DNA from: Clostridiales bacterium
Lineage (GTDB): Bacteria > Bacillota > Dethiobacteria > Dethiobacterales > Dethiobacteraceae
Length of the DNA: 64,000 bases
Assembly (NCBI GenBank): GCA_018335855.1
Contig: JAGXRM010000027.1
Coordinates: 62,001-126,000, forward strand
Direction: 5' to 3'
Part shown: positions 1-64,000 of the stretch, piece after piece
Layout of the letters: every line of letters starts with the position of its first letter
Position numbering within the stretch: position 1 is the stretch's first letter
Made by a program: the position numbers and the translations under genes
The notes under the pieces: generated by a model
The model's database searches: none
The model's input: the letters and a program-made list of their open reading frames with translations, nothing else
Told to the model about the DNA's origin: nothing

Positions 1-402
1 TTTAATGGTAAACTCGCTCTGTAAGTCACTGCCCGCGACAATCACGTTTCTGCCGCCTGTGTGAGCCACTCCCAGTAACTTTGGCGCCACAGCCCGCACC
101 ATCTGACGGGCAGGAATTTCATTTATTTTATCCACATCTGCCATTGACAGCTTTTCCACATCAAAAAGAACTTCAGGGATGGTAATTCCACCGTAAGAAA
201 ATGCCAGTTCACCCGTGTCCGGCGTAATTACGATATTTGCGCCAAACTCCGCCATTTGCCGCGTCATTTGCTCTTTCATGCTCTCCACCACATTATAAAC
301 GGAAACGATGGTGGCAATGCCGATGACCAGACCCAGCACAACAAAAACCATTTTGGATTTACGCCGGCGGAGGTTATTTATAGCAATTTGAAATAAAGTC
401 AT
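1..402 (-). CDS. FtsX/MacB-type ABC transporter permease, N-terminal part
   Basis: The reading frame starts at the ATG at 402 and stays open to the left edge, so only the first 134 residues are present. It begins MTLFQIAINNLRRRK, followed by one hydrophobic segment (about residues 18-38). A periplasm-facing region with the motif FGANIVITP follows, as in the homologous permease at 1155-2354. FtsX/MacB permeases have one N-terminal helix, a large extracytoplasmic domain and three C-terminal helices; only the first parts are visible here. It follows the ATPase gene by 12 bases and is the second permease of the same operon. The cargo is not evident from the sequence. The locus type suggests iron or a redox-linked substrate. 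Confidence 0.85.
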   Translation of the reverse strand, partial: MTLFQIAINNLRRRKSKMVFVVLGLVIGIATIVSVYNVVESMKEQMTRQMAEFGANIVITPDTGELAFSYGGITIPEVLFDVEKLSMADVDKINEIPARQMVRAVAPKLLGVAHTGGRNVIVAGSDLQSEFTIK

Positions 403-414
403 TATGCACCTCCG

Positions 415-1131
415 TTATCTGGCTTTCCTGGTAGCAAGCTGCAGGATTTCCGCCTTATCTGTACATAACTGTCCATCTTTCATAATGATGGTCCGACCCA
501 TGGAAGTAGTATTCTCCGGGTTATGGGTAACCATCAGAATGGTCAGACCTTCACTGTTAAGTTCATGGAAAAGAGCCATGATTTCCTCTCCGGTTCGGGT
601 ATCCAAACTGCCCGTGGGCTCATCGGCCAAAACAAGCGGCGGTTCGTTCACTATAGCACGGGCAATGGCTACCCGTTCCTGCTCACCGCCGGACATTTGG
701 TTGGGCAGCCGGTTCATCTTTCCGGCCAGTCCCACCCGGGCAAGGACGTGTTCCGCCATTTCCCTTTTCTGTCTACCGGAATGGCTGGTCGTCGTCAAAG
801 GCAGCATTACATTCTCCATAGCCGTCAAATACGGAATTAACTGGAATTGCTGAAATACAAACCCCAGATATTCCCGACGAAAATCGGCCCGCTTCTCCTG
901 GGAAAGAGCATACAAATCAATCCCGTCAATTTCAATTTTACCGGTAGATGGGGGGTTTAACCCGCCGATGATGCTAAGAAGCGTACTTTTACCTGAGCCT
1001 GATTGGCCCATGACAGCCACCGATTCCCCTTTGTAGATTTCCAGGCTGACACCGCGGAGCGCTTCCACTTCATCTCCGAACGATTTATATGTCTTCCTTA
1101 AATTGTCTGTTTTAATGAGTACTTCTGACAT
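415..1131 (-). CDS. ABC transporter ATP-binding protein (MacB/LolD-type)
   Basis: This 238-residue ATPase would drive the two FtsX-type permeases on either side. The Walker A motif is GQSGSGKST (about residues 42-50), the signature motif is SGGEQER and the Walker B motif is LVLADEPTG. The H-loop histidine lies in MVTHNPE. Length and motif order are those of the LolD/MacB/YknY family, which couples ATP hydrolysis to mechanical work on extracytoplasmic substrates rather than classical import. It lies between the two permease genes with short gaps (23 and 12 bases), which indicates co-transcription with the DUF2318 gene upstream. Confidence 0.93.
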   Translation of the reverse strand: MSEVLIKTDNLRKTYKSFGDEVEALRGVSLEIYKGESVAVMGQSGSGKSTLLSIIGGLNPPSTGKIEIDGIDLYALSQEKRADFRREYLGFVFQQFQLIPYLTAMENVMLPLTTTSHSGRQKREMAEHVLARVGLAGKMNRLPNQMSGGEQERVAIARAIVNEPPLVLADEPTGSLDTRTGEEIMALFHELNSEGLTILMVTHNPENTTSMGRTIIMKDGQLCTDKAEILQLATRKAR

Positions 1132-1154
1132 GTTCTTCCTCCCTTTCCCCGTCC

Positions 1155-2354
1155 TTAGATGAAGCGGAGCGCTTCAACCGGATCCAGTCGAGCAGCTTTC
1201 AATGCCGGATAAATACTGGCAGCAACTGAGAGCGCCGCGGCCAGGATAACTGAGGGTAATATCATTTCCGTATTCCAGGGTACGCCAACACTCATTTGTG
1301 CCAAAAACGGCCCGGCCGCACGGGCAACCACATTTCCCACAACAAAGCCGATGATACCGCCTAAAACACTGACCATAACCGCTTCAAGCAAAATAATCTG
1401 CATCACATGCATCTGGCGAAATCCGATGGCCCTGAAAATGCCGATTTCCCGGGTCCGTTCATTTACCGATGATAGCATGGTGGTTAACACAACCAGGGCG
1501 GCGATCAACAGAACCACTCCTGACAAAGCAATGCCGAAAGAACTAAAGCGATCAATGGTTTCTTCACGAACAAGGGCAGCCTGCCTGAGCGCCGTGACCC
1601 GTCCGTTTGGCAACACATCTGTTAATTGCGCCACAATTTCTTCCACAGGGCAGAAGTTGCAGTATGCCGACACTTCAATCATGGAGAATTCGCCGGGGCG
1701 TCCGAGCAGTCCTTGCACAACGAGTAAGTTGCCGTACATCAATCCGTCTTCCTCGGTACCAAGCTCGTTTAATACACCAAAGACCCTAAATTCCCTGCCG
1801 TTTACAGTCATTGTGTCACCGGGTGCCACACCAAATGCACGGGCCGCACTACTGCCAAGCAGGAGAGAATCTTCGGGAATATCAAGGAGGGCCAAGTCCC
1901 TCACTTTCTGTCCGGGAGCTAAACCGGCCTGTTCACGCAATGAAAACCATGGTTTCATTGTAAATTCCCGCTTTGTGTCCACACCGACAAGGAGCGCGTT
2001 CTGGTCGTCAGCCATCACGGCACCAACTATTTTCGGTGATATAATATTTACACTATCGCCATCAGGAATTTCCCTGATTTTAGGCAAATCCTCTTCGGTA
2101 AGTAATTGCACATTGAAGGAGACTTCGGAAACTTGTGTCCCCCCATAACTGAGTTCCATACCTTCGGAACGGGGTGTAATCACCACATTGGCCCCAAATT
2201 CATCCAGGCGGTCACCCAGCTCCAGGCGCATGGCCTGGACGATGCTAAATAACGCCACCACCGTGGCTACCCCGACCACCAGGCCGACCACCAGAAATGC
2301 CATCTTAATTTTTCGCCGCTTCAGATTGTTAAAAGCAATCTGGAAAATACTCAT
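1155..2354 (-). CDS. FtsX/MacB-type ABC transporter permease
   Basis: This is a full-length permease of 399 residues. A transmembrane helix at about residues 17-37 is followed by a large extracytoplasmic MacB_PCD-like domain (about 40-265). Three C-terminal helices follow (about 275-297, 325-347 and 360-385), ending in the typical YPALKAARLDPVEALRFI tail. The FtsX signature NERTREIGIFRAIGF is present near residue 298. A pair of cysteines (NFCPVE and nearby Cys) lies in the outer domain. It is paired with the ATPase at 415-1131 and the truncated second permease. Two paralogous permeases plus one ATPase next to a DUF2318 protein is the arrangement of the Campylobacter Cj1660-Cj1663 iron locus; the functional parallel is inferred. 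Confidence 0.92.
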   Translation of the reverse strand: MSIFQIAFNNLKRRKIKMAFLVVGLVVGVATVVALFSIVQAMRLELGDRLDEFGANVVITPRSEGMELSYGGTQVSEVSFNVQLLTEEDLPKIREIPDGDSVNIISPKIVGAVMADDQNALLVGVDTKREFTMKPWFSLREQAGLAPGQKVRDLALLDIPEDSLLLGSSAARAFGVAPGDTMTVNGREFRVFGVLNELGTEEDGLMYGNLLVVQGLLGRPGEFSMIEVSAYCNFCPVEEIVAQLTDVLPNGRVTALRQAALVREETIDRFSSFGIALSGVVLLIAALVVLTTMLSSVNERTREIGIFRAIGFRQMHVMQIILLEAVMVSVLGGIIGFVVGNVVARAAGPFLAQMSVGVPWNTEMILPSVILAAALSVAASIYPALKAARLDPVEALRFI

Positions 2355-2387
2355 CGGTGCACCTCACGCATGTTAATATGACCAGTG

Positions 2388-2837
2388 TTAAAGCGCAATT
2401 TCGTATACTTGTCCGTTCCCGTAGCCAATCTTCTTGATCAGCTGGCCATCTTTATAAATATGGACTTCCTGATGACACCCGAAATCTTCCACCTTTGCCT
2501 CAACTTCGGTATCATTGTAGTTAGCCACATAGTATTCCAGTCCGACTTGACGTAGTTCTTCGGTAGAAACGGCCGCACCGCCGCCACTGCAACCACCGCA
2601 ACCACCGCCACCGCCTGCGGCGCCAAAACCGCCACCAGGGTTTGTTCTGGCGAAAATGTAATTGTTAAATCCCATAAAGATGATCACAGAAAGCAATCCC
2701 ACAATAACGTAATCTTTAAGCGTCGTCAGACCACCCTTATTTGCCGTATTGCTTGTTCTGCTAACTGGATTACGCTGTGTAACTTCCTCGCATTCTTCCA
2801 TACCAAACTCGTCATCGTTAATAAAATCTTTTGGCAT
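2388..2837 (-). CDS. Gly/Cys-rich single-pass membrane protein of unknown function
   Basis: I do not recognise this 149-residue protein as a named family. It has an acidic, soluble N-terminus (about residues 1-40), one transmembrane helix (about 42-63) and then an unusual glycine/cysteine run, GGGGGCGGCSGGG. A small C-terminal domain with a lone cysteine (DFGCHQEVHIYKDGQ) follows. The CGGC pair and the third cysteine could bind a metal or exchange disulfides outside the cell; this is inference. It has a clear AGGTGT-type ribosome binding site and lies between the DUF2318 gene (30 bases upstream) and the permease, so it is almost certainly part of the same operon. The C-terminal part could be a redox or metal-handling domain. 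Confidence 0.8.
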   Translation of the reverse strand: MPKDFINDDEFGMEECEEVTQRNPVSRTSNTANKGGLTTLKDYVIVGLLSVIIFMGFNNYIFARTNPGGGFGAAGGGGGCGGCSGGGAAVSTEELRQVGLEYYVANYNDTEVEAKVEDFGCHQEVHIYKDGQLIKKIGYGNGQVYEIAL

Positions 2838-2867
2838 ATTTACACCTCCGAGAAATTTTTGTGCGTA

Positions 2868-3455
2868 TTACAGCGACCGTATACGCCAATTCAGGACTTC
2901 TGCTTCTTCGATAATAATCATGCCATTCTCCACCACCGGGTTCATGTTAGAAGGCGGGTACTGACCGCAGGCAGTCGCACCGGAGATAAACTTATGGTCT
3001 TCTATGGTGTACGTAGTCCGGCATACGTCACAAACCAGCGTTTCGCCAGCCAGTGAAAATGTCCGACCCCGGCAGGGTTCGCACATGCTGCTCCCGGCAA
3101 AAAGCCTGCCCGAAGGTGTGATATACGCCATCAGTGGTACCAGTGTGCCTTCATCGTTCTCCAGCTCAAAAAATACAATATTATTTTCTTCAACTTCAGC
3201 CAACGGAATTTTAATCTGTCCGTTCTCCACAACCGGGTCCACCGCTGTCATGGAAATAAACTTTCCTACATAGGAACGTGGGGCAACAACGGGCTCGCCA
3301 AAATAATCTACACTAGCCTGTGCAGGCTTAAAAAACGTAAACGCGGTTACGGCTGCTACTACTAGAATCGCAACCGCTACCAATATGAGCGGAAACTTAC
3401 TCTTTTCAGGTTGGGTGAACTGCTGTTTCTTACCCGGTGATTTCTGTTTAGACAC
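2868..3455 (-). CDS. DUF2318 (Fe-S/metal-site) membrane-anchored protein
   Basis: This 195-residue protein has an N-terminal anchor (about residues 24-44) and an extracytoplasmic DUF2318 domain. The diagnostic cysteines are CEPC, then CDVC after about 14 residues, and a later lone Cys in ATACGQYPP. Two copies of a short unit (VVENGxIxI) frame the domain at about residues 75 and 175. DUF2318 proteins are found beside FTR1/P19 iron transporters and MacB-like ABC permeases, as in Campylobacter Cj1660; the exact role is unknown. It is the first gene of the ABC operon, with a candidate promoter and a BlaI-like operator just upstream. No FTR1 or P19 gene is visible here, but the operon continues past the left edge. 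Confidence 0.85.
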   Translation of the reverse strand: MSKQKSPGKKQQFTQPEKSKFPLILVAVAILVVAAVTAFTFFKPAQASVDYFGEPVVAPRSYVGKFISMTAVDPVVENGQIKIPLAEVEENNIVFFELENDEGTLVPLMAYITPSGRLFAGSSMCEPCRGRTFSLAGETLVCDVCRTTYTIEDHKFISGATACGQYPPSNMNPVVENGMIIIEEAEVLNWRIRSL

Positions 3456-3476
3456 TGTGTATTCCTCCTTATGTTC

Positions 3477-3495
3477 TACTAATGTGTGTAGTAGC
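3477..3495 (-). promoter_or_regulatory. Candidate BlaI-like operator upstream of the DUF2318 operon
   Basis: An inverted repeat CTACTA-N7-TAGTAG lies just downstream of the predicted -10 element and ahead of the ribosome binding site. It contains the half-site TGTAGTAG, which also occurs in the blaI promoter region (5061-5069). A repressor bound here would block elongation from the DUF2318 promoter. The assignment to the neighbouring BlaI-family protein is inference. Confidence 0.45.
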
Positions 3496-3504
3496 TAATT
3501 CCTA

Positions 3505-3533
3505 TTATAAATCCGCATCCTGGAAAATACAAC
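3505..3533 (-). promoter_or_regulatory. Promoter of the DUF2318/ABC operon
   Basis: On the minus strand there is TTGTAT, a 17-base spacer and TATAAT, upstream of an AAGGAGG ribosome binding site for the DUF2318 gene. The -10 element is at 3505-3510 and the -35 element at 3528-3533. Confidence 0.6.
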
Positions 3534-3586
3534 CCTCTAAATTTGAACATTTTGTGAACAATCACACTAACTCATTTAAATAAAAA

Positions 3587-3602
3587 AGGACCAACAGGCC
3601 CT
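3587..3602 (-). terminator. Intrinsic terminator after the M56 peptidase gene
   Basis: On the minus strand a 6-bp stem (AGGGCC/GGTCCT, one G-U pair) with a TGTT loop is followed directly by a run of U. It starts about 15 bases past the stop codon at 3617. Confidence 0.65.
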
Positions 3603-3616
3603 ATTTTCAAAAATTC

Positions 3617-4588
3617 TTAGCAGATAAAACCCAAATACAGTACCGTACCGCTAAATACAGCTAAAAGCAGTGTTGCAAATAAAACGGCAGGAAGCATTTT
3701 TTCATTTCTGAAATCTCCCAGAAGGCTGGTCACCCTCTGTTCCAGGTCATTCTTCCCGCCAGTGAAACCAAATGCCAGGCCCAGTCGCATCTCCCTGTCA
3801 TGTAACAGCAGACGCCAGACTTTCACCAGTGTTGCTGCATAGGCCCGGGAATTACCGGTAAGATTTACCGTTTCTCTGTCACAGAGACGCTCATTCTCTT
3901 GTAAATAACGGTTTAACAAAATTCGGCTAAACGGACTGAAAAACATGGCATCACGCAGGAAGTAAAGGAGCCAGCCCCTCAAAGTATCACCACGGCAGAT
4001 ATGCACTAATTCGTGAGTTAAAATATCATCCAACTCCCGCTCTGATAGCTGTGGAAGCAGATTTGTACTAAGGATAATAACCGGTTTAAAGACCCCCGCC
4101 GCAAAGGCGGCAAATCCGTCCCGTCCACTAAAAATTACTTCAGGGACACCGATATTTAGTGCAGAACTGCGTATATTTAAAATCCGCATCACGCGGTTTC
4201 TTTGTTGCTCATCCATAGGGACAGCGCGTATACGCATACGATTAACGAGCAGCGCACTCGCTACTGCCTTTAATATGCCTGCAATGAGTAAAACAATCAG
4301 TGCCGGACCCAGATAGCGGACTGCAGCAGTGCCAAGGCGGCAAAAAGAATTGAAAAGCATCCAGCCAGGACCTGCCGGGTATACCCCTGCCTGGCAACGT
4401 TTTGTAAGAATCGTATGATAGAGGGCATACCCGGCGAACGGAGTCGCCAACCCTAATAAATAAAGCTGCATCCGCTGAAGCGGACTGCGAATATTAAATA
4501 CTTTCAGGCAAATAAGAATAGCCGGGAAAATAAAAAAATAACCGAAAAAAACGTAAATGAAGAAAGAGTGAAAATCACTTAGCCTCAT
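3617..4588 (-). CDS. M56 (BlaR1/MecR1-type) membrane zinc peptidase
   Basis: The protein has 323 residues when started at the ATG at 4588 (MRLSDFHSFF). A longer frame to 4636 would only run back into the preceding gene. It is membrane-embedded, with hydrophobic segments at about residues 7-28, 38-56, 85-108 and at the C-terminus. The peptidase core carries the zinc motif HELVH (about residue 195) and a downstream glutamate region (NERLCDRE). BlaR1-type proteins sense a signal and cleave the partner BlaI repressor. This one ends soon after the last helix and lacks the beta-lactam sensor domain, so the ligand is probably not a beta-lactam. It overlaps the BlaI-family gene by 14 bases, which supports translational coupling. 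Confidence 0.85.
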   Translation of the reverse strand: MRLSDFHSFFIYVFFGYFFIFPAILICLKVFNIRSPLQRMQLYLLGLATPFAGYALYHTILTKRCQAGVYPAGPGWMLFNSFCRLGTAAVRYLGPALIVLLIAGILKAVASALLVNRMRIRAVPMDEQQRNRVMRILNIRSSALNIGVPEVIFSGRDGFAAFAAGVFKPVIILSTNLLPQLSERELDDILTHELVHICRGDTLRGWLLYFLRDAMFFSPFSRILLNRYLQENERLCDRETVNLTGNSRAYAATLVKVWRLLLHDREMRLGLAFGFTGGKNDLEQRVTSLLGDFRNEKMLPAVLFATLLLAVFSGTVLYLGFIC

Positions 4589-5018
4589 CGTCTTCACCGT
4601 CCTGAAAATCGGCCAGTAATTTTTCCAGCTTGGCAATTGTTTCCCGGTCTTTATTTCCTACCCGTGCGATAAAATGAGCCATGGTGGCATCGGCAAAATC
4701 TTCTAAGAGGCTGTCAACCACGTTAACGACCACATTTTCAGCAAACTCTTCCCGGGTCATTGCCGGTACAAAGTATGAAGTGTTGCCTTCCTTGCGCTTT
4801 TTTAATAAGTTTTTATCAGTAAGACGGCCCATGATGGTCATAACAGTGGTATAGGCAATCTCCCGCCGGGATGCCAATTCTTCAAAAACATCACGCACAC
4901 AAACTTCACATTCCACACGCCAGATAATATCCATAATATCGCTTTCCAGATTCCCCAGTATTTTATTGAGTCCCTGCATACCGGGCTTGAAATCTGTAGG
5001 TACATGCTTCATCTTCAC
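4575..5018 (-). CDS. BlaI/MecI/CopY-family transcriptional repressor
   Basis: This 147-residue regulator has a winged-helix domain with the family pattern LGNLESDIMDIIWR...AYTTVMTIMGRLTDKNLLKKRKEGNTSYFVP. A C-terminal dimerisation helix region follows. BlaI-type repressors bind TACA/TGTA dyads as dimers and are inactivated by cleavage by the M56 partner, encoded immediately downstream with a 14-base overlap. The N-terminus carries about 15 residues more than compact family members. The promoter region has inverted CCTGTA half-sites flanking the -10 element, which suggests autoregulation. A similar half-site occurs ahead of the DUF2318 operon, so that operon may be a target; this is inferred. 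Confidence 0.9.
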   Translation of the reverse strand: MKMKHVPTDFKPGMQGLNKILGNLESDIMDIIWRVECEVCVRDVFEELASRREIAYTTVMTIMGRLTDKNLLKKRKEGNTSYFVPAMTREEFAENVVVNVVDSLLEDFADATMAHFIARVGNKDRETIAKLEKLLADFQDGEDDEAK

Positions 5019-5032
5019 GGCCTCCTAACAAT

Positions 5033-5072
5033 CCTGTACTGCTATTATACTGCAGCTCTCTACTACAGGCAA
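5033..5072 (-). promoter_or_regulatory. Promoter and candidate operator of the BlaI/M56 operon
   Basis: The minus strand carries TTGCCT (5067-5072), a 17-base spacer and TATAAT (5044-5049). The half-sites CCTGTAGTAG and CCTGTACTG face each other around the -10 element (5033-5069), where a BlaI-type dimer pair would block RNA polymerase. Confidence 0.55.
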
Positions 5073-5111
5073 TAGTGAGTTTAGCAGAAGACGGTCAGGG
5101 TGTGCTTTAAC

Positions 5112-5690
5112 TTACGATTTACGGCTACCCGGCTTAACAGCCGGCGAGCCCGCAAGGCAGAGGGGGCAGTCATCAGGGTCATATGTTTCCACATCGACTT
5201 GAATCAGGGATGCATACGGCACACCGAAATCGGCCGTTCCGCCGCTGCGGTCAACAATTGTACCTACGCCAACCACATCGCCGCCCCATTCCTTTACCAG
5301 TTCAATGACTTCCCGAACAGAACCGCCTGTCGTCACCACATCTTCCAAAACGAGCACCCGTTCTCCGCGCTCAATGGTAAAGCCGCGGCGAAGTGTCATG
5401 GCCCCCTCTTTATCCCGCTCCGCAAATAAGCCGCGGACGCCAAGGTTCCTCGCTGTTTCATACGCGATAATCACACCACCCAGCGCCGGCCCGATACATA
5501 AATCAGTTGTTTCTGCGGCAAAACGTTCCGCCAGAGATTTACACAGTGTTTCTGCATGCTCCGGATATTGAAACACTCTGGCACATTGTAAATAGCGACC
5601 ACTATGTTTGCCTGATGTCAGTTGAAAGTGCCCTTCGAGCAGAACACCAGTTTGAGCAAATATAGCAAGAATATCTTCTCTGCCAATCAT
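5112..5690 (-). CDS. pyrE: Orotate phosphoribosyltransferase
   Basis: PyrE joins orotate to PRPP to make orotidine 5'-phosphate in UMP synthesis. The 192-residue protein has the PRPP-binding loop VLVLEDVVTTGGSV (about residues 110-123) and the N-terminal LTSGKHSGRYLQC segment that contacts PRPP. It ends with a short cysteine-containing tail (DDCPLCLAG) that is longer than the minimal fold and might bind metal; such tails occur in some PyrE proteins. It is the last gene of the pyrC-K-D-F-E run, and its start codon abuts the pyrF stop codon. Confidence 0.95.
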   Translation of the reverse strand: MIGREDILAIFAQTGVLLEGHFQLTSGKHSGRYLQCARVFQYPEHAETLCKSLAERFAAETTDLCIGPALGGVIIAYETARNLGVRGLFAERDKEGAMTLRRGFTIERGERVLVLEDVVTTGGSVREVIELVKEWGGDVVGVGTIVDRSGGTADFGVPYASLIQVDVETYDPDDCPLCLAGSPAVKPGSRKS

Positions 5691-6410
5691 CTAAGCACTC
5701 TCCTCTTCTATTTCCGCTAATAACCGGCGCGCCGCATCTCCCGGGTCTGCAGCCGCAGTCAGGGGACGTCCGATCACCAGGTAATCAGCACCGGCCGACA
5801 ACGCGTCTTTTGGTGTGACAATGCGTGTTTGGTCATCAGTGGCCGCCCAGGCCGGACGGATGCCCGGCGTGACAATTAAAAATGATTCTCCACAGGCCCG
5901 ACGAATCCACGGTATCTCTCTGGCAGAAGCAACTACACCGTCAAGGCCGGCCTTCTGGCAAAGCGATGCCAGGTGTACCACCTGTTCCTGCATAGAGCGG
6001 GAGGCCCCAACTTCATCATGGAGTTCCTGCTCCGACATTGACGTCAGCACAGTGACTCCAATCAGCAGCGGCGGCAAGAAGCCTGCCTTCTCCGCCCGGG
6101 CATGGGACGCCTGCACGACAGCCTTCATCATATTGATCCCTCCGGAAGCATGAACATTAAACATAAACGAGCCCAGACCGACCACTGCTTCCGCCGCCCT
6201 GGCGGCTGTATTGGGGATATCGTGGAATTTTAGGTCAAGAAATACCTTTGCTCCTGCATCCACAATTTTTTTAATAATCCCCGGTCCTGTATTGTTATAT
6301 AGCTGTAGCCCCACTTTAAAAGCGCCGGTATAATTCGCTAGGCTTTCAACCAGACGCATAGCTTCATTCTCTGTATCAACATCAAGTGCTACAATTATTT
6401 TTTCCCGCAT
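5691..6410 (-). CDS. pyrF: Orotidine 5'-phosphate decarboxylase
   Basis: PyrF decarboxylates OMP to UMP. I start it at the ATG at 6410 ([11 protein letters not shown]), which has an AGGAGG site nine bases upstream; a TTG two codons earlier is the alternative. The catalytic D-K-x-x-D network is visible as [12 protein letters not shown], and the phosphate-binding end as VTPGIRP and YLVIGRPLT. The length of 239 residues is normal for the short-type enzyme. It overlaps the end of pyrD by 16 bases, consistent with tight operon coupling. Confidence 0.95.
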
Positions 6411-7351
6411 CCACAAACGCCTCCTGTAACAGGTCTTAACGATTCTTTGGCCAAACCCACAATCCGGGACACAGACTCGAAACCGTTTTCGCTCAGATAA
6501 TCAGCAATGCCGTCCACAGTCTCGGGACATACCATGGGATTGGTAAAATTAGCGGCACCTATTGCGACTGCACTGGCTCCAGCCAGTAAAAACTCCAACG
6601 CATCCCTGGCGCCAGTGATTCCACCCATTCCGATGACCGGTATCTTTACCGCGGAGCTGACCTGCCACACCATACGCAGTGCTACCGGCTTGATGGCCGG
6701 CCCGGATAATCCCCCAGTGATATTAGCCAGCACCGGGCGTCGGGTAGCAGTATCGATGGCCATACCAAGCAATGTATTAATCAGCGAAACAGCGTCCGCG
6801 CCAGCGCTTTCAGCAGCCCGGGCAATCTCGGTAATATCCGTAACATTGGGGGAGAGTTTGACAATTAATGTTTTCTTTGTGGAACGGCGCAGATTTCCCA
6901 CCAGTGATTCCACCACACAGGGTTCTGTCCCAAACGCCATTCCCCCGGCAGAAACGTTAGGGCAGGAAATATTCACTTCATAAGCCGCCGCCTCTTCTTC
7001 TTCCTCCAGGAAGTCAATCACTCTCAGATAGTCTTCTGCGCTGTGTCCGGCAACATTAACAATAACAGGGACGCCGCAGTGTGCCAGTTCACGGATTTTT
7101 TCTCTTGCTGCCTTAACCCCGGGATTCTGCAAACCAATGGCATTTAACAGGCCCGCCGGCGTTTCTGCCAGTCGAACCGGATGATTACCCGAGCACGGTT
7201 CGGCAGTTGTCCCTTTAACTACAATAGCTCCCAGCCTGCTCAAGTCAAAAAACGGGGCATATTCTTCGCCGTAACCGAAACAGCCTGAAGCGGGCATCAC
7301 CGGATTTTGCATCGTCAACCTGCCAATGTTAACGGTCAAATCAGGATTCAT
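6395..7351 (-). CDS. pyrD: Dihydroorotate dehydrogenase B, catalytic subunit
   Basis: This 318-residue FMN enzyme oxidises dihydroorotate to orotate. The class 1B active site is visible as NISCPN (about residue 128), and the FMN-binding segments as [10 protein letters not shown] and [19 protein letters not shown]. It works with the PyrK iron-sulfur/FAD subunit encoded just upstream, which passes electrons to NAD+. The start codon of pyrD overlaps the stop codon of pyrK (ATGA). The C-terminus ends in Cys-x-Cys-Gly (VCGCGKK), which is an unusual tail but short. Confidence 0.95.
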
Positions 7352-8112
7352 CGGAATACCTCCTCACCGGAAAACACGGGGCCGTCTACGCAAACCCGTT
7401 GATATGCTTCCCCGGAATTCTGAAATGTCTCCACTACGCAACCCAGACAGGCTCCAACTCCACATGCCATCCGTGCCTCCAGAGAAACATACGTCTGAGC
7501 ATAATATTGGGCGGCCACCCGAACCATTGCACGGAGCATCCCTTCCGGCCCGCAACCGTATACCGGCACCGCTCCCTTTTGCAAGAACTGCTCCAAAACT
7601 TCCGTTACCGGACCGTGATGGCCGGCAGAACCGTCATCGGTTGCTGTCTCCAATACGGTCAAAAACGGAGTTATTGCTTTAGGTATGTACAACTGATCCG
7701 CTTTCTGTGCGCCGAAAAGGAAAATAACCTGTTTCCCTGCTTCGCATAGTGTCCTTGCCAGATAACAGAGAGGCGCCACGCCAATTCCTCCGGCCACAAG
7801 GATGGCAGCAGGCGCATCGGTTACGGGGAAACCATTCCCCAGAGGCCCAAGGATATCCACCGAATCGCCAGGCTTTTTTTCTGCAAGCAGACGGGTTCCC
7901 CTGCCACTGGCACGGTAAAGCAGGACAAGGCCGCCCTCTCCATCATCATGGACACTGAGCGGCCGCCGCAGGAAAGGATCCAGAGTCGGTGACACAGAAA
8001 TTTGCACAAACTGGCCCGGCCTGGCATAAATACTGTCATCCAGGACCATACGCCGGATATCTGGCGCTACCAGGGTATGCTCTTTAATATACATTACTTT
8101 CATTTGCGGCAT
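7348..8112 (-). CDS. pyrK: Dihydroorotate dehydrogenase B, electron transfer subunit
   Basis: PyrK carries FAD and a [2Fe-2S] cluster and links PyrD to NAD+. I place the start at the ATG at 8112 ([12 protein letters not shown]), with AAGGAG six bases upstream; a start at 8133 would overlap pyrC. The protein has an FAD-binding barrel with RPLSVHD, an NAD-binding region beginning [12 protein letters not shown], and a C-terminal cluster motif [11 protein letters not shown] with a further Cys at VCVDGPVF. The length of 254 residues is typical. Confidence 0.94.
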
Positions 8113-8122
8113 AATTATCTCC

Positions 8123-9415
8123 TTAATTTGCAACTATCGTTCCGTTGCGCATGATTACCCGCCCTGCCACCATAGTTAGCATAGGAACTCCGAAAACGGG
8201 CCAGCCGTCAAACGGTGTGTTCTTACCTTTGGATAGAAAAGCCTGACGGTCAATCACCCGCTCATTCGTTACATCAATCAGAGTTAGATCTGCGGCATAT
8301 CCGGTTTTTAAGCTGCCGTGGGGTACACCGAGGATTGTCGCAGGGCGGCATGACATCCTGTCTATAAGTTGATCCAATGACAGCAGTCCCCGCATAACCA
8401 AGTGGGTATAAAGAAGGGGGAACGCTGTTTCCAAACCTACAATGCCGAACGGTGCAGATTGAAAATCTCCCGCCTTCTCAGCCTCTGTATGAGGGGCGTG
8501 GTCTGTAGCCACAGCGTCGATGGTGCCATCGGATAATCCCAGGCGCAGTGCCTCAACATCGGCAGCGGTACGCAGAGGCGGCTTCATTTTCGCCAAAGAA
8601 TTAAAACCGTCCACCGCTTCTTCCGTTAATAACAGGTGATGTGGCGTAACCTCTGCCGTCACATGAAGCCCCGCTTCTTTTGCCTGACGGATCATTTCCA
8701 CAGCCTTTGCGGTAGACACATGCATAATATGTAGGCGGCCGCCGCTCTCCTCCGCCAACAATAAATCACGGGCCAGCATGACTGTTTCTGCACTTACAGG
8801 GATACCCGGCAGACCCAGCTTTGCTGCCACAAGTCCTTCATGGAGCTGTCCGTCTCTGGCCAGGGACTCCTCTTCACAATGTTCCATTAAAGGTATGCCA
8901 AACTGTTTACAGCATAAAAACGCATTCTTTAAAAGCCTGGCGTCAATGACACCGCGGCCGTCATCGGTGACAGCTTTAGCTCCGGCCCGAACCATGGCGC
9001 CGATTTCCGCCATTTCTCTGCCAGCTGAACCTTTACTGACGGCTCCCACCGGCCAAACACGTACGAGGTCCGCTTGCTCAGCAAGCATATTGACATAGTT
9101 TATCGTCCGCCAGTCGTCCATCACAGGGTTTGTATTGGGCAGGGCTGTAATCCCGGTGTAGCCCCCAGCTGCTGCTGCACGGCACCCTGTCAGCACCGTC
9201 TCTTTGTGCTCACCGCCCGGTTCACGTAAATGGGTATGCAGGTCTATCAATCCGGGAACCACCAGTAACCCAAGCGCATCAATCACCGTTTTACCGGCAG
9301 GATCAATCCCGCTGGCAATTTCAGCAACGAAACCGTCACGGATTAAAAGATCAAACTGTCCATGCATGCCTTGGCTAGGGTCTATCAAAGTACCACCCTG
9401 AATTAATATATCCAC
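8123..9415 (-). CDS. pyrC: Dihydroorotase (class I)
   Basis: PyrC interconverts carbamoyl-aspartate and dihydroorotate. The 430-residue amidohydrolase has the zinc-binding motif DLHTHLREPG (about residues 58-67), the metal-site DDGRGV segment, and histidines in EHCEE and MHVSTAKA. The late catalytic aspartate lies in VATDHAPHTEAEK. These are the class I (AllB/PyrC) features. It is the first recognisable pyrimidine gene of this group. No pyrB, carAB or pyrR is next to it in the window, so those steps must be encoded elsewhere. Confidence 0.95.
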   Translation of the reverse strand: MDILIQGGTLIDPSQGMHGQFDLLIRDGFVAEIASGIDPAGKTVIDALGLLVVPGLIDLHTHLREPGGEHKETVLTGCRAAAAGGYTGITALPNTNPVMDDWRTINYVNMLAEQADLVRVWPVGAVSKGSAGREMAEIGAMVRAGAKAVTDDGRGVIDARLLKNAFLCCKQFGIPLMEHCEEESLARDGQLHEGLVAAKLGLPGIPVSAETVMLARDLLLAEESGGRLHIMHVSTAKAVEMIRQAKEAGLHVTAEVTPHHLLLTEEAVDGFNSLAKMKPPLRTAADVEALRLGLSDGTIDAVATDHAPHTEAEKAGDFQSAPFGIVGLETAFPLLYTHLVMRGLLSLDQLIDRMSCRPATILGVPHGSLKTGYAADLTLIDVTNERVIDRQAFLSKGKNTPFDGWPVFGVPMLTMVAGRVIMRNGTIVAN

Positions 9416-9492
9416 TCTGCAATCACCAATCCTTCCCTGCTGCTCATGTATTCAGCAACCGGTGTAGTACCGACATTCTCATAGCCACACCG

Positions 9493-10095
9493 TTATTTAA
9501 CATTCCCTTTAGCAAGAAGTCTTTGTGAAACAGCAATCCCCAGCATATACAGAGTAGCCGTGGGGAGATGGGCAGACGCAGATGCATCAAAAAGTATATT
9601 GGCTGCAGCAGGAAACTCGTCATCTCCAGCCCACAGGATAAATGCCAGAGGAATTAGCGGAAATGCGGGAATGACCAAGCCTGTATGGCCCATATCAGTG
9701 GTCGTACCACCCAATGCAATAGCTGTCCGGCGGAACTGCTCCGGAAATGCACCAAACTGTTTGGCCAGTGGGAAAATCGCTTCTTGCTGAAAGGGGGCAA
9801 AGTGATGCGGGCCTCCCGGCAGTTCCAAAAATGAAAGCCAGTGCCCGCGCGGCGGGATACCGGCGGCTCCGGCCAAATATTGTAGTATAATAATTTTTTC
9901 CTCATGGGGCGGTTCCCGCCAAGTATCAAACAATATTTCTCCTGCCGGATATGTGACCGTACATGGATGCCCGCAATAAGAAAATTCCAGACCGCCGCCA
10001 CTGCGATACTGTGCTCCGGACAAATCCGCCATATGGAAAGGATCCTTGTTGGCAAACCCGTGCAACGCTTCCAAATAAGCTTGTTTATACTGCAT
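9493..10095 (-). CDS. DUF3786 domain protein
   Basis: This 200-residue soluble protein has the features I associate with DUF3786: YxxGxE, ILLQYLAGA-like helix, WLSFLELPGG and a central FGAFPEQF segment. DUF3786 is common in anaerobes with corrinoid and C1 enzymes and is sometimes fused to Fe-S domains; no activity is established. No cofactor-binding cysteine cluster is visible here. It lies 77 bases upstream of pyrC on the same strand and may be in the same transcript, though a role in pyrimidine synthesis is not indicated. Family call is from memory of the motif pattern. Confidence 0.65.
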   Translation of the reverse strand: MQYKQAYLEALHGFANKDPFHMADLSGAQYRSGGGLEFSYCGHPCTVTYPAGEILFDTWREPPHEEKIIILQYLAGAAGIPPRGHWLSFLELPGGPHHFAPFQQEAIFPLAKQFGAFPEQFRRTAIALGGTTTDMGHTGLVIPAFPLIPLAFILWAGDDEFPAAANILFDASASAHLPTATLYMLGIAVSQRLLAKGNVK

Positions 10096-10249
10096 AATTC
10101 TCCTCCCCGGTATGTGTTAACTAGTTCGGCACATATTTACAATTTTCCTTTTTTACTGTTACACATTGCTTATTCAATAAATTTGATGACTACACCTTTC
10201 CTGAATATGCCCGTTATGGTAAAATAGAAAAATCAGAGGAGGGTTTTAT

Positions 10250-11068
10250 TTGCAAAAACAAAAATCAGCCCTGGTCTATACCACGGCACTGATGGCATTG
10301 GCGGTTTTGCTGTTCGCAGCGTTTTTTCTCAATCTGCTTCCCTGGACAAGCGGTTCACCGGTGGACGGCAAAACAATTATCGAAAAAGAACCTCTCCCTG
10401 AATATCCACCGGAAGCCGAAACACCGGCACCCGAGCCCGAGGAACCGGATAATGTCCCCCTTTTTGAAGGGAATATTAATCGCCTGCCACTGGAAATGAT
10501 TGTGGACAAGCTCTCATTCTTTCAATCACCGATTAAGGGTGCACATATTGGCATGACTGCGGGACAGTTACCCGGGGCGCCGCGCAGCTACAGAAACGGA
10601 ACCCACGAGGGCGTTGATTACTATAACGGTTTCTGCGGTGTTAAGATTGTTCGCGGAACCCCTGTTCTTGCCGCTGCCGAGGGCGTAGTAATTCGCATCG
10701 ATCATACATACGAAGAAATGACAGCAGAAGAACGGGTAGACTACCGGCGCATCTCAGCCCAGTCGCCAACCACGCCTGAAGACATATTGGACAAGTTTCG
10801 CGGCCGTCAGGTTTGGCTGGAGCATCAGGGTAGCGTGATATCACGCTACGCCCATCTGGATACTGTCAGTTCAAAGCTTACCGTTGGCGATGCTGTTTAT
10901 GCCGGAGAGCAAATCGGAACCGTAGGTAATTCCGGTACTCCCCCCGCTATTACAGGCGGCGACGGGGAAATGCACCTCCACTTTGAAATCTGGCTGAATG
11001 AATCTTATCTGGGAGAAGGGTTACCCGCCGAAGATGTCCGATATCTACTTCGTCGTATTCTTAAGTAG
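10250..11068 (+). CDS. M23 (LytM) family metallopeptidase, membrane-anchored
   Basis: This 272-residue protein is predicted to cut peptidoglycan cross-bridges outside the membrane. The start is a TTG at 10250 with a strong AGAGGAGGG site. Residues about 10-32 form an uncleaved anchor, and a proline/glutamate-rich linker follows. The LytM domain has zinc-ligand motifs HEGVD (about residue 121) and HLHFEIW (about 246), with the upstream His in RYAHLD, so it looks catalytically intact. An insertion of about 45 residues (EEMTAEERVDYRRIS...) sits in the domain. It is one of only three plus-strand genes, and its stop codon abuts that of the convergent gene at 11069. SpoIIQ-like sporulation roles are possible but not shown. 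Confidence 0.88.
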   Translation: MQKQKSALVYTTALMALAVLLFAAFFLNLLPWTSGSPVDGKTIIEKEPLPEYPPEAETPAPEPEEPDNVPLFEGNINRLPLEMIVDKLSFFQSPIKGAHIGMTAGQLPGAPRSYRNGTHEGVDYYNGFCGVKIVRGTPVLAAAEGVVIRIDHTYEEMTAEERVDYRRISAQSPTTPEDILDKFRGRQVWLEHQGSVISRYAHLDTVSSKLTVGDAVYAGEQIGTVGNSGTPPAITGGDGEMHLHFEIWLNESYLGEGLPAEDVRYLLRRILK

Positions 11069-11512
11069 TCAGGCCACGGGCAAAACAATTTTCCTGCCAG
11101 TTTTTCCTTTGCGAAACAGTGGATGGAAAAGTACTTCATGATTAACACGCCACAAATTGTCCTGATAGCGAAGAGCCAGACGCATACAATGGTCGGGAAA
11201 CCGCTCATAGCGCAACAGCGAGGCAACCTGATAATAAAACTCCCGTCCTTCCCCGGTCAAAGCCAACTGCTCAGGTACTAACATCTCATTTTTCTTTAAG
11301 TCCGCAAAAATCCCCTGAACTTCAAAACTGTGAACACCGGTTGACCCCTTATAGAAATCATATCGGATACCGGGACGTTCGCCCGGCGCACTACTCGCCG
11401 TAGCCAGAAACAAAAAATTATGTATCGTTCGGGTGCGGTCGAAGTTGAATGTGGCTAACAATTTTAATAACAGCACATGGTGCAGCGTATATGTAAACGA
11501 GTAGACATTCAT
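11069..11512 (-). CDS. Hypothetical protein, possible winged-helix fold
   Basis: I do not recognise this 147-residue protein with confidence. It has no signal peptide. A segment FDRTRTIHNFLFLATAS, then YDFYKGSTGVHSFEVQGIFADLKKNEML, then LTGEGREFYYQV, resembles the layout of YwgA/SocA-like small winged-helix proteins. In those an N-terminal helix pair is followed by a strand-containing wing. The C-terminus is basic (FRKGKTGRKIVL). Its stop codon directly abuts the stop codon of the convergent M23 peptidase gene, so there is no room for a terminator between them. Function unknown. Confidence 0.7.
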   Translation of the reverse strand: MNVYSFTYTLHHVLLLKLLATFNFDRTRTIHNFLFLATASSAPGERPGIRYDFYKGSTGVHSFEVQGIFADLKKNEMLVPEQLALTGEGREFYYQVASLLRYERFPDHCMRLALRYQDNLWRVNHEVLFHPLFRKGKTGRKIVLPVA

Positions 11513-11611
11513 ATATCATATCTGCCCTTTCTCAGCATTTAGTATCAGTTTTACTCAAAGAAAATAAATTATGCTGAAACCATAGAATCAGAATGATATA
11601 ATCTTACTCAT

Positions 11612-11646
11612 AAACACCCCACCGTTCAATATACGGCGGGGTGTTT
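11612..11646 (-). terminator. Intrinsic terminator downstream of the sirtuin gene
   Basis: A long GC-rich hairpin (AAACACCCC-A-CCGT / ACGG-C-GGGGTGTTT, 7-base loop) lies 46 bases past the sirtuin stop codon. U-rich sequence flanks it on both strands, but the only transcript arriving here is on minus. Confidence 0.75.
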
Positions 11647-11692
11647 CCATTCGTTTTTCTTTTTTATCATCCATCCTTTTTCAACGGCCTGC

Positions 11693-12445
11693 CTAGAAAC
11701 CCTGACGTAATATATCCAGCTCCTCAAGAATTCTCTGCAATGCCTGCCCGGCAGAACTGCGAATAACAACCCGGGCTTCTTCATCATACGGAGTCGTACC
11801 GCGATTAATAATCATGAGATTTTTGCTGTAACGGGGAAGGAAGCCTACTGGAGCAACCTGCAAGCTGGAACCGACGACCAACATGCAATCACATTTTAGT
11901 GTTTCACGGTGAGCACGCTGAAAATCATCGGGCATCTCTTCCCCAAATAAAACGACATCTGGCTTTATAACCCCGCCACATTGCGGGCAGTCAGGTTCAT
12001 CCCCACGGTCAAGAACAAGTAAAAGATCTGCCAAGTCATTCTTCTGTCGGCATGACTGGCAAGTCCCTGTTTTAAATGTACCATGCACGTCCAGGACGCG
12101 GCGGGAACCGGCCTGCTGATGCAGACCGTCTATATTCTGTGTAATTATGATTTTTATCCGTCCCCGTTGTTCCAGTTCCGCTAAAACCTTGTGGCCGTCG
12201 TTGGGTTCTGCCTCATTAATAATGGTAAGCAGTGGCCGAATCCTACGGTAAAATGCCCCTGGATCCCGGTTGAAACTATCAATTGTAAAATCTTCAGGGT
12301 CTTCTTTTTCCCAAAGGCCTGTTCCGGGACTGCGAAAATCGGGGATTCCGCTTTCAGTTGAAATCCCAGCCCCTGTGAGAACCACGGCATGACGGGCTTC
12401 TTTCAGTATACGCGCCGCTCGGCGAATCTTCTCATCTAATGACAC
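11693..12445 (-). CDS. cobB: NAD-dependent protein deacylase (sirtuin)
   Basis: This 250-residue Sir2-family enzyme removes acyl groups from lysines using NAD+. The signature motifs are GAGISTESGIPDFR (about residues 24-37), TQNIDGLHQQAG (about 101-112), the catalytic histidine in DVHG, and a zinc site of two CxxC pairs (CQSC and CPQC). VGSSLQVAPV closes the NAD site. Acetyl-CoA metabolism is prominent in this genome, so a role in controlling acyl-CoA synthetases is plausible but not shown. It lies 21 bases downstream of the ComK-like/ComFB gene and is probably co-transcribed with it. Confidence 0.94.
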   Translation of the reverse strand: MSLDEKIRRAARILKEARHAVVLTGAGISTESGIPDFRSPGTGLWEKEDPEDFTIDSFNRDPGAFYRRIRPLLTIINEAEPNDGHKVLAELEQRGRIKIIITQNIDGLHQQAGSRRVLDVHGTFKTGTCQSCRQKNDLADLLLVLDRGDEPDCPQCGGVIKPDVVLFGEEMPDDFQRAHRETLKCDCMLVVGSSLQVAPVGFLPRYSKNLMIINRGTTPYDEEARVVIRSSAGQALQRILEELDILRQGF

Positions 12446-12466
12446 AGTCTCTCCTCCCGTTTTATC

Positions 12467-13324
12467 TTAATGACGGGGATTATTATTGACGATTTTTACC
12501 GCTTTTGCTAATGCAGTTAAAACATCCACAAAACGCTGTACCTCTAAAAGGTCGGCCTTGGAGTATGTCTCTCCCCGTTGTGTTACCACATAACGGGGTG
12601 GCAGGTCATTTAAAGCTATGGCGACCATATCCAAACGACACTGTTCGCACCGGCATATTTTATTGCTTTCCTCGGCTAAAACTTCATCCAGCCTCTGCGT
12701 TACTAAACCTTCCATCAAATTTCGGAGTTCCATAGTATATACCCCTTTCTCATCCTCTTCACTGTTAATTCCATAGACACCGCCATTTTCCTGCAGAAAA
12801 TTACGTGACAGGAAAGACTGCGCCAGAAAAAGCTGTTGTTTAAAATCCATGGTCTGGCAGCACTCATCAATGAGTATTTTCTCCAAATTTACGCAGGCGC
12901 GCAGTCTGGCACGCACTGTTCGAAAGGACTGTATCACAGTAAGCCGATGATCCCCGTCCAACACCAGACTGCACGGCTCCGGCTCTTGTACCACACCCTG
13001 CACCGAGCGGAGCCTAAAATACCCATACGTCGGATCTCCGCTCACACGGGGTATACGAACTTTTACCGGCACAAAAACCACAAAAGGGGAAAGCACCAGT
13101 GGAACGAGATTCGTCTGCCCGATAAGTGGACCATATTTCCTACGCATATCTTTTACGCTTACGGCAAAAAACTTTGCAAGCCCACCCATAAATGAGCGTA
13201 ATCCCTGGCTCAGCCAGCAGGTCGTTCCATCATTATAATAAATCATCAGCCCCTGTCCCACGCCCTCACGATAATCAGGGAGAAACGCGACAATTTTGGA
13301 TATATCAAAAAATGACAAGCTCAA
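12467..13324 (-). CDS. Apparent ComK-like/ComFB fusion protein
   Basis: This 285-residue protein appears to join two competence-associated domains. The C-terminal about 95 residues match the ComFB family: NLMEGLVTQRLDEVL, then CRCEQCRLDMVAIALNDLPPRYV and a closing helix; the two CxxC-type cysteines are intact. ComFB proteins of cyanobacteria are reported cyclic dinucleotide receptors. The N-terminal about 180 residues resemble ComK in motif order (IVAFLPD, SFMGGLAKFFAVSVKDMRRKYG, LVPLVLSP..VFVPV, a Tyr/Phe pair, then a loop and IQSFRTVRARL), but this is a remote match made by eye. The start is TTG at 13324 with AAGGAGG eight bases upstream; that site lies inside a terminator-like hairpin. A sirtuin gene follows. 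Confidence 0.6.
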   Translation of the reverse strand: MSLSFFDISKIVAFLPDYREGVGQGLMIYYNDGTTCWLSQGLRSFMGGLAKFFAVSVKDMRRKYGPLIGQTNLVPLVLSPFVVFVPVKVRIPRVSGDPTYGYFRLRSVQGVVQEPEPCSLVLDGDHRLTVIQSFRTVRARLRACVNLEKILIDECCQTMDFKQQLFLAQSFLSRNFLQENGGVYGINSEEDEKGVYTMELRNLMEGLVTQRLDEVLAEESNKICRCEQCRLDMVAIALNDLPPRYVVTQRGETYSKADLLEVQRFVDVLTALAKAVKIVNNNPRH

Positions 13325-13330
13325 TAAAAA

Positions 13331-13358
13331 AACCTCCTTACGTTTATGTAAGAAGGTT
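13331..13358 (-). terminator. Intrinsic terminator whose 3' arm contains the ribosome binding site of the next gene
   Basis: A stem of 11 bp with one G-U pair (AACCTTCTTAC / GTAAGGAGGTT on the minus strand) and a 6-base loop is followed by seven U. It terminates the TPR-HTH gene (stop at 13402). The AAGGAGG in its 3' arm is the only good ribosome binding site for the ComK-like/ComFB gene starting at 13324, so folding would also hide that site. Confidence 0.7.
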
Positions 13359-13401
13359 TTTTCAATATATTCCGGTAACCGTTATTTTGTTCCCTTACAT
13401 A

Positions 13402-14547
13402 CTATCCTCCTTTTAAATATGCAACCATATTTCTATATGCTTTCTCGTCAATAAGTAACGCGCTGTTAATTTCTTTAAATTTCCCAGATATACTCCCCGG
13501 AGAAACCAGGTATTCTTCAGCCAGTTCTTTTTGCGTCAGGTCAAGGTAGTGGAAACGAGCCAGGCTGTATTCCAAAGCAGCGGCCCAAGTCTCTACCTTT
13601 CTGATGGTAGGAGTTTCAGGATAAACTGTATTAATATAGTCCAGCCAAATTGCCTGGACATCATCAAAAAATCCCTCATCGTAACAGTTACTATGACGCA
13701 TATTTTCAATGGCCCGGTCAACTACATCCTGCCATTCCTTCCGCCAAACAGGCATGCGAATTGGATAGCAGGCAAGATCCATTTCTTTTAATTCTCCGCT
13801 TAGGAACACCTGCACTGTTCCGCTCTCCCCCAGATTCTTCAGTTCAATTAGCGCAAGCTGGCGAAAACGTTCTTTAATCCATGGATTCTTAACAAAGTCG
13901 AAAAGTACCTTCTTCTCCCCGTCCCCACCTAATACACCGTAAAAACGCAGAATATCTTCTTTAAATTCATCAGATCTATGGTAAAGACGGTTATTTAAAG
14001 CCTGCCTGAATCCGGCACTGGTCACATACAGATTATTCAATTCTTCCGAACTACCTGAGCTTAACACCCGTTCCATTAGGACATCTTTCTCCGTGTATGC
14101 AGGCAAGTTATCGTAGACTGAGTCTTCATCCATAGCATCGAGCAGTTCCACTGCCTCATATGACATCTCTCCGTCCGGTTCAGCCTGCAGGTAACGCTGC
14201 AAATACTCTCTGGACTTATCCAGGTCTTCGAGCAAACCATAGTTTATCGCCAGCAAAAAATAACAGTCTGCCATCGAGCTGTCCAGAACACTGACAATAT
14301 GCACAAATACCTTGTTGGCTTCTTTTAATCGTCCCAACTTGCTTAGCAAACAGGCAAGATTGTACTGATTGTAAGGGTTGCGTGGTTCCGCTCCTACGGC
14401 ACGCTGAAAAAACAACAGCGCTTTATCCAGTTTATTTTTCTGGTAATTGAACATGCCTTTTTGTAAGTAGTACCCTGCATCCCGCTCAAAGGGTACAACT
14501 TTACTCTTTTGCTCAAGCCGGCTTTCTTTTCTCTTCACGTCTTTCAT
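13402..14547 (-). CDS. TPR-repeat protein with C-terminal helix-turn-helix
   Basis: This is a 381-residue cytosolic protein with a lysine-rich N-terminus and about three tetratricopeptide repeats (residues about 25-145: YYLQKGMFNYQKNKLDKALLFF-type units). A middle region of unknown fold follows. The C-terminal segment LTQKELAEEYLVSPGSISGKFKEI has the spacing of a helix-turn-helix, similar to those in TFIIB-like cyclin folds and sigma/anti-sigma regulators. TPR plus HTH suggests a regulator that senses a protein or peptide partner; this is inference. It sits between the YhaM-type nuclease gene (23 bases upstream) and the ComK-like/ComFB gene. Confidence 0.75.
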   Translation of the reverse strand: MKDVKRKESRLEQKSKVVPFERDAGYYLQKGMFNYQKNKLDKALLFFQRAVGAEPRNPYNQYNLACLLSKLGRLKEANKVFVHIVSVLDSSMADCYFLLAINYGLLEDLDKSREYLQRYLQAEPDGEMSYEAVELLDAMDEDSVYDNLPAYTEKDVLMERVLSSGSSEELNNLYVTSAGFRQALNNRLYHRSDEFKEDILRFYGVLGGDGEKKVLFDFVKNPWIKERFRQLALIELKNLGESGTVQVFLSGELKEMDLACYPIRMPVWRKEWQDVVDRAIENMRHSNCYDEGFFDDVQAIWLDYINTVYPETPTIRKVETWAAALEYSLARFHYLDLTQKELAEEYLVSPGSISGKFKEINSALLIDEKAYRNMVAYLKGG

Positions 14548-14570
14548 GTTCTCACCACCAAATCAAACTG

Positions 14571-15545
14571 TTATTCTGCCTTGCCCAAATATACGCTCCG
14601 TTCCAGCAACCGGTCCCAATCCGTCCAACCATTGTCTTTTTCTCCCTTTTTGACCACCAGAGAAAATTGGTTCAGTCTTGCTGACACTAAATCGGCATGA
14701 AATAAAGCATAGGCGGCAAACGTCTTGGGAATCTCCGGAGAACCCCACTCTTTCTGACCATGATGACTGAGCAGCATATGCATAAGCTCCAACCTGTATG
14801 CCTCCGGAAACCCCGGAACCGCCCTTATCCGCTGCTCCAACATTTCCTGACCAATCATAATATGGCCCAAAAGCTTGCCCCGGTCAGTCAGTTCAAATGT
14901 CAGACTCGTACTGTCATACTCCTCAATCTTCCCCACATCGTGGAGCAGTGCCCCGCAGTATAAAAGAGACAAATCCAGTTCGGGATAACCCGCCGCAAAC
15001 TGCCGACAGAGAACCGCGACTTCCAGAGAATGCTCCAGCAACCCACCGACATAATTATGATGCACCGATCGGGCAGCCGGCGCCTTGGTATACCGTTTAA
15101 AAAACTCACTGTCGGAAAAAAACTCCTGCAGTAGTAAAGCAAGGAAGGGGTCACTTACTCCGTCCAGGACTGTCTTCAGTTCCGCCAGCATCTCATCGCT
15201 ACCTGTCGGCGCCACACGCTGAAACCAACCCCGCTCCACCTGGGCCTCTTCCACAGGCTCAATACCATAAACAACCACCTGCGGTCCTTTATACTCACCG
15301 ACTTCGCCCCGAACACGAATAACATCGCCCACCTGAAATACCTTAGCATATTCCATGCCTTTCTCCCAGGCAACAGCCCTGACAGTACCGGAAACATCAG
15401 CTAACTGCATCCTCAAAAACTGCTCGCCGGAACGATTGGGTTGGTTAAACGCCACCAGCGCTTTTTCCGTTACTAAAAACGCTGAACGAACTTGGTCGCC
15501 TACTTTTAAATCCCTGACAAATTGTTTTTCCACAAGTGCCTCCAT
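14571..15545 (-). CDS. yhaM: 3'-5' exoribonuclease YhaM family (OB-fold plus HD domain)
   Basis: YhaM-type enzymes trim RNA 3' ends in Firmicutes. The 324-residue protein has an N-terminal OB-fold (about residues 12-110: LRMQLADVSGTVRAVAW, VGDVIRVRGEVGEY). The HD phosphohydrolase domain follows, with conserved HHNYVGGLLEHS, ALLHDVGKI and SHHGQKEWG motifs, all metal-binding residues present. Length and order match YhaM/Cbf1. It is the first gene of a run with the TPR-HTH gene and lies just downstream of the two small RNA genes, which end in U-tracts of the kind this nuclease family trims. Confidence 0.88.
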   Translation of the reverse strand: MEALVEKQFVRDLKVGDQVRSAFLVTEKALVAFNQPNRSGEQFLRMQLADVSGTVRAVAWEKGMEYAKVFQVGDVIRVRGEVGEYKGPQVVVYGIEPVEEAQVERGWFQRVAPTGSDEMLAELKTVLDGVSDPFLALLLQEFFSDSEFFKRYTKAPAARSVHHNYVGGLLEHSLEVAVLCRQFAAGYPELDLSLLYCGALLHDVGKIEEYDSTSLTFELTDRGKLLGHIMIGQEMLEQRIRAVPGFPEAYRLELMHMLLSHHGQKEWGSPEIPKTFAAYALFHADLVSARLNQFSLVVKKGEKDNGWTDWDRLLERSVYLGKAE

Positions 15546-15617
15546 ACTATTTCTTCTTTACACTATATTCAGCACATCCGCATGATTTCCTCTTTCGACA
15601 AATAACATGAAAAAGAT

Positions 15618-15688
15618 AAAAAAAAAGCCGGCCGTTAGGCCGGAAACAGTATGTTGCGCTTCTTGCCACAGAACTCACACCATACCAC
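15618..15688 (-). ncRNA. Small RNA gene, copy 1 of a paired structured RNA
   Basis: An independent transcription unit of about 70 nt on the minus strand. It has TATAAT at 15693-15698, then a stem arm (GTGGTATG), a 26-nt core at 15655-15680 identical to copy 2, the opposing arm (CATACTGTT), and a terminator (CCGGCC-TAAC-GGCCGG plus a U run). The closing stem differs in sequence from copy 2 but still pairs, which is evidence for conserved structure. A good -35 element is not clear for this copy (weak TTATAC at 16 bases). No ORF with a ribosome binding site fits inside. Family not recognised. Confidence 0.7.
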
Positions 15689-15830
15689 TATTATTATACT
15701 CAAAAACCAGAAATGTATAACATTGTCAATTGTACAATTTTTTATATACCTTTGTCCTTTCTTGTAAGAAAAACGCGTTTATTCATGTATACCGCTGCCG
15801 ATGCAAATCATTATAATTTACTACAGTATA

Positions 15831-15901
15831 AAAAAAGAGGCCGGTCAATTGACCGGCATAAGGTGATAAGTGCGCTTCTTGCCACAGAACTCACACTATC
15901 A
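15831..15901 (-). ncRNA. Small RNA gene, copy 2 of a paired structured RNA
   Basis: The same layout as copy 1, 216 bases away. It has a strong promoter, TTTACA (15930-15935), 17-base spacer, TATAAT (15907-15912). A 9-bp stem (AAGGTGATA / TATCACCTT) encloses the identical 26-nt core at 15871-15896, followed by a terminator GCCGGTC-AATT-GACCGGC and a U run. Within the core, UUCU and AGAA can pair around GUGGCA, and GUGU can pair with GCGC, extending the hairpin. Unit length and shared core with different stems and terminators suggest a functional duplicated sRNA rather than a recent copy. Confidence 0.75.
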
Positions 15902-15906
15902 CCTTT

Positions 15907-15935
15907 ATTATACTAGTTAACATAACAATTGTAAA
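15907..15935 (-). promoter_or_regulatory. Promoter of small RNA copy 2
   Basis: TTTACA-N17-TATAAT on the minus strand, ending about six bases before the start of the predicted small RNA. Confidence 0.7.
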
Positions 15936-15973
15936 ATAGAATATAATTCATGAATTACCAAATAGTAAATGCA

Positions 15974-16621
15974 CTATTTATCATTTGAGAACATCGGTCT
16001 CCGCTTCGTGACATATGTGGCTGCCGCCGCCCGGTTTGACAAATTAAGCTTGTCAAAAATCTTCGAAACATAATTACGTACTGTCTTCTCCGCCAAAAAA
16101 ACAGCTTCGGCAATTTCCTTATTTGTTTTCCCTTCAGCAATCAGCACCAGTATTTTTTTCTCTGTTTCCGAAAGCTTCGCCTCGTTTTGTTTCTCCGTAG
16201 CAATGGATTTCATCCGGCTAAGTACCTTGCCGGTAATATGGGGATCCAATAGGGATTCCCCTCGGGCCACCCGCTCAATAGCCTCAATCAGTTTGTTATT
16301 GTCTGTCTGCTTTAATACATATCCGGACGCTCCTGCCATAATTGAAGCGTAAATAGCTTCATCATCGGCATAGGACGTCAGCATAATCACCTTGACTTCC
16401 GGATTCTCAGCCATTAATTCCTGACACGCCTCAATGCCGTTCATACCCGGCATACGGATATCCATAACTACTACGTCTGGCTTATACGTTCCTGCCATTT
16501 CCAGAGCATCTTCGCCGCAAGCAGCTTCCCCAACGACGTTAAATTTATCATGAAGTTCAAGAAGCGCCTTTAGTCCCACCCGGACTACTGCATGATCGTC
16601 AACAATGAGCACCCGTATCAT
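15974..16621 (-). CDS. NarL/LuxR-family response regulator
   Basis: This 215-residue regulator has a receiver domain with the phospho-acceptor Asp in [10 protein letters not shown] (about residue 54), acidic pair DDHA near the start, and Thr/Lys in MLTSYAD and YVLKQTD. A LuxR-type HTH follows ([43 protein letters not shown]). It is co-encoded with the histidine kinase 18 bases upstream. Their position beside the cytochrome cluster suggests that this pair controls those genes, but no binding site was identified. Confidence 0.93.
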
Positions 16622-16639
16622 TTAATCACCATCCTGAAC

Positions 16640-18115
16640 TTAATTTTGTTCTAATACCCTTTGGAAATACTCAGGATTATCAACAAACACGCCCCCGGCA
16701 TAACTGAGCTTTTTGTACGGAAGGGTAATTTCGTAATGAGTTCCCTGACCTGGTGCCGTATTAAATACGACTGTTCCCTGCAACATACCTACACGGTAAA
16801 ATATATTTTTCAATCCTTGCTTTTCGCCGCCCCGGGTTTCCGTTTTTAATGATTCCGGATTAAACCCGATTCCGTTGTCATCGATGCGAATGACAATATC
16901 CTGTTCTTTAAATAGCACCTTTACCTGTACTTCATCTGCCAGGGAATGTTTAGCGGCATTTGTTAACAACTCACGCAGCACTTGCAGCACATTATTTATT
17001 TGCATAATGTTCAATTCTCCGCACTGCTGCCCCTCAAAAATAAGCCCTATCTTTAACAATACACTTTCCCGGAATTCACGGATGAGTTGGCTGATTCCCT
17101 CTCTCAGTGAAACACACGAAAAGTCCTCCGGCTGCAGCTCCTGAATATAATCACGGATATCATGAATAACCTGGTTTAAGTCACTTTTGGCTAATACAAT
17201 CTGTTTCTTCGACTCATCCTGACGCTTCTCGGCAAGGATACTTGCCTGTTCCAGCTTCAAACCTACCCCGTAAATCGACTGAATAATACCGTCATGCAAT
17301 TCCCTGGCGAACCTTTCCCGCTCATTCATTAGTACTTGCTTCCGAAGTGCCTCCTCAAGCCGGCACTCCCGCTCCACTTCAAAGACATCCACAGTCCGGA
17401 GCACAAAATATGTGATAAATACCAAGAACCACGATCTGAAAAATATCACAGGCACACCCAAAGCTTCCAAGAATGTCTGCCTGTTTAGAATCTGCGCCGG
17501 CCAAAGCACAGGTTCATTAGCAACCATCCCGACAATAAACGCGCCAACAAAAAAAGTTATGGCCAAACCCCTCAGGTTATTTACCAAAGAAGGGATTTTA
17601 TACACTTCCACATCCCGGATCTGGGCCCAAAGCCCAATCGCCGCCAGCAGAAAACCGGGGAAAGCAAACATATATCTGGACAGGTTATCAGCAACAGCAA
17701 GATACAGTTGATTTTCACTAAAACCAAGCGTATATACAGCCATACCAATCCAGGTTAAGCTGATGACAGCTCCGACAATTTTAAGGAAACTGTACTTTTC
17801 ATTATAATCAGTAATCAAGCGGATACCCAACCAGAAAATAAACATAAAAGAAAACGCCTTAAACATCAACTCAGTACTTCGCATTGCAAACAGCATGGAG
17901 GGCGTAAGCTGCGCCTCTTTCACTCTCATAACAATAATCACCAGTTCATTAATCCCATGGGCAAATCCGTATCCTGCCAGTAGCCACATACTCTTGGCCA
18001 GTTTTAACTGGCTGTTCTTATTTACTTTCAGTACAATGGCAAACCCCAACAGAAAAAAAAGAATCGTGTAAATCACCAGCATGATCATCATATTACTGAG
18101 GAAGAATTGAAGCAT
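16640..18115 (-). CDS. Sensor histidine kinase with seven membrane segments (HisKA_3)
   Basis: The kinase has about 491 residues when started at the ATG at 18115, nine bases after GGGGAG; an ATG three codons earlier is too close to that site. Seven hydrophobic segments span about residues 8-245 with no clear periplasmic ligand domain, so it may sense membrane or redox state directly. A coiled linker leads to the HisKA_3 dimerisation motif ERFARELHDGIIQSIYG (the phospho-accepting His). A HATPase domain follows, with N-box ELLTNAAKHS and G-boxes RIDDNGIGFN and GLKNIFYRV. Kinases of this class signal to NarL-type regulators, here encoded next. Confidence 0.92.
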   Translation of the reverse strand: MLQFFLSNMMIMLVIYTILFFLLGFAIVLKVNKNSQLKLAKSMWLLAGYGFAHGINELVIIVMRVKEAQLTPSMLFAMRSTELMFKAFSFMFIFWLGIRLITDYNEKYSFLKIVGAVISLTWIGMAVYTLGFSENQLYLAVADNLSRYMFAFPGFLLAAIGLWAQIRDVEVYKIPSLVNNLRGLAITFFVGAFIVGMVANEPVLWPAQILNRQTFLEALGVPVIFFRSWFLVFITYFVLRTVDVFEVERECRLEEALRKQVLMNERERFARELHDGIIQSIYGVGLKLEQASILAEKRQDESKKQIVLAKSDLNQVIHDIRDYIQELQPEDFSCVSLREGISQLIREFRESVLLKIGLIFEGQQCGELNIMQINNVLQVLRELLTNAAKHSLADEVQVKVLFKEQDIVIRIDDNGIGFNPESLKTETRGGEKQGLKNIFYRVGMLQGTVVFNTAPGQGTHYEITLPYKKLSYAGGVFVDNPEYFQRVLEQN

Positions 18116-18158
18116 ATATTTCATCTCCCCACGGATTTAACATAATACATTCAACTTA

Positions 18159-18187
18159 ATAATATATGAAAATCGCATCATTCGCAA
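18159..18187 (-). promoter_or_regulatory. Promoter of the two-component operon
   Basis: TTGCGA (18182-18187), 17-base spacer, TATTAT (18159-18164) on the minus strand, about 40 bases before the kinase start. Confidence 0.5.
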
Positions 18188-18267
18188 TCTTTTGACAGCC
18201 CATATTTTTTCTCCATATTTTTCTGTTACATATCCCTAGCGGAAAATCGTCACCACAGATTTGTCCT

Positions 18268-18283
18268 TTGACAAGAGGCACAA
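18268..18283 (-). repeat. Intergenic heme-motif fragment, copy A
   Basis: This 16-base stretch is identical to part of the repeat at 21825-21855, and the match extends with two differences over about 22 bases. On the minus strand it reads as a truncated heme-binding motif (Cys-Ala-Ser-Cys-Gln). It lies just after the lipoprotein gene in the gap at 18125-18297, outside any gene. Confidence 0.6.
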
Positions 18284-18297
18284 ACGTTACTCACTCT

Positions 18298-18909
18298 TTA
18301 AAATTTTTCAAGTGCTTCTTGATGTGCCCTATAAAGCGTATTTAGTTGCTTTAATGCTTGCTCCTGTTGCTGTTCAGTAAGTGTCGCAAATAAATCAGGT
18401 GTGTTAAGTAATTCATCCTCAAAAGTAATCAAATTCTCCAGAATTTGAACCTTATCCTTATCCCCAAATTCAGAAATATTTCTTGAAATATACCATAGAT
18501 TTTTATGCTTTCTAACTATTTCAATACCAAATAAAGCAATTTCCTCTTTATTTCCAGCCGGAATCAGCCGTATATGGGCCACCACCGCCAAGGAATCGTT
18601 CTCAGAACCCGGCATCACATTAATAAGCCGTGCACTTTCCGTCCTTGTCGTTCTGATTATATCTTTAAATTCTTCCTCTGACAGCTCTAGCATAGAGGAA
18701 GCCGTCAACAGCGTATACGCCTCTTCAGCACGTCCACGGGAGATGAGTTCAAAAAAAGACAAGACGGTCGCCCGGGGGGAATCATGACGTATAACAATAC
18801 CCGTCTCTTTATCCACCCGTTGGCTAACGCTATTACTACCTCCACAACCGCCTGCAATACTTATAAAAATAATAATTCCCAAAATTAATATCTTACTTTT
18901 CAAGGCCAT
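18298..18909 (-). CDS. Lipoprotein with NTF2-like (DUF4878-type) domain
   Basis: This is a 203-residue exported lipoprotein. The signal peptide ends in the lipobox SIAGGC at about residue 22. The rest has the helix-rich start of an NTF2-like fold (ATVLSFFELISRGRAEEAYTLLT) and then strands (AHIRLIP, LWYISRNI), similar to DUF4878-type domains. Other family members bind small ligands or act as scaffolds; no catalytic residue is evident. It contains no heme motif. It follows the 12-heme cytochrome gene by 82 bases, so it may anchor or assist that protein at the outer face of the membrane. This is inference from position. Confidence 0.7.
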   Translation of the reverse strand: MALKSKILILGIIIFISIAGGCGGSNSVSQRVDKETGIVIRHDSPRATVLSFFELISRGRAEEAYTLLTASSMLELSEEEFKDIIRTTRTESARLINVMPGSENDSLAVVAHIRLIPAGNKEEIALFGIEIVRKHKNLWYISRNISEFGDKDKVQILENLITFEDELLNTPDLFATLTEQQQEQALKQLNTLYRAHQEALEKF

Positions 18910-18991
18910 CCCTCCCGCTACCCCCTGAGGGGTAGAAGCACACCGAGGGGTGTGCTTCTGGTTTGTTAATCACAGAATGATACTATGGCTA

Positions 18992-21679
18992 CTACTTCTT
19001 AGTTGCTGGGTGAGGAGCGTTTGCAACCGGTGATGACGGATTGTAAATGAGCCCGTCATAAGTTTCTCCATCTCCCAGGCGATCCCAGTTAAAGATATGG
19101 GTGCGCAGGTCGTAATTAATACCGGTCATTGTTGCATAGGGCATTGCCTTGCTGTAGTCCATACCACTGCCGTGGCATGCGCCACAGGTCTGCGCCACTG
19201 TCCGCTTCAGCGATGTGTTGTCCACAGCATTGTACTTGTGAGAATCGTGGCAGGTTGCGCAGCTTATGACTTTACCCTTCGCGGAACGAAGTCCGTCATT
19301 CGCTACGTCAAATGCACCCCAATTTGAAGAGGGAACACCAAGCAGTTCCTGCCACTGCATGCGGTGCTGCTGGCCGATCCAGCTGTTTGTGCGCAGGCTG
19401 CTCGTGTTGATCTCAACATAATCGGTGAGCTTATCGCCGGGTAACATAACCAGGGGAATTGGATCCTGACGGACGCCGCTGGGGTTGCCGGCGTTTAGAC
19501 CAAAGCTGTCAATGATTTTGTTGTTACGTGCATGACAGGCGCCGCAGAGGTCGTTCTGACGGTCAATTGTCAGGCGGGCCGGGTTTACGATGTTCTTTTT
19601 GGTCGGAGCCTGGGCGTGGTTTGCACCAGGTCCGTGGCACGCTTCGCAGGTAATACCGTAGTCGGCAATATGGTTCTTAACACCAGTGACCGGATCGATG
19701 GGTAATAATGTGGGTGCATCATTATAAGCATCCAGATCGAAGCCGGTGCTGTGGCAGCCAATGCAGTTCTGCTGCCAGACTTGTGATGCGGTGTGAGTAC
19801 CCCATGTGGGAGCGGTCCATGAACCATCAGGACCACGATTTCCAGTGTTATACTGGAAGTTAACAAAGAGAACGCCTTCCCTCTTGGCAACAGGAATTCC
19901 GGAAGTATCATATCCTTCATCAACCAGCTTCTGATAGCTAATGGCCGGACGAATCTTCCATTTGTCACCAAAGATAAAGTCAATATCATCTTTATCGATA
20001 TGCACGGAATTAGACACGTTAAGTGTCCCGCGACCTCCGGCGGCAGCTCCTTTGTTAGCATCCCAACCATCATAGAATGACTTGAAGGGTTCCGGGGAAT
20101 CGGGCTGGCCCCACTTGATATCGGGATCGTCAGCCGGACGAGCCTTCTTGGTGTGCAGATGGTCAAGCTGGGTTGCATACTTAGTGTGGCAGCTTGCACA
20201 GGTTGCACCGCCAACGTATTCAGCACTTAACACACCTGTAATCGGGTCACGGGTTGCGCTCAGTGCATCATAGACGCCGGGAGCCAGGTTTGTTTCTTCC
20301 TCGTAATTATGGGTGGATTCAACGTTGGCCCAGTAGCCGTCGTTGCCGTCGCCTTTCTTGTGACAGGCTTCGCAGGTACCCATGTTGGGCTTGCGCTTCA
20401 GGGCGGAGGAACCAGACAGTTCGGTAAGCATGTTTACTGTCCAGCCGTCCACGCCGGCATCTACCAATGTGGTTTCCCAGTAGTCTTTATCGGTACCGTG
20501 GGCCACGTGACAGGTGAGGCAGACAACGCCTCTGGTCAGGCCGGCACCGTTTTGAAACTTCAGGCCGCCAACATCATTGTACCAGTCAAACTCGACCCGG
20601 TGGCGGTAGGCCTTGGAGTAGGAACCGGTCAGTTCACTGCCGGCGTCTGCAATCTGAGCGTTGTAATCAGTGTGGCAGGCGCCGCAGAAATTGTTGATGC
20701 CGCGCTTGTAGGTGACAGATTCTTCTGCTGCCAAATAGTTTTCGATTTGCATGGAAACACGCAGGGATGGGACGAAATCAGCGGTAACTGCGCCTGCCGG
20801 AGCCTCATTAAAACGAATGTAGCTCACGCCGGTGCTGCTATCCACAGTGAAGCCGCCGTATTGCCGGACTCCGCCCACGTAAATCTTCAGGTCCTGGGAA
20901 TAGGGATACCCTTTGATCATGGTGTAGATGTCGTCACCGTTATAAACGGCGTAGGTTACGCTGTCAATCCCAGTCGCAACGGCACCTACAACTTTATTCT
21001 GCTTCTGGACGCCATTGGGATCCGGATGCAGAATGCGGGCGTTGCCGCCCTGGCCGTGCGGGCTGTGACAGCTGCTGCAGCTGAACTCGCCGGTCCAGGT
21101 GCCGAAATCATCGGCTCCGTTTTTCAGCGCGCCGCCGGGAGCGGCATAGATGTTCAGAGCACCTGTGACATTATGATTGGACAGGGATGTTGCCGCGGCA
21201 TTCTGGCCGACCATGAGGCCGAACTTACCGCCGCTGGTAGCTTCCCCTGCCGGGTTAAGTCCTTGGACAACGTTATAGGTGGTTGTTACCGTACCGTCGT
21301 GACAGGCCATGCAGGTCTCATAAATCGAGTACCACTGCAATAGGGCCGCGCCGACGGCGCTGTGGGTGGCATGACAAGAGGCACAAGCGTCGGTATTCTT
21401 GCTGTAGTTGGTGTGAATCCGGTAGCTTGCCGGATCAGCCGCATTCGGCAGATAAATGCCGGTGGGATAAAGGTTGGCATCTTCGCTGAATACAGCGGGA
21501 GTGCCTAAGTATTCGTAACCATCGGTGTAGTCATTCTCCATATCAATGCGGACCTGTTCGGCCATCGCCAGACCGGAGAAAGCTGCCAACACGATGAGGG
21601 CCACGAGTAAAACCAAGCTAAATCTCCTCATAATGGGTCTCTCCTTTTGTGTTCTTATTTTGTTGGTTTTCTTTGCCAT
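18992..21679 (-). CDS. Exported 12-heme c-type cytochrome (cytochrome c554-like motifs)
   Basis: This 895-residue protein carries twelve CxxCH motifs, spread from residue about 100 to near the C-terminus, and would carry electrons outside the membrane. It has a signal peptide (MRRFSLVLLVALIVLAAFSGLAMA) starting at residue 17. The inner ATG at 21631 has its own AAGGAG site and gives a canonical signal peptide; the ATG at 21679 also has AAAGGAGG, so either start is possible. The segment CIGCHSTGFDL...GITCEACHGPGANH resembles cytochrome c554/c'-type proteins. Beta-rich spacers of about 100 residues separate some heme pairs. There is no visible sortase signal or SLH domain. It follows the 7-heme cytochrome gene. 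Confidence 0.93.
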   Translation of the reverse strand: MAKKTNKIRTQKERPIMRRFSLVLLVALIVLAAFSGLAMAEQVRIDMENDYTDGYEYLGTPAVFSEDANLYPTGIYLPNAADPASYRIHTNYSKNTDACASCHATHSAVGAALLQWYSIYETCMACHDGTVTTTYNVVQGLNPAGEATSGGKFGLMVGQNAAATSLSNHNVTGALNIYAAPGGALKNGADDFGTWTGEFSCSSCHSPHGQGGNARILHPDPNGVQKQNKVVGAVATGIDSVTYAVYNGDDIYTMIKGYPYSQDLKIYVGGVRQYGGFTVDSSTGVSYIRFNEAPAGAVTADFVPSLRVSMQIENYLAAEESVTYKRGINNFCGACHTDYNAQIADAGSELTGSYSKAYRHRVEFDWYNDVGGLKFQNGAGLTRGVVCLTCHVAHGTDKDYWETTLVDAGVDGWTVNMLTELSGSSALKRKPNMGTCEACHKKGDGNDGYWANVESTHNYEEETNLAPGVYDALSATRDPITGVLSAEYVGGATCASCHTKYATQLDHLHTKKARPADDPDIKWGQPDSPEPFKSFYDGWDANKGAAAGGRGTLNVSNSVHIDKDDIDFIFGDKWKIRPAISYQKLVDEGYDTSGIPVAKREGVLFVNFQYNTGNRGPDGSWTAPTWGTHTASQVWQQNCIGCHSTGFDLDAYNDAPTLLPIDPVTGVKNHIADYGITCEACHGPGANHAQAPTKKNIVNPARLTIDRQNDLCGACHARNNKIIDSFGLNAGNPSGVRQDPIPLVMLPGDKLTDYVEINTSSLRTNSWIGQQHRMQWQELLGVPSSNWGAFDVANDGLRSAKGKVISCATCHDSHKYNAVDNTSLKRTVAQTCGACHGSGMDYSKAMPYATMTGINYDLRTHIFNWDRLGDGETYDGLIYNPSSPVANAPHPATKK
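21372..21402 (-). repeat. Heme-motif repeat, copy inside the 12-heme cytochrome gene
   Basis: This 31-base stretch encodes part of the first CxxCH motif (Asn-Thr-Asp-Ala-Cys-Ala-Ser-Cys-His) and is identical to the intergenic sequence at 21825-21855. Confidence 0.85.
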
Positions 21680-21824
21680 TCCTATGCACCTCCTTTCTCT
21701 GGCAAAATGGTAACGGCCTTACGGCCGGAAAACCCTGGAATGTCCTGCGGATTGGTTGACAATTGTCCCCGCTTCCGCTACACTATTGATAAATCCGGGG
21801 AATAAAGAGATTAGACGTTGCTTT

Positions 21825-21855
21825 TGACAAGAGGCACAAGCGTCGGTATTCTTGC
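21825..21855 (-). repeat. Heme-motif repeat, intergenic copy B
   Basis: A 31-base exact copy of 21372-21402 lies in the leader of the 12-heme gene, 24 bases past the end of the 7-heme gene. On the minus strand the frame continues as Cys-Gln instead of Cys-His, so it is not a usable heme site. Shorter copy A lies at 18268-18283, on the other side of the lipoprotein/12-heme gene pair. Confidence 0.85.
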
Positions 21856-21878
21856 CCCCCGGATTTTTATGCTTAGTA

Positions 21879-23051
21879 TTAATCAAACGTTATACTGATA
21901 CTTTTTGTAAGACCTTCGCATACCGCTTCCACCGTTACAGTTTCGGAACCCTGAAGCCAGACTAATGCTTTTCCGTCAACGCCGGTTTGCACCGGTTCCC
22001 CCGGTGTCAGTTGTATGCTAAGAGATGAATCCCTGTATAATGTGCCGGAACCGTAAACTACCGCAAAGACCACATCCCGCTCCGACAGCGGTGTCACGTC
22101 TCCGGTAAAGGCAAATGCCTCTATTTCTGCGTCGTCATTTACATACGTGCTTACCAGGAGCAGTTTAGGCACACAGGGTGCGTGGATTCCCTCCAGGAAG
22201 TTATTTCCCGGTGTCCTGCTGTGACAGTCGCTACAGTAGCGACTGGGTTCAGTCTCGTAATGATTTTCCACACCGGCCGGCAGGTTCTGCACAGACACTC
22301 CCAAGATAGTAATTCCGTAGCTGTGGCATGTGAGGCAAAACTGCCTCTGCTCATATTTGTAGTTTATATCCTCAACGGGGCGCGTATAGAAAACCGCGTT
22401 GTTAATAATCTCATCGTCCATGACTCCCAGATACTCTTTAATTAATGCGGCATTTTCCGAGGCGTGCGGTGAATGGCAGTGGGAACAGGACAATTTCCAG
22501 CCGGAAGGTTTTAACCCGCCGGAACTTTTCAGAAAATGGCCGCCATCCACGCCTTCTGCAGTACCCGTATAGAAAGTATTTATATCGGCGGCATTTTCAT
22601 AGCCGGACCCGGTACTGTGACAGTCAAGACACTGCGTGTAGCCGCCAAGCGGGTATTCGCCGTAAACATCGTTATCAACTGTCTCCAGGGTATACTGTTC
22701 TTGGAGTAAAGGACGGTAGTTATACGGAGGATGCACCAGATGGCATGTATTGCATGACAAATTCTCATCGGCGAAATAATGAACCGATTCGCCCTGATAT
22801 TTCACCATTGATGCACGCGTACCGTCGTGACATACCAGGCAGGTTTCCTCAACAGTGGATTCTGTCATGAGACGTATACCGGTTCCCCTGTGAGGAGAAT
22901 GGCAGTTCCGACAGGAATCCTGATTTTTATTAAAATCATGTGGTATGGCTGGTATGCTGGCATACACAGTAACGTAAAAGAACAGAAGCGTAAGCACGAA
23001 TATCATGGCTGTCAAAGAAATAAACGGACTTTTGTCGGTTTGCTTACGCAA
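21879..23051 (-). CDS. Exported 7-heme c-type cytochrome
   Basis: The 390-residue protein has an N-terminal signal or anchor (about residues 12-32) and seven CxxCH motifs between about residues 46 and 280. The first (CRNCHSPHRGTG) and the fifth (CSHCHSPHASEN) are of the doubled-CxxCH type. The C-terminal about 100 residues contain no heme and look beta-rich (DAEIEAFAFTGDVTPLSERDVVFAVVYGSGTLY), like an immunoglobulin-type domain. It may dock to a partner or the cell wall. It lies between the NHL gene (26 bases upstream) and the 12-heme gene, and is an obvious middle carrier in an outward electron chain. Confidence 0.92.
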   Translation of the reverse strand: MRKQTDKSPFISLTAMIFVLTLLFFYVTVYASIPAIPHDFNKNQDSCRNCHSPHRGTGIRLMTESTVEETCLVCHDGTRASMVKYQGESVHYFADENLSCNTCHLVHPPYNYRPLLQEQYTLETVDNDVYGEYPLGGYTQCLDCHSTGSGYENAADINTFYTGTAEGVDGGHFLKSSGGLKPSGWKLSCSHCHSPHASENAALIKEYLGVMDDEIINNAVFYTRPVEDINYKYEQRQFCLTCHSYGITILGVSVQNLPAGVENHYETEPSRYCSDCHSRTPGNNFLEGIHAPCVPKLLLVSTYVNDDAEIEAFAFTGDVTPLSERDVVFAVVYGSGTLYRDSSLSIQLTPGEPVQTGVDGKALVWLQGSETVTVEAVCEGLTKSISITFD

Positions 23052-23077
23052 TTATTACACCCCTTAAGCACCTCTTC

Positions 23078-24067
23078 CTAACGGTATACGTTGACTCTGC
23101 GATTGCTTGTGTCAGTAACGTATATGCGACCCTGATTGTCTATGAAGAGGCCGTTTGGCAGATAAAACTGGCCCGGTCCCTGGCCCATGCCTCCTACAAC
23201 ATACTGGAGTTCTCCTTGTTCATTCATGGCAAGCAATTCATGGGTCAGGTTGTTGACCAAATAGATGACTCCCTGAGGATCCATGGCCAAGCCCCTGGGA
23301 TTAATAAACTGCTTATTTTTGGAGACCCCACTGATATGCCCAATGTATGTCCCCAGTTTGTTAAAGAACTGAATACGGTCGTTTCCGGTATCGCTGACGA
23401 TTACATACTGTCTGCTTACGGTGACAGCATTGGGAGAGCGGAACTGCCCCGGCTCTGTACCTTCGGAACCAAATTCCAGAATCTTCTCCCCCGACTCATC
23501 AAAGACTGAAATTTTGTGCAAGCCAACATCTGCCACATAAATTCTTCCATCATCAGCAAACAGACCGGCTGGACTGCCAAAATCCAACGACGTGCCAAAG
23601 TAGTGCAGGAAATCCCCGTTTGGCGTAAAGACCGAAACATTGTTGTTATACATATCCGCAACGAGAATGCGTCCGTCACTGTCTGTGGCTACACCGTAGG
23701 GAAAGCGGAACTGCCCCGGACTCCTTCCGTTTGAACCAAAAGATAACAAGTGGTTCCCGTTATAATCATAAACCTGTACCCTGGAGTTTCCGGTATCCGC
23801 AACATAAACCCGGTTTCCCGAAACCGTTACAGCCATGGGCTTAGCCATCATCTCATCTGCATTCGGTCCGTAAATAGAGTACAGAAACTGTGGCATTGAT
23901 GTCCCCGGTAAAAATTGCTGTGTCAGGCGCAAAGGATCTCTATTCATTAAATATAAGATTAAGAACAGTATAACCAATGCTATTGTTAGGCCGATTTGTG
24001 CGCGTCTCAGCTTTTCCCTGTCAAAATCGCTAAATGTCCGGCCAAGCCTTCCTGCAAACTCACTCAT
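23078..24067 (-). CDS. Membrane-anchored NHL-repeat beta-propeller protein
   Basis: This 329-residue protein has a short cytoplasmic basic segment, one transmembrane helix (about residues 26-43), and then six NHL-type repeats. These show the recurring pattern GQFxxPxGVAxDxxGRIxVADxxNxRVxVF. The repeats would fold into a single beta-propeller outside the cell. NHL propellers are common protein-binding scaffolds and are found in other cytochrome clusters of anaerobes. It contains no heme motif. Its place between the TPR and 7-heme genes, with 12 and 26 base gaps, suggests a structural role in assembling the cytochrome complex; this is inference. Confidence 0.88.
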   Translation of the reverse strand: MSEFAGRLGRTFSDFDREKLRRAQIGLTIALVILFLILYLMNRDPLRLTQQFLPGTSMPQFLYSIYGPNADEMMAKPMAVTVSGNRVYVADTGNSRVQVYDYNGNHLLSFGSNGRSPGQFRFPYGVATDSDGRILVADMYNNNVSVFTPNGDFLHYFGTSLDFGSPAGLFADDGRIYVADVGLHKISVFDESGEKILEFGSEGTEPGQFRSPNAVTVSRQYVIVSDTGNDRIQFFNKLGTYIGHISGVSKNKQFINPRGLAMDPQGVIYLVNNLTHELLAMNEQGELQYVVGGMGQGPGQFYLPNGLFIDNQGRIYVTDTSNRRVNVYR

Positions 24068-24079
24068 GATTTTTCCCCC

Positions 24080-24775
24080 TTAATTTGTCGCGCGCAACCG
24101 ACTGATAGCGTCTTTTACTGCTTCATTATTTGGATCAAAACCCAAGGCGGCCTGATACCGGATTAGCGCCTCATTGTTCTTCCCCTGCGCTTCATAAACC
24201 TCACCCAGACTCAACAAAATTTCAATGGCACCCGGCCGTAGGCTGTAGGCTATTTCCAGCGACTCTGCAGCCTTTTCGAGTTGTCCGTTTTTATAAAACG
24301 CGATGCCCAAGTTCATGCGTGTCGCATAGTCACGTGGCGAAAGGGTCGTTGCATGCTGAAAAGAACGGATTGCCAGTTCATACTTTTCAACCTGAAGATA
24401 AGTCAGCCCGCGGTTATAATAAGCGGGAAAATGCTTTTCATCCAGTTGGGCAGCTTTATCATAGTTGGTAAGGGCCTGGTTGTAATCCCCCATTTGGAAA
24501 TACGCCCAACCCAGTGCTACTAAGTTTTCCACATTGTCCGGGTCAGCCGTAACCCTTTGCTTGAGCGCTTCGAACTGCTGCATATAAAACGGGTCGGCAT
24601 TAAATCTCTCCCAAAAAAATAATTTACCGATCCCCCAGCCAATGCTAGAAACAACCAGTGCGGTAACAATTAGTATCGTCCATGCGTATAACGGTGCAAC
24701 CTTTTCCTTGTTACGGTTTTTCTTTACTTCTCCAGCATAAAAATCCATTGCTGTCTGATGTACGTTTTCAGTCAT
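24080..24775 (-). CDS. Membrane-anchored TPR protein
   Basis: A 231-residue protein with one transmembrane helix (about residues 30-52) and four or five tetratricopeptide repeats (about 85-225) with the usual LGWAYFQMGDYNQALTNYDKAAQLD pattern. The TPR array would lie outside the membrane. NrfG/CcmH-type TPR proteins help deliver apocytochrome c to heme lyase, so a role in maturation or assembly of the neighbouring multiheme cytochromes is plausible but not proven by sequence alone. It lies between the NapC-like gene (22 bases upstream) and the NHL gene (12 bases downstream). Confidence 0.88.
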   Translation of the reverse strand: MTENVHQTAMDFYAGEVKKNRNKEKVAPLYAWTILIVTALVVSSIGWGIGKLFFWERFNADPFYMQQFEALKQRVTADPDNVENLVALGWAYFQMGDYNQALTNYDKAAQLDEKHFPAYYNRGLTYLQVEKYELAIRSFQHATTLSPRDYATRMNLGIAFYKNGQLEKAAESLEIAYSLRPGAIEILLSLGEVYEAQGKNNEALIRYQAALGFDPNNEAVKDAISRLRATN

Positions 24776-24797
24776 TTGTGTTTACCCCCGGCAGTTT

Positions 24798-25925
24798 TTA
24801 GTAGATTATATGGCATCTCCCGCAGTAGTTGCTGCCATGGCAGCGCAAGCACTCATACCCGTATTTCTGTCCATTTACATTTGTTGGATGCACAGCCTGC
24901 CACCCTTGTTTGTGTTTTTTATAATGGCATTGGGAACAAAATACCCTGGAAAATGGCGGGTCTTTTACGGTGTCCAATATGGCACGGTTAAAATCATGGC
25001 ATACATAGCAACCGAATTTTCCCTGGGTACGGGCCTTAGTAGCATGCATGCCTCTCCAGAGCTGTGTGTGCCCTTCAGGACGCTCCAGATGGCAGTCTCT
25101 GCAGAATATGTTGTTCCGTGCGTACTCTCTCACCGGATGGATGCCATAGGCTAGCATATCCGAATCTTCTATTGCCCCCCTTGTCCAGGAGTGACATCGG
25201 TCACAGGAGAGAAGGTCATTGTATGCTTGTAAACCGTGCTGAATTGTAAACGTTTCTTCCACATGTGATTCGGGAAAATATATATCCTTGTGACAGGCGG
25301 CGCAATCGAGAGTTGCGCGACGCAATTGATGACACTCAATACAACCACTCATTGAAAGGTTGCGATTTTCGTAGCTCATTTGAGACATAGAAAACCTGCG
25401 GGTCCAAATATTAACGTCAACAGAAAGAGCCATTTGCCGACTAGCGATGTTGGCGTGGACCACACCTTTGTGGCAGGACATGCAGTCTACCCGGACTTTT
25501 TCGTGGTTTTTGTGGGGGACAATGAGGTCGCCCGAAGGTGACATCTCCCGGTTTAATGCGTGGCAGTTGGTACAAGATTCGGCGGACATTTGCTCCCGCA
25601 TGGCAATGGGCAAATAGTAGGTGTTTGTCACATACTTATAGGCCATTTCAGCGAGGCTGACCTGAAATCTGATGACGCCGTCGAAGCCGGGGCCCTCGTG
25701 ACAAGTGACACAATCGGTGCGCTGGTGAGCCGATGCTTCCCAGGTACGGACATGGGGCACCATAACATGGCAGAGGCCGCAAGATTCGGGATTTCTGTAA
25801 TCCTGACTGTACACCAGCACGATAAATAACAGTAAAACGGCCATTACTGACGCAACAGCCCTTCGCTTGATTCGGGGGTCCCGTCCGTCAGGAAACTTGA
25901 ATTTAAACGGTTTTGGCTGGCCCAT
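24798..25925 (-). CDS. Membrane-anchored 12-heme cytochrome, NapC/NirT-like N-terminus
   Basis: This 375-residue protein has a cytoplasmic basic start, one transmembrane helix (about residues 24-41) and then twelve CxxCH motifs in the remaining 330 residues, an average of one per 27. The first two pairs (CGLCHVMV and CVTCHEGP) with the nearby HxxxxxxH elements resemble the NapC/NirT quinol dehydrogenase family. The rest is an extended multiheme tail. Such a protein could take electrons from menaquinol or another membrane donor and hand them to the 7- and 12-heme proteins. It is the first gene of the redox operon. NapC itself has four hemes, so this is either a fusion or a distinct large relative. 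Confidence 0.9.
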   Translation of the reverse strand: MGQPKPFKFKFPDGRDPRIKRRAVASVMAVLLLFIVLVYSQDYRNPESCGLCHVMVPHVRTWEASAHQRTDCVTCHEGPGFDGVIRFQVSLAEMAYKYVTNTYYLPIAMREQMSAESCTNCHALNREMSPSGDLIVPHKNHEKVRVDCMSCHKGVVHANIASRQMALSVDVNIWTRRFSMSQMSYENRNLSMSGCIECHQLRRATLDCAACHKDIYFPESHVEETFTIQHGLQAYNDLLSCDRCHSWTRGAIEDSDMLAYGIHPVREYARNNIFCRDCHLERPEGHTQLWRGMHATKARTQGKFGCYVCHDFNRAILDTVKDPPFSRVFCSQCHYKKHKQGWQAVHPTNVNGQKYGYECLRCHGSNYCGRCHIIY

Positions 25926-26004
25926 GATGTCCCTCCCCGGTTAGCTGGCCGCACCCCCTACAGATTTCGACAGATTGTGAAAATTCGTACGTTAATGGTG
26001 AATA

Positions 26005-26040
26005 AAAAAAACTGTACCCGGCATTTCAGCCTGATACAAT
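26005..26040 (-). terminator. Intrinsic terminator of the metallo-hydrolase gene
   Basis: On the minus strand an 11-bp imperfect stem (TTGTATCAGGC / GCCGGGTACAG) with a TGAAAT loop is followed by eight U. It lies about 96 bases past the stop codon at 26137 and separates the acs operon from the redox operon. The gap at 25926-26136 also holds two CAACTGCC direct repeats. I see no clear promoter for the cytochrome operon there. Confidence 0.75.
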
Positions 26041-26136
26041 TTCTCTATTTTTGCCTATTCTTCCTTGAAACAACTGCCCTTCATTGGCGGGGACAACTGC
26101 CTGCATTAATAAATGATTTTTAGGTATTTTGTCCCG

Positions 26137-27024
26137 TCATTGGCTATTATCGGCAGTTCGTTGCCACTTGTTGTCCACGTAATTAATTTTTACCTGTTTT
26201 TCGAGTCTGACTAGATGTTTTTCTAACATCGTTTGTTCGAAAAATTGGAAGAAAAACTTTGGTTCGGGATGGTGGGGGTAAAAAATGAATTGACTGCTCA
26301 GTTCCTGCAGTGAAAGTGGTTTATCTAATGCATGTACTATGGCTGCGTCCCGTGCCGGAATTTTAGCAGTGTATTCTTTTAACCTTTGGGTAACAGCGTG
26401 TGTGATATAGCCTTCTTCATGGCCGCTGATAAATCGGTCTGCGCCCAGGGCAATTATTTTCTGCATGGACCGTTCAAATTCATTAACATCCGATAACGCG
26501 TGGCCGTACCAGGGACCAAACGGTGTCAGGTCGATGTCGCCACCGATAAGGATACCGCTGTTTTCATCAAGGAAACAGCAGTGGCCGGGGCTGTGGCCCG
26601 GTGTGTGGATGACGCGGAGTTTTGTACGGCCTAGGTCAAGGAGCTCACCGTCGGAAAACATGCCGTCGATACGGGACTCCCGATAGTCGATAATCGGCAT
26701 GATTTTGCTAAACTCTTGTTCAGTAAAATGTTCGAATCCGGTATAGTGCAGCATTGTTTTGTAGTCGGTTAGTGGTGGAATATCTGCTTCGTGGCAAAGT
26801 ATCTGCGCATTGGGGAACAGACCGTTGCCGCGGATGTGGTCGGGGTGGTAGTGGGTATTAATTAAGACGTCTATTTTGTCTATTACGGGGGCGAGATTCT
26901 CTTTGCCGGCGGCGCTGTCAATCAGGACGTTGACCTCGTCTTTGATAAAGACACAGTGACAGAAAGGAAAACGCCCTTTATTCCTGCCGGGAATTACGTA
27001 GATGTTTTCTGTGATTTTAATCAT
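26137..27024 (-). CDS. MBL-fold metallo-hydrolase
   Basis: A 295-residue metallo-beta-lactamase-fold enzyme, started at the ATG at 27024 (MIKITENIYVIPG), which has AGGAGG directly upstream. A longer frame to 27066 would cross the metF terminator hairpin. The metal motif THYHPDHI, the second-site His in HTPGHSPGHCCF and the Asp in GGDIDL are present, so it is probably active. The substrate is not predictable from the fold (glyoxalase II, lactonase and RNase-like members all share it). It lies behind metF but after a terminator-like hairpin, so its link to C1 metabolism is only positional. Confidence 0.85.
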   Translation of the reverse strand: MIKITENIYVIPGRNKGRFPFCHCVFIKDEVNVLIDSAAGKENLAPVIDKIDVLINTHYHPDHIRGNGLFPNAQILCHEADIPPLTDYKTMLHYTGFEHFTEQEFSKIMPIIDYRESRIDGMFSDGELLDLGRTKLRVIHTPGHSPGHCCFLDENSGILIGGDIDLTPFGPWYGHALSDVNEFERSMQKIIALGADRFISGHEEGYITHAVTQRLKEYTAKIPARDAAIVHALDKPLSLQELSSQFIFYPHHPEPKFFFQFFEQTMLEKHLVRLEKQVKINYVDNKWQRTADNSQ

Positions 27025-27043
27025 GTTGCCTCCTAAAGAGAAA

Positions 27044-27064
27044 GCCCGGCCTAAACGGCCGGGC
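27044..27064 (-). terminator. Hairpin/terminator after metF
   Basis: GCCCGGCC-GTTTA-GGCCGGGC followed by a U-rich stretch (TTTCTCTTT) on the minus strand, 28 bases past the metF stop codon. It probably ends or reduces transcription of the acs operon. Confidence 0.7.
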
Positions 27065-27091
27065 ATTTTTAAACAATTATGCCGCTAAAGC

Positions 27092-28009
27092 TTAGTCGAA
27101 TTTAGGTCTGGGCAGTAAGCCGGCACGCTCGACGATCTCGGGGACGATTTCTTCCCAGGCGACCGCCATCAGGTGTACACCGGCCACGCCTTCTATGGTT
27201 TTTAGGTGTTTAATCATCTCCACACAGAGCTTTACGCCTTCTTCTTTTTTGTTTTCGGCAGCTTTAATGCGGTCAATGATTTCGTCGGGGACGATCATAC
27301 CGGAAACGTTGTTCTTCATATAACGGGCTGCGCCCAGTGATTTGATGGGGATAACGCCGGCCAGGATAGGCACTTTTTTATGAATGCCCAGTTCACGAAC
27401 TTTTGCCATCCAGCGCTCGAAACGGTCCATGTCGAAAATGGCCTGAGTCTGGATGAAGTCCACGCCTGCTTCCACTTTTTTGGCCAGGCGGTAAGCGCGG
27501 TATTCAAAGGGGTCGGCGAAGGGGTTTTCCACCGCACCGATAAAGATGTCGATGGGAGCTTCCAGCTTCTCGCCGCCGATGAAGACCTGCTCGTCACGCA
27601 TGTTTTTCAGTGAGCGGATTAGGTTCATGGAATCTAAATCGTTCACATTTTTGGCGGCGGGTTCATTGCCAAAGTTGGCATGGTCACCCTGCAGGCAAAG
27701 AATGTTTTTGATGCCCAGGGCTACTGCACCCAGGACGTCGGACTGAATCGCAATCCGGTTACGGTCGCGGCAGGTAATCTGGATAACAGGATCAATATCC
27801 ATATCGACCAGGATTTTACCGCAGGCAATGCTGGATGTGCGCACGATGGCCGTCTGGTTATCTGTCAGGTTAACAGCATCGACGACGCCACCGAGAAGAT
27901 GACCGTGATGTTCAATTTTTTCACGTTCCGCACTTTTGGGAGGGCCTAGTTCGCCTGTAACCACAAAAGCGCCACTGTTTAAAACCTTTTGCAGGTTGCT
28001 CATTGTCAT
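27092..28009 (-). CDS. metF: 5,10-methylenetetrahydrofolate reductase
   Basis: MetF reduces methylene-THF to methyl-THF, the last step of the methyl branch. The 305-residue protein is of the short bacterial type: the N-terminal VTGELGPPKSAE region with the catalytic Glu, a DNQTAIVRTSS flavin-contact region, the conserved ILCLQGDHA, and FIQTQAIFDMDRFERWM. It shares its stop/start with MetV upstream (the genes meet at 28009). MetV-containing MetF enzymes use ferredoxin or a complex partner rather than NADH alone; which donor is used here cannot be told. Confidence 0.95.
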   Translation of the reverse strand: MTMSNLQKVLNSGAFVVTGELGPPKSAEREKIEHHGHLLGGVVDAVNLTDNQTAIVRTSSIACGKILVDMDIDPVIQITCRDRNRIAIQSDVLGAVALGIKNILCLQGDHANFGNEPAAKNVNDLDSMNLIRSLKNMRDEQVFIGGEKLEAPIDIFIGAVENPFADPFEYRAYRLAKKVEAGVDFIQTQAIFDMDRFERWMAKVRELGIHKKVPILAGVIPIKSLGAARYMKNNVSGMIVPDEIIDRIKAAENKKEEGVKLCVEMIKHLKTIEGVAGVHLMAVAWEEIVPEIVERAGLLPRPKFD

Positions 28010-28677
28010 TACAGTTTCACATCCTCCCTAATCATTTTCCTCGGCCCACCGGAGTGGGATGTTGACCAGTCTTTGGGAGGCTTGACTTCTTCGAGGGCGG
28101 ATAGTTTGTCAAATTTCATGAGCCGCTCGACTATCAGGTGCCAGCCACAGTCTGTCTCTTTACTGACTTCACACTTGCCGTCTTGGGAACCGCCGCAGGG
28201 GCCGTTAAGCATGCTCTTGGAACAGCGGGCAATGGGACAAATGCCCATGGTCTCTTCTAATACACAGTTCCCGCAGCCCAGGCAGTTTTCCACCCATACT
28301 CCCTGTTGAAAGGGCATACCCATAAAGGTGGTGTTAATGCCGGGCAGGGTGCGCATGTCTTCGTAGTGCATATTCATGGTCTGTACACCGACGCCACAGG
28401 CCAGGGAAACGATAACGTCGGCATCTTCGATTAACTTGCGTCCAGCTTCCAGATACTCGAACTCACATTGTCTTTCAATGGTGTGGCTTTTTACTTCCAC
28501 AGGCTTGCCGGCGCGTTTGCGGGCTACGGAAATAGCTAATGCTGTTTCCTTGGCTTCTTTATCGCCGCCTGCCATACAGACAGTGACACATTCACCGCAA
28601 CCGAGGACAAGAATCTTCTCGAAGGGTTCTACAGCTTTAATAATTTCCTGTAGGGGTTTGCGTTCACCGACGATCAT
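28009..28677 (-). CDS. metV: MetV, zinc/Fe-S partner subunit of methylene-THF reductase
   Basis: This 222-residue protein has the methylene-THF reductase C-terminal family signature. One cysteine region contains CGECVTVCMAGGDKEA; the second is WVENCLGCGNCVLEETMGICPIARCSKSMLNGPCGGS, with many cysteines suited to Fe-S and zinc binding. In acetogens MetV passes electrons to MetF. It is directly followed by metF and preceded by the flavin/ferredoxin/MvhD fusion gene with a 4-base overlap. That order suggests electron flow from the fusion to MetV to MetF, as proposed for the Moorella MetVF-HdrABC-MvhD complex. Confidence 0.93.
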   Translation of the reverse strand: MIVGERKPLQEIIKAVEPFEKILVLGCGECVTVCMAGGDKEAKETALAISVARKRAGKPVEVKSHTIERQCEFEYLEAGRKLIEDADVIVSLACGVGVQTMNMHYEDMRTLPGINTTFMGMPFQQGVWVENCLGCGNCVLEETMGICPIARCSKSMLNGPCGGSQDGKCEVSKETDCGWHLIVERLMKFDKLSALEEVKPPKDWSTSHSGGPRKMIREDVKL

Positions 28678-30755
28678 TCGCTTTCACCTCCCCCACCATT
28701 TAAAACATGATTGATTTTAGTCAGGAAACCTTCTGCTACCGGAGCGAAGTTACGAACTTCATCCAGGGAAAGGGTGAGATGTTCCACACGGTCTTTTTCC
28801 AGACCCAGTTGTTCAAGAATTTCCTGGGCACGGCCTACCCGTTGTGAAGCCCACTTGCTTACATTCTGGTAGGTGCATTCTTCTTCTTCACTGCAACCGG
28901 CCACGAAAACGCCTTCAGCGCCCAGGTCGAACGCCTCCAGGATTTTTGCCACTTCCACTTTGGCCACACAGGGGACACGTACTATAGCCAGATTGGTTGG
29001 GCGACCGTTATTGATATAGTTGAGGAAATCACGCTCGGCAAACGCGCCGTAGCTGCAACAGAAGACGACGGTAGCCGGACCGTTTTGGGCGGCCAGTTTT
29101 AATGCATCTTCCATCTGATCTAATGCGTGCTGGGCGTAATGGTCACGGAAGCGAATCGCGCTGGCCGGACAAATGCCGACACACAGCCCACAGGCCTGGC
29201 ACTCCTCATTGCGAATGGTGAAGACACCGTTCTCATCAATGTGGGGTACGTCGTAGGGGCAGGTGCGCAGACAAGTCAGGCAGACGGCACAGATGTCATC
29301 GATACATTCGGCACCGGCGGCACAGTCCATACAGCGGCGGCTTTCGCAAAGCGCCATACGCTCATCATAGCCGATTTCCACATGGTCATTGTGCTGAGCA
29401 CGGGTTTGGGCAGGGAGAACAGGCACATGAATTCTGTCAATGCGCTTTACTTTCTCCACCGTGGATTCCGAAAGATCATTAAAGGTTGTAAACTGGTCTG
29501 CGAGGTTTGCATCAAAGGGCACATTGTCCAGGAAGCTCTGTACGGCCAGAGCTGTTTTACGTCCTGTGGACATGGCCTTTACAGCGGAACCGGGACCGAA
29601 GACCAATTCACCGCAGGCAAACACGCCGGGGCGGGTAGTCTGCATAGTCCGGGGATTGTAGTTGAGAATTCCTCTGTCTGTTAGTTCAATGCCAAAGTCT
29701 GTCAGGTAAGACAGATTGTCGTTACCCTGCCCGATGGCGAAGATGACAACATTGGCTTCAATGATGTTCTTCTTGTCACCCATTTTAGGGTTAAAGCGCT
29801 TGTGCTCATCAAAGACAGAGAGTACTTCCTGTACTTCCATGCCGGTGATTGTGCCGTCATCAGCAGTGATAATCTGCTTGGGACCCCATGCGGGGAACAT
29901 GATGACGCCTTCTTCCAAAGCTTCTTCGATTTCCCATTCGAAGGCGGGCATTTCGGTACGACACTCAAGGCATGCCAATTGCACGCTTTCTGCGCCACAA
30001 CGAACTGCGGCACGGGCCACGTCCATGGCTACGTTACCGCCGCCGACGACAAATACGTGACTGCCCGGCTCAAACATAAAGTTATTATATTTGGCTTCGT
30101 TAAGGAAGGGAAGCGCCAGCATTACGCCTTTGGCATCGGAACCGGGAATGGGAATGCCTTTACTTGTGGGCAGTCCCATGGCCAGTACAATAGCCTGATA
30201 GTCATTGGAAAGTTCATCAATGGTAAAATCTTTGCCTAATTCGACGCCGGTACGGATTTCCACGCCAAGCTCGGCGATGCGGGAAACATCGTTGCGCATG
30301 GAATCCATGGGCAAGCGGTAATGGGGTATGAAGTTAGTGATGGCACCGCCCGCTTCCGAGGAACGTTCAAAAACTGTTACGGCAAATCCCTTTTGTACCA
30401 AGTCTTTCGCCACTGTGAGGCCGGCAGGACCGCCTCCCACAACGGCTACTTTTTCAGTACGGGTTGCCTGAGCTTTATTCACTGTAGGCCAACTGCCGTT
30501 CTCCACGGCAAAGCGCTTTAACGCACGGATAGAAACCGCTTCGTCAACATCTTTGCGGCGGCATTCCGTCTCACAGGGATGGGCACAGATGGTACCGCAG
30601 ACGGAAGGCATGGGGTTGACCTCGCTGATAATCTCCAAAGCCTTGTCGTAGTTGCCGATAGAAATCTGACGCACGTATTCCTGAGCGTCCTGATGAATCG
30701 GGCAACCGGCCTGGCAGGGAGGATACTGCGGGACTGTCCCTTTATTGTTATTCAA
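28674..30755 (-). CDS. Fused flavoprotein/ferredoxin/MvhD electron-transfer protein
   Basis: This 693-residue protein combines three modules. Residues about 1-450 form a GltD-like NAD(P)H/FAD oxidoreductase: N-terminal Cys-rich CQAGC..CGTICAHPCETEC, FAD site VVGGGPAGLT, second nucleotide site VVGGGNVAMD, and GQG/GEL closing motifs. Residues about 475-535 carry a 2[4Fe-4S] ferredoxin (CLTCLRTCPYD, CQACGLCVGICP). The last about 145 residues are an MvhD-like domain (VVFCCSYGAFAE, VPCVAKVEV, GVFVAGCSEEEECTYQ). In Moorella, HdrA and MvhD are separate partners of MetVF. A fusion immediately upstream of metV-metF suggests the same coupling in fewer polypeptides. No HdrB/C genes are visible in this window. 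Confidence 0.9.
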   Translation of the reverse strand: MNNNKGTVPQYPPCQAGCPIHQDAQEYVRQISIGNYDKALEIISEVNPMPSVCGTICAHPCETECRRKDVDEAVSIRALKRFAVENGSWPTVNKAQATRTEKVAVVGGGPAGLTVAKDLVQKGFAVTVFERSSEAGGAITNFIPHYRLPMDSMRNDVSRIAELGVEIRTGVELGKDFTIDELSNDYQAIVLAMGLPTSKGIPIPGSDAKGVMLALPFLNEAKYNNFMFEPGSHVFVVGGGNVAMDVARAAVRCGAESVQLACLECRTEMPAFEWEIEEALEEGVIMFPAWGPKQIITADDGTITGMEVQEVLSVFDEHKRFNPKMGDKKNIIEANVVIFAIGQGNDNLSYLTDFGIELTDRGILNYNPRTMQTTRPGVFACGELVFGPGSAVKAMSTGRKTALAVQSFLDNVPFDANLADQFTTFNDLSESTVEKVKRIDRIHVPVLPAQTRAQHNDHVEIGYDERMALCESRRCMDCAAGAECIDDICAVCLTCLRTCPYDVPHIDENGVFTIRNEECQACGLCVGICPASAIRFRDHYAQHALDQMEDALKLAAQNGPATVVFCCSYGAFAERDFLNYINNGRPTNLAIVRVPCVAKVEVAKILEAFDLGAEGVFVAGCSEEEECTYQNVSKWASQRVGRAQEILEQLGLEKDRVEHLTLSLDEVRNFAPVAEGFLTKINHVLNGGGGESE

Positions 30756-30779
30756 TGACTTTTCCTCCTTACTGCAGCT

Positions 30780-31571
<792 letters not shown>

Positions 31572-31596
31572 CTACTCTACCTCCCTTTATTTCGGA

Positions 31597-31644
31597 AAGA
31601 GGGCGCTCCAAGCGAACGGCTACGCAGCTTATGAACGCCCTCTT
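31597..31644 (-). other. Intercistronic hairpin between acsD and acsE
   Basis: Arms AAGAGGGCG (minus-strand 5') and CGCCCTCTT pair around a 30-base loop. Only three U follow, so it looks more like an mRNA processing or stability element than a full terminator. Confidence 0.5.
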
Positions 31645-31676
31645 AGCAGATAATTCAATTGTTTTTTATTTGAGAA

Positions 31677-32657
31677 TTACTCGTCGAAACTGGTTTTAAC
31701 CATCAGCTCTTCAATGTTTTGCTTAATCAGGGTCGCAGCTTTGGGATGGCGCATGACCACCACATCGATACCGGCCTGCAGCAGTGCCATAGCTGTGGTT
31801 GCTTCCCACAGAATACCACGGGTTTCCTGTTCGCCCCAGGCAGGGAAATCGGCGGCGGAGGCATTGGCTTCCTTGGTACGCCATACTTCAAAGCCTACAT
31901 TGCCGATCATCGGCATACCGAGCATATTGTCACCCTGCAAAGCACCATTGCGGGCCCGCTCCATGATGGAGTAGCCGTATTCCACACCGTAGCCCAGGGC
32001 TGCGATGGTGGGGTCAATGACGATACGGTTAGCAGGCAGGTTCATATCGGTAATCAAAATGTTAAGCTGCTTGCAGATATTGATGTCGATTGGCGACTGG
32101 GCAATAATATTGTGTTTATGAACCATACACGCCGCAGTCAGAGACTTATAGTTATCCTGCTCGGCAACGCCAAGTAGCAGGTTCTCGCCGGCTGCAGTTT
32201 CTGCAACCAAAGGTAGGACGAGATTATCCTTTTCCGGTTTGCCGCAGCCGATAACAACCAGCGGGCAGCCTACGGCAGCCAGCACATCTTTTACAACTTT
32301 GGCGCAATCCTCCGGAGAAGCATCTTTGATATCGGGGTCAGCACCTTTAAAACGGAGAACGATAAGGTCAGCACCGAACTCCTCCACACATTTTTTCGCC
32401 CAGGCTGCCGGATCGTTCCACACGTCTGCGTAGAAAGGCTTAAAGCAATCATTCCAATCGGTGGGTTCTACGTCCCAAATCTCCAAAGCGACCACAGGAC
32501 GGTTTGGAATGTCTCCTTCAAAATGAAGGAAGGGTAAGGCAGCTTCGCCACCTACGGTGATTGTATAGGCACGGGTGCCTCCCTGCTCTTTTGTCGCGCC
32601 GAGAACCACTTCGCCTACTTTACTTCTATACTTTTCTTTCACTGCGTTAAAAGCCAT
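31677..32657 (-). CDS. acsD: Corrinoid iron-sulfur protein, small subunit
   Basis: AcsD forms the corrinoid/Fe-S protein with AcsC, the methyl carrier between AcsE and acetyl-CoA synthase. The 326-residue subunit is a TIM barrel (CdhD family): [24 protein letters not shown] at the start, [28 protein letters not shown], and the C-terminal [15 protein letters not shown]. Length is close to the Moorella subunit. It starts five bases after the end of the AcsV gene and is followed by acsE after a hairpin. Confidence 0.94.
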
Positions 32658-32661
32658 GAGG

Positions 32662-34578
32662 TTACTCTCCTTTCTGATCGTTATTTGCTACCACCGACGG
32701 AAACAGGCTCATATCCGTATGGGGCAAAAAGAGCGCCGATACGAATTCATCCATAAAATCATTCCCGACGGATAGTTCAAGATAAGTCATTTTTTTACCC
32801 AGTTCCTGTGCTTCTCTGTAGGCATCCTGCGAAAGCAGGGCAAGCCTGGCTCCCTTTACGGAAGAGTTGCCGATAAAGACATACTTTTCCGGAGGCAGAT
32901 CAGGAAACAGCCCAATCGTGATGGCATCGCGAATATTGATGTAGTTGCCGAAACCACCGGCGATCAGGACTTTGTCAATCATTTCTTCTTCAAGCTGCAC
33001 CGCTTTGAGCATACTGCGGATGCCGGCATAAACGGCTCCTTTGGCGCGGAGCAGGTTTTTAATATCGTTTTCGGTAATGATAATGTCTTTGCCGCATTCC
33101 GTCACATCGCCCCAGACAAGGACAAACTCCCAACCATCATCTCCCTCTCGCATACGGGGAGTATTAATATCGGTTTGCAGTTTGCCTGCTCTGTCAATAA
33201 TGCCAACATCGCGGAATTTGGCCAGACAGTCGATAAGCCCGGAACCACAGATTCCCATGGCTCTCGATTTACCGATGGTGCTTACTTCCACCTCAAACGT
33301 TTCAGAGTCAATCCTGACATACTCGATGGCACCTTTCATCGCACGCATGCCAAAGGTAATGCCTCCCCCTTCAAATGCGGGGCCCGCTGAACATGAAACG
33401 GAAACAAGCCAGTCCTGGTTGCCAAGCACCATTTCCCCATTGGTTCCGATGTCAATAAAGAGGACAATCTCTTCTGCCTTTGCCATGTTGGTGATTAACG
33501 TTCCGGAGACAATATCTCCGCCAACATAGGACGCAACAGACGGGAAACAGGCAACATACGCGCTGGGATTAATCTTTAAACCAAGCTCTTCCGCTTTAAC
33601 CGGCGGGGTGACTGACGCTAACGGGATATAAGGTTCCAATCGGATATACTTAGGTGTCAGGCCCAGGAACAAGTGGGTCATTGTGGTATTACCGGCCACC
33701 ACCGCAATATGGACGTCATCCTCGCTGACATGGCTTTGCGACAATAACTCGTCAATCAGCTGATTAATGGTGTTGACAACAGCCAAATGAAGGTCGTTTA
33801 GACCACTATCATCCGAGGCGTGTATCATCCTGGTTATCACATCGTCCCCGTAACGGGCCTGCTTATTGTATGTCCCCTTTTTACCCAGCGTCATTCCGCT
33901 TTCTAAGTCCAGCAGATAAACGACGACTGTGGTTGTACCGATGTCTATGGCGAGGCCATAGGATGGCTTCTCGGCATGGCCTGGTTCCAAATGAACGATG
34001 TCTGCACAGCCGTTGAGCTGTGTGACAGTAACGGTCACCCGCCAGTCACCTGTGCGGAGTGTATCAGCCAACCCCCGAAGCGTATGAAGTCCGATATGAA
34101 TGTCACCGCATTCCATTTCGTTGCGTAATGCAGCCTGCAGGCGGTTAAGATCGGAAACGTTTTCCGTCAGCGACGGTTCGCTCAGAGTCAGCTTAACCTT
34201 ACGGCAAAGCGGTTTGAAGTCATACCCGGCCGCTAAATCCTCGTCCCTCTCCATCAGGATGTCTTTTTCCTCAAGGAGTACTTGATGCTCATCAAGTCGG
34301 GAATCCTTAGGAATATCGATAACAACATTATCGTTAACCGTAGACTGACAGGCTAATACCAAACCGGCTTGCTTGGCTCTTTGGGAAATGCTGCCTGTAC
34401 TCTTCACATTGACCCGGCCGTCTTTTACTTTTACCAGACAGCGCCCGCAGGTACCGTCCCCGCCACAGTTGCTCTTCAGTTCCACACCAGCCAATGTGGC
34501 GGCACGGAGAAGGGAAGTGCCGGGTTCTACATGGGCAATCAGATTATCAGGAAAAAACAGAACCGAGACTTTTTCCAT
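32662..34578 (-). CDS. acsV: Corrinoid activation/regeneration protein
   Basis: AcsV (RACo type) re-reduces the corrinoid protein when its cobalt is oxidised to Co(II), using ATP and an electron donor. The 638-residue protein has an N-terminal [2Fe-2S] ferredoxin domain ([14 protein letters not shown] plus Cys in LACQST). A linker follows, then an ASKHA ATPase-like domain with [13 protein letters not shown] (about residue 209) and [12 protein letters not shown] (about 385). The C-terminal DUF4445 motif GGFGNYINI near residue 555 closes the family pattern. It sits between acsC and acsD, as is usual in acetogens. Confidence 0.94.
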
Positions 34579-34619
34579 TATTTGTCACCTTTTCTACGTA
34601 GTGTCTATGGTGCGTACGA

Positions 34620-35951
34620 TTACTTGGCGAAGTTTTCTTTAGCGAATTTTGTAATGCCGGAAGCTTCACGGGGACCAACTTTAATATTCCAGCCGGTTGC
34701 TTCCTCTGTGCTACCGGAAAGAACTGCAACATAACCGGGCAGAACCAGTGTTTTATGATTCACTTTGGATTCCATATCGTTTATTTGCAATGCTTTGGCG
34801 ATGGATTCTCCGGTAAGCTTGCCGGCAGCCCATGCGGTCAGAACTGAAATGCCGTCGGTGTTGACGGGAACGATATAGCTGGGCACCTTACTTCCTTCCA
34901 CTTCACCTTCAACGATATAGTAGGTAAGGGAGAAGTTAGTGGTAATATAAACGGGCGAATCAGGAGTTACGTCGCCTATGGCAACGGCTTTCGGTTCTAC
35001 CTGAATTGGTTTTTGTGGATCTGTAAAGAGGTTCTGGCGCCAGGATTCAAGCGGCAGCAGGTTCTCTTTCTTGTCGGCTTTTAATACAACGATACCGGCA
35101 TACTTGGAAAGGTAAACGCCAGCCTGAACAATTTCCTCCATAGCATCTTCTTTTGTGGTGAAGGCCATGGTGGGATAACCAAAGGGACGGAAACGCTTCC
35201 TTATTGCTGAACGGCGGATTTGAGTCAAGTCGGCCAGCACCTGGGATGTTTCCCGGTTACCGCTGTCCAGAACCAGATCTTTGTAGCCTAGTTTGGTGAT
35301 TTTCTCTACCAGTTCAGACAAGTCAGCCAGGCCGTTTCCTTTAACGGCAAGGGGACAGCTGTATTTTTGTGCAAGAGCAGTCATTGCCTCGTAGTTGTCG
35401 TTTGTAGCGGCATAAAGCAACGGCTTGCTGTCCGCAACGGCGGAGGCGGCTGCTTCCAGGGCGGCCACATCTTCACTGATTAAAATAAACGGCTTTTTTG
35501 TACCTGCTACGACTGCCTCGGCGGCAGCTTTGAACTTTGCTGCATCCCCGGAGGCGTTAGTCAGTGCAACCATATCTGTGACATAATGAAGGCCAACGCG
35601 GTCAAACTCCAGTTCATTGAAGTTTGCTACTTTGGCTGCCACATCTTCGGTGTCTTTAATTGCCACTGCAATAGCTGTGGGATGGTAAAAACGCTTGTCA
35701 TGCCGGAACAATTCAGTCTCATCACCCAGTTCGACCACAGTGTCGCCTGTCCCCACTTTGACCAGCTTAATTGGAGGAGCGGCAGCGGCACCCAGTGTTT
35801 CCTTTGCTTCTTCCGTAACGTGTGGACACTTGTCCAGGGATGCTTTACCTGCGGCCATCGCCATAGCAAACGCCAGGCAGGTTGGGAAACCGCAGTCCCC
35901 GGTATTTGTTTTGGGTAACTGCTTAAAAATATCAAGACCTGTTAAACCCAT
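34620..35951 (-). CDS. acsC: Corrinoid iron-sulfur protein, large subunit
   Basis: AcsC binds the cobamide cofactor and a [4Fe-4S] cluster. The 443-residue protein has the N-terminal cluster motif TGDCGFPTCLAFAMAMAAGKASLDKCPH (Cys positions about 19, 24 and 41, with a fourth needed nearby). A central TIM barrel follows, and then the C-terminal B12-binding domain (AWAAGKLTGESIA, LVLPGYVAVLSG). It matches AcsC of Moorella in length. It follows acsB after a 119-base gap that contains an intrinsic hairpin. Confidence 0.94.
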   Translation of the reverse strand: MGLTGLDIFKQLPKTNTGDCGFPTCLAFAMAMAAGKASLDKCPHVTEEAKETLGAAAAPPIKLVKVGTGDTVVELGDETELFRHDKRFYHPTAIAVAIKDTEDVAAKVANFNELEFDRVGLHYVTDMVALTNASGDAAKFKAAAEAVVAGTKKPFILISEDVAALEAAASAVADSKPLLYAATNDNYEAMTALAQKYSCPLAVKGNGLADLSELVEKITKLGYKDLVLDSGNRETSQVLADLTQIRRSAIRKRFRPFGYPTMAFTTKEDAMEEIVQAGVYLSKYAGIVVLKADKKENLLPLESWRQNLFTDPQKPIQVEPKAVAIGDVTPDSPVYITTNFSLTYYIVEGEVEGSKVPSYIVPVNTDGISVLTAWAAGKLTGESIAKALQINDMESKVNHKTLVLPGYVAVLSGSTEEATGWNIKVGPREASGITKFAKENFAK

Positions 35952-36027
35952 GATTTCGACTCCTTTCCCTTAAAAAATGTGGTTGTTATTTCTCGGTGTC
36001 TGTATGTTTACTCATGGTGAATTAAAG

Positions 36028-36060
36028 AAAGGCGGGCAGGCAAGAAACCGGCCCGCCTTT
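36028..36060 (-). terminator. Attenuator-like hairpin between acsB and acsC
   Basis: A perfect 10-bp stem (AAAGGCGGGC / GCCCGCCTTT) with a 13-base loop and a weak U tract. It could trim readthrough from the cooC/acsA/acsB part into the acsC part of the operon. No new promoter is obvious in the gap. Confidence 0.6.
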
Positions 36061-36070
36061 AAATACTGAA

Positions 36071-38254
36071 TTACATCAATGGGTCCATGGTCAGTGCCGG
36101 GTGGCTTTTTTCCTCTAGGAAAGGCATAATCTCATCGGAAGTAGTGCCGACAGTTTCATCAGCAATCTTGTCAACGAAATCTGCGCCGAGACCGGCTTCT
36201 TCTGCACGCTCGCGGAAGGCTTCTCCCAGATAATCTTTCAGTTCTTTGGGCATCCAGACGATACGGCCAAGACCGCCATCCGCTACCAGGAACTTCTTAG
36301 ACAACAAGTAGGAGCGACCGATTCCCATAAATCCGGGAGCCTGCACACCGCCGCCCACAGAGCCGGCCAGTGACGAGAAGGTCATGCCGCTTGGTGTGTC
36401 ACCGGAATGCTCACGGGTGGTGATCATTAAGCCGTTTGCTTCGGGGACAATGGCGAGAATCGCTTCAAAACAGCCGCAGGATGTCATCGGCTTATCCATC
36501 AGCGTATAAAGGTTTACTTCTTCTACGCTGCGGTTGGTTGTGGTGTAGACATACTCGTTAACCGATTGCCACATACCTTTTTCAGCGTCAATGACCCCTT
36601 CTTTCTTAATGGGGCGGTTGGGTCCGTTGGGATCAATTTCAAAGGACGCTTTGGCATCAAGCCAGCTTACTGCGCCGCAGAGGCCTACGCGCTCCGGAGA
36701 GACAACGCAAACATGGTTTGGTGCGAAGGACTGGCAAAGGATACAGGAGTAAAGCTCTTCCACTGCTTCGTCGGTGAGGCCTTTTAAGCGGGCATCACGG
36801 AACGCGTAACGCTCACGGGCTACTTTAAGACCTTCTTCTACTTTGGCCTGTTCAGTAATCAGCGTTACTTCAACCCGGTCAACGATGGCAGGGAATTCAT
36901 CTTTAAACTTAGCAATCAGGATTTCTCCGTAGTGCTTGATTTTAAAGCCTTTGGCCACAGCTTCCTTGGATACACGCAACCAGCAGATATCCCGCTGGGC
37001 AACGTGCCACAAGCCTTCGCCATAGTTAATAAAGTAGTGAATGCGGCGCTCAAGTACTCCCTCGAAGTCCTCCTGCATCTTACGGCCATAAATCTTAACC
37101 ATAATACCCAGGGGCAACTTGTCGCCTTCCTTGATGTCGTCAATCTCCGGCCCGATTACAGTAATCTTGCCGTCTTCAATCTCATCTTCGTTGACCATCT
37201 GCACCAATTCAAATGCTGTGGTACGACCGCCACCTATTTCCAGGTACATATCACCTTTGCGGATGGTTTCTCCTTCGAAAGCAGGGCCAATGGTGATGGG
37301 AACAGGGATATCAAGAATCTTCAGCTTAATGCCCCGCAACTCCATGCAGTACTTAACAATGGTGTTATAGTCAGTATGGGACACATACCAGTCGGCGATT
37401 TCTTCTTCCAACTCGGTGTCGCAGATAACAGGGAAACCGATGAAAATCGCGGCGAAGTGGGCCGCTACCTGAACATCGTCAATCTCACCAAGATGAAGTA
37501 CAAAAGCCCGGACACGGCGATGCTGGTAATCACGGTGCTCTTCACGCAAGCCAGGTTGAATTCCACCAAAAGCCATACCGGCACGAAGCGCGTAGTTAAC
37601 GGCGTGGATAACCTGGGTAAAGTTACCCAGCGGGAAAGCAATATAATCCACACCCAGTTTCATGTTTTGTTCAAGTAACTGCTCGATCACTTCGTTGACC
37701 AGGAAGATCATCATCCCCTTGGCCTGCAGTTCCTGAACAATCTTAGCGGCAGCTTCGCTGGTTTTCGCTTTACCAACGATAACAGCCTGGCCGGGGATTG
37801 TCCAGTCTACGAGCTGAATACCGAACTTACGAAGAATGGGGTCTGTCAGATAACCGGTCCAGGGCTGAACATGAGGCTGAGCGCCGTTGATGTAGCGCAG
37901 TACCTCAATAATTTCTGCCGCATAGGCGGTGGACTCTCCGTACAGACGGGCGTTCTCAAAGGTTAACTCTTCTTTAATCTGGCCACGCATCCTGTTGAGG
38001 ATGGGGGGTAACTCACCCAGCTTGGTCACTTTTTCTCCGGACAGACAGCTGATTACCGGCAGGTAATAAGCGGTATCAGGATAGCTTACAGGCTGGTCGG
38101 GACCGTACTTGCGGATGGCCTGAGATAACAGGATCTCCGCATAGCTTGTGGCAGTAATCGCACCGTTATAGGCACGTTGGAACAGCTTATTTGGAGCTTT
38201 GGCATCATCGGGGATCGCCCCGGCATAGATTTCATCAAAGGCTGTCTTGGACAT
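36071..38254 (-). CDS. acsB: CO-methylating acetyl-CoA synthase
   Basis: AcsB joins the methyl group, CO and CoA to acetyl-CoA at its nickel-iron A-cluster. The 727-residue protein has the cluster-binding region CILCQSFAPNHVC...RVGLCGA (about residues 500-525) and the second Cys-Gly-Cys motif MTSCGCFEAI (about 590). Both are standard for AcsB. The N-terminal part (about 1-310) forms the CODH-binding and tunnel domain. The length is that of bacterial AcsB. It lies 32 bases downstream of acsA and shares its operon. Confidence 0.96.
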   Translation of the reverse strand: MSKTAFDEIYAGAIPDDAKAPNKLFQRAYNGAITATSYAEILLSQAIRKYGPDQPVSYPDTAYYLPVISCLSGEKVTKLGELPPILNRMRGQIKEELTFENARLYGESTAYAAEIIEVLRYINGAQPHVQPWTGYLTDPILRKFGIQLVDWTIPGQAVIVGKAKTSEAAAKIVQELQAKGMMIFLVNEVIEQLLEQNMKLGVDYIAFPLGNFTQVIHAVNYALRAGMAFGGIQPGLREEHRDYQHRRVRAFVLHLGEIDDVQVAAHFAAIFIGFPVICDTELEEEIADWYVSHTDYNTIVKYCMELRGIKLKILDIPVPITIGPAFEGETIRKGDMYLEIGGGRTTAFELVQMVNEDEIEDGKITVIGPEIDDIKEGDKLPLGIMVKIYGRKMQEDFEGVLERRIHYFINYGEGLWHVAQRDICWLRVSKEAVAKGFKIKHYGEILIAKFKDEFPAIVDRVEVTLITEQAKVEEGLKVARERYAFRDARLKGLTDEAVEELYSCILCQSFAPNHVCVVSPERVGLCGAVSWLDAKASFEIDPNGPNRPIKKEGVIDAEKGMWQSVNEYVYTTTNRSVEEVNLYTLMDKPMTSCGCFEAILAIVPEANGLMITTREHSGDTPSGMTFSSLAGSVGGGVQAPGFMGIGRSYLLSKKFLVADGGLGRIVWMPKELKDYLGEAFRERAEEAGLGADFVDKIADETVGTTSDEIMPFLEEKSHPALTMDPLM

Positions 38255-38286
38255 GCTCTTTCCTCCCTTTCACGTAAAATTACTGT

Positions 38287-40254
38287 TTACCAGGCAGCGG
38301 AAGCGGTAGTTTCAAATCTCTCAGCGGTTTGTGCGTGAACTTTCAGCTTCCAGCTACGGTAATCTAAAGCTTCAAGAAGTTTATCGGCACCTTTTTTCCC
38401 GTCAGTTTCCCAAATAAAGTAACCGCCGTAAACATCATGGGCAACTTGCAATGCGATACCATTAACTAATTCACTGCCGGTCACAGGGGGAACAACACCA
38501 ACGTGAACAGGCAGACCCATGGCCACATTCCACAGGCCGATGGAAATAGCTTTTTCACTCATTGCCTCGGGAGCGCTGGCTGCGAACGGAATCTTAGGAA
38601 TGTCCACACCCAGGTCGTTGGCAATGGCGGTCGCTAAGTTAGTAGCACGTGTATTGTCTACACAGGAACCCATGTGGAAAATCAATGGTAACTTGCCTTG
38701 CAGCTTGTCAGCGTTAGCATCATTTAAGCGGTTAATAAACGCCTTGAGGCCATCGCCGGCATAAAGATCTACAGCTTCAGGAGAAAGCATGCCAAGTTTC
38801 GCGTACGAACCGGCGGCGCAACCTGTAGCTAACAGCAGAACATTATTTTTTGCCAACTCTTTGGCCATGGTGATATGGTTTTCATCATGGATGCCTTTTA
38901 AGTTGTTACAGCCGGCAAAGAGAACGACACCGCGCAGCTCACCTGAGGCTAAAGCCTCGGTAACTACTTTAATGGGGGCGTCGGCATTAATGGCACCAAA
39001 CAGGCTGTACATAGCTTCCAGGCTGAACCCGGCTACTACTTTGTTCTTAATAGCCGGAATGATACATTCAGCATCGCCGCGCTCTTTATAGGCATCGATG
39101 GCGATACGGATAACTTCTTTAGCTTGGTCGAGAGCCTTTTCCTCATTGTAATCCACATAATGCGAACCGGGGATCTTCGCGTTCTTTGATGTGGTAACAA
39201 TACGGGTGTGATAGCACTCAGCGACTGCCTGAAGACCGGGCATGATGCACTGGACGTCAACAACCATGGCGTCAATGGCGCCAGTCATAATCGGCAGTTC
39301 CTGTGACGCAAAGTTGGTTACGGGCGGTACGCCCTGGCGCATTAACACTTCGTTACCAGTACAGCAGATACCCATCAACTGGATGCCTGCGGAACCGGCA
39401 GCTTTCGCTTCGCCTTCCAGCTCACGGGCGGCCTGTACAATCATTTCGGACAGAAGCGGGTTGTGGCCGTGTACGGCGATATTAACTTTAGCCGGGTCGA
39501 TTACACCCATGTTCGCTTCGGTATAAACCGGAACAGGGATGCCAAACAAAACGTCGGATAAATCGGTGCCAATATGCATACCGACATAGTCAGCCAAGCC
39601 GGCTTCCAGCGATTTAAATATCAGGTTAACAGGGTCTGCGTCCATCCCCATATGGGTTTGGGCCATGGCACTGGCAATGGTTTCAAATACACTGGTGGGC
39701 ATAATGTCACAATCGTTAAACTTTGCAAAACGACCGGGAGTGACAGTTTTTTCGACCCACTTCACTTTGCCGCCTGTCATACGCATATAATCATCCATAC
39801 CGAGTTGTACCACATCGGCGAGAATTTCTAAATCGGTACGACCTTCTGCGGGAATTTCAAAACGCTCCGCAAGAGCTTTTAATTTTTCAGGGCTTTCAAT
39901 TTTGTAGTCAGGAGCGTGCCCATCCAATAATGCTTTTAGTGTTAGCAGGATGTGCTTGGAGTGGTCAGAGTGGGCCGAAGCTCCACCCACCGCGGAACGA
40001 ACCAAGTTCCGAGCTACGATGGTATAAGCGGTTGCCCCACAAATACCTTTAGGCGCTTTCGCGGTAATCCGGCAGGGACCTTGAATACAAATACGGCAGC
40101 AAACTCCGGTATCTCCGAATTTACACTGCGGCTGTTGGGCCACGTAACGGTCATAAGCTGTATCCATAGGAAGTTCTCTGGAAAGAACTTCTAATACAGC
40201 CGGGTCGATAGCACGGTTGCGATCGACAGCTTTCTTTTTTACAACATCAGACAT
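38287..40254 (-). CDS. acsA: Anaerobic carbon monoxide dehydrogenase, catalytic subunit
   Basis: This Ni-Fe-S enzyme reduces CO2 to CO for AcsB. The 655-residue protein has the B/D-cluster cysteines near the start (CKFGDTGVCCRICIQGPCRI). The C-cluster ligands appear as the His in HGHNPLLSE and the Cys in GICCTGNEVL, VQCIMPG, FAGCNN, TGCAAG and MGSCVDNTRA. It is the bifunctional-type (acsA/cooS) subunit by context, next to acsB, and acsB-linked sequences are not separable from monofunctional CooS by eye. It follows cooC, which supplies the nickel-insertion ATPase. Confidence 0.96.
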   Translation of the reverse strand: MSDVVKKKAVDRNRAIDPAVLEVLSRELPMDTAYDRYVAQQPQCKFGDTGVCCRICIQGPCRITAKAPKGICGATAYTIVARNLVRSAVGGASAHSDHSKHILLTLKALLDGHAPDYKIESPEKLKALAERFEIPAEGRTDLEILADVVQLGMDDYMRMTGGKVKWVEKTVTPGRFAKFNDCDIMPTSVFETIASAMAQTHMGMDADPVNLIFKSLEAGLADYVGMHIGTDLSDVLFGIPVPVYTEANMGVIDPAKVNIAVHGHNPLLSEMIVQAARELEGEAKAAGSAGIQLMGICCTGNEVLMRQGVPPVTNFASQELPIMTGAIDAMVVDVQCIMPGLQAVAECYHTRIVTTSKNAKIPGSHYVDYNEEKALDQAKEVIRIAIDAYKERGDAECIIPAIKNKVVAGFSLEAMYSLFGAINADAPIKVVTEALASGELRGVVLFAGCNNLKGIHDENHITMAKELAKNNVLLLATGCAAGSYAKLGMLSPEAVDLYAGDGLKAFINRLNDANADKLQGKLPLIFHMGSCVDNTRATNLATAIANDLGVDIPKIPFAASAPEAMSEKAISIGLWNVAMGLPVHVGVVPPVTGSELVNGIALQVAHDVYGGYFIWETDGKKGADKLLEALDYRSWKLKVHAQTAERFETTASAAW

Positions 40255-40335
40255 GCTTCACTAACCTCCCTTTAGAATAAATCAAGAGAAAACAGTGCGC
40301 GATAAGGCGACAGACTTAAGCCACGCGCAGACGTA

Positions 40336-41109
40336 CTACGGCTTGCAGGTCACCTCCCTTAAAATCTTTTCTAATATTTCCTCGATTCCAGGCATAACTC
40401 CAGAGCCGGCAAGTAGTCCGCTCTCTTCTTCCATAGCGTTCTCCAGCACAGCTTCATCAAAAGACACGATTCCCAGCAGTTCCTCATTAGTAAACTGGGA
40501 GACCACAAAATCTTTTTCCTTATCGGTACGGACTTTGTTGGCCAGAATTTTAACGCGGCAGATACCCAGTTCTGTTGCCAGCTTTTGTACAATTTTTGCC
40601 GTCTGCACGGAAACACGGGTCGGCTCTGTAACAATAATAATCATGTCCACGCCGCGGGATGTGCCCCGGGTTAAATGCTCAATCCCGGCGCTCATATCCA
40701 TAATTACCACATCTTCTTTATCAAGCAGAAGACTGTTTAAAACAGCATAGAGAAATGAATTCTCTTTACAGTAGCAAGCAGTACCGCCCTGCTTGACGGC
40801 TCCCATGCGCATAAACTTGATATTTCCCTGCTTAACTGTAAAATCATCCACGATATCATCAACTTTAGGATTCAGCGAAAAAAAAGCACCGCTGCCGCCT
40901 GAACGCTTTTCAACAATCTCTTTCATTTCGATAACTGGTCGCAGCGCAGCCAGTTCTTCAGCGGGAAGTCCCAGCGTTGATCCAAGACTTACGTCCGGAT
41001 CGGCGTCTACGGCATATACATTAAAACCACGCTTAATAAAGGCGGTAATCAAGCTCGCTGAAAATGTGGTCTTACCCACACCGCCTTTACCCGAAATCGC
41101 AATTTTCAC
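40336..41109 (-). CDS. cooC: CO dehydrogenase nickel-insertion ATPase (CooC/AcsF type)
   Basis: A 257-residue MinD-like ATPase that helps insert nickel into CODH/ACS. I start it at the GTG at 41109 (VKIAISGKGGVGKTT, as translated), which has GGAGG eight bases upstream; a longer frame reaches 41160 only by including the leader hairpin. The deviant Walker A GKGGVGKTT, DADPDVSLGSTLGLP and IMDMSAGIEHLTRG (switch II) are present, as is the TEPTRVSVQTA motif. Cysteines in GGTACYCKENSFL are typical of metal-binding CooC proteins. It is the first gene of the acs operon, with a leader of about 250 bases upstream. Confidence 0.92.
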   Translation of the reverse strand: MKIAISGKGGVGKTTFSASLITAFIKRGFNVYAVDADPDVSLGSTLGLPAEELAALRPVIEMKEIVEKRSGGSGAFFSLNPKVDDIVDDFTVKQGNIKFMRMGAVKQGGTACYCKENSFLYAVLNSLLLDKEDVVIMDMSAGIEHLTRGTSRGVDMIIIVTEPTRVSVQTAKIVQKLATELGICRVKILANKVRTDKEKDFVVSQFTNEELLGIVSFDEAVLENAMEEESGLLAGSGVMPGIEEILEKILREVTCKP

Positions 41110-41129
41110 ACAAATTCCCTCCCCGAACA

Positions 41130-41160
41130 ATGTGTCCCTCGTTTGCACGATGAGACACAT
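41130..41160 (-). promoter_or_regulatory. Leader hairpin upstream of cooC
   Basis: On the minus strand ATGTGTCTCATCG pairs with CGAGGGACACAT through 12 pairs (one G-U, one bulged A) around a TGCAAA loop. It ends ten bases before the GGGGAGGG ribosome binding site. It lacks a U run, so it is not a terminator; it could affect translation start or transcript stability. Confidence 0.5.
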
Positions 41161-41279
41161 CTATTTTTATTCGACGACCGGCTAAATAATCCTTTTTTTT
41201 TGAAAAAATAGTTTGTTTACGTCCATTTTCAGTTATTAGTGATGAGTAGAACCGGTATTCTCGCGCCTACGAAGAATAG

Positions 41280-41354
41280 CTACCGCTTTAATGTGATATT
41301 TTTCTCTTTTGCGTACTTCACAATATTTCCCGAAGGTTCTTCTTTTTTCAACAT
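41280..41354 (-). CDS. Possible 24-residue leader peptide of the acs operon
   Basis: An ATG at 41354 opens a 24-residue frame (MLKKEEPSGNIVKYAKEKNI..) that ends in TAG. It lies just downstream of the extended -10 promoter and within the cooC leader. It has only a weak possible ribosome binding site, so I give it low confidence. It is lysine-rich, and no stop-hairpin pair typical of attenuation follows directly. Confidence 0.3.
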   Translation of the reverse strand: MLKKEEPSGNIVKYAKEKNITLKR

Positions 41355-41371
41355 AAGCCGACTACTGTTCC

Positions 41372-41399
41372 ATTATAGCACACTTTCATCCCTCACTAA
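41372..41399 (-). promoter_or_regulatory. Probable promoter of the acs operon (extended -10)
   Basis: TGC-TATAAT on the minus strand is an extended -10 element (41372-41380). A weak -35 (TTAGTG) lies 16 bases further up at 41394-41399. It would give a leader of about 250 bases before cooC. The gap at 41110-41486 otherwise holds the small ORF, the leader hairpin and the clpC terminator. Confidence 0.6.
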
Positions 41400-41439
41400 T
41401 GTGTCAATATGAGGCAACAATGGCTACTATCAGCCAATA

Positions 41440-41470
41440 AAAAAACTCCCGCTGACAACAGTCAGGGGAG
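41440..41470 (-). terminator. Intrinsic terminator of the ctsR-clpC operon
   Basis: CTCCC-CTGAC / GTCAG-GGGAG stem (one unpaired C/G) with an AACA-type loop and seven U on the minus strand, 16 bases past the clpC stop codon. Confidence 0.8.
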
Positions 41471-41486
41471 CACAGAATACATGAAC

Positions 41487-43934
41487 TTATTCTGAAGGCA
41501 CAGGTTCACTTTTACGAAAAACCAGATTGTCATTTTCCATGTCTACCAGAATCGTATCCTGATGCGTAAACATGCCGCGCAGCATTTTTTCGGAGATCTC
41601 ATCCTCTATACGCTTTTGAATGACACGTCGTAGCGGCCTTGCCCCGTAATTAGGATCGTACCCATCTTTAGCCAGGAACTTTTTCGCCTCACCGGTAATT
41701 TCCATGCGAATCTCATAGTCAGCCAGACGGTGACTAAGCTCAGCTAACATCAGCTCCACAATCTCCGTCAGATGCTCTTCCGCCAACGGGTGGAAGACGA
41801 TAACCTCATCGATGCGGTTAAGGAATTCCGGACGGAATGTCCGCTTCAACTCATCCATAATCTTGTTCTTCATGTCTTCGTACGTCTTATCCCTGTCATC
41901 GAGGCGGAACCCTAGGTTGGCCTGTTTCTTCAACTGACTGGCACCGACGTTTGACGTCATAATAATGACGGTATTACGGAAATCGACGGTACGCCCTTTG
42001 CCATCGGTAAGGCGGCCGTCTTCCAGCACCTGAAGCAGAACGTTAAACACTTCGGGATGGGCCTTCTCCACCTCATCAAAGAGGATGACTGAGTACGGCT
42101 TACGGCGGACTTTCTCGGTCAACTGACCGCCTTCGTCATAGCCCACATATCCTGGAGGAGCTCCGACTAAGCGGGATGTGGTGTGCTTATCCATGTACTC
42201 AGACATATCCAAACGAATCAAGGCATCTTCGTCACCAAACAGACTCTCCGCCAAAGCTCTTGCCAATTCAGTCTTACCTACGCCGGTTGGGCCGAGGAAA
42301 ATAAAGGAGCCGATGGGACGCTTGGGATCTTTGAGACCTGCTCTGGCACGGCGTACTGCCCGGGAGACGGCTTTTACCGCTTCATCCTGGCCGATGACAC
42401 GCTCGTGTAGAATGGTTTCCATATTCAGCAGCCGTTCTGTTTCTTCTTCCGCCAGCTTCTTTACAGGAATGCCGGTCCAGGCGGCTACAATCTGCGCGAT
42501 ATCATCTGCATAGACGGCAGATGTATCAGTCACTTTACGTTGCTCCCATTCCTTTTTCAGATTTTGCAGCTCCTGCTTTAACTGTTGTTCCTTATCACGG
42601 AACTTAGCCGCCAGTTCAAATTCCTGGCCACGGACAGCCGACTCTTTCTCATTGCGCAGCGTTTCAAGCCGCTCTTCCAAAGCTTTCATATCAGGCGGAG
42701 CGGTATATGCTTTCATTCTAACCCGGGAAGCTGCCTCGTCTATCAAATCAATAGCCTTATCCGGAAGAAAACGGTCGGGAATATAGCGGTCCGCTAACGT
42801 AACGGCTGCCTGCAGAGCTTCATCCGTAATCTTCACACGGTGGTGAGCTTCATACCGGTCGCGCAAGCCTTTTAAAATCTCAAGAGATTCTTCCAAGGTC
42901 GGCTCTCCTACGGTAATGGGTTGAAACCGTCGTTCCAATGCCGGATCACGCTCAATGTGTTTCCTATATTCATCCAGTGTTGTCGCGCCAATCGCTTGCA
43001 TTTCTCCCCGGGCGAGAGCAGGCTTTAAAATATTAGAAGCGTCGATGGCGCCTTCGGCGGCCCCGGCACCGATGAGTGTATGCAACTCATCAATAAAGAC
43101 AACTACATTGCCGGCGGTACGCAGTTCTTCCATCAGCTTGCGAAGGCGTTCCTCAAATTCGCCGCGGTACTTCGTGCCGGCAACCACAGCTGCCAGTTCC
43201 AGCGTAGCCACTCTTTTATCTTTGAGCGTTTCCGGAACATTACCTACAATAATGCGCTGAGCAAGCCCCTCGGCGATTGCTGTTTTACCAACACCCGGTT
43301 CTCCGATTAAACAAGGGTTGTTCTTTGTCCGTCGTGAAAGCACCTGAATAACCCGTTCTATTTCCAGGTCTCGACCTATCACCGGATCCAACTTTCCTTC
43401 CCTGGCTAGCTTTGTTAAATCCCGGCCAAACTGGTCCACGGTGGGTGTGGAAGAAATGTTTTTTGTGTTTGCTTCGGGAAGAGGTTCATCGTCGCCGCTA
43501 AGAAGCGATAGCACCGATTTACGTCCCCGGGCTAAATCTACCCCCAGATTGGTCAGCACCTGTGCTGCAATTCCTTCCCCTTCACGGATAAGTCCCAGGA
43601 GAAGGTGTTCGGTACCTACATAATTATGTCCCAGGTTTTGTCCTTCCTCGATGGCTAACTCAATCACCTTCTTAGCCCGCGGGGTGTAGTTTACTCCCTG
43701 AGGAACAGACCGCTGATCCCCTTTACCAATCAGTTTTTCAATTTCAGAACGGACACTGTCAAGTTCCACCCCGAGGGAAAGCAGAACCTTGGCAGCAATG
43801 CCTTCCCCTTCCCTGACCAACCCCAACAGAATATGTTCTGTGCCTACAAACGTATGATGAAACCGTCTTGCCTCTTCCTGAGCCAAAACCAGCACTTTCT
43901 GCGCCCTTTCCGTAAATCTGCCAAACATAAACAT
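41487..43934 (-). CDS. clpC: ClpC ATPase of the Clp protease/heat-shock operon
   Basis: ClpC unfolds substrates for ClpP. The 815-residue protein starts at the ATG at 43934, six bases after AAGGAGGA. It has two N-terminal Clp repeats (about residues 8-145), the first AAA+ module with [13 protein letters not shown], and a UVR motif (about 420-455). The second module has [14 protein letters not shown], and a C-terminal D2 small domain closes the protein. These are ClpC rather than ClpA or ClpB features. It is the last gene of the ctsR-mcsA-mcsB-clpC operon, repressed by CtsR. Confidence 0.97.
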
Positions 43935-43958
43935 CTGCACTCCTCCTTAAACTCTTAC

Positions 43959-45023
43959 TTACTGATTCTCCATTCCTAAACGCTGGCGAATGAGACGGGC
44001 TCTCTCCCTGTCACGTTCCATGCCGTCCAACTCTCTGCCAGCCTCTGTTTGCAGGCATGCCGGACGCAACAGGACCATTAACTCTTTCAAAATATTAGCT
44101 GACACTTCTTCAATTAAGCCCAAATCAATTCCTAAGCGGACGTCGGACAAAAGTTCCATAGCTTCCTGGGAAGACATTAAGCGTGCGTGGCTAAGTACGC
44201 CAAACGACCGGTTCACTCTGTCGGAAAGCCGGTCACGCCCTTCATTTAATAAAAGCTGACGGGCACTAGATTCCTGCTCCACAATCTGCATAGTTACACC
44301 GTAAAGGTTTCTGACTATTTCATGCTCGCTCTGCCCCAGAGTGATTTGGTTGGAAATTTGCACAAGGTTGCCGATAATCTCGGTTCCCTCTCCATATAAG
44401 CCGCGGACGGCCAAGCCTACCTGGGCAATCGCAGAAAGTACCCGGTTAATTTGTTTCGTCAATGTCAGCGCCGGCAAGTGGACCATAACGGATGCTCTGA
44501 GGCCTGTACCTACATTCGTCGGGCATACCGTGAGGAATCCCCATTGTTCATCGTATGCGTAATTCAGTTCCCGCTCAAATAAGTCGTCATATCTGTTTGC
44601 TTCTTCAAAGGCCTGCTCTAACTGTAGTCCAGGTAACAGGCACTGAATTCGCAAATGATCTTCCTCATTAATCATAATGCTTACAGCCTGATCAAAACGC
44701 AGCATAACTGCAGAATTATGGGACTCCTTCACCAGCAAAGGGCTAATTAAATGCTTCTCCACTAATACCTGACGCTGCAGCGAGGGAATCTCACTCATAC
44801 GCAGAAATTCAATATCCCCCAGTTCGTCTGAAAGCTTAGCACTTACCTGCTTCAACTGATGATTTACCGATTCAGTCTGACTGTCGGAAGCAAGATAAGG
44901 AAAAGGCAGTTCCATAATATTTCGAGCCAAGCGTATACGGCTGCTTAAGACAATTTCACCGTCGGGGCCTGTACCTTCCATCCACTTACTGGCGCCACAC
45001 CTCATGCCTTTATCATTTGGCAT
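43959..45023 (-). CDS. mcsB: Protein arginine kinase
   Basis: McsB phosphorylates arginines on proteins and marks them for ClpCP; it also releases CtsR. I start at the ATG at 45023 (MPNDKGMRCGASKWMEG), with GAGG six bases upstream; a frame reaching 45101 runs back into mcsA. The 354-residue protein has the guanido-kinase core: SSRIRLARNI, ATP-site arginines, and the catalytic-cysteine motif VCPTNVGTGLRASVMVHLP. It overlaps the end of mcsA by 11 bases. Confidence 0.95.
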   Translation of the reverse strand: MPNDKGMRCGASKWMEGTGPDGEIVLSSRIRLARNIMELPFPYLASDSQTESVNHQLKQVSAKLSDELGDIEFLRMSEIPSLQRQVLVEKHLISPLLVKESHNSAVMLRFDQAVSIMINEEDHLRIQCLLPGLQLEQAFEEANRYDDLFERELNYAYDEQWGFLTVCPTNVGTGLRASVMVHLPALTLTKQINRVLSAIAQVGLAVRGLYGEGTEIIGNLVQISNQITLGQSEHEIVRNLYGVTMQIVEQESSARQLLLNEGRDRLSDRVNRSFGVLSHARLMSSQEAMELLSDVRLGIDLGLIEEVSANILKELMVLLRPACLQTEAGRELDGMERDRERARLIRQRLGMENQ

Positions 45024-45537
45024 GTGTATCCTCACCGCCTTCTTCCAAACTGCGGATCTGGTCACGAATTCGAGCTGCTTCCTCAAATTCCTCCCTGGCA
45101 ATAGATGCTTGCAGGTGAAGTCTTAATTCGTCAATACTACGGCGCAACTTTACAGCGCCTCCTGCCCGTACCGGAATCTTGCCGACATGCTGGGTGGAAC
45201 CGTGAATCCGACGCATCAGCGGAAGCAACCTTTCTCCAAAGTTTGTATAACAACGGCTACAGCCGAAGCGTCCAATCTGACCAAATTGTGCATATGTCAA
45301 ACCGCAATTTTCACATTGAATTTTACCCTGATAAACAACCTGCCCCGCAGGAGATGTTTCCATATTCATCAGGCCGGTTAGTAAATTCTGTATCGAAAAG
45401 GGCGGCGATGCGTCAAAATTAAATTCTCCCTTTTCACGAGCACACTGTTCACAAAGATGCTGTACATTTTGCTCGTGATTAATGATTTGTGTCAAATGAA
45501 CTGTCGCCGGTTTTTTTTGACATACCTGGCAAAGCAT
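45013..45537 (-). CDS. mcsA: McsA, zinc-finger activator of McsB
   Basis: McsA activates the arginine kinase McsB and helps control CtsR. The 174-residue protein has two zinc-binding CxxC pairs at the N-terminus (MLCQVCQ and LCEQCAREKG) and another two centrally (CENCGLTY and CSRCYTNF). A UVR domain (about residues 130-168: ELRLHLQASIAREEFEEAARIRDQIRSLE) follows. Its length is normal. It starts 15 bases after the ctsR stop codon. Confidence 0.95.
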   Translation of the reverse strand: MLCQVCQKKPATVHLTQIINHEQNVQHLCEQCAREKGEFNFDASPPFSIQNLLTGLMNMETSPAGQVVYQGKIQCENCGLTYAQFGQIGRFGCSRCYTNFGERLLPLMRRIHGSTQHVGKIPVRAGGAVKLRRSIDELRLHLQASIAREEFEEAARIRDQIRSLEEGGEDTHAK

Positions 45538-45552
45538 TATTACCGCCTCCTG

Positions 45553-46023
45553 TTACGAGTCTTGCAATAATATTTCTAACATACGGGCCAACATTATCGC
45601 CCTGGTACTACGCAAAAATTCCTCTTCCATCTGTCTCGCATCCTGGCAGACTGCAGCCTTTATAAGCTGACCTTCCCGGCGTGTTACAATACGGGCATCC
45701 GTGAGGCGACCGACAAAATCAATAGCTTCCTGGAAAGAGATGCCGTCTTCCACCAAACCTCTTAGCATTTCCAACAACTGGACAACTTTATCCCGGTTTA
45801 GATCGAGGCGTCTGATGCGCAAATAACCTCCGCCGCCACGCCTGCTCTCCACAAGATAACCCCGCTCTGGAGTAAATCTGGTAGAAAGGACATAATTAAT
45901 TTGTGACGGTACACACTGAAAACGTTCAGCCAACTCTTTTCTTTGCAGAAGAATGGCAGCATTTGGACTTGCGTTTAACAGGCACTTAATGTAGCTTTCT
46001 ATATTATTTGCTAAATTACTCAT
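45553..46023 (-). CDS. ctsR: CtsR, class III heat-shock repressor
   Basis: CtsR represses the clp genes by binding tandem GGTCAAA-type heptads; it is inactivated by heat and by McsB. The 156-residue protein has the N-terminal winged helix (RKELAERFQCVPSQINYVLSTRFTPERGYLVESRRGGGGYLRI, including the RGGGGY wing) and the C-terminal dimer/McsB-binding domain. A matching operator is in its own promoter, so it is autoregulated. Confidence 0.96.
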   Translation of the reverse strand: MSNLANNIESYIKCLLNASPNAAILLQRKELAERFQCVPSQINYVLSTRFTPERGYLVESRRGGGGYLRIRRLDLNRDKVVQLLEMLRGLVEDGISFQEAIDFVGRLTDARIVTRREGQLIKAAVCQDARQMEEEFLRSTRAIMLARMLEILLQDS

Positions 46024-46038
46024 GGGCGCACCTTCTTA

Positions 46039-46055
46039 TCTGACCTTATCTGACC
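46039..46055 (-). promoter_or_regulatory. CtsR operator
   Basis: On the minus strand GGTCAGA-TAA-GGTCAGA, two direct heptads spaced by three bases, matches the CtsR box GGTCAAA-N3-GGTCAAA in layout. It lies between the -10 element and the ctsR start codon. Confidence 0.8.
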
Positions 46056-46063
46056 ATAGTTCC

Positions 46064-46092
46064 ATTATAAGTTTTACATGGCAATTCTTCAA
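46064..46092 (-). promoter_or_regulatory. Promoter of the ctsR operon
   Basis: TTGAAG (46087-46092), 17-base spacer, TATAAT (46064-46069) on the minus strand. The CtsR operator lies directly downstream. Confidence 0.75.
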
Positions 46093-46283
46093 TAGACAAT
46101 ACTTCCCATATAAATGCATGGCAGTCTGTTACTGACGGATATATTTAGTTATCTCCAAAAAGCTCACTTTTTTACATAATAACAATTATCAATACTGCCA
46201 TAGCATGAAATCTCCTGACAAAAAGACCCCGACATACGTATGCCGAGATCCACAGTATAAAAGAATATAATTTTTTTTAATTC

Positions 46284-46346
46284 TGCAACCCGGGGACGGT
46301 TCTCGTGTTGCATTAATGCTAACTCGAGAACCGTCCCCGGGTTGCA
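46284..46346. repeat. Perfect 22-bp inverted repeat (REP/RAYT-like palindrome)
   Basis: Arms of 22 bases pair exactly (46284-46305 with 46325-46346) around a 19-base loop that itself contains the palindrome GCATTAATGC. The core GGGGACGGTTCTCG is the kind seen in REP-type elements mobilised by IS200-like transposases. No transposase gene is in the window. It lies between the 3' end of the MgtC-like gene and the ctsR promoter, and lacks a U tract on the minus strand, so it is probably not a simple terminator. Confidence 0.75.
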
Positions 46347-46358
46347 AAAGTCGGGTGT

Positions 46359-47075
46359 TTAGCGGGGAATTGAACATACTCCGGTATCCTCGCCTTCCCA
46401 GGAAACTTCTAGCATTCCGGGGACACGGAGGAGTTGCTGCATTAGATTGTGAGAATTAAATCCGGTGGGGATATTCACTAAAAGTTCAATGACAATCGTT
46501 TCCGCTTTATATGTTTCCATAAAATTAGATTCAGATAGCGTTACATTAATAATACTGACACCGTAGTCACCCAGCACTGTGCCTACCCGGCCCAACAGCC
46601 CCGGCTGATCCACAGCCCGAATCCATAGAGATTTTTTACAGCGGCCTCTGGCCAGATACTCTTCTACTCCTGAGAGTAAGTAGAGACTGAGTAAAACCAA
46701 AATAGTAGTTGCTACAGCTGCCACATAAAGGCCAATTCCCGTCGCCAGTCCAATGGCTGCCACAACCCAAAGACTGGCCGCCGTCGTGAGGCCGCGTACG
46801 GCACTTCCCTGACGCATGATGGTACCTGCGCCGAGAAAACCTATACCACTGACAACCTGTGCCGCAATTCTTGCCTGGTCGCCGCTTGCTCCCATCCCTC
46901 CGCCAAAACCGGCCACAGAAACAATCATCACTAATGATGAACCGAGACAGACTAAAATATGTGTCCGTAAACCTGCCGGACGGTTATGTCTTTCCCTTTC
47001 ATATCCGACTAGTCCTCCCAGCACGCCGGCCAGAAGCAGTCGTATAATAAGATCTACATTGCTAATACCGGGCAC
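46359..47075 (-). CDS. MgtC/SapB-family membrane protein
   Basis: This 238-residue protein has the MgtC family core: RLLLAGVLGGLVGYERERHNRPAGLRTHILVCLGSSLVMI near the start, IAAQVVSGIGFLGAGTIMRQGSAVRGLTTAASLWVVAAIGLATGIG, and four or five membrane helices in the first 135 residues. A C-terminal soluble ACT-like domain (about 150-225) follows. MgtC-type proteins are linked to magnesium-limited growth and phosphate/ATP control; none is shown to transport. It has a consensus promoter, but the leader is too short for an Mg2+ riboswitch. Confidence 0.9.
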   Translation of the reverse strand: MPGISNVDLIIRLLLAGVLGGLVGYERERHNRPAGLRTHILVCLGSSLVMIVSVAGFGGGMGASGDQARIAAQVVSGIGFLGAGTIMRQGSAVRGLTTAASLWVVAAIGLATGIGLYVAAVATTILVLLSLYLLSGVEEYLARGRCKKSLWIRAVDQPGLLGRVGTVLGDYGVSIINVTLSESNFMETYKAETIVIELLVNIPTGFNSHNLMQQLLRVPGMLEVSWEGEDTGVCSIPR

Positions 47076-47116
47076 GGTTTCACCTCTTTTATAAATGTTA
47101 TCTTGTATTATATGTG

Positions 47117-47145
47117 ATTATAGACATTGATGTCGATTACGTCAA
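47117..47145 (-). promoter_or_regulatory. Promoter of the MgtC-like gene
   Basis: TTGACG (47140-47145), 17-base spacer, TATAAT (47117-47122) on the minus strand, about 40 bases before the start codon. Confidence 0.75.
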
Positions 47146-47245
47146 TGATTTCCTTAATTTAACAGGATAACTTAATGTTCCAGCATAAACGTTCGTTGCC
47201 TGTAGAAACTAATAACACTTCATAAAAAAAGGTGGTGAAGCATAC

Positions 47246-47425
47246 ATGGCTAAGGCCAATAAAAAGAATCTCGGCAAAAAGAAGGCTGACCGCAACTGTA
47301 AAGTAAATCAGAACTGTAACATTTCCGATGTAACCGATTCTGTGGAATTTGCCAATGAACCTTTCGAAAATGTAAAAAAAGAAAAGTGTAGCCAAGACAA
47401 AAAAACGGATAACCGTTGTAAATAA
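47246..47425 (+). CDS. Small Lys/Cys-rich protein of 59 residues
   Basis: This ORF (MAKANKKNLGKKKADRNC...) has an AAAGGTGGTG ribosome binding site nine bases before its ATG. A perfect 13-bp terminator stem starts six bases past its stop codon, so I consider it a real gene. The protein is lysine-rich with four Cys residues (CKVNQNC in the first half, single Cys near the end and another at the C-terminus) and no hydrophobic stretch. It is predicted to be soluble. Function unknown; small basic Cys proteins may bind nucleic acid or metal. It is one of the few plus-strand genes. Confidence 0.7.
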   Translation: MAKANKKNLGKKKADRNCKVNQNCNISDVTDSVEFANEPFENVKKEKCSQDKKTDNRCK

Positions 47426-47430
47426 CTCTC

Positions 47431-47460
47431 AATAAAGCGGAACTGATGTTCCGCTTTATT
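47431..47460. terminator. Bidirectional intrinsic terminator
   Basis: A perfect 13-bp stem (AATAAAGCGGAAC / GTTCCGCTTTATT) with a TGAT loop and U-rich flanks. It serves the small plus-strand gene and, on the minus strand, the M24 peptidase gene (stop at 47466). Confidence 0.85.
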
Positions 47461-47465
47461 TACTT

Positions 47466-48647
47466 TTAACTTACGGTAAGGTGCCCATCTGGAGTGATTG
47501 AAATTTTTTCCGGTTTTCCCGCAGTTACTCGCCATGTATTCTCAATGCCGACCATCCCATCCGTTGGAAAGATAAATTTTGGTTCCAGAGCGACAACATA
47601 GTCTTCCCCTAGCAGATGGGGTGAACCTTTGGCAAGTATCGGGAATTCATCAAACTCCAGACCTAAGCCGTGGCCAACAAACTTAGCCTGTGTATCGCCA
47701 AACCCCATAAAATTTTCACTAAGCCCTGCTTTTTGCGCTACTGCCACTGCAATTTCAAAAATCTCATTTCCGGATATGCCGGGTGCCAAATTCTCACATA
47801 TTCTTTCCTGAATAAGAAGTGCTGCTTCAAATGCACGCTTCAATTCTTCCTTAATTGGCCCGACAGAATAAAGGCGGGTTTGATCCACAATATAGCCGTT
47901 ATGAATGCCGCCGTAGTCCACGGTAACCGGCTCACCACGTCTAATTATTTTTCTTCCCGGACCCTGGGGTTGCGCCGGGGAAACACCGGGCCCACCGGTT
48001 GGGCTGTCCAGGAAGCTGGCCATACCACCGCTGATACCGCTTAACACATGTCCGAAAAACATTTCCTGGTTAAATCCACGCATCCTGGCAATGCCCTGAT
48101 GCCCCAACCTGCGCAGAGAATTTTCCAGTTCAGCGGCAAAAACCAGTTCTTCTTTCCCCTCTACCAAAAATTCCGGAATTAAACGATGCATTGCATCCAC
48201 CTGCCGGGCTGCCTGTCGTAGCTGTTTTAACTCATACGCTGACTTTACCTGCCTTGTTTCCCGGACAGCAGTACTTACATCTGCCGTTTCACAGGAAAAA
48301 ACTTTTGCTATGCGCAGGTAGAGAGCGGCAGGCATTATATCCAGCTCCAATCCTAAGCGGGACGGCTTTTGCCCTGTTTCGGCCAGTAGTGATGGTAGTC
48401 CGGAGAACCCGGCCAAACGTCGGAGAGGAACAGGTGTCTCTTCACTGGCCCGTTCCATATTTCTGCGCACTAAGCCCAGGCAAGGGCCGGTTGCAGGCAC
48501 ATAAACATACTGGCACTGCATCGTGCCGGTAAGGTAGTACATGGTCATATTTTGAGCAAGCAGAGCACCGTCCATATCTTGTAATTGTAGCTTTTTCTGC
48601 AGAACATCCCTTCTTCGGTCCAATTCTTCTATTGGGATATGCAACAT
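47466..48647 (-). CDS. M24 family metallopeptidase (Xaa-Pro dipeptidase-like)
   Basis: This 393-residue enzyme has an N-terminal creatinase-like domain (about residues 1-150) and a pita-bread catalytic domain. The five metal ligands are visible: Asp in VDYGGIHNG, Asp in YIVDQTRL, His in VGHGLGLEFDE, Glu in ALEPKF and Glu in GIENTWRV. Enzymes of this type cleave X-Pro bonds; aminopeptidase P and related dipeptidases are alternatives. The VYVPATGPCLGLVRR segment is typical of the PepQ-like branch. It has its own short gap and a shared terminator downstream. Confidence 0.88.
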   Translation of the reverse strand: MLHIPIEELDRRRDVLQKKLQLQDMDGALLAQNMTMYYLTGTMQCQYVYVPATGPCLGLVRRNMERASEETPVPLRRLAGFSGLPSLLAETGQKPSRLGLELDIMPAALYLRIAKVFSCETADVSTAVRETRQVKSAYELKQLRQAARQVDAMHRLIPEFLVEGKEELVFAAELENSLRRLGHQGIARMRGFNQEMFFGHVLSGISGGMASFLDSPTGGPGVSPAQPQGPGRKIIRRGEPVTVDYGGIHNGYIVDQTRLYSVGPIKEELKRAFEAALLIQERICENLAPGISGNEIFEIAVAVAQKAGLSENFMGFGDTQAKFVGHGLGLEFDEFPILAKGSPHLLGEDYVVALEPKFIFPTDGMVGIENTWRVTAGKPEKISITPDGHLTVS

Positions 48648-48756
48648 TTTCCCCCCTAATTATTATAAAATTCTGTAAACTTTTCTCGTTCACGTTCTCT
48701 CTTTTTTCATGATAATTATACCATAAACACTTTTACCGTACCAGAAGCCGTTCATT

Positions 48757-49656
48757 TTACTTTTTTATTGCTTTTAGAATCGTGGTGGCTAATTGACCAT
48801 CAGTTAAGACTGGGGTAAAAAGATCACCTTTTTCTTTAAGCCGCTCCATAATATTCTTTATGGAAAAATCTCCGGGACGTACCTTCCCCTCATAGACTTC
48901 ATCCCAGGATAATGGCGTGGAGACAGAAGCCCCGGGGACAGGGCGGACGGTGTACGGGGCATTAATTGTCTTTCCCCACAGGTTCTGCAAATAGTCCAGA
49001 TAAATTGTGGCGCCGCGTTTTTTCACCATTCTTTCCATCGTAGTCAGAACCGGTTCCTTTTTATGAACCAGTGTACAGATATACCCAATAATATCCCGTA
49101 CTTGCTCATACGTGTAGCGGGAACGCAACGGGATATAAATCTGCAGTCCGGTGGCTCCCGATGTTTTGGGATACCCCTTCAGGCCAACGCTGTCAAGAAC
49201 CTCTTTCACAGCGTTGGCCACCTGTATCACCGCAGCAAACTCCACACCTTCCTGGGGATCAAGGTCGACAATTCCATAGTCCGGATATTTTATTGATTTT
49301 GTCCGGGAATGCCAGGGGTGAATTTCCAGGCAGGCCAAATTTATCACATATACCAGTGTTTCCAGGTTATCAACGAGAATATAGTGAATAACTCTCTCTT
49401 CTGATGGGATGGGAAATGTTTGAATCCATGACGGTGCGAAAGATGGGACATTTTTCTGATAAAACCGTTTACCTTCAATACCGTCGGGAAAGCGCTGAAA
49501 ATTAATGGGGCGTCCGGCAAGGTACGGTAAAAGATACGGGGAAATATCGATATAAAAACGGAGAAGGTCGTGCTTGGTATATCCGTCAGACGGCCAGAAA
49601 ATCTTCTCTAAGTTGCTAAGCTTAAGTATCCTGCCGTTAATTTCTATTTCCGACAT
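48757..49656 (-). CDS. LigD-type primase-polymerase domain protein
   Basis: This 299-residue protein is the stand-alone polymerase part of LigD, which fills gaps during non-homologous end joining. It has the motifs LSNLEKIFWPSDGYTKHDL, PINFQRFPDGIEGKRFYQKN, the metal-binding DLDPQ (about residue 130) and SGATGLQIYIPL; these are the archaeo-eukaryotic primase-like core. It is the last gene of a three-gene set with the ligase and Ku, 14 bases after the ligase gene. Confidence 0.92.
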   Translation of the reverse strand: MSEIEINGRILKLSNLEKIFWPSDGYTKHDLLRFYIDISPYLLPYLAGRPINFQRFPDGIEGKRFYQKNVPSFAPSWIQTFPIPSEERVIHYILVDNLETLVYVINLACLEIHPWHSRTKSIKYPDYGIVDLDPQEGVEFAAVIQVANAVKEVLDSVGLKGYPKTSGATGLQIYIPLRSRYTYEQVRDIIGYICTLVHKKEPVLTTMERMVKKRGATIYLDYLQNLWGKTINAPYTVRPVPGASVSTPLSWDEVYEGKVRPGDFSIKNIMERLKEKGDLFTPVLTDGQLATTILKAIKK

Positions 49657-49670
49657 CGCTGACTCCTCTC

Positions 49671-50612
49671 TTATTCCAAAACACAGTCTTCCGGCTTATC
49701 CCGGGTAAACCCTTTGATGACCGGTTGGCGCATGCGCAAATCTTCCGTCAATTCCTGAAACTCAATCAAGGCCACAAGTGTGGGATCCACCCAATATTTT
49801 TCCTTAGACGGTGATGCCCCGGTAAACGGAGGCGTAGCACGCTGCGTACTTAATAAAAATGGAGTGATTTGGGACCAATCCCGGTTACTCATTCCGGTAG
49901 CAACACGACCGGCATACAGCAGCTTTCCCTGATGATACACCCCGACCAAAAGGGCATTGGGTTGCCCGTGTTTAATTGTATACCCGCCAATCATAACCAG
50001 TTGCCGTTGCCTCACTTTGATTTTCAGCCAAGCCGGATTTTTTCTGCCGGAAAAATACCGCGCATCGATTTCTTTGGAGACAATCCCTTCCATTTTTTCA
50101 CCCTTAATCACTGCAAACAGCGCCGCACCGTCAGTAAAACTTTCTACAAGCTGAACAACCGAATCTTCCCTGACAATTTCATGTAAACGCTCCTGCCTTT
50201 CCCGCAATGGCCGTGTGGTCAAATTCTCACCATTATGATAGACAATATCAAATATCATGTAAAATACAGGGACTTTAGCAGCAGCGGCCTTTACCCGTTT
50301 TGCGCCGCTGCTGCCGGCGGCACTAAGCAGATCCCGCTCAAGAATCAGCGGGAAGTTTGGCTTACCGTTTTTAAGTGTCACCATTTCTCCGTCAAGTATC
50401 GCCTCCCCTTTTACTATATCTTTTAACCGGGACATCTCCGGATAATGCTCCGTCCGTTCCCTCAGCTTCCGGTTATGCAATTTTACAGACTCACGGCCTA
50501 CATGGGCAATCATTCTCACCCCGTCCCACTTGACCTGGTGAATATATCCCGCTCCCTCAGGTACGATAGATTGGGAGACAGGTTCCATGGGCTTAAACGG
50601 TAGATACAGCAC
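49671..50612 (-). CDS. ATP-dependent DNA ligase (LigD-type)
   Basis: This 313-residue ligase has the nucleotidyl-transfer motif VKWDGVRMIAH (Lys about residue 28), LDGEMVTL, and EGIVSKEIDARY with KIKVRQRQL (motifs IV and V). An OB-fold follows in the C-terminal third. It starts with GTG directly after the Ku stop codon. With Ku and the separate polymerase it provides end joining; in mycobacteria these activities are fused in LigD. There is no nuclease (phosphoesterase) module visible here. Confidence 0.93.
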   Translation of the reverse strand: MLYLPFKPMEPVSQSIVPEGAGYIHQVKWDGVRMIAHVGRESVKLHNRKLRERTEHYPEMSRLKDIVKGEAILDGEMVTLKNGKPNFPLILERDLLSAAGSSGAKRVKAAAAKVPVFYMIFDIVYHNGENLTTRPLRERQERLHEIVREDSVVQLVESFTDGAALFAVIKGEKMEGIVSKEIDARYFSGRKNPAWLKIKVRQRQLVMIGGYTIKHGQPNALLVGVYHQGKLLYAGRVATGMSNRDWSQITPFLLSTQRATPPFTGASPSKEKYWVDPTLVALIEFQELTEDLRMRQPVIKGFTRDKPEDCVLE

Positions 50613-51440
50613 TTATTCACCGGCGGCCTTTTTGCGCCGCTTACGGGTCGGTTTCACTTCGCCATCCCCCGTCTTTTTCGCCATCTCCACAGAAGCTTTG
50701 AGCGCCTCCATTAAATCAACAACTTTGCCCTTGGTTTGCGTCTCGGGAATAGCGATTTCTTCTCCTTCTATTTTCGACCGGATTAGTTCAAGCAGCTTTT
50801 TACGATATTCATCGTCATATTTGTCAGGAACGAACTCGGTGGCCAGATTTTCGATTAGTTCCCTGGCCATTTTTAATTCATTGTCATGAAGTTTAATTTC
50901 CCGCTCAAATCCCGGTAATAATTCAGGGTTCCTAATCTCATCGGGGTAGAAGACAGTTTCCATAACTAACAGATTTTCATATCCCCGGATGACGGCCAGT
51001 GATTCTTTATTTCGGATAACTACCTTAGCGACCGCAATTTTTCCTGTCTCCTCCATGGCCTTACGCAACAGGGCGTATGCTTTTTCACCGGCATCATTGG
51101 GGGCTAGATAATATGTTTTATCAAAATATACCGGATCAATTTCTTTGAGTGCAACAAAGTCCACGATATCGATGGTCCTTGTCCGCTCATCCGGAATTTT
51201 TTCCAAATCTTCTTCATTCATAATGACAAAGCGCCCGCTCTCATATTCATATCCGCGGACGATATCATCCTGGGTTACTTCCTGACCGCAGGCACTGCAA
51301 ACCCGCTGGTATTTGAGCGGGGCCTGGCATGTTTTATGTAAGAAGCGAAATTTAATATCTTTTTGCTCTGTGGCCGGAAACAGTTTTATCGGAATACTGA
51401 CTAAACCAAAGCTTATCGCGCCCTTCCAAATTGTTCTCAT
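50613..51440 (-). CDS. ku: Ku protein (DNA end-binding)
   Basis: Ku binds double-strand breaks and recruits LigD. The 275-residue protein has the conserved start MRTIWKGAISFGLVSIPIKLF, the core CQAPLKYQRVCSACGQEV (two Cys pairs), VRGYEYESGRFVIM, and FYPDEIRNPE. The C-terminus is a basic tail (KPTRKRRKKAAGE) typical of bacterial Ku, which helps bind DNA. It is first in the end-joining operon. Confidence 0.96.
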   Translation of the reverse strand: MRTIWKGAISFGLVSIPIKLFPATEQKDIKFRFLHKTCQAPLKYQRVCSACGQEVTQDDIVRGYEYESGRFVIMNEEDLEKIPDERTRTIDIVDFVALKEIDPVYFDKTYYLAPNDAGEKAYALLRKAMEETGKIAVAKVVIRNKESLAVIRGYENLLVMETVFYPDEIRNPELLPGFEREIKLHDNELKMARELIENLATEFVPDKYDDEYRKKLLELIRSKIEGEEIAIPETQTKGKVVDLMEALKASVEMAKKTGDGEVKPTRKRRKKAAGE

Positions 51441-51485
51441 ATTAACGCTCCTTGTTCTTTTTTCTTATTCTTCAACGAAAAAAAA

Positions 51486-51512
51486 AGTCTATACCCTTTT
51501 TAGGTATAGACT
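51486..51512 (-). terminator. Intrinsic terminator downstream of trxA
   Basis: AGTCTATACC / GGTATAGACT hairpin with a 7-base loop, followed by ten U on the minus strand. It lies beyond the MITE-like element that sits between trxA and this site. Confidence 0.8.
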
Positions 51513-51523
51513 TGCACAGGTGC

Positions 51524-51644
51524 AGGCTGTTGAAAAACTGCGCATTACTTCGTCGCCGCGAATTTCCGGATCCTCAGCGTATATTAAATACGCCTGCGGT
51601 GCCGGAAATCCTTGCTTCTCGTTCTGCTTGCTTTTGAACAGCCT
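51524..51644. mobile_element. MITE-like element with 13-bp inverted ends
   Basis: A 121-base element with terminal inverted repeats AGGCTGTTGAAAA and TTTTGAACAGCCT (one mismatch). Its interior can fold back through GCGTAT/ATACGC and TTTCCGG/CCGGAAA. It encodes nothing. The end sequence resembles those of IS1182/IS5-type elements, but no target-site duplication is clear. It lies between the trxA stop codon and its terminator. Confidence 0.65.
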
Positions 51645-51685
51645 AGTCATATGAAGAGTTTGTTAACAAACTCATTTTAACTCTA

Positions 51686-52018
51686 TTAGGCGCCAAAAAC
51701 GTCTTCGGCCTTCTTCACCAGTTGCTCTTTGGGAACAAAGCCCACCTGGGTACCGACAGGGTCACCACCCTTAAAGAACATCAGCGTGGGAATGCTCATG
51801 ATTTTATAGCTGCCTGCCGTGGTGCGGTTCTTATCCACATTCACCTTAACAATCTTCACTTTCCCCTCTAAATCCCTTGCAACCTCTTCCAGGACAGGGG
51901 CCATCATCCGGCAGGGTCCGCACCAGGCAGCCCAAAAATCAACAACTACCGGTATATTCGACTTTAGTACTTCTTCGGCGAAATTAGCATCGCCCACTTC
52001 CAATACATACTCACTCAT
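51686..52018 (-). CDS. trxA: Thioredoxin
   Basis: A 110-residue thioredoxin with the active site AAWCGPCRMM (about residue 33), the cis-proline motif SIPTLMFF and the usual fold. It is reduced by the thioredoxin reductase encoded upstream (overlapping start/stop by four bases). The gene ends 40 bases before the MITE-like element. Confidence 0.96.
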   Translation of the reverse strand: MSEYVLEVGDANFAEEVLKSNIPVVVDFWAAWCGPCRMMAPVLEEVARDLEGKVKIVKVNVDKNRTTAGSYKIMSIPTLMFFKGGDPVGTQVGFVPKEQLVKKAEDVFGA

Positions 52019-52965
52019 TGTTTATCCTCCTTCTCGGTTAGTTCGTCCAGATACTTGGCCGCGCTGATAGCAGCAATGGCGCCGTCTGCCACTGCGGTAA
52101 CCACTTGACGTAGTCCTTTCTCGCGAATATCACCGGCGGCAAATACCCCGGGGATAGAAGTTTCCATGGCATCGCTGGTAACGAGATAACCCTGTTCCGT
52201 ACGTTTCAGTGAACCATTCAGAAACTGAGTATTGGGGACAAGCCCCACATAGAGAAAAATCCCGTCAATGGGGATATCCCATTGTTTATTCTGTGCCTTA
52301 CTGCGAAGAGTTACACTTTCTACACGCTCTTCACCTTTAATTTTTTCCACTTCAGTGCTTAATATCAGTTCTATCTTGGCATGCTCTTTAACTCTATCCT
52401 GTAAAATACCGATGGCACGCAATTCATCCCGCCGGTGTACTACATAAACTTTAGCAGCAAACTTAGTAAGCACAAGAGCTTCTTCCAAAGCAGAATCTCC
52501 CCCGCCCACCACCATCACTGTTTTATCCTGAAAGAAAGAACCATCACAGGTTACGCAGTAGGAGACACCTCTTCCTTTTAATTCTTCTTCACCGGGAACA
52601 CCTAAAGGCCGGGAACGGGTACCGGTAGCAATCAGCATCGTTCTGCCTCGAAAAACGCCGTCAGTGGTATGTACCTCTTTACTGTCCCCCAACAGCACAA
52701 CTTTCTCAACTGTAGCCAGTGCCATTTCTGCACCAAAGTTGCGTGCCTGATCCTCCAGAAGTTGTCCCAGTTCCAGTCCGCCAATTCCTTCAGGGAAACC
52801 CGGGTAATTTTCAACTTTTTCCGTTGTAGCAATTTGCCCCCCTGATAGCATTTCCTCAATGACCAGAACTGATAACCGGGAACGGGATGCGTATATCGCT
52901 GCTGTTAAACCAGCCGGACCGGCACCTAAAACCAGCAAATCATAAATTTTATCTTGACGAGTCAT
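52015..52965 (-). CDS. trxB: Thioredoxin reductase
   Basis: The 316-residue flavoprotein has the FAD site LGAGPAGLTAA, the redox-active CVTCDG (about residue 138), the NAD(P)H site VVGGGDSALEEA and the closing FAAGDIR. It transfers electrons from NADPH to TrxA. It starts the trxB-trxA operon, with a consensus-like promoter upstream. Confidence 0.96.
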   Translation of the reverse strand: MTRQDKIYDLLVLGAGPAGLTAAIYASRSRLSVLVIEEMLSGGQIATTEKVENYPGFPEGIGGLELGQLLEDQARNFGAEMALATVEKVVLLGDSKEVHTTDGVFRGRTMLIATGTRSRPLGVPGEEELKGRGVSYCVTCDGSFFQDKTVMVVGGGDSALEEALVLTKFAAKVYVVHRRDELRAIGILQDRVKEHAKIELILSTEVEKIKGEERVESVTLRSKAQNKQWDIPIDGIFLYVGLVPNTQFLNGSLKRTEQGYLVTSDAMETSIPGVFAAGDIREKGLRQVVTAVADGAIAAISAAKYLDELTEKEDKQ

Positions 52966-53002
52966 TATTTTCCCCCTTTAAATAAACCATGGAGCTATGT
53001 TA

Positions 53003-53031
53003 ATTTTACCAGAAGGTAAAAAGTAAAGCAA
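53003..53031 (-). promoter_or_regulatory. Promoter of the trxB-trxA operon
   Basis: TTGCTT (53026-53031), 17-base spacer, TAAAAT (53003-53008) on the minus strand. Two GGAAACGT direct copies lie just upstream and could be a regulator site; this is not established. Confidence 0.6.
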
Positions 53032-53136
53032 CACGGAAACGTGATGTGGAAACGTATAATAATAAAGTCATCATTATTTTATCAAAGACCTCGGACAATA
53101 ACATAAATAATATGTTAAAATTCATAATTTAAAAAA

Positions 53137-53170
53137 AAGAAATGGCATGTCTGTTAGCATGCCATTTCTT
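53137..53170. terminator. Intrinsic terminator of the nadABC operon
   Basis: A perfect 13-bp stem (AAGAAATGGCATG / CATGCCATTTCTT) with an 8-base loop and U runs on both sides. It starts seven bases past the nadC stop codon. Confidence 0.85.
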
Positions 53171-53176
53171 TTTTAA

Positions 53177-54004
53177 TCACACTATATTTAACGATAAATC
53201 CAGAGCACGGTAGCCGTGGGTAAGATAGCCGAGTGATATTATATCCACTCCTGTTTCAGCCACTTCACGCAACCGTGTAAGTGTTATCCCGCCGGATGCT
53301 TCCACTAAGGCTTGGCCTGCCACCATCTTAACTGCCTCAGACATCTCCTCGTTTGTCATATTGTCCAGCATGATAATCTCCACATTACTGGACAACGCTT
53401 CCTTCACATCCGCCAACGACGCAGCTTCCACCTCAATTTTTACCGTAAAGCCTGCATGCTCCCTAACTCTTGAAACTGCTTCTTTAATAGATCCTGCGCC
53501 ACGGATATGGTTATCTTTAATTAAAACCATATCCCCCAAGTGAAAGCGGTGATTCTCCCCTCCACCGACACGGACTGCATATTTCTCCAGAATACGTAGA
53601 CCCGGAGTTGTTTTGCGGGTATCGGTAACCTTTGCGAGAGTTCCGGTTAGCTGTTGGACGGCGGATTGTGTCATGGTAGCGATTCCGGACATCCTCTGTA
53701 AAAAGTTTAGCGCCGTTCTTTCACCTTTTAAAATGGCGGCTATCGGTCCTTCAATCCTCGCCAGACAGTCACCTGGCTTGATAGAGTCCCCATCGTTGTG
53801 TTGTGGTGTAAACAAAACCCGGCTATCCACCTGCGCAAACGTTTCGGCGGCAACAGTCAGCCCGGCTACTACACCGGTCTCCCGGGTAACAATTTCCGCA
53901 ATTGCCTGTTCATCACGAAAGATACTGTCGGTGGTACGGTCGCCGAAACTAAGATCCTCAGACAACGCCGCTGCCACAACAGCCCTATACTGCAATATAT
54001 TCAC
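53177..54004 (-). CDS. nadC: Nicotinate-nucleotide pyrophosphorylase (carboxylating)
   Basis: NadC converts quinolinate and PRPP to nicotinate mononucleotide. The 275-residue enzyme has GDRTTDSIF near the start, ERTALNFLQRMSGIATMT (active-site Arg and His-binding region), DTRKTTPGLRILEKYAVRVGGGENHRFHLGDMVLIKDNH, and a C-terminal EASGGITL phosphate-binding motif. It is the last gene of the nadA-nadB-nadC operon, overlapping nadB by 20 bases. Confidence 0.96.
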   Translation of the reverse strand: MNILQYRAVVAAALSEDLSFGDRTTDSIFRDEQAIAEIVTRETGVVAGLTVAAETFAQVDSRVLFTPQHNDGDSIKPGDCLARIEGPIAAILKGERTALNFLQRMSGIATMTQSAVQQLTGTLAKVTDTRKTTPGLRILEKYAVRVGGGENHRFHLGDMVLIKDNHIRGAGSIKEAVSRVREHAGFTVKIEVEAASLADVKEALSSNVEIIMLDNMTNEEMSEAVKMVAGQALVEASGGITLTRLREVAETGVDIISLGYLTHGYRALDLSLNIV

Positions 54005-55559
54005 GGGAATAGTCCCCCTTTTGTTTATTGGACCAACTTAAACGATGCATCCAGGCTGAGTCAGATGCAGGATAGTCAAGTCGAAAATGACCGCCCCTGC
54101 TCTCAGTCCTATGCATAGCGGCCCGCACAATTAAACTGGCCGCAGTAAATAAGTTTTGCAGCTCCCATTCCTGACGATTGACAGCTTTTAAGTTCAGCAA
54201 TCTAGCGTTTTTCTCAAAAAAATGCCATAGCTCCTTTAAGTTGCTACCGTCACGGAGGACACCGGCCTGTTCGAACATACGCCGTTGCAATTCAGAACGC
54301 AACGTGCCGACGCCCTGTACCAGGGGTAAGGCCGCCTGTTCGTATGCCTGATTATTCATTTTTGCCGGGAGTGTTTTCCCTTTTTTCTCTATATATTTTA
54401 CGGCACGTGCTGCAAAAACAAGGCCTTCAAGCAGAGAATTACTGGCTAGCCTGTTGGCTCCATGCACACCGCTACAGGCAACCTCCCCGCAGGCATACAG
54501 TCCGGGCAGGTTGGTTTCACCATTAACGCCGGCCTTAATGCCCCCCATGGCATAATGGGCAGCCGGTGAAACAGGAAGAAAATCACAGGATAAATCATAC
54601 CCCGCCTGCTCCGCCATTTTACAAATTGTCGGAAACCTTTTTACAAGAAAAGACTTATCCCTGTGCGTAATATCAAGGCACACCTGATTGCTTTCTTCCC
54701 GCAGCATCTGATCCAGAATGGCCCGGGCCACAACATCCCTGGGGCCCAGTTCAGCCATTTCGTGGTAGCTGTCCATAAATCTTTCACCCTTTGCGTTACG
54801 CAGAACCGCACCTTCACCACGTACAGCTTCAGAGATTAAAAATGTTTCTTCACTGCGATGGTCATAAAATACTGTGGGATGAAACTGGACAAACTCCATA
54901 TCAGCAATTTCGGCACCGGCCCGATAAGCCATGGCAACACCATCGGCCGTTGCACAAACAGGGTTGGTGGTACGTGAAAATACCTGGCCTAAGCCGCCTG
55001 TAGCCAAAATAACCGACCCGGCCCGGTAAATCTCTCCGGACAAGGTTTTGACACCGGAAACTATCCCCTGTGAAGAAACTAAATCCGTAACAAATATATT
55101 TTCGCAGACAGTAATCGCTTCATGGTCAATTACTCTTTGCTGCAACGTTTCCTGAATCATACGTCCGGTAGCATCCCCGCCGCAGTGTAGCACACGATTT
55201 CTGCGATGGGCACCTTCTCTGGTTAGTGCTATTTTACCCCGGGAAGAATCGAAAGGAGTGCCAAGCTGAATTAGTTCCGCCACATGAAGCGGCCCTTCTT
55301 CTGCCATAATAGCAACAGCATCCCGGTCGCAGATTCCCGCTCCGGCCTCCAGTGTATCGGCCAAGTGCTGCTCGGGGCTGTCATCTTCACCGAAAGCGGC
55401 CGCAATTCCGCCCTGAGCCAGCCAGGTATTCGTCTGGTGGAGCTCTCCCTTGGTTAACAGGCAAACACGGGAAAACTCGGCCGCTTTTAGTGCGGCATAT
55501 AGCCCGGCAATGCCGCTGCCAATAACCAGCACATCATATTGATTCTTTGTAAGATACAC
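53985..55559 (-). CDS. nadB: L-aspartate oxidase
   Basis: NadB oxidises aspartate to iminoaspartate. I start it at the GTG at 55559 (VYLTKNQYDVLVIG), 11 bases after the nadA stop; a frame reaching 55706 would overlap nadA by over 100 bases. The 524-residue flavoprotein has VIGSGIAGLYAAL, LAQGGIAAAF, RNRVLHCGGDATG, QFHPTVF, and ANRLASNSLLEGLVFAARA. In an anaerobe the electron acceptor is more likely fumarate than oxygen. The C-terminus overlaps the start of nadC. Confidence 0.94.
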   Translation of the reverse strand: MYLTKNQYDVLVIGSGIAGLYAALKAAEFSRVCLLTKGELHQTNTWLAQGGIAAAFGEDDSPEQHLADTLEAGAGICDRDAVAIMAEEGPLHVAELIQLGTPFDSSRGKIALTREGAHRRNRVLHCGGDATGRMIQETLQQRVIDHEAITVCENIFVTDLVSSQGIVSGVKTLSGEIYRAGSVILATGGLGQVFSRTTNPVCATADGVAMAYRAGAEIADMEFVQFHPTVFYDHRSEETFLISEAVRGEGAVLRNAKGERFMDSYHEMAELGPRDVVARAILDQMLREESNQVCLDITHRDKSFLVKRFPTICKMAEQAGYDLSCDFLPVSPAAHYAMGGIKAGVNGETNLPGLYACGEVACSGVHGANRLASNSLLEGLVFAARAVKYIEKKGKTLPAKMNNQAYEQAALPLVQGVGTLRSELQRRMFEQAGVLRDGSNLKELWHFFEKNARLLNLKAVNRQEWELQNLFTAASLIVRAAMHRTESRGGHFRLDYPASDSAWMHRLSWSNKQKGDYSREYIAV

Positions 55560-55570
55560 AGTACCACGCC

Positions 55571-56497
55571 CTACTGCACGGCCAGCATGCGCATCAGCGC
55601 CCTGCGAGCCGGCTCCCGAACATCGTCGGAAACAGTAATCTGCGGCTGCATTGTTTCCAGCGCAGTAACAACTTTTTCTAAGTTTGTGTATTTCATATTC
55701 GGACAAACCAGCCCCTGATGCAACAGAAAAAACTGTTTGTCCGGGTTCTCCTGACGCAGGCGATAGATAAGACCCATTTCAGTGCCAATAATCATTTTTT
55801 TATGCTCAGTTTCCCTGGCAAAGCTCAGAATCCCGCTGGTGGAGAATGCGTAATTCGCAGCTTTTACCACTTCCGGCCGACACTCGGGATGAACAACAAC
55901 AACAGCATCCGGGTGAGCGTTGCGGGCAGCCGTAACATCAGCGGCACGAACACGATGATGTGTTACACAGTATCCTTCCCAGAGAATCATCCTCTTGTCG
56001 GTGCGTTCAGCCACAAAATTGCCCAGATTCATATCCGGGACAAATAGTATTTCTTCGGCATCCAGTGAATTAACCACATTCACTGCATTTGAAGAAGTTA
56101 CACAAATATCGCTTTCCGCCTTGACGGCGGCTGAAGAGTTGACATAGGTAACAACGGCCGCATCAGGGTGCTGTTTCTTTCTTTCCCGCAGCGCATCAGC
56201 CGTAACCATATCAGCCATCGGACACCCGGCAAGGATTTCCGGTAAAAGTACAATCTTGTCAGGAGCCAAAATTGAGGCGCCTTCCGCCATAAAATGAACA
56301 CCGCAGAAAACGATGACATCGGCATCAGTTTCCGCGGCGACTCGGCTTAAACCGAAGGAATCTCCCACATAATCGGCGGCATCCTGGACTTCATCAATCT
56401 GGTAGTTATGGGCCAGAATTACCGCGTTACGCTCTGCCTTCAGCTCTTTTACCCGTTCAAGTAAGTTTGATTCTTGCTTCGGCATAACAGCAAACAT
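55571..56497 (-). CDS. nadA: Quinolinate synthase
   Basis: NadA condenses iminoaspartate with dihydroxyacetone phosphate to quinolinate, using a [4Fe-4S] cluster. The 308-residue protein is normal in length and has three cysteines at the expected places: [21 protein letters not shown] and VHPECRPEV. The substrate-binding ILAHNYQ near the start is conserved. It is the first gene of the nad operon and has a promoter just upstream. Confidence 0.96.
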
Positions 56498-56518
56498 CCT
56501 CTCCCGTATTTGTAATAG

Positions 56519-56559
56519 ATTATCGCACGGGACATGTGTCTTGTCAACTGTAAATACAT
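56519..56559 (-). promoter_or_regulatory. Promoter and candidate NiaR operator of nadABC
   Basis: TTGACA (56542-56547), 17-base spacer, GATAAT (56519-56524) on the minus strand. The overlapping segment ACATGTGTCTTGTCA at 56532-56546 carries TGTC/GACA elements expected for NiaR-type sites, so binding would cover the -35 region. The exact operator is inferred. Confidence 0.55.
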
Positions 56560-56563
56560 CTCA

Positions 56564-57079
56564 TTACCGGACTAAGAATCCTGCCTGATTCAGTTGGGAG
56601 AAGATCTCTTTAATAATTGTTTGGGCAGTCGCCTCTATTGTATGCAGATGTACCCCATCAGTCAGTGCAGACAAAGGCTGGGCTTCCGTCTTGCTCAGGT
56701 GCTCTAAAAATATTGACAAATCACGGCGGCTGGCAATCATTAAGTTGCCTCGCATTTCACCATACACAGGGTGCTCCACAATCACGTCCAGCACTTTCCC
56801 ACCCAGGTCCACAATGATACCAATCTCTTCTTCAATCTGTTCCCGTGAATGGCGACAGGCTACAACAGCCCTGACCACCGGTTCGAATCTCGCCCGGGGG
56901 ATTAAGTACCCCTGCGGTGTGGCCAAAACCTTCTCACCGGCCGCTCTTAAAATAGCAATATCCTGGACGACAACCTGCCTGCTGACACCAAAACGTTTAG
57001 CCAGTTCATTACCTGTCACAGGCTCACCGCCTTCTTGCAGAAGTGTTAACAATTCCCGGCGTCTGTTCTCCGTTTCCAT
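56564..57079 (-). CDS. niaR: NiaR, niacin-responsive repressor
   Basis: A 171-residue repressor with an N-terminal HTH_11 winged helix (RRELLTLLQEGGEPVTGNELAKRFGVSRQVVVQDIAILRAAG). The C-terminal 3H domain follows, with three conserved histidines (CRHSRE, VEHPVYG and VHLHTIEA). NiaR represses NAD synthesis genes when niacin is present. I start at the ATG at 57079, eight bases after AGAGGGG; a nearer ATG six bases up is too close. It lies directly upstream of nadA on the same strand and probably controls it. Confidence 0.92.
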   Translation of the reverse strand: METENRRRELLTLLQEGGEPVTGNELAKRFGVSRQVVVQDIAILRAAGEKVLATPQGYLIPRARFEPVVRAVVACRHSREQIEEEIGIIVDLGGKVLDVIVEHPVYGEMRGNLMIASRRDLSIFLEHLSKTEAQPLSALTDGVHLHTIEATAQTIIKEIFSQLNQAGFLVR

Positions 57080-57120
57080 GTCCATCACCCCTCTTATATT
57101 GCTCAAAGAGTTATTTAACT

Positions 57121-57149
57121 ATTATAAACGCTAAAGCAAAGAGCCGCAA
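57121..57149 (-). promoter_or_regulatory. Promoter of niaR
   Basis: TTGCGG (57144-57149), 17-base spacer, TATAAT (57121-57126) on the minus strand. It overlaps the liv operon terminator. Confidence 0.6.
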
Positions 57150-57165
57150 TTACTTGCAGCTCTTT
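57138..57165 (-). terminator. Intrinsic terminator of the liv operon
   Basis: AAAGAGC-GCAA / TTGC-GCTCTTT stem with one unpaired base per side; about 18 bases past the livF stop codon. The U tract is short. Confidence 0.6.
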
Positions 57166-57182
57166 TAGAAAAAGTTCTGTCA

Positions 57183-57908
57183 TTAGCACTTGGCATCGGC
57201 GGCGGCTCCGCCAAGATAAGCATTTCTTACATCTTCGCTCTCCAGAAGTTCCTTGGCCGGGCCCTGAATAACTATTTTACCCGTCTCAAGCACATATCCT
57301 TTATCAGCGATGGAGAGTGCCATATGAGCATTCTGCTCAATCAGCAGAATCGTTGTGCCTTCTTTGTGGATTTCTTCAATTATGGAGAAGATTTGTCTGA
57401 CAAGGATTGGGGCAAGGCCCATGGAAGGCTCGTCCAACATCATCAGTTTGGGTTTGGACATCAGAGCGCGGCCCATGGCAAGCATTTGCTGTTCTCCGCC
57501 GGAAAGTGTGCCGGACACCTGGTTACGGCGTTCATGGAGACGGGGAAAGTGTTCAAACACCAGCTTCATACTTGCAGCGTTAGCTTTTTTGTTTTTAGAA
57601 AGATACGCACCAAGCTCTAAATTCTCCGTCACTGTCAGGTTTGTGAAAACACGCCGTCCCTCGGGGACGTGGGAAATGCCCATTTTTACAATTTCCGTAG
57701 CAGGTAGAGCGCCGATATTTTGTGACATATATTCAACGGTACCTTCTTTTGCTCTTTCCAGACCGGAGATGGTACGTAGTATGGACGTTTTTCCGGCACC
57801 GTTAGCGCCAATCAGTGTAACGATCTCCCCTTCATTAACTTCCAGGGAAACACCTTTGATAGCGTGAATAGCGCCGTAATAAACATGCAGGTTTTCAATT
57901 TTTAGCAT
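57183..57908 (-). CDS. livF: Branched-chain amino acid ABC transporter ATPase LivF
   Basis: A 241-residue ATPase with Walker A GANGAGKTS, signature SGGEQQM and Walker B LMMLDEPSMGL, plus the LivF-type ending (LLESEDVRNAYLGG). It pairs with LivG and drives uptake through LivHM. Its start codon overlaps the stop codon of livG by one base. Confidence 0.95.
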   Translation of the reverse strand: MLKIENLHVYYGAIHAIKGVSLEVNEGEIVTLIGANGAGKTSILRTISGLERAKEGTVEYMSQNIGALPATEIVKMGISHVPEGRRVFTNLTVTENLELGAYLSKNKKANAASMKLVFEHFPRLHERRNQVSGTLSGGEQQMLAMGRALMSKPKLMMLDEPSMGLAPILVRQIFSIIEEIHKEGTTILLIEQNAHMALSIADKGYVLETGKIVIQGPAKELLESEDVRNAYLGGAAADAKC

Positions 57909-58684
57909 TATACAGCCTCCCCGAGATAGGCTTCAATTACTTTGGGGTCACAGCGGATTTCGGCGGGAGAGCCATGAGCAATAATTTTACCGTAATCAAG
58001 CACATAAATGCGCTCACACACACCCATGACAAGAGCCATATCGTGCTCAATGAGTAAAATTGTCAGTTTAAACTTGTCTCGAATGAAACGGATCAGCTCC
58101 ATTAACTGCGAGGTCTCCTGCGGGTTCATACCCGCCGCAGGCTCATCTAAAAGTAGCAGCTTGGGGTTTGTAGCCAGTGCCCGGGCAATTTCCAGACGCC
58201 GTTGTTCTCCGTAGGGCAGGTTTTTTGCCTGCTCATCCTTTTTGCCGTGCAGGTTAAATATCTCTAAAAAGTCTATGGCTTTTTTCTCAATTTCTTTCTC
58301 TTCCGCCGCATAGGGTCCGGCGTGCAGGAAAGCTGGTAATAATCCGTATTTTACATTCTGGTGGTAGGCAATCTTTACATTATCAATAACGGAAAGCTCT
58401 TTAAACAAGCGGATATTCTGAAATGTGCGCGCCATCCCCTTCATCGTAATACGGTATGGTTGCAGCGCCTTTCCGGCGGAGCACAGAGCTTCGTTACAGA
58501 AGGAAATCGCCCCTTCGGTCGGTTCATACACGCCGGTCAGCAAATTAAACACTGTCGTTTTGCCTGCGCCGTTCGGTCCTATAAGACCAACCAGTTCGCC
58601 GTCTTCCAGACAGATATTAAAGTCGCTAACAGCCGTCAAACCGCCAAAACGGATGCATAAGTTTGTTGTTTCCAGTACTGGCAT
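57908..58684 (-). CDS. livG: Branched-chain amino acid ABC transporter ATPase LivG
   Basis: The 258-residue ATPase has Walker A GPNGAGKTT, signature YGEQRRLEIARAL and Walker B LLLLDEPAAGMNPQET, which is the LivG form. A long insertion before the signature (about residues 70-140) is usual. It ends in VIEAYLGEAV. Confidence 0.95.
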   Translation of the reverse strand: MPVLETTNLCIRFGGLTAVSDFNICLEDGELVGLIGPNGAGKTTVFNLLTGVYEPTEGAISFCNEALCSAGKALQPYRITMKGMARTFQNIRLFKELSVIDNVKIAYHQNVKYGLLPAFLHAGPYAAEEKEIEKKAIDFLEIFNLHGKKDEQAKNLPYGEQRRLEIARALATNPKLLLLDEPAAGMNPQETSQLMELIRFIRDKFKLTILLIEHDMALVMGVCERIYVLDYGKIIAHGSPAEIRCDPKVIEAYLGEAV

Positions 58685-58697
58685 TTGAATTCCCCCC

Positions 58698-59714
58698 TTA
58701 TTCGGAAGTTTCCACCGGATTGTCTTTTTTCACAGGTCGCTTAAATTTTGTCAGGATACCTGTCATTGTCTTATTTATGTCATGGAGCGATATTTCTTTC
58801 GTTCCCAGTAACCCTTTAGGACGGAAAATCATAATCACAATCATCATTAATGAATAGAGAATCATGCGGAACGCGCGGAAGCGACGCAACGCTTCATTGG
58901 CAAACGTTAAAAAGATGGCGGCGCCTACTGAACCACTGATACTTCCCAGACCGCCCAACACTACCATAAGCAGAATTTCAATAGACAGCATAAACGTAAA
59001 GCTGGCCGGGCTTACCATCCTGTTCACATGGCCCATCATTGAGCCCGCTGTGCCCGCAAAGAACGCAGCAATAACGAAAGCGATAACCTTGTAACGGGTG
59101 GTTGGCACGCCCATGGTTTCTGCAGCAATCTCATCCTCGCGAATAGAAATACAGGCGCGTCCATGCGAAGACTGAATAAAATTACGGATAATCACAATGG
59201 TAATAATAGCCAGAATATAGGCCCACGTAAAGTTGGTGTATTTTTTCAGGCCAAAGTAACCACTGGCACCGCCAACAAATTGCCAGTTAAGCAAAAGTAT
59301 ACGTATAATCTCACCAAAGCCCAGTGTGGTAATTGCCAGGTAGTCACCGCGCAGGCGCAGTGAAGGCAGGCCTACCAACAGACCGATAAATGCGGCTACA
59401 ATCCCGCCGATTAACGTTGCTAAGAAGAAGCGGGGTTGTCCGGAGATCATGGCGGGCACAAACAGAGACGTGTTTTTCGTAATAATTGCCGCAGTATAAC
59501 CACCCACGGCCATAAAACCGGCATGGCCCAGTGAAAACTGACCGCAGATACCGTTAATCAGGTTAAGACTTACGGCTGCGGTAATAAAGATACACATATT
59601 TGTCATGACATGAGCATAATACGGGTTTATCATACCGTTGTTTATCAATACTTGTAAAAAAAGGCCGATGCCTACCGCGATAAGAATCTGTAGCAGTGAC
59701 TGAAAGCGCTTCAT
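58698..59714 (-). CDS. livM: Branched-chain amino acid ABC transporter permease LivM
   Basis: A 338-residue membrane protein with about nine hydrophobic segments and the LivM EAA-type loop region (IGLLVGLPSLRLRGDYLAITTLGFGEIIRILL). The C-terminal soluble stretch is short. It works with LivH as the transmembrane pore. It starts three bases after the livH stop codon. Confidence 0.94.
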   Translation of the reverse strand: MKRFQSLLQILIAVGIGLFLQVLINNGMINPYYAHVMTNMCIFITAAVSLNLINGICGQFSLGHAGFMAVGGYTAAIITKNTSLFVPAMISGQPRFFLATLIGGIVAAFIGLLVGLPSLRLRGDYLAITTLGFGEIIRILLLNWQFVGGASGYFGLKKYTNFTWAYILAIITIVIIRNFIQSSHGRACISIREDEIAAETMGVPTTRYKVIAFVIAAFFAGTAGSMMGHVNRMVSPASFTFMLSIEILLMVVLGGLGSISGSVGAAIFLTFANEALRRFRAFRMILYSLMMIVIMIFRPKGLLGTKEISLHDINKTMTGILTKFKRPVKKDNPVETSE

Positions 59715-59716
59715 GG

Positions 59717-60613
59717 CTACACCTTCTCCCTGACATTTTTGCCGAATAATCCGGCCGGCCTTACCAGTAAGACAAGAATCAAAATGGTAAAGGCTACGGC
59801 GTCACGAACCATCGAATAGCCAGCAGCACTGACAGATACTTCCACAATACCAATCAGCATTCCTCCCAGCATGGCTCCGGGGATAATACCAATTCCCCCC
59901 AGCACCGCCGAGACGAACGCCTTTAGGCCGGGCAACAGCCCCATCTGGTACACAACCACACCGTAATTTAGCGCAAACAGAACTCCCGCAGCGGCAGCCA
60001 GGGCAGATCCAAGTGCGAATGTAAAGGATATAGTTTTGTCCACATTTATGCCCATCAATTGTGCCGTATCCTTGTCCAGCGAGACGGCACGCATTGCTTT
60101 CCCCATTAAGGTCTTATGGACGATAAACTGCAGTAAAAACATTAGCAGCAATGCTACTCCCATTGTCAGGAGCCTGTCCGAAGTTATAGAAACATTCTCC
60201 ATGATATGATATCTCTGCACTTCAATAACTCTTGGGAATCCTTTTGGTGATGCGCCAATCCATTTGAGAGCAATGGCTGCATTCTGAAAAAACATGGAGA
60301 CGCCGACAGCGGTCATCAGCGCAGCCACACGGTGCGCTTTGCGCAGTGGCTTATACGCCAGACGTTCCACAATCATGCCGAGGATGGCACAAAAAACCAT
60401 GGCGATAATGATGGCGGCAATAAAAGGTAAACCCAAAACGGTAATAGCAAAATAACCAACAAAAGCTCCAATCATAAACACTTCGCCATGGGCGAAATTA
60501 ATCAGCCGGATGATACCGTAAACCATGGTGTAGCCCAGGGCAATCAGAGCATAAACACTGCCCAGTGAAATTCCGTTAATAAGCTGCTGAATAACCTGCT
60601 GAGTTATGGTCAA
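59717..60613 (-). CDS. livH: Branched-chain amino acid ABC transporter permease LivH
   Basis: The permease is 298 residues when started at the TTG at 60613 (LTITQQVIQQLINGISLG), which has AAGGAG ten bases upstream. A frame reaching 60655 adds 14 unlikely residues and overlaps the preceding hairpin. It has about eight membrane segments and the LivH pattern GSVYALIALGYTMVYGIIRLINFAHGEVFM. The ending VLLVRPAGLFGK is typical. Confidence 0.93.
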   Translation of the reverse strand: MTITQQVIQQLINGISLGSVYALIALGYTMVYGIIRLINFAHGEVFMIGAFVGYFAITVLGLPFIAAIIIAMVFCAILGMIVERLAYKPLRKAHRVAALMTAVGVSMFFQNAAIALKWIGASPKGFPRVIEVQRYHIMENVSITSDRLLTMGVALLLMFLLQFIVHKTLMGKAMRAVSLDKDTAQLMGINVDKTISFTFALGSALAAAAGVLFALNYGVVVYQMGLLPGLKAFVSAVLGGIGIIPGAMLGGMLIGIVEVSVSAAGYSMVRDAVAFTILILVLLVRPAGLFGKNVREKV

Positions 60614-60644
60614 GCGATTTTCACTCCTTGCGTTAACTTTGAAA

Positions 60645-60667
60645 GAGGGGCGCACTAAGCGCCCCTC
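60645..60667 (-). terminator. Partial terminator between livJ and livH
   Basis: A perfect 9-bp GC-rich stem (GAGGGGCGC / GCGCCCCTC) with a TTAGT loop and only a weak U tract. This placement would let most transcripts end after the binding protein, giving more LivJ than permease, a common arrangement in this operon type. Confidence 0.65.
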
Positions 60668-60689
60668 TCCTTAGGTGGTCGCAATCAAA

Positions 60690-61859
60690 TTAAGGTTGGA
60701 TTGTAGCCTTATAGACCTGTGTCTGGTTCTCGATGCCGACAATGACTCCGGTTTTCACGGGGTCACCATTTGCGTCAAATACGATGTTGCCGCTGACGCC
60801 GGTAAATGTGATTGCAGCCAAAGCGTCACGGATGGCTGTGCCGTCGGTGGAACCGGCAGCGTCGATGGCGCGGGCCATCAGGTATGCTGCATCATATGCC
60901 AGCGCGGCCAAGGCATCGGGTACTTTGCCGTATTCAGCCATGTAGGAAGCAAGGAATTTCTTTACTTCAGGTGAGTCAATGTCTGGAGAGTAGTGGTTGC
61001 TGAAAAAGCCGCCGTTCGCTGCATCACCGGCGAGGTCGAACAGGTCGGCGGAATCCCAGCCGTCCCCGCCGCCAAATTGAGCATTCAGTTCCATATCTTT
61101 GGCCTGACGGAGGATGGGGCCTACTGTGTCATAGTAGGACGGAATATAGACAAATTCTGGGTTCTTCGCTTTAATGTTGGTGAGAATAGCGGTGAAGTCT
61201 TTGTCCTGGTTGCTGAATTCCTCGGTCTGAACGACTGTGCCGCCGCCAGCTTCAAAATGCTGCTTAAAGAACTGGGCTAACCCTTTGGCATAATCGCTTT
61301 CCTGTTCCACGATCATCGCTGCAGTTGTAAGACCAAGCTCATTTAGGGCAAATTTCGCCATCATTTCTCCCTGGAACGGGTCAAGGAAGCAGGCGCGGAA
61401 AATGTAGTCGCCGATTAGTGTCACGGCAGGGTTTGTGGAAGTGGGGGAGATTGTCGGAATTTTGGCATCCTGAGCGATGGGGGCACCGGCCAGGGAGTGG
61501 CTACTGGCCACGGAACCGATGATTGCAACAACTTTCTCCTGCTCAATCAGTTTCTGGAATGCAGTAGCGGTTTCTTCCGCCGTGCTCCGGTTATCTTCGT
61601 TATACAGCTTCAGTTTCTTGCCGCCTAACACTCCGCCCTCGGCATTAATCTCTTTGAAAGCCAGTTCAATAGCTTCCACTGAGGATACGCCAAAGGTAGC
61701 GATGGCGCCGGTTACCGGCATAACAGACCCGATTTTGATAAACTCTTCAACCGGTTGTTGAGGTGTGGGTGTGGTGGCATCAGGCTTTTTGCCGCAACCT
61801 GAGAGTGCAAGGGCAGCGATCAGCACGATAACCAGAACTAAAAACATTTTTCTCTTCAT
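60690..61859 (-). CDS. livJ: Branched-chain amino acid-binding lipoprotein
   Basis: The 389-residue protein has a signal peptide ending in the lipobox ALSGC (about residue 22) and a two-lobed periplasmic-binding fold (PBP type 1). Features include IKIGSVMPVTGAIATFGVSSVEAIELAF, SSHSLAGAPIAQDAKIPTISPTSTNPAVT, and YDAAYLMARAIDAA. The ligand is an amino acid by family; leucine, isoleucine or valine is inferred from context. It is first in the liv operon and has the strongest promoter seen in the window. Confidence 0.93.
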   Translation of the reverse strand: MKRKMFLVLVIVLIAALALSGCGKKPDATTPTPQQPVEEFIKIGSVMPVTGAIATFGVSSVEAIELAFKEINAEGGVLGGKKLKLYNEDNRSTAEETATAFQKLIEQEKVVAIIGSVASSHSLAGAPIAQDAKIPTISPTSTNPAVTLIGDYIFRACFLDPFQGEMMAKFALNELGLTTAAMIVEQESDYAKGLAQFFKQHFEAGGGTVVQTEEFSNQDKDFTAILTNIKAKNPEFVYIPSYYDTVGPILRQAKDMELNAQFGGGDGWDSADLFDLAGDAANGGFFSNHYSPDIDSPEVKKFLASYMAEYGKVPDALAALAYDAAYLMARAIDAAGSTDGTAIRDALAAITFTGVSGNIVFDANGDPVKTGVIVGIENQTQVYKATIQP

Positions 61860-61903
61860 TTTTTCCCCTCCAGTTTTTAATTTGAAAAGCTTAAGTAGCT
61901 TAA

Positions 61904-61935
61904 CGTAACATAAAATCCCCCGATTTTACATTACG
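61904..61935 (-). promoter_or_regulatory. Leader hairpin of the liv operon
   Basis: On the minus strand CGTAATGTAAAATC pairs with GATTTTATGTTACG in 14 consecutive pairs (two G-U) around a GGGG loop. It begins a few bases after the expected transcription start and probably stabilises the 5' end of the mRNA. Confidence 0.55.
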
Positions 61936-61942
61936 CGATATC

Positions 61943-61972
61943 ATTATAATCTGAATATTTTGTTTGTGTCAA
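61943..61972 (-). promoter_or_regulatory. Consensus promoter of the liv operon
   Basis: TTGACA (61967-61972), 18-base spacer, TATAAT (61943-61948) on the minus strand, both hexamers perfect. The rest of the gap to 62210 holds small CTGCAG repeats but no gene. Confidence 0.8.
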
Positions 61973-62210
61973 TTGTTAATTGTTCTCACAATCTAACATC
62001 TCAACTCCGCTGTCAGAATTATTTTGCAATTCTCTTCATACCCTGCAGTTTATTGCAGGCATATGCTGCAGGAAAAAAATCGCAACAACACTATGTTTTA
62101 CCGCAGCAGGCCAGTCGTTCTATACCTTTCTGCTATTTATAACACGCAATTCCCATGCCAAAGTTTGCAAAAAAACTAACCCCTGCCCACTACGCTGAGG
62201 TTACTATTTC

Positions 62211-63008
62211 TTACTCTATGCTCAAATCAATTTGAACCAAATCCTGTATGCTCCCGTCCTTGGCGCTTTGCGTATAAAGCTCCAGCAGCAATTCCTTTAC
62301 GCTTATGGAATCATCCACTGTCACGTTTACCAGAAAATAACCCCAATCTCCCATTGTAGCCGTTGTAAAGCCGCTTACTAAAACGGTATTGTTATCATCG
62401 TAGACCTTATAAAGAACATTACCCTCGAATACATTTGCCACACCTTCAGCGGTGAATTTCTTCCCGACTACTGCACCCGGCTCAGGGGCGAAGGCTTTAA
62501 TACCGGCAGACTGGGCCACTATAGGCTTGAGTTCTTCTATGCCCAAAAGTAACGGGATGTAAAACTCATCGCCCGTGGGAATAAATTCCACAGGCAGGCC
62601 AGTTGCGTTGATAACGGCAAGGTCGTAAGGAAATGTAATCGCTTGTGTTACCGACTGGCCCGGAGCAGGCTTGGTAAACTCAACAGTTACAGCAATCATG
62701 TCATCACTTTCCAGAACATCAATAATATCAACGTTATAGCCACCGCTTGGCTTCATACCGTATGTTACAAGAAGATATTGTTGCCCATCCAACTCTTTAG
62801 ATTGAGCTAAAAAAAGATTCTTAGAGTTCTCCAACCAAGCGTCTATCTCCGACGGCTCAAGGGAGTCACCCAAATCCGTACCGTTGTCAGGAGTATTTCC
62901 CTGATCCGCAGGAGGCGTATCAACAGGGGGAGGCGCACCCTGCTTGCCACAACCGGTAAAAAGTACTACCAGTAATAGTATCAGAAAAAAACAGACTGAT
63001 TTCTTCAT
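62211..63008 (-). CDS. Lipoprotein with PrcB_C-like and Gmad2 domains
   Basis: The 265-residue protein has a lipobox (LFTGC, about residue 20) and a proline/aspartate-rich linker. The next region (about residues 78-150: YLLVTYGMKPSGGYNVDIIDVL...SVTQAITFPYDLAVI) resembles PrcB_C domains. A C-terminal Gmad2 domain (about 170-262: GAVVGKKFTAEGVANVFEGNVLYKVYDDN...) follows. Gmad2 is found in spore-germination and cell-surface proteins. The target or partner is unknown. It stands alone, with nothing clearly co-transcribed. Confidence 0.75.
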   Translation of the reverse strand: MKKSVCFFLILLLVVLFTGCGKQGAPPPVDTPPADQGNTPDNGTDLGDSLEPSEIDAWLENSKNLFLAQSKELDGQQYLLVTYGMKPSGGYNVDIIDVLESDDMIAVTVEFTKPAPGQSVTQAITFPYDLAVINATGLPVEFIPTGDEFYIPLLLGIEELKPIVAQSAGIKAFAPEPGAVVGKKFTAEGVANVFEGNVLYKVYDDNNTVLVSGFTTATMGDWGYFLVNVTVDDSISVKELLLELYTQSAKDGSIQDLVQIDLSIE

Positions 63009-63212
63009 AATTCCCTCTCCTCCGACAATCTTCTGAAACCAATTTTACAGTATCTCGCAGAAAAAGAAAAGCTCTTTATATTAAATCTCAGAATTAAGTT
63101 ATTAGCTAATACGGGTTTAACAATAGCGTTAAAACTAATACTAGAACTAGACGGTATCATTTAAAACAAGATCTTTTATAGCTAGAATAAACTAAGTTGA
63201 GGAGGCCACAGA

Positions 63213-64000
63213 ATGAGCGAACTTATTAACAACCGCGAACACCGGCAAAAAATGCTGAAGGAAATGATTACAGACCTTCACTCTGGCCAGAGCGTAGAGA
63301 GCGTTAAAGAGCGGTTTAAGGAGCTTCTCGAACATGTCGGAGCCACGGAAATTTCTGCAATGGAGCAAATGCTAATTGAAGAAGGTATGCCTGCCGAAGA
63401 AATTAAACGCCTTTGCGACGTACATACAGCTGTGTTTAAAGACTCATTAGATGTACAGGAACAGGCGGAAGTACTCCAGGGTCACCCGATACATACCTTT
63501 AAGGAAGAGAACAAAGCACTTTCTAAGGTTATTGCTAATATTGAAGCAATCGTTTCCGAAATATCCACGGCCACTACAGGTGCAGATGTTGCGCCACTTT
63601 TACAAAAGTGGCGTGATCATCATGAATCCCTTTTAACTCTGGAGAAGCACTTCAGTCGTAAGGAAAATATTATTTTTCCCTATTTAGAAAAAAACGGCAT
63701 AACCGGCCCGCCTAAAGTCATGTGGTCTTTACATGATGAGATTAGACGAGACTTAAAAAATATTACGTCCCTCTTACAAGACTCAGACACCCTGGCCGAT
63801 AAAAGACTGACCCGTGAAATCACCGATCATGTCATACCCACGCTTAACACAATAAAAGAACTCTTCTATAAAGAAGAAAACATTCTCTTTCCCATGTGCC
63901 TGGAAACTCTGGCTCCGGATGAGTGGGAGGAAGTCTATAGTCAGAGTGATGATATTGGCTATTCGCTTATAACACCTAAGCCATGGACTGCAGATGCAAA
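63213..64000 (+). CDS. DUF438/hemerythrin-like protein, C-terminus beyond the window
   Basis: The frame starts at the ATG at 63213, with GAGGAGG nine bases before it, and stays open to the right edge: 262 codons. The N-terminal about 70 residues match DUF438 (VKERFKELLEHVGATEISAMEQMLIEEGMP). The following region has a hemerythrin-like pattern of His and Glu residues: FKEENKALSKV, WRDHHESLLTLEKHFSRKENIIFPYLEK, MWSLHDEIRRDLK, FYKEENILFPM. Such proteins bind a di-iron or similar centre and often end in a PAS domain, which would lie outside the window. A role in oxygen or redox sensing is plausible. Confidence 0.85.
   Translation, partial: MSELINNREHRQKMLKEMITDLHSGQSVESVKERFKELLEHVGATEISAMEQMLIEEGMPAEEIKRLCDVHTAVFKDSLDVQEQAEVLQGHPIHTFKEENKALSKVIANIEAIVSEISTATTGADVAPLLQKWRDHHESLLTLEKHFSRKENIIFPYLEKNGITGPPKVMWSLHDEIRRDLKNITSLLQDSDTLADKRLTREITDHVIPTLNTIKELFYKEENILFPMCLETLAPDEWEEVYSQSDDIGYSLITPKPWTADA

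Follow-up and report, generated by a model that had tools for sequence, protein, structure and literature searches.

The genes and sites considered here all lie on the (-) strand of the window, by which we mean the whole stretch of 64,000 nucleotides that was analyzed. The central one is a ComK-like/ComFB fusion gene encoding 285 amino acids (12467..13324), an open reading frame with orthologues in L002, L003 and L004. It starts with a TTG codon at 13324, ahead of which stands the strong Shine-Dalgarno sequence TAAGGAGG (-12.3 kcal/mol), and the orthologue of a sister species, 69% identical over residues 2-285, has ATG at the equivalent position. On the basis of profiles and a structural model, the protein begins with a domain that we assign to the ComK superfamily and that has a LytTR-like predicted fold (residues 1-160, 12845..13324). 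This is followed by the long C-terminal helix of the same domain and a disordered linker (residues 161-197, 12734..12844), with pLDDT values below 50 at residues 175-190, and finally by a ComFB domain (12467..12733), recognized by profile, fold and start scan, which may also exist as a separate product of 88 residues from an internal ATG at residue 198.

Upstream, the fusion gene adjoins a gene for a TPR protein (13402..14547), as the ComK-like gene does in the family loci examined, and two genes upstream lies that of a YhaM-type exoribonuclease with OB fold and HD (14571..15545), identified by profile and locus comparison; the succession of YhaM exoribonuclease, TPR protein and ComK-like gene is kept throughout the family. 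The row is headed by an AGGA-N17-GAAT site (15567..15591), and 10 of the 12 family loci examined have a site of this type no more than 100 nt ahead of yhaM. Judged from sequence, the YhaM-TPR-fusion row would form an operon with its promoters. The next gene downstream encodes a Sir2-family deacylase (11693..12445), recognized, like the TPR protein, by profile and locus comparison. A protein of 147 residues (11069-11512) also adjoins the locus across the family and has no match in Pfam or NCBIfam. Elsewhere in the window, inspection of the translations by eye points to an apparent CO dehydrogenase/acetyl-CoA synthase (Wood-Ljungdahl) gene row (28674-40254), to multihaem cytochrome-like proteins with many CxxCH-type motifs (18992-25925) and to ClpC- and McsB-like genes (41487-45101). 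In Bacillus, ComK is removed by a protease that includes ClpC.

The leader of the fusion gene contains a hairpin (13325..13364) that has the Shine-Dalgarno sequence in its 3' arm and a UACAUA motif on the loop side. The 75-nt stretch folds with -23.1 kcal/mol (z -5.8), and the hairpin is present in all 17 family leaders examined, with UACAUA invariant. A covariance model built for it finds one strong match in each genome having the ComK-like gene, upstream of that gene; the remaining matches are near chance, no other gene was found under the hairpin and Rfam has no match for it. Covariation in a MAFFT alignment is modest, given that 9 of 500 shuffles reach its score and some rows are misaligned, and the hairpin is thus supported mainly by its folding energy, the invariant UACAUA and the specificity of the covariance model. 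Since it hides the Shine-Dalgarno sequence, translation of the fusion is probably held back until the hairpin is opened.

The ComFB domain and its putative expression signals

Residues 201-283 span positions 1-83 of the 83 in the Pfam profile PF10719 (E 8.5e-24; 83.9 bits against a cut-off of 25), and the C-terminal ComFB features that a preliminary description of this DNA had considered clear therefore lie above Pfam's curated cut-off. The domain also matches the NCBIfam equivalog of Bacillus ComFB, but with a score below the cut-off of that model (50.8 vs 120). The solved structure of ComFB from B. subtilis, 4wai, matches the C-terminal domain both by sequence (E 5e-8) and by predicted structure (Z 9.0), and the resemblance extends over the whole domain, including zinc ligands, dimer residues and predicted fold. 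By alignment to 4wai, with the ligands taken from the literature (PMC4381287), the Cys-X-Cys-X2-Cys segment formed by C224, C226 and C229 (12638..12655) corresponds to three of the four residues that hold zinc in B. subtilis ComFB, whereas the fourth place is here taken by a histidine, for which the sequence offers His285 (12470-12472) as a suitable residue. The CRCEQC segment noted in the preliminary description is thus present, but it contains three cysteines and not two as stated there. Five residues of the B. subtilis dimer, N4, E7, D33, N40 and Y46, align with N202, E205, D232, N239 and Y245. A difference in arrangement is that comFB belongs to a comFA-comFB-comFC operon in B. subtilis, where its deletion leaves DNA uptake unaffected (PMC4381287), whereas here it is fused to a ComK-like domain.

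The predicted ComFB domain also shares its fold with the cyanobacterial CdgR/ComFB proteins (Slr1970, Alr3277), as seen in the match to c-di-GMP-bound CdgR, 8hja (Z 8.8), although these proteins are longer and lack the zinc cysteines in the aligned segment. In Synechocystis, ComFB is required for DNA uptake and binds both c-di-AMP and c-di-GMP, at micromolar level (PMC12313861), while the CdgR of Anabaena, which is of the ComFB type, is active when ligand-free, partly via the transcription factor DevH (PMC13075795). Binding of cyclic dinucleotides has been published for cyanobacterial ComFB/CdgR members only (PMC12313861; PMC13075795). A further likeness is that the cyanobacterial protein works with a transcription factor; there, however, the partner is a CRP-family protein acting in trans, and here it would be the ComK-like domain in cis.

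The linker carries additional signals at the DNA level. When the genes of G000 and G001 are compared over linker residues 176-198, identical codons are used for 13 of 13 conserved residues (Met excluded), while the rest of the gene reaches about 54%, a conservation that we attribute to the AGGA-N17-GAAT site lying in this coding DNA. The site, AGGAAAATGGCGGTGTCTATGGAAT (12768..12792), is a putative SigH-type promoter for ComFB within the coding sequence of the fusion, its position being conserved at equal distance upstream of ComFB in three genomes with the fusion (G000, G001 and G003) and in two with unfused genes (G012 and G016). In seven further genomes, too, it precedes a stand-alone comFB gene. 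Altogether, AGGA and GAAT spaced by 17 or 18 nt occur in 12 of 22 comFB upstream regions, compared with 0.2 in shuffles, and each of the other spacings from 8 to 29 occurs in none or one of them. SigH promoters of B. subtilis have this AGGA-N17-GAAT geometry, and a SigH gene is found in the window genome, so that SigH may be used at the linker promoter. Single sites of this kind are meaningless unless their position is conserved, because their number in the window is near chance (seven seen vs about four expected); a strict version of the pattern has four matches in the whole genome, too few to inform.

Downstream of this site, the internal Shine-Dalgarno sequence AAAGGGG (12742..12748) stands 8 nt ahead of the ATG at 12731-12733 and ranks second best among the 25 in-frame starts. 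The linker start is kept as AAAGGGG..ATG in G000 and G001 and as GGAGGAGG..TTG in G003, ranking in the top two or three in-frame starts of each gene, whereas G011 has lost both promoter and internal start. Since the linker holds a promoter, a ribosome-binding site and an ATG, ComFB may also be made alone. We consider it somewhat probable, from these conserved signals, that three of the four fusion species produce free ComFB in addition to the joined protein.

Relation of the N-terminal domain to ComK and LytTR

The motifs that had led to comparing the N-terminal half with ComK, the competence transcription factor that switches on DNA uptake in Bacillus, are indeed found in the protein, namely LP at residues 15-16, AKFFAVSV and RTVRARL. 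Direct scans of Pfam, NCBIfam and PADLOC gave no match for the domain, and the ComK profile PF06338 matches neither this domain nor any other member of the window family (f1), even at E 10. Most of the 59 nearest genomes, however, encode the N-terminal domain as a protein of its own, and some of the stand-alone relatives, from the outer families of the class and from other Bacillota, lie above the Pfam ComK cut-off; among 21 relatives, 8 match Pfam ComK at E values up to 10, several of them over the cut-off. The domain is best considered a member of the ComK superfamily and not a ComK orthologue, because only these more distant stand-alone relatives pass; identity with the nearest member of the class above the cut-off is less than 30%.

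Profile comparisons then connect the domain to ComK in two steps. The profile of the window family matches that of the stand-alone relatives with a probability of 99.9% (E 9e-34), and the latter matches true ComK of Bacillales with 96.1% (E 3e-9). A combined profile of window family and relatives reaches true ComK with 96.4% (E 1.3e-9), whereas the reversed-sequence control gives 0.5%. When the window family is compared with ComK directly, as the preliminary description had proposed for the N-terminal residues, the match is weak (33%, E 4e-4), even if its register is unchanged, and the proposed relation is sustained by way of the two steps. A tblastn search with the window protein leads to a plasmid protein of Peribacillus asahii (E 7e-5) that lies above the ComK cut-off; a search of plasmids found two Peribacillus ComK-like genes, and a search of phages found no relative. 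On this evidence the N-terminal domain very probably belongs to the ComK superfamily.

The predicted structures are consistent with this assignment. AlphaFold (AF2) models of the window domain (pLDDT about 97) and of true ComK (pLDDT 90), for which a sequence search of the PDB found no solved structure, agree in how their elements succeed one another: three strands come first, then two helices, two further strands, another four strands and lastly one long helix. They also have the same neighbours in the PDB, and the agreement in both respects answers the structural comparison that had been suggested for the two proteins. The best PDB matches of the window model are all LytTR DNA-binding domains, with Z 6.7-7.9 over 85-104 residues, values that remain below the tool's caution level of 8 while the next unrelated match has 3.4; those of the true ComK model are again LytTR domains, with Z 6.8-7.6 and the next unrelated rows at 3.3. 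It is therefore quite likely, as far as models can tell, that the window domain and ComK both have a LytTR-like fold, such as that of ComE and AgrA. The window protein differs from these in having no response-regulator receiver and in showing no significant sequence relation: LytTR (PF04397) gives no Pfam match to the domain and hhalign probabilities of 0.3-15%. Homology in sequence between ComK and LytTR was rejected as profile comparisons are not significant; since sequence profiles do not link the two, their relation is that of a common predicted fold, which does not imply descent.

These structural matches would equally suit a domain of LytTR type sharing no descent with ComK. Given that the true ComK model yields identical LytTR matches, the fold cannot separate ComK from LytTR, but sequence profiles side with ComK (96%) over LytTR (15% or less) and render this alternative highly improbable. 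The preliminary description had named two outcomes that would tell against ComK, namely that neither profiles nor structure match it, or that some different family is clearly matched; the domain reaches ComK through the profile chain and shares its predicted fold.

The targets of the domain may differ from those of ComK, since no exact AT-box (AAAA-N5-TTTT), the recognition site of ComK, is found in the few promoters examined, those of 15 family ComK-like genes and those at comEC in the window genome. The distribution of AT-boxes at ComK-like genes and comEC loci is without pattern. Outside the window family, SOS-box-like sites (CGAAC-N4-GTTCG with at most one mismatch) precede 9 of 23 stand-alone ComK-like genes, compared with 0.05 in shuffles, the scan having covered the regions upstream of these genes at L049-L066 and L091-L103. 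These sites suggest that relatives of ComK are under the control of LexA in anaerobic Bacillota; none was found upstream of the ComK-like genes of the window family.

Distribution and origin of the fusion

A survey of the class, a check of the kind suggested in the preliminary description, recovered the two-domain order in 4 of 97 genomes (G000, G001, G003 and G011). All four belong to one family, which includes MAGs labelled Dethiobacter, and represent three genera, so that the fused reading frame is not an assembly artefact. Together with the PF10719 match, the profile chain and the predicted fold, these data bear out the original proposal of a ComK-like domain fused to ComFB, and it is virtually certain that the N-terminal domain and ComFB are joined in one protein. 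We would class the protein as a new fusion that joins known families and whose ComK part is divergent, distinguished from ComK itself by its ComFB part and by the hairpin ahead of its gene; no earlier report of a ComK-like/ComFB fusion was found in the literature searched.

In relatives, the two genes occur in various arrangements. A separate comFB follows the ComK-like gene in G016, the two are on different contigs in G012, comFB is located elsewhere in the genome of G005, and eight genomes are without comFB; many members of the window family lack any ComFB. The frames of comK-like and comFB overlap in G009 (L006, around 1432-1484), one base out of frame at a run of seven G. Of note, one G fewer would join these frames, and sequencing error, a real split or length variation would all fit. 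Because relatives carry comK-like and comFB as separate genes, some of them adjacent, the window gene is the product of gene fusion, which would have occurred by merging of neighbouring genes in one branch of the Dethiobacter-type family. The tree of the N-terminal domain groups the four fusions with G005, a topology that fits one fusion and one loss (in G005) but has limited support. The ComFB part of the G011 fusion (L004) lies on a very long branch and has an altered middle segment, yet its Cys and His ligands are kept.

Proposed function of the joined protein

The cyanobacterial ComFB/CdgR data, combined with the presence in the window genome of two c-di-AMP cyclase genes, nine GGDEF matches and ComEC, lead us to propose that the ComFB half relays the cyclic-dinucleotide state. 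Our main reading, to which we give a probability of about 0.5, is that of a two-domain regulator in which a cyclic dinucleotide on ComFB alters the ComK-like half, the hairpin exerts restraint and ComFB is also made alone. The N-terminal ComK-superfamily domain would bind DNA, and the flexible linker connects it to a ComFB domain of the zinc type, whose dimerisation would make the whole protein a dimer. Binding of a cyclic dinucleotide to the ComFB domain would change the binding of DNA or partners by the ComK-like domain, and a single chain would then do what CdgR does on DevH in Anabaena. The hairpin over the ribosome-binding site would restrain the fusion gene, and free ComFB would also arise from the SigH-type promoter and the start in the linker. 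Control of the ComK-like half by cyclic dinucleotides, drawn by analogy from the cyanobacterial proteins, is a tentative element that we place just short of even odds. DNA binding, ligand binding, coupling of the domains and a role in DNA uptake are all properties that we infer for the window protein.

The fusion might instead be a by-product of merging genes, free ComFB being what matters and the joined protein having no new function. This is compatible with the conservation of the AGGA-N17-GAAT promoter, Shine-Dalgarno sequence and start in three of the four fusions and with the DNA-level constraint in the linker, as well as with the frame offset at the G7 run of G009 and the relatives without ComFB. 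However, the linker frame stays open in four species of three genera that are only 48-69% identical, and in G011 the frame is still fused after loss of promoter and start; we thus regard the by-product explanation as rather unlikely, if far from negligible. Doubtful, too, is the possibility that ComFB sets the activity of the ComK-like half as a zinc/redox sensor or a plain dimerisation module and not as a sensor of cyclic dinucleotides. The conserved three cysteines and terminal His of the zinc site, and the zinc-binding, obligate dimer formed by ComFB of B. subtilis (PMC4381287), would agree with such a role, but zinc in the latter protein is apparently tightly held and probably structural (PMC4381287), and cyclic dinucleotides, c-di-AMP as well as c-di-GMP, are ligands of two homologues from cyanobacteria (PMC12313861).

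A bolder extension of the two-domain regulator, and in our opinion an improbable one, would see ComK and its relatives as a divergent branch of the LytTR fold, which here became a single-chain competence switch responding to cyclic dinucleotides, with a second, SigH-driven promoter and start inside its coding sequence that yield free, dimerising ComFB. If this were true, one gene would give rise to a regulated activator and to a free sensor able to dimerise with that activator.

The present findings extend the reach of ComK well past Bacilli, into anaerobic Bacillota, and the models suggest a predicted fold for ComK. ComFB has so far been a protein of the competence operon to which no target had been assigned. 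The naturally occurring fusion with a regulator of the ComK type names a testable partner, with ComFB acting on ComK, and regulators of the ComK type are likely to be the partner of ComFB.

Follow-up and report, generated by a model that had tools for sequence, protein, structure and literature searches.

Two adjacent putative small RNAs, encoded on the minus strand of the 64,000-nucleotide stretch analysed here (the window; contig C27:62001-126000 of the 2.96-Mb genome G000), share a core segment that is antisense to the codons of a heme-binding motif. We consider it likely that they are trans-acting, base-pairing sRNAs directed at the part of the mRNA that encodes the first heme motif of multiheme cytochromes, and that they probably repress these targets. 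Since a conserved sequence is antisense to heme-motif codons, the RNAs probably control electron-transfer proteins by pairing with their mRNAs. The case is drawn from sequence and consists of stand-alone structured units, complementarity that is both specific and codon-tracking, conservation, and co-occurrence with the putative targets. It argues convincingly that the pair would be part of a wider and apparently unreported set of sRNAs reading heme-motif codons.

Two minus-strand units and their homologues

Each of the two units is made of a TATAAT element, a hairpin displaying the same 26-nt core and a terminator, as the first-pass annotation had described and as both sequence and fold now confirm. 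The core, GTGTGAGTTCTGTGGCAAGAAGCGCA, is present in exactly two copies in the window, at 15871-15896 (unit 1) and 15655-15680 (unit 2, identical), and in none of the shuffled sequences. In unit 1 (all coordinates of the pair are on the minus strand) the -10 element TATAAT is found at 15907..15912, the hairpin folds at 15860..15905 with a closing stem, a UGUG/CGCA helix, a UUCU/AGAA helix and the loop GUGGCA (R1 match 15861-15905, 55.6 bits), and the intrinsic terminator, a GCCGGTC/GACCGGC hairpin with a T-run, lies at 15830..15857. Unit 2 has the same architecture with a different closing stem: its -10 element TATAAT is at 15693..15698, its hairpin at 15645..15689 (R1 match, 60.1 bits) and its terminator, CCGGCC/GGCCGG with a T-run, at 15618..15643. 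A TTGACAATGTTATA element at 15716..15729 precedes unit 2, with 25 nt from TTGACA to the -10 element, and the G007 homologue has the same element and spacing. Compared with shuffled sequences, unit 1 folds far more stably (z -6.6) and unit 2 moderately more so (z -2.5). The self-pairing of the core noticed at first sight (UUCU with AGAA around GUGGCA) is seen in the predicted hairpin of both units.

As also noted earlier, the pair lies outside any gene, between a NarL-type response regulator on one side and a yhaM-like gene (YhaM-like exoribonuclease) on the other. Three multiheme cytochrome genes are located within about 10 kb of it (18992-25940, minus strand; 895, 390 and 380 aa); their cluster adjoins the NarL-type two-component system (15974-18124) and the sRNA pair, a layout partly retained in G007. 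The family could not be recognised by eye, and the Rfam covariance-model search likewise gave no match at or above the gathering score for either unit, CsfG included, the sub-threshold matches being chance-like; for the link to sporulation through CsfG that had been raised, we found nothing in support.

The search of related genomes that had been recommended was productive. The hairpin of the two units, which we call type A, was found with its own stem and terminator in five further genomes of the family, once each in G007, G008, G009 and G010 and twice in G017. The family set of 20 genomes is also every genome searched of the order, and no type A hairpin was found in 78 other genomes of the class. 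The G013 match (33 bits) is a plain hairpin that lacks the core, and in a contig scan with the 16-mer TGTGGCAAGAAGCGCA the extended core was present in none of the matches listed, about 120 chance matches being expected in that collection. Across the units the core is nearly invariant and the stems change but still pair, which bears out the earlier claim of selection on both. That the closing stems differ in sequence yet pair also holds among relatives: when arms were swapped across units, the true 5' and 3' arms beat all other permutations (1/720). The arm-swap test was used instead of a column-wise shuffle covariation test (on A2), which has little power here, since bulges of one base put the columns out of register. 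A TATAAT element and a terminator are present in both units and in most homologues, and the downstream genes vary, which points to stand-alone units.

Complementarity to the codons of the first heme motif

The reverse complement of the core reads TGC GCT TCT TGC CAC AGA ACT CAC AC, that is Cys-Ala-Ser-Cys-His-Arg-Thr-His, containing the CXXCH heme c motif (CASCHRTHT in unit 1). Near-matches to the core elsewhere in G000 are largely antisense within cytochrome genes. When nine genomes were searched with a 21-mer of the core, allowing up to three mismatches, 21 places were found in seven genomes, and none with the reversed control. Sixteen of these are sRNA-like units and five are first-CXXCH sites of multiheme cytochrome genes (NSCASCHMTHTA); there is no other kind. 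The units comprise eight of type A (two of them in the window), seven of type B (one each in G000, G006, G007, G008, G009, G010 and G017) and one of type C (G000). The cytochrome sites (L131, L132, L202, L207 and L210) in every case lie at the first CXXCH, NTNSCASCHMTHTA, in a cytochrome that has six of them, and G008, G010 and G017 have no cytochrome site within three mismatches of the 21-mer. A target search with the core, suggested at the outset, has thus returned the CXXCH codons of multiheme cytochromes.

In the window's genome the proposed target protein carries PF09699 and an MtrC/MtrF-like domain. The best candidate target of the window core is on contig C20 (L230:4159-6303; 23 of 26 positions), and type A has one mismatch to the target, at a Met codon. 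The target sites are situated roughly 70-130 codons after the start, deep in the coding sequence; bacterial sRNAs usually act at the start site. A secondary candidate lies in the window itself, at the first CXXCH codons (CASCHATHS; 21360..21385, minus strand) of the 895-aa multiheme cytochrome at 18992-21679; it matches the type A core at 17 of 26 positions and gives a duplex of -49.4 kcal/mol with the type B RNA of the same genome. TGCCAC is found at 2.36 per kb in cytochrome ORFs versus 0.24 in other ORFs; given this roughly tenfold enrichment of the corresponding UGCCAC, the RNAs may also bind other cytochrome mRNAs at weaker sites.

Four architectures, types A to D, carry the same anti-heme segment. 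Type A is a hairpin exposing the loop GUGGCA; type B has a 5' hairpin, a single-stranded AAGARGCRCA and a terminator hairpin, usually with GUGGCA again in its loop; types C (G000 only) and D (G007, L270) are longer variants. In the predicted folds of both main types the unpaired bases fall inside the anti-heme segment. For each sRNA tested in G000, G006, G007 and G009, the duplex ranking, which covers the retrieved cytochrome regions and heme sites, puts a first-heme NSCASCHMTHTA site in first place, with energies of -44 to -64 kcal/mol, and perfect 25-nt complementarity to a cytochrome mRNA of the same genome is reached by G000 type C and G009 type B. By computation, then, the complementarity to mRNAs encoded elsewhere is extended and specific, and it falls on the codons of a conserved protein motif, CXXCH, common to a gene family.

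Several details of these loci may be added. The type C unit (L004:989-1064, minus strand) is on the 5.1-kb G000 contig C34, and its perfect match is to the C20 cytochrome. The type D unit (L270:1497-1585, minus strand; G007 C7:27302) is antisense to CAACHM codons and has a second GUGGCA-loop hairpin. Type B (L005:1465-1540 on the minus strand, L128, L203-L206 and L208) is found in all seven genomes close to the same HAMP-PAS histidine kinase gene, and its other side is usually occupied by dgt and dnaG; in the empty-site comparison at this locus, dgt was not found in cytochrome-less relatives. The type B promoter contains repeated TGTTC / TTTGTTCACG boxes conserved across genera. The presence of TTGACAATGTTATA before type A (G000, G007) and of TGTTC boxes before type B suggests a dedicated regulator for each type.

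The match also follows synonymous codon choice. Codons were redrawn from the cytochrome usage of each genome in 3000 draws, with the best match as the statistic, and the observed match was reached in 47 of 3000 draws for G000 A (P about 0.016), 2 of 3000 for G000 C (P 0.0007), 11 of 3000 for G006 B (P 0.004), 7 of 3000 for G007 A (P 0.002), 3 of 3000 for G009 A (P 0.001) and 10 of 3000 for G009 B (P 0.003). The test was not significant for G000 B (0.08), G007 B (0.11), G008 A and B (0.06-0.28) and G134 (0.22). For six of the 11 sRNA-genome pairs, therefore, the sRNA-target match exceeds what amino acids and codon usage give, and the pairing is conserved and co-varies. In G009, for instance, the target has TGT at Cys1 and both sRNAs have GCACA; in G007 the target has ACT and the sRNA GAGT. 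Codon identity at the site (0.875 among four cytochromes) ranks second of 126 windows and is 0.59 outside the site in the five-gene set, the genes of this whole comparison having been selected in part for their match to the sRNA.

A genome of another family, G134, has a terminator-ended unit, GTGGGTGGCGTGACAGGAAGCACA, whose other matches in that genome are only the first CXXCH of four cytochromes; there the motif, DACASCHATHTAVG, uses the synonymous codons TGT/TCC/TGT, and the RNA follows them. This unit (L272:1453-1536, minus strand; C19) is directly 3' of a histidine kinase gene. The phylum-level R2/R3 matches near 24-27 bits that were inspected, all but the weakest R2 ones, were rejected, being generic hairpins, generic terminators or cytochrome genes read on their antisense strand; only G134 and an extra G007 locus were kept from this search.

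The distribution of the sRNAs parallels that of the cytochromes. PF09699 cytochromes occur in 9 of the 20 family genomes, and type A and/or B sRNAs are present in seven of these nine and in none of the 11 others (Fisher exact test, P about 5e-4, phylogeny ignored). The core pattern search with up to two mismatches covered all twenty family genomes, and the full search for type B covered the nine genomes of the 21-mer search together with those drawn in a phylum-level search. G001, of the same genus as G000, and G011, of the same genus as G008-G010, have neither the sRNAs nor PF09699 cytochromes.

Alternative readings and a possible mechanism

The first-pass annotation had left three roles side by side, protein binding, pairing with targets and measuring a signal; the evidence picks pairing with targets and does not favour the other two. 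It is improbable that the hairpin is a protein-binding RNA, a sponge or scaffold, with only a coincidental match to heme codons. Such a role would fit a core that is conserved as sequence and displayed on a hairpin, and duplicated RNAs of similar kind do occur among known protein sponges, but the same segment is found in differently folded RNAs, every non-sRNA match in the seven genomes is a cytochrome heme site, and synonymous codons are tracked. A riboswitch-like leader or attenuator of yhaM, with hairpin and terminator about 70 nt before the start codon, seems quite improbable. Although unit 2 is just 5' of the co-directional yhaM, as are units in G007 and G017, yhaM follows in these three genomes only; other genes lie 322-911 nt downstream in G008, G010 and at the second G017 copy, and therefore type A is not a leader. 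Moreover, unit 1, upstream of unit 2, has its own promoter and terminator, and type B loci face convergent genes. We give hardly any credence to a small CXXCH peptide encoded on the opposite strand, or to units that are decayed cytochrome fragments: most copies do read CASCHRTHT in reverse complement, but the flanking stops differ in place from copy to copy, L126 reads RASCH, with the motif destroyed and the hairpin kept, the orientation of promoters and terminators suits the antisense strand, and the stems co-vary. On this evidence the protein-binding, leader and peptide readings were all rejected.

More weight is due to the same pairing with the opposite sign, in which cytochrome mRNAs would be stabilised or derepressed, or the stoichiometry of paralogues set. 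The sequence does not fix the direction, and the sRNA genes are near cytochromes and two-component systems; against this, extended perfect pairing within a coding sequence should tend to promote cleavage, and we regard the opposite sign as unlikely. With a site away from the start, the effect on the cytochrome mRNA may be repression, protection or none.

Under repression by pairing, the reading we prefer, the two units would give rise to trans-acting RNAs, small (about 70 nt) and stand-alone, and their targets would be secreted, MtrC/MtrF-domain multiheme cytochromes, at the mRNA stretch for the first heme-attachment motif (NSCASCHMTHTA, CXXCH). The exposed loop GUGGCA would serve as seed and pair first with UGCCAC of the Cys-His codons; the weak UUCU/AGAA helix would then open and pairing would grow to 16-25 bp in the coding sequence. 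The long duplex would most likely be cut by a duplex-cutting nuclease such as RNase III, the dependence on which we infer from duplex length only, or else act as a roadblock, and either outcome would repress the cytochrome mRNA. The paired mRNA stretch is probably the one in which change would cost the protein most.

Related systems and significance

The nearest analogue of the principle is the plant miR482/miR2118 superfamily, which targets the P-loop codons of NBS-LRR genes (PMC3877274). There too, a small RNA addresses a gene family via the codons of an invariant motif, and variation is tolerated at synonymous third positions (PMC3877274). The likeness is one of principle and not of homology: theirs is a eukaryotic miRNA with phased secondary siRNAs, whereas here we deal with structured, terminator-ended bacterial transcripts that carry a 16-25-nt antisense segment. 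Bacterial trans-acting sRNAs that pair inside coding sequence, for example MicC with ompD, resemble the present RNAs in their promoter-hairpin-terminator form, in coding-sequence pairing and in duplicated sibling sRNAs. Known cases, however, are mostly near the start codon and concern one gene's own site, while here several folds converge, through longer duplexes, on a motif-coding site well into the gene. RNAIII of Staphylococcus aureus, a Gram-positive sRNA that regulates via duplex cleavage by RNase III, is similar in its long sRNA-mRNA duplexes, which RNase III could cut here as well, and unrelated in sequence. The sporulation RNA CsfG (Rfam) is likewise a small Bacillota RNA with a conserved core, and differs in that the present units have no Rfam match. 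In a search of mostly open-access literature we found no paper joining an sRNA with heme-binding motif codons.

To our knowledge, little has been established about how bacteria choose among dozens of multiheme cytochromes when they respire iron or sulfur. The Dethiobacteraceae include a cluster from soda lakes and serpentinites with an abundance of multiheme cytochromes; Dethiobacter alkaliphilus responds to the electron acceptor with distinct sets of cytochromes, in an account that leaves sRNAs unmentioned (PMC10376724). RNAs that read the codons of the heme motif would add a new layer of control to extracellular electron transfer. They would also provide a rare example, in bacteria, of an sRNA exerting selection on synonymous codons, and of an sRNA that addresses a protein motif and not a start site. 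It is quite possible, although we would stop short of calling it probable, that several differently folded sRNAs (types A-D and the one from another family) address the invariant CXXCH codons and in this way govern the full set of multiheme cytochromes of electroactive Bacillota at once, co-evolving with synonymous codons. If true, such a gene-family address system would be, in bacteria, what the targeting of P-loop codons by miR482 is in plants.

It should also be noted that the 5' leaders of the target cytochromes (L131, L132, L003 and L202) look conserved between genera, with an in-frame reading RTCEIKKTTPIKGGRFM, and each is perhaps a further regulatory leader.
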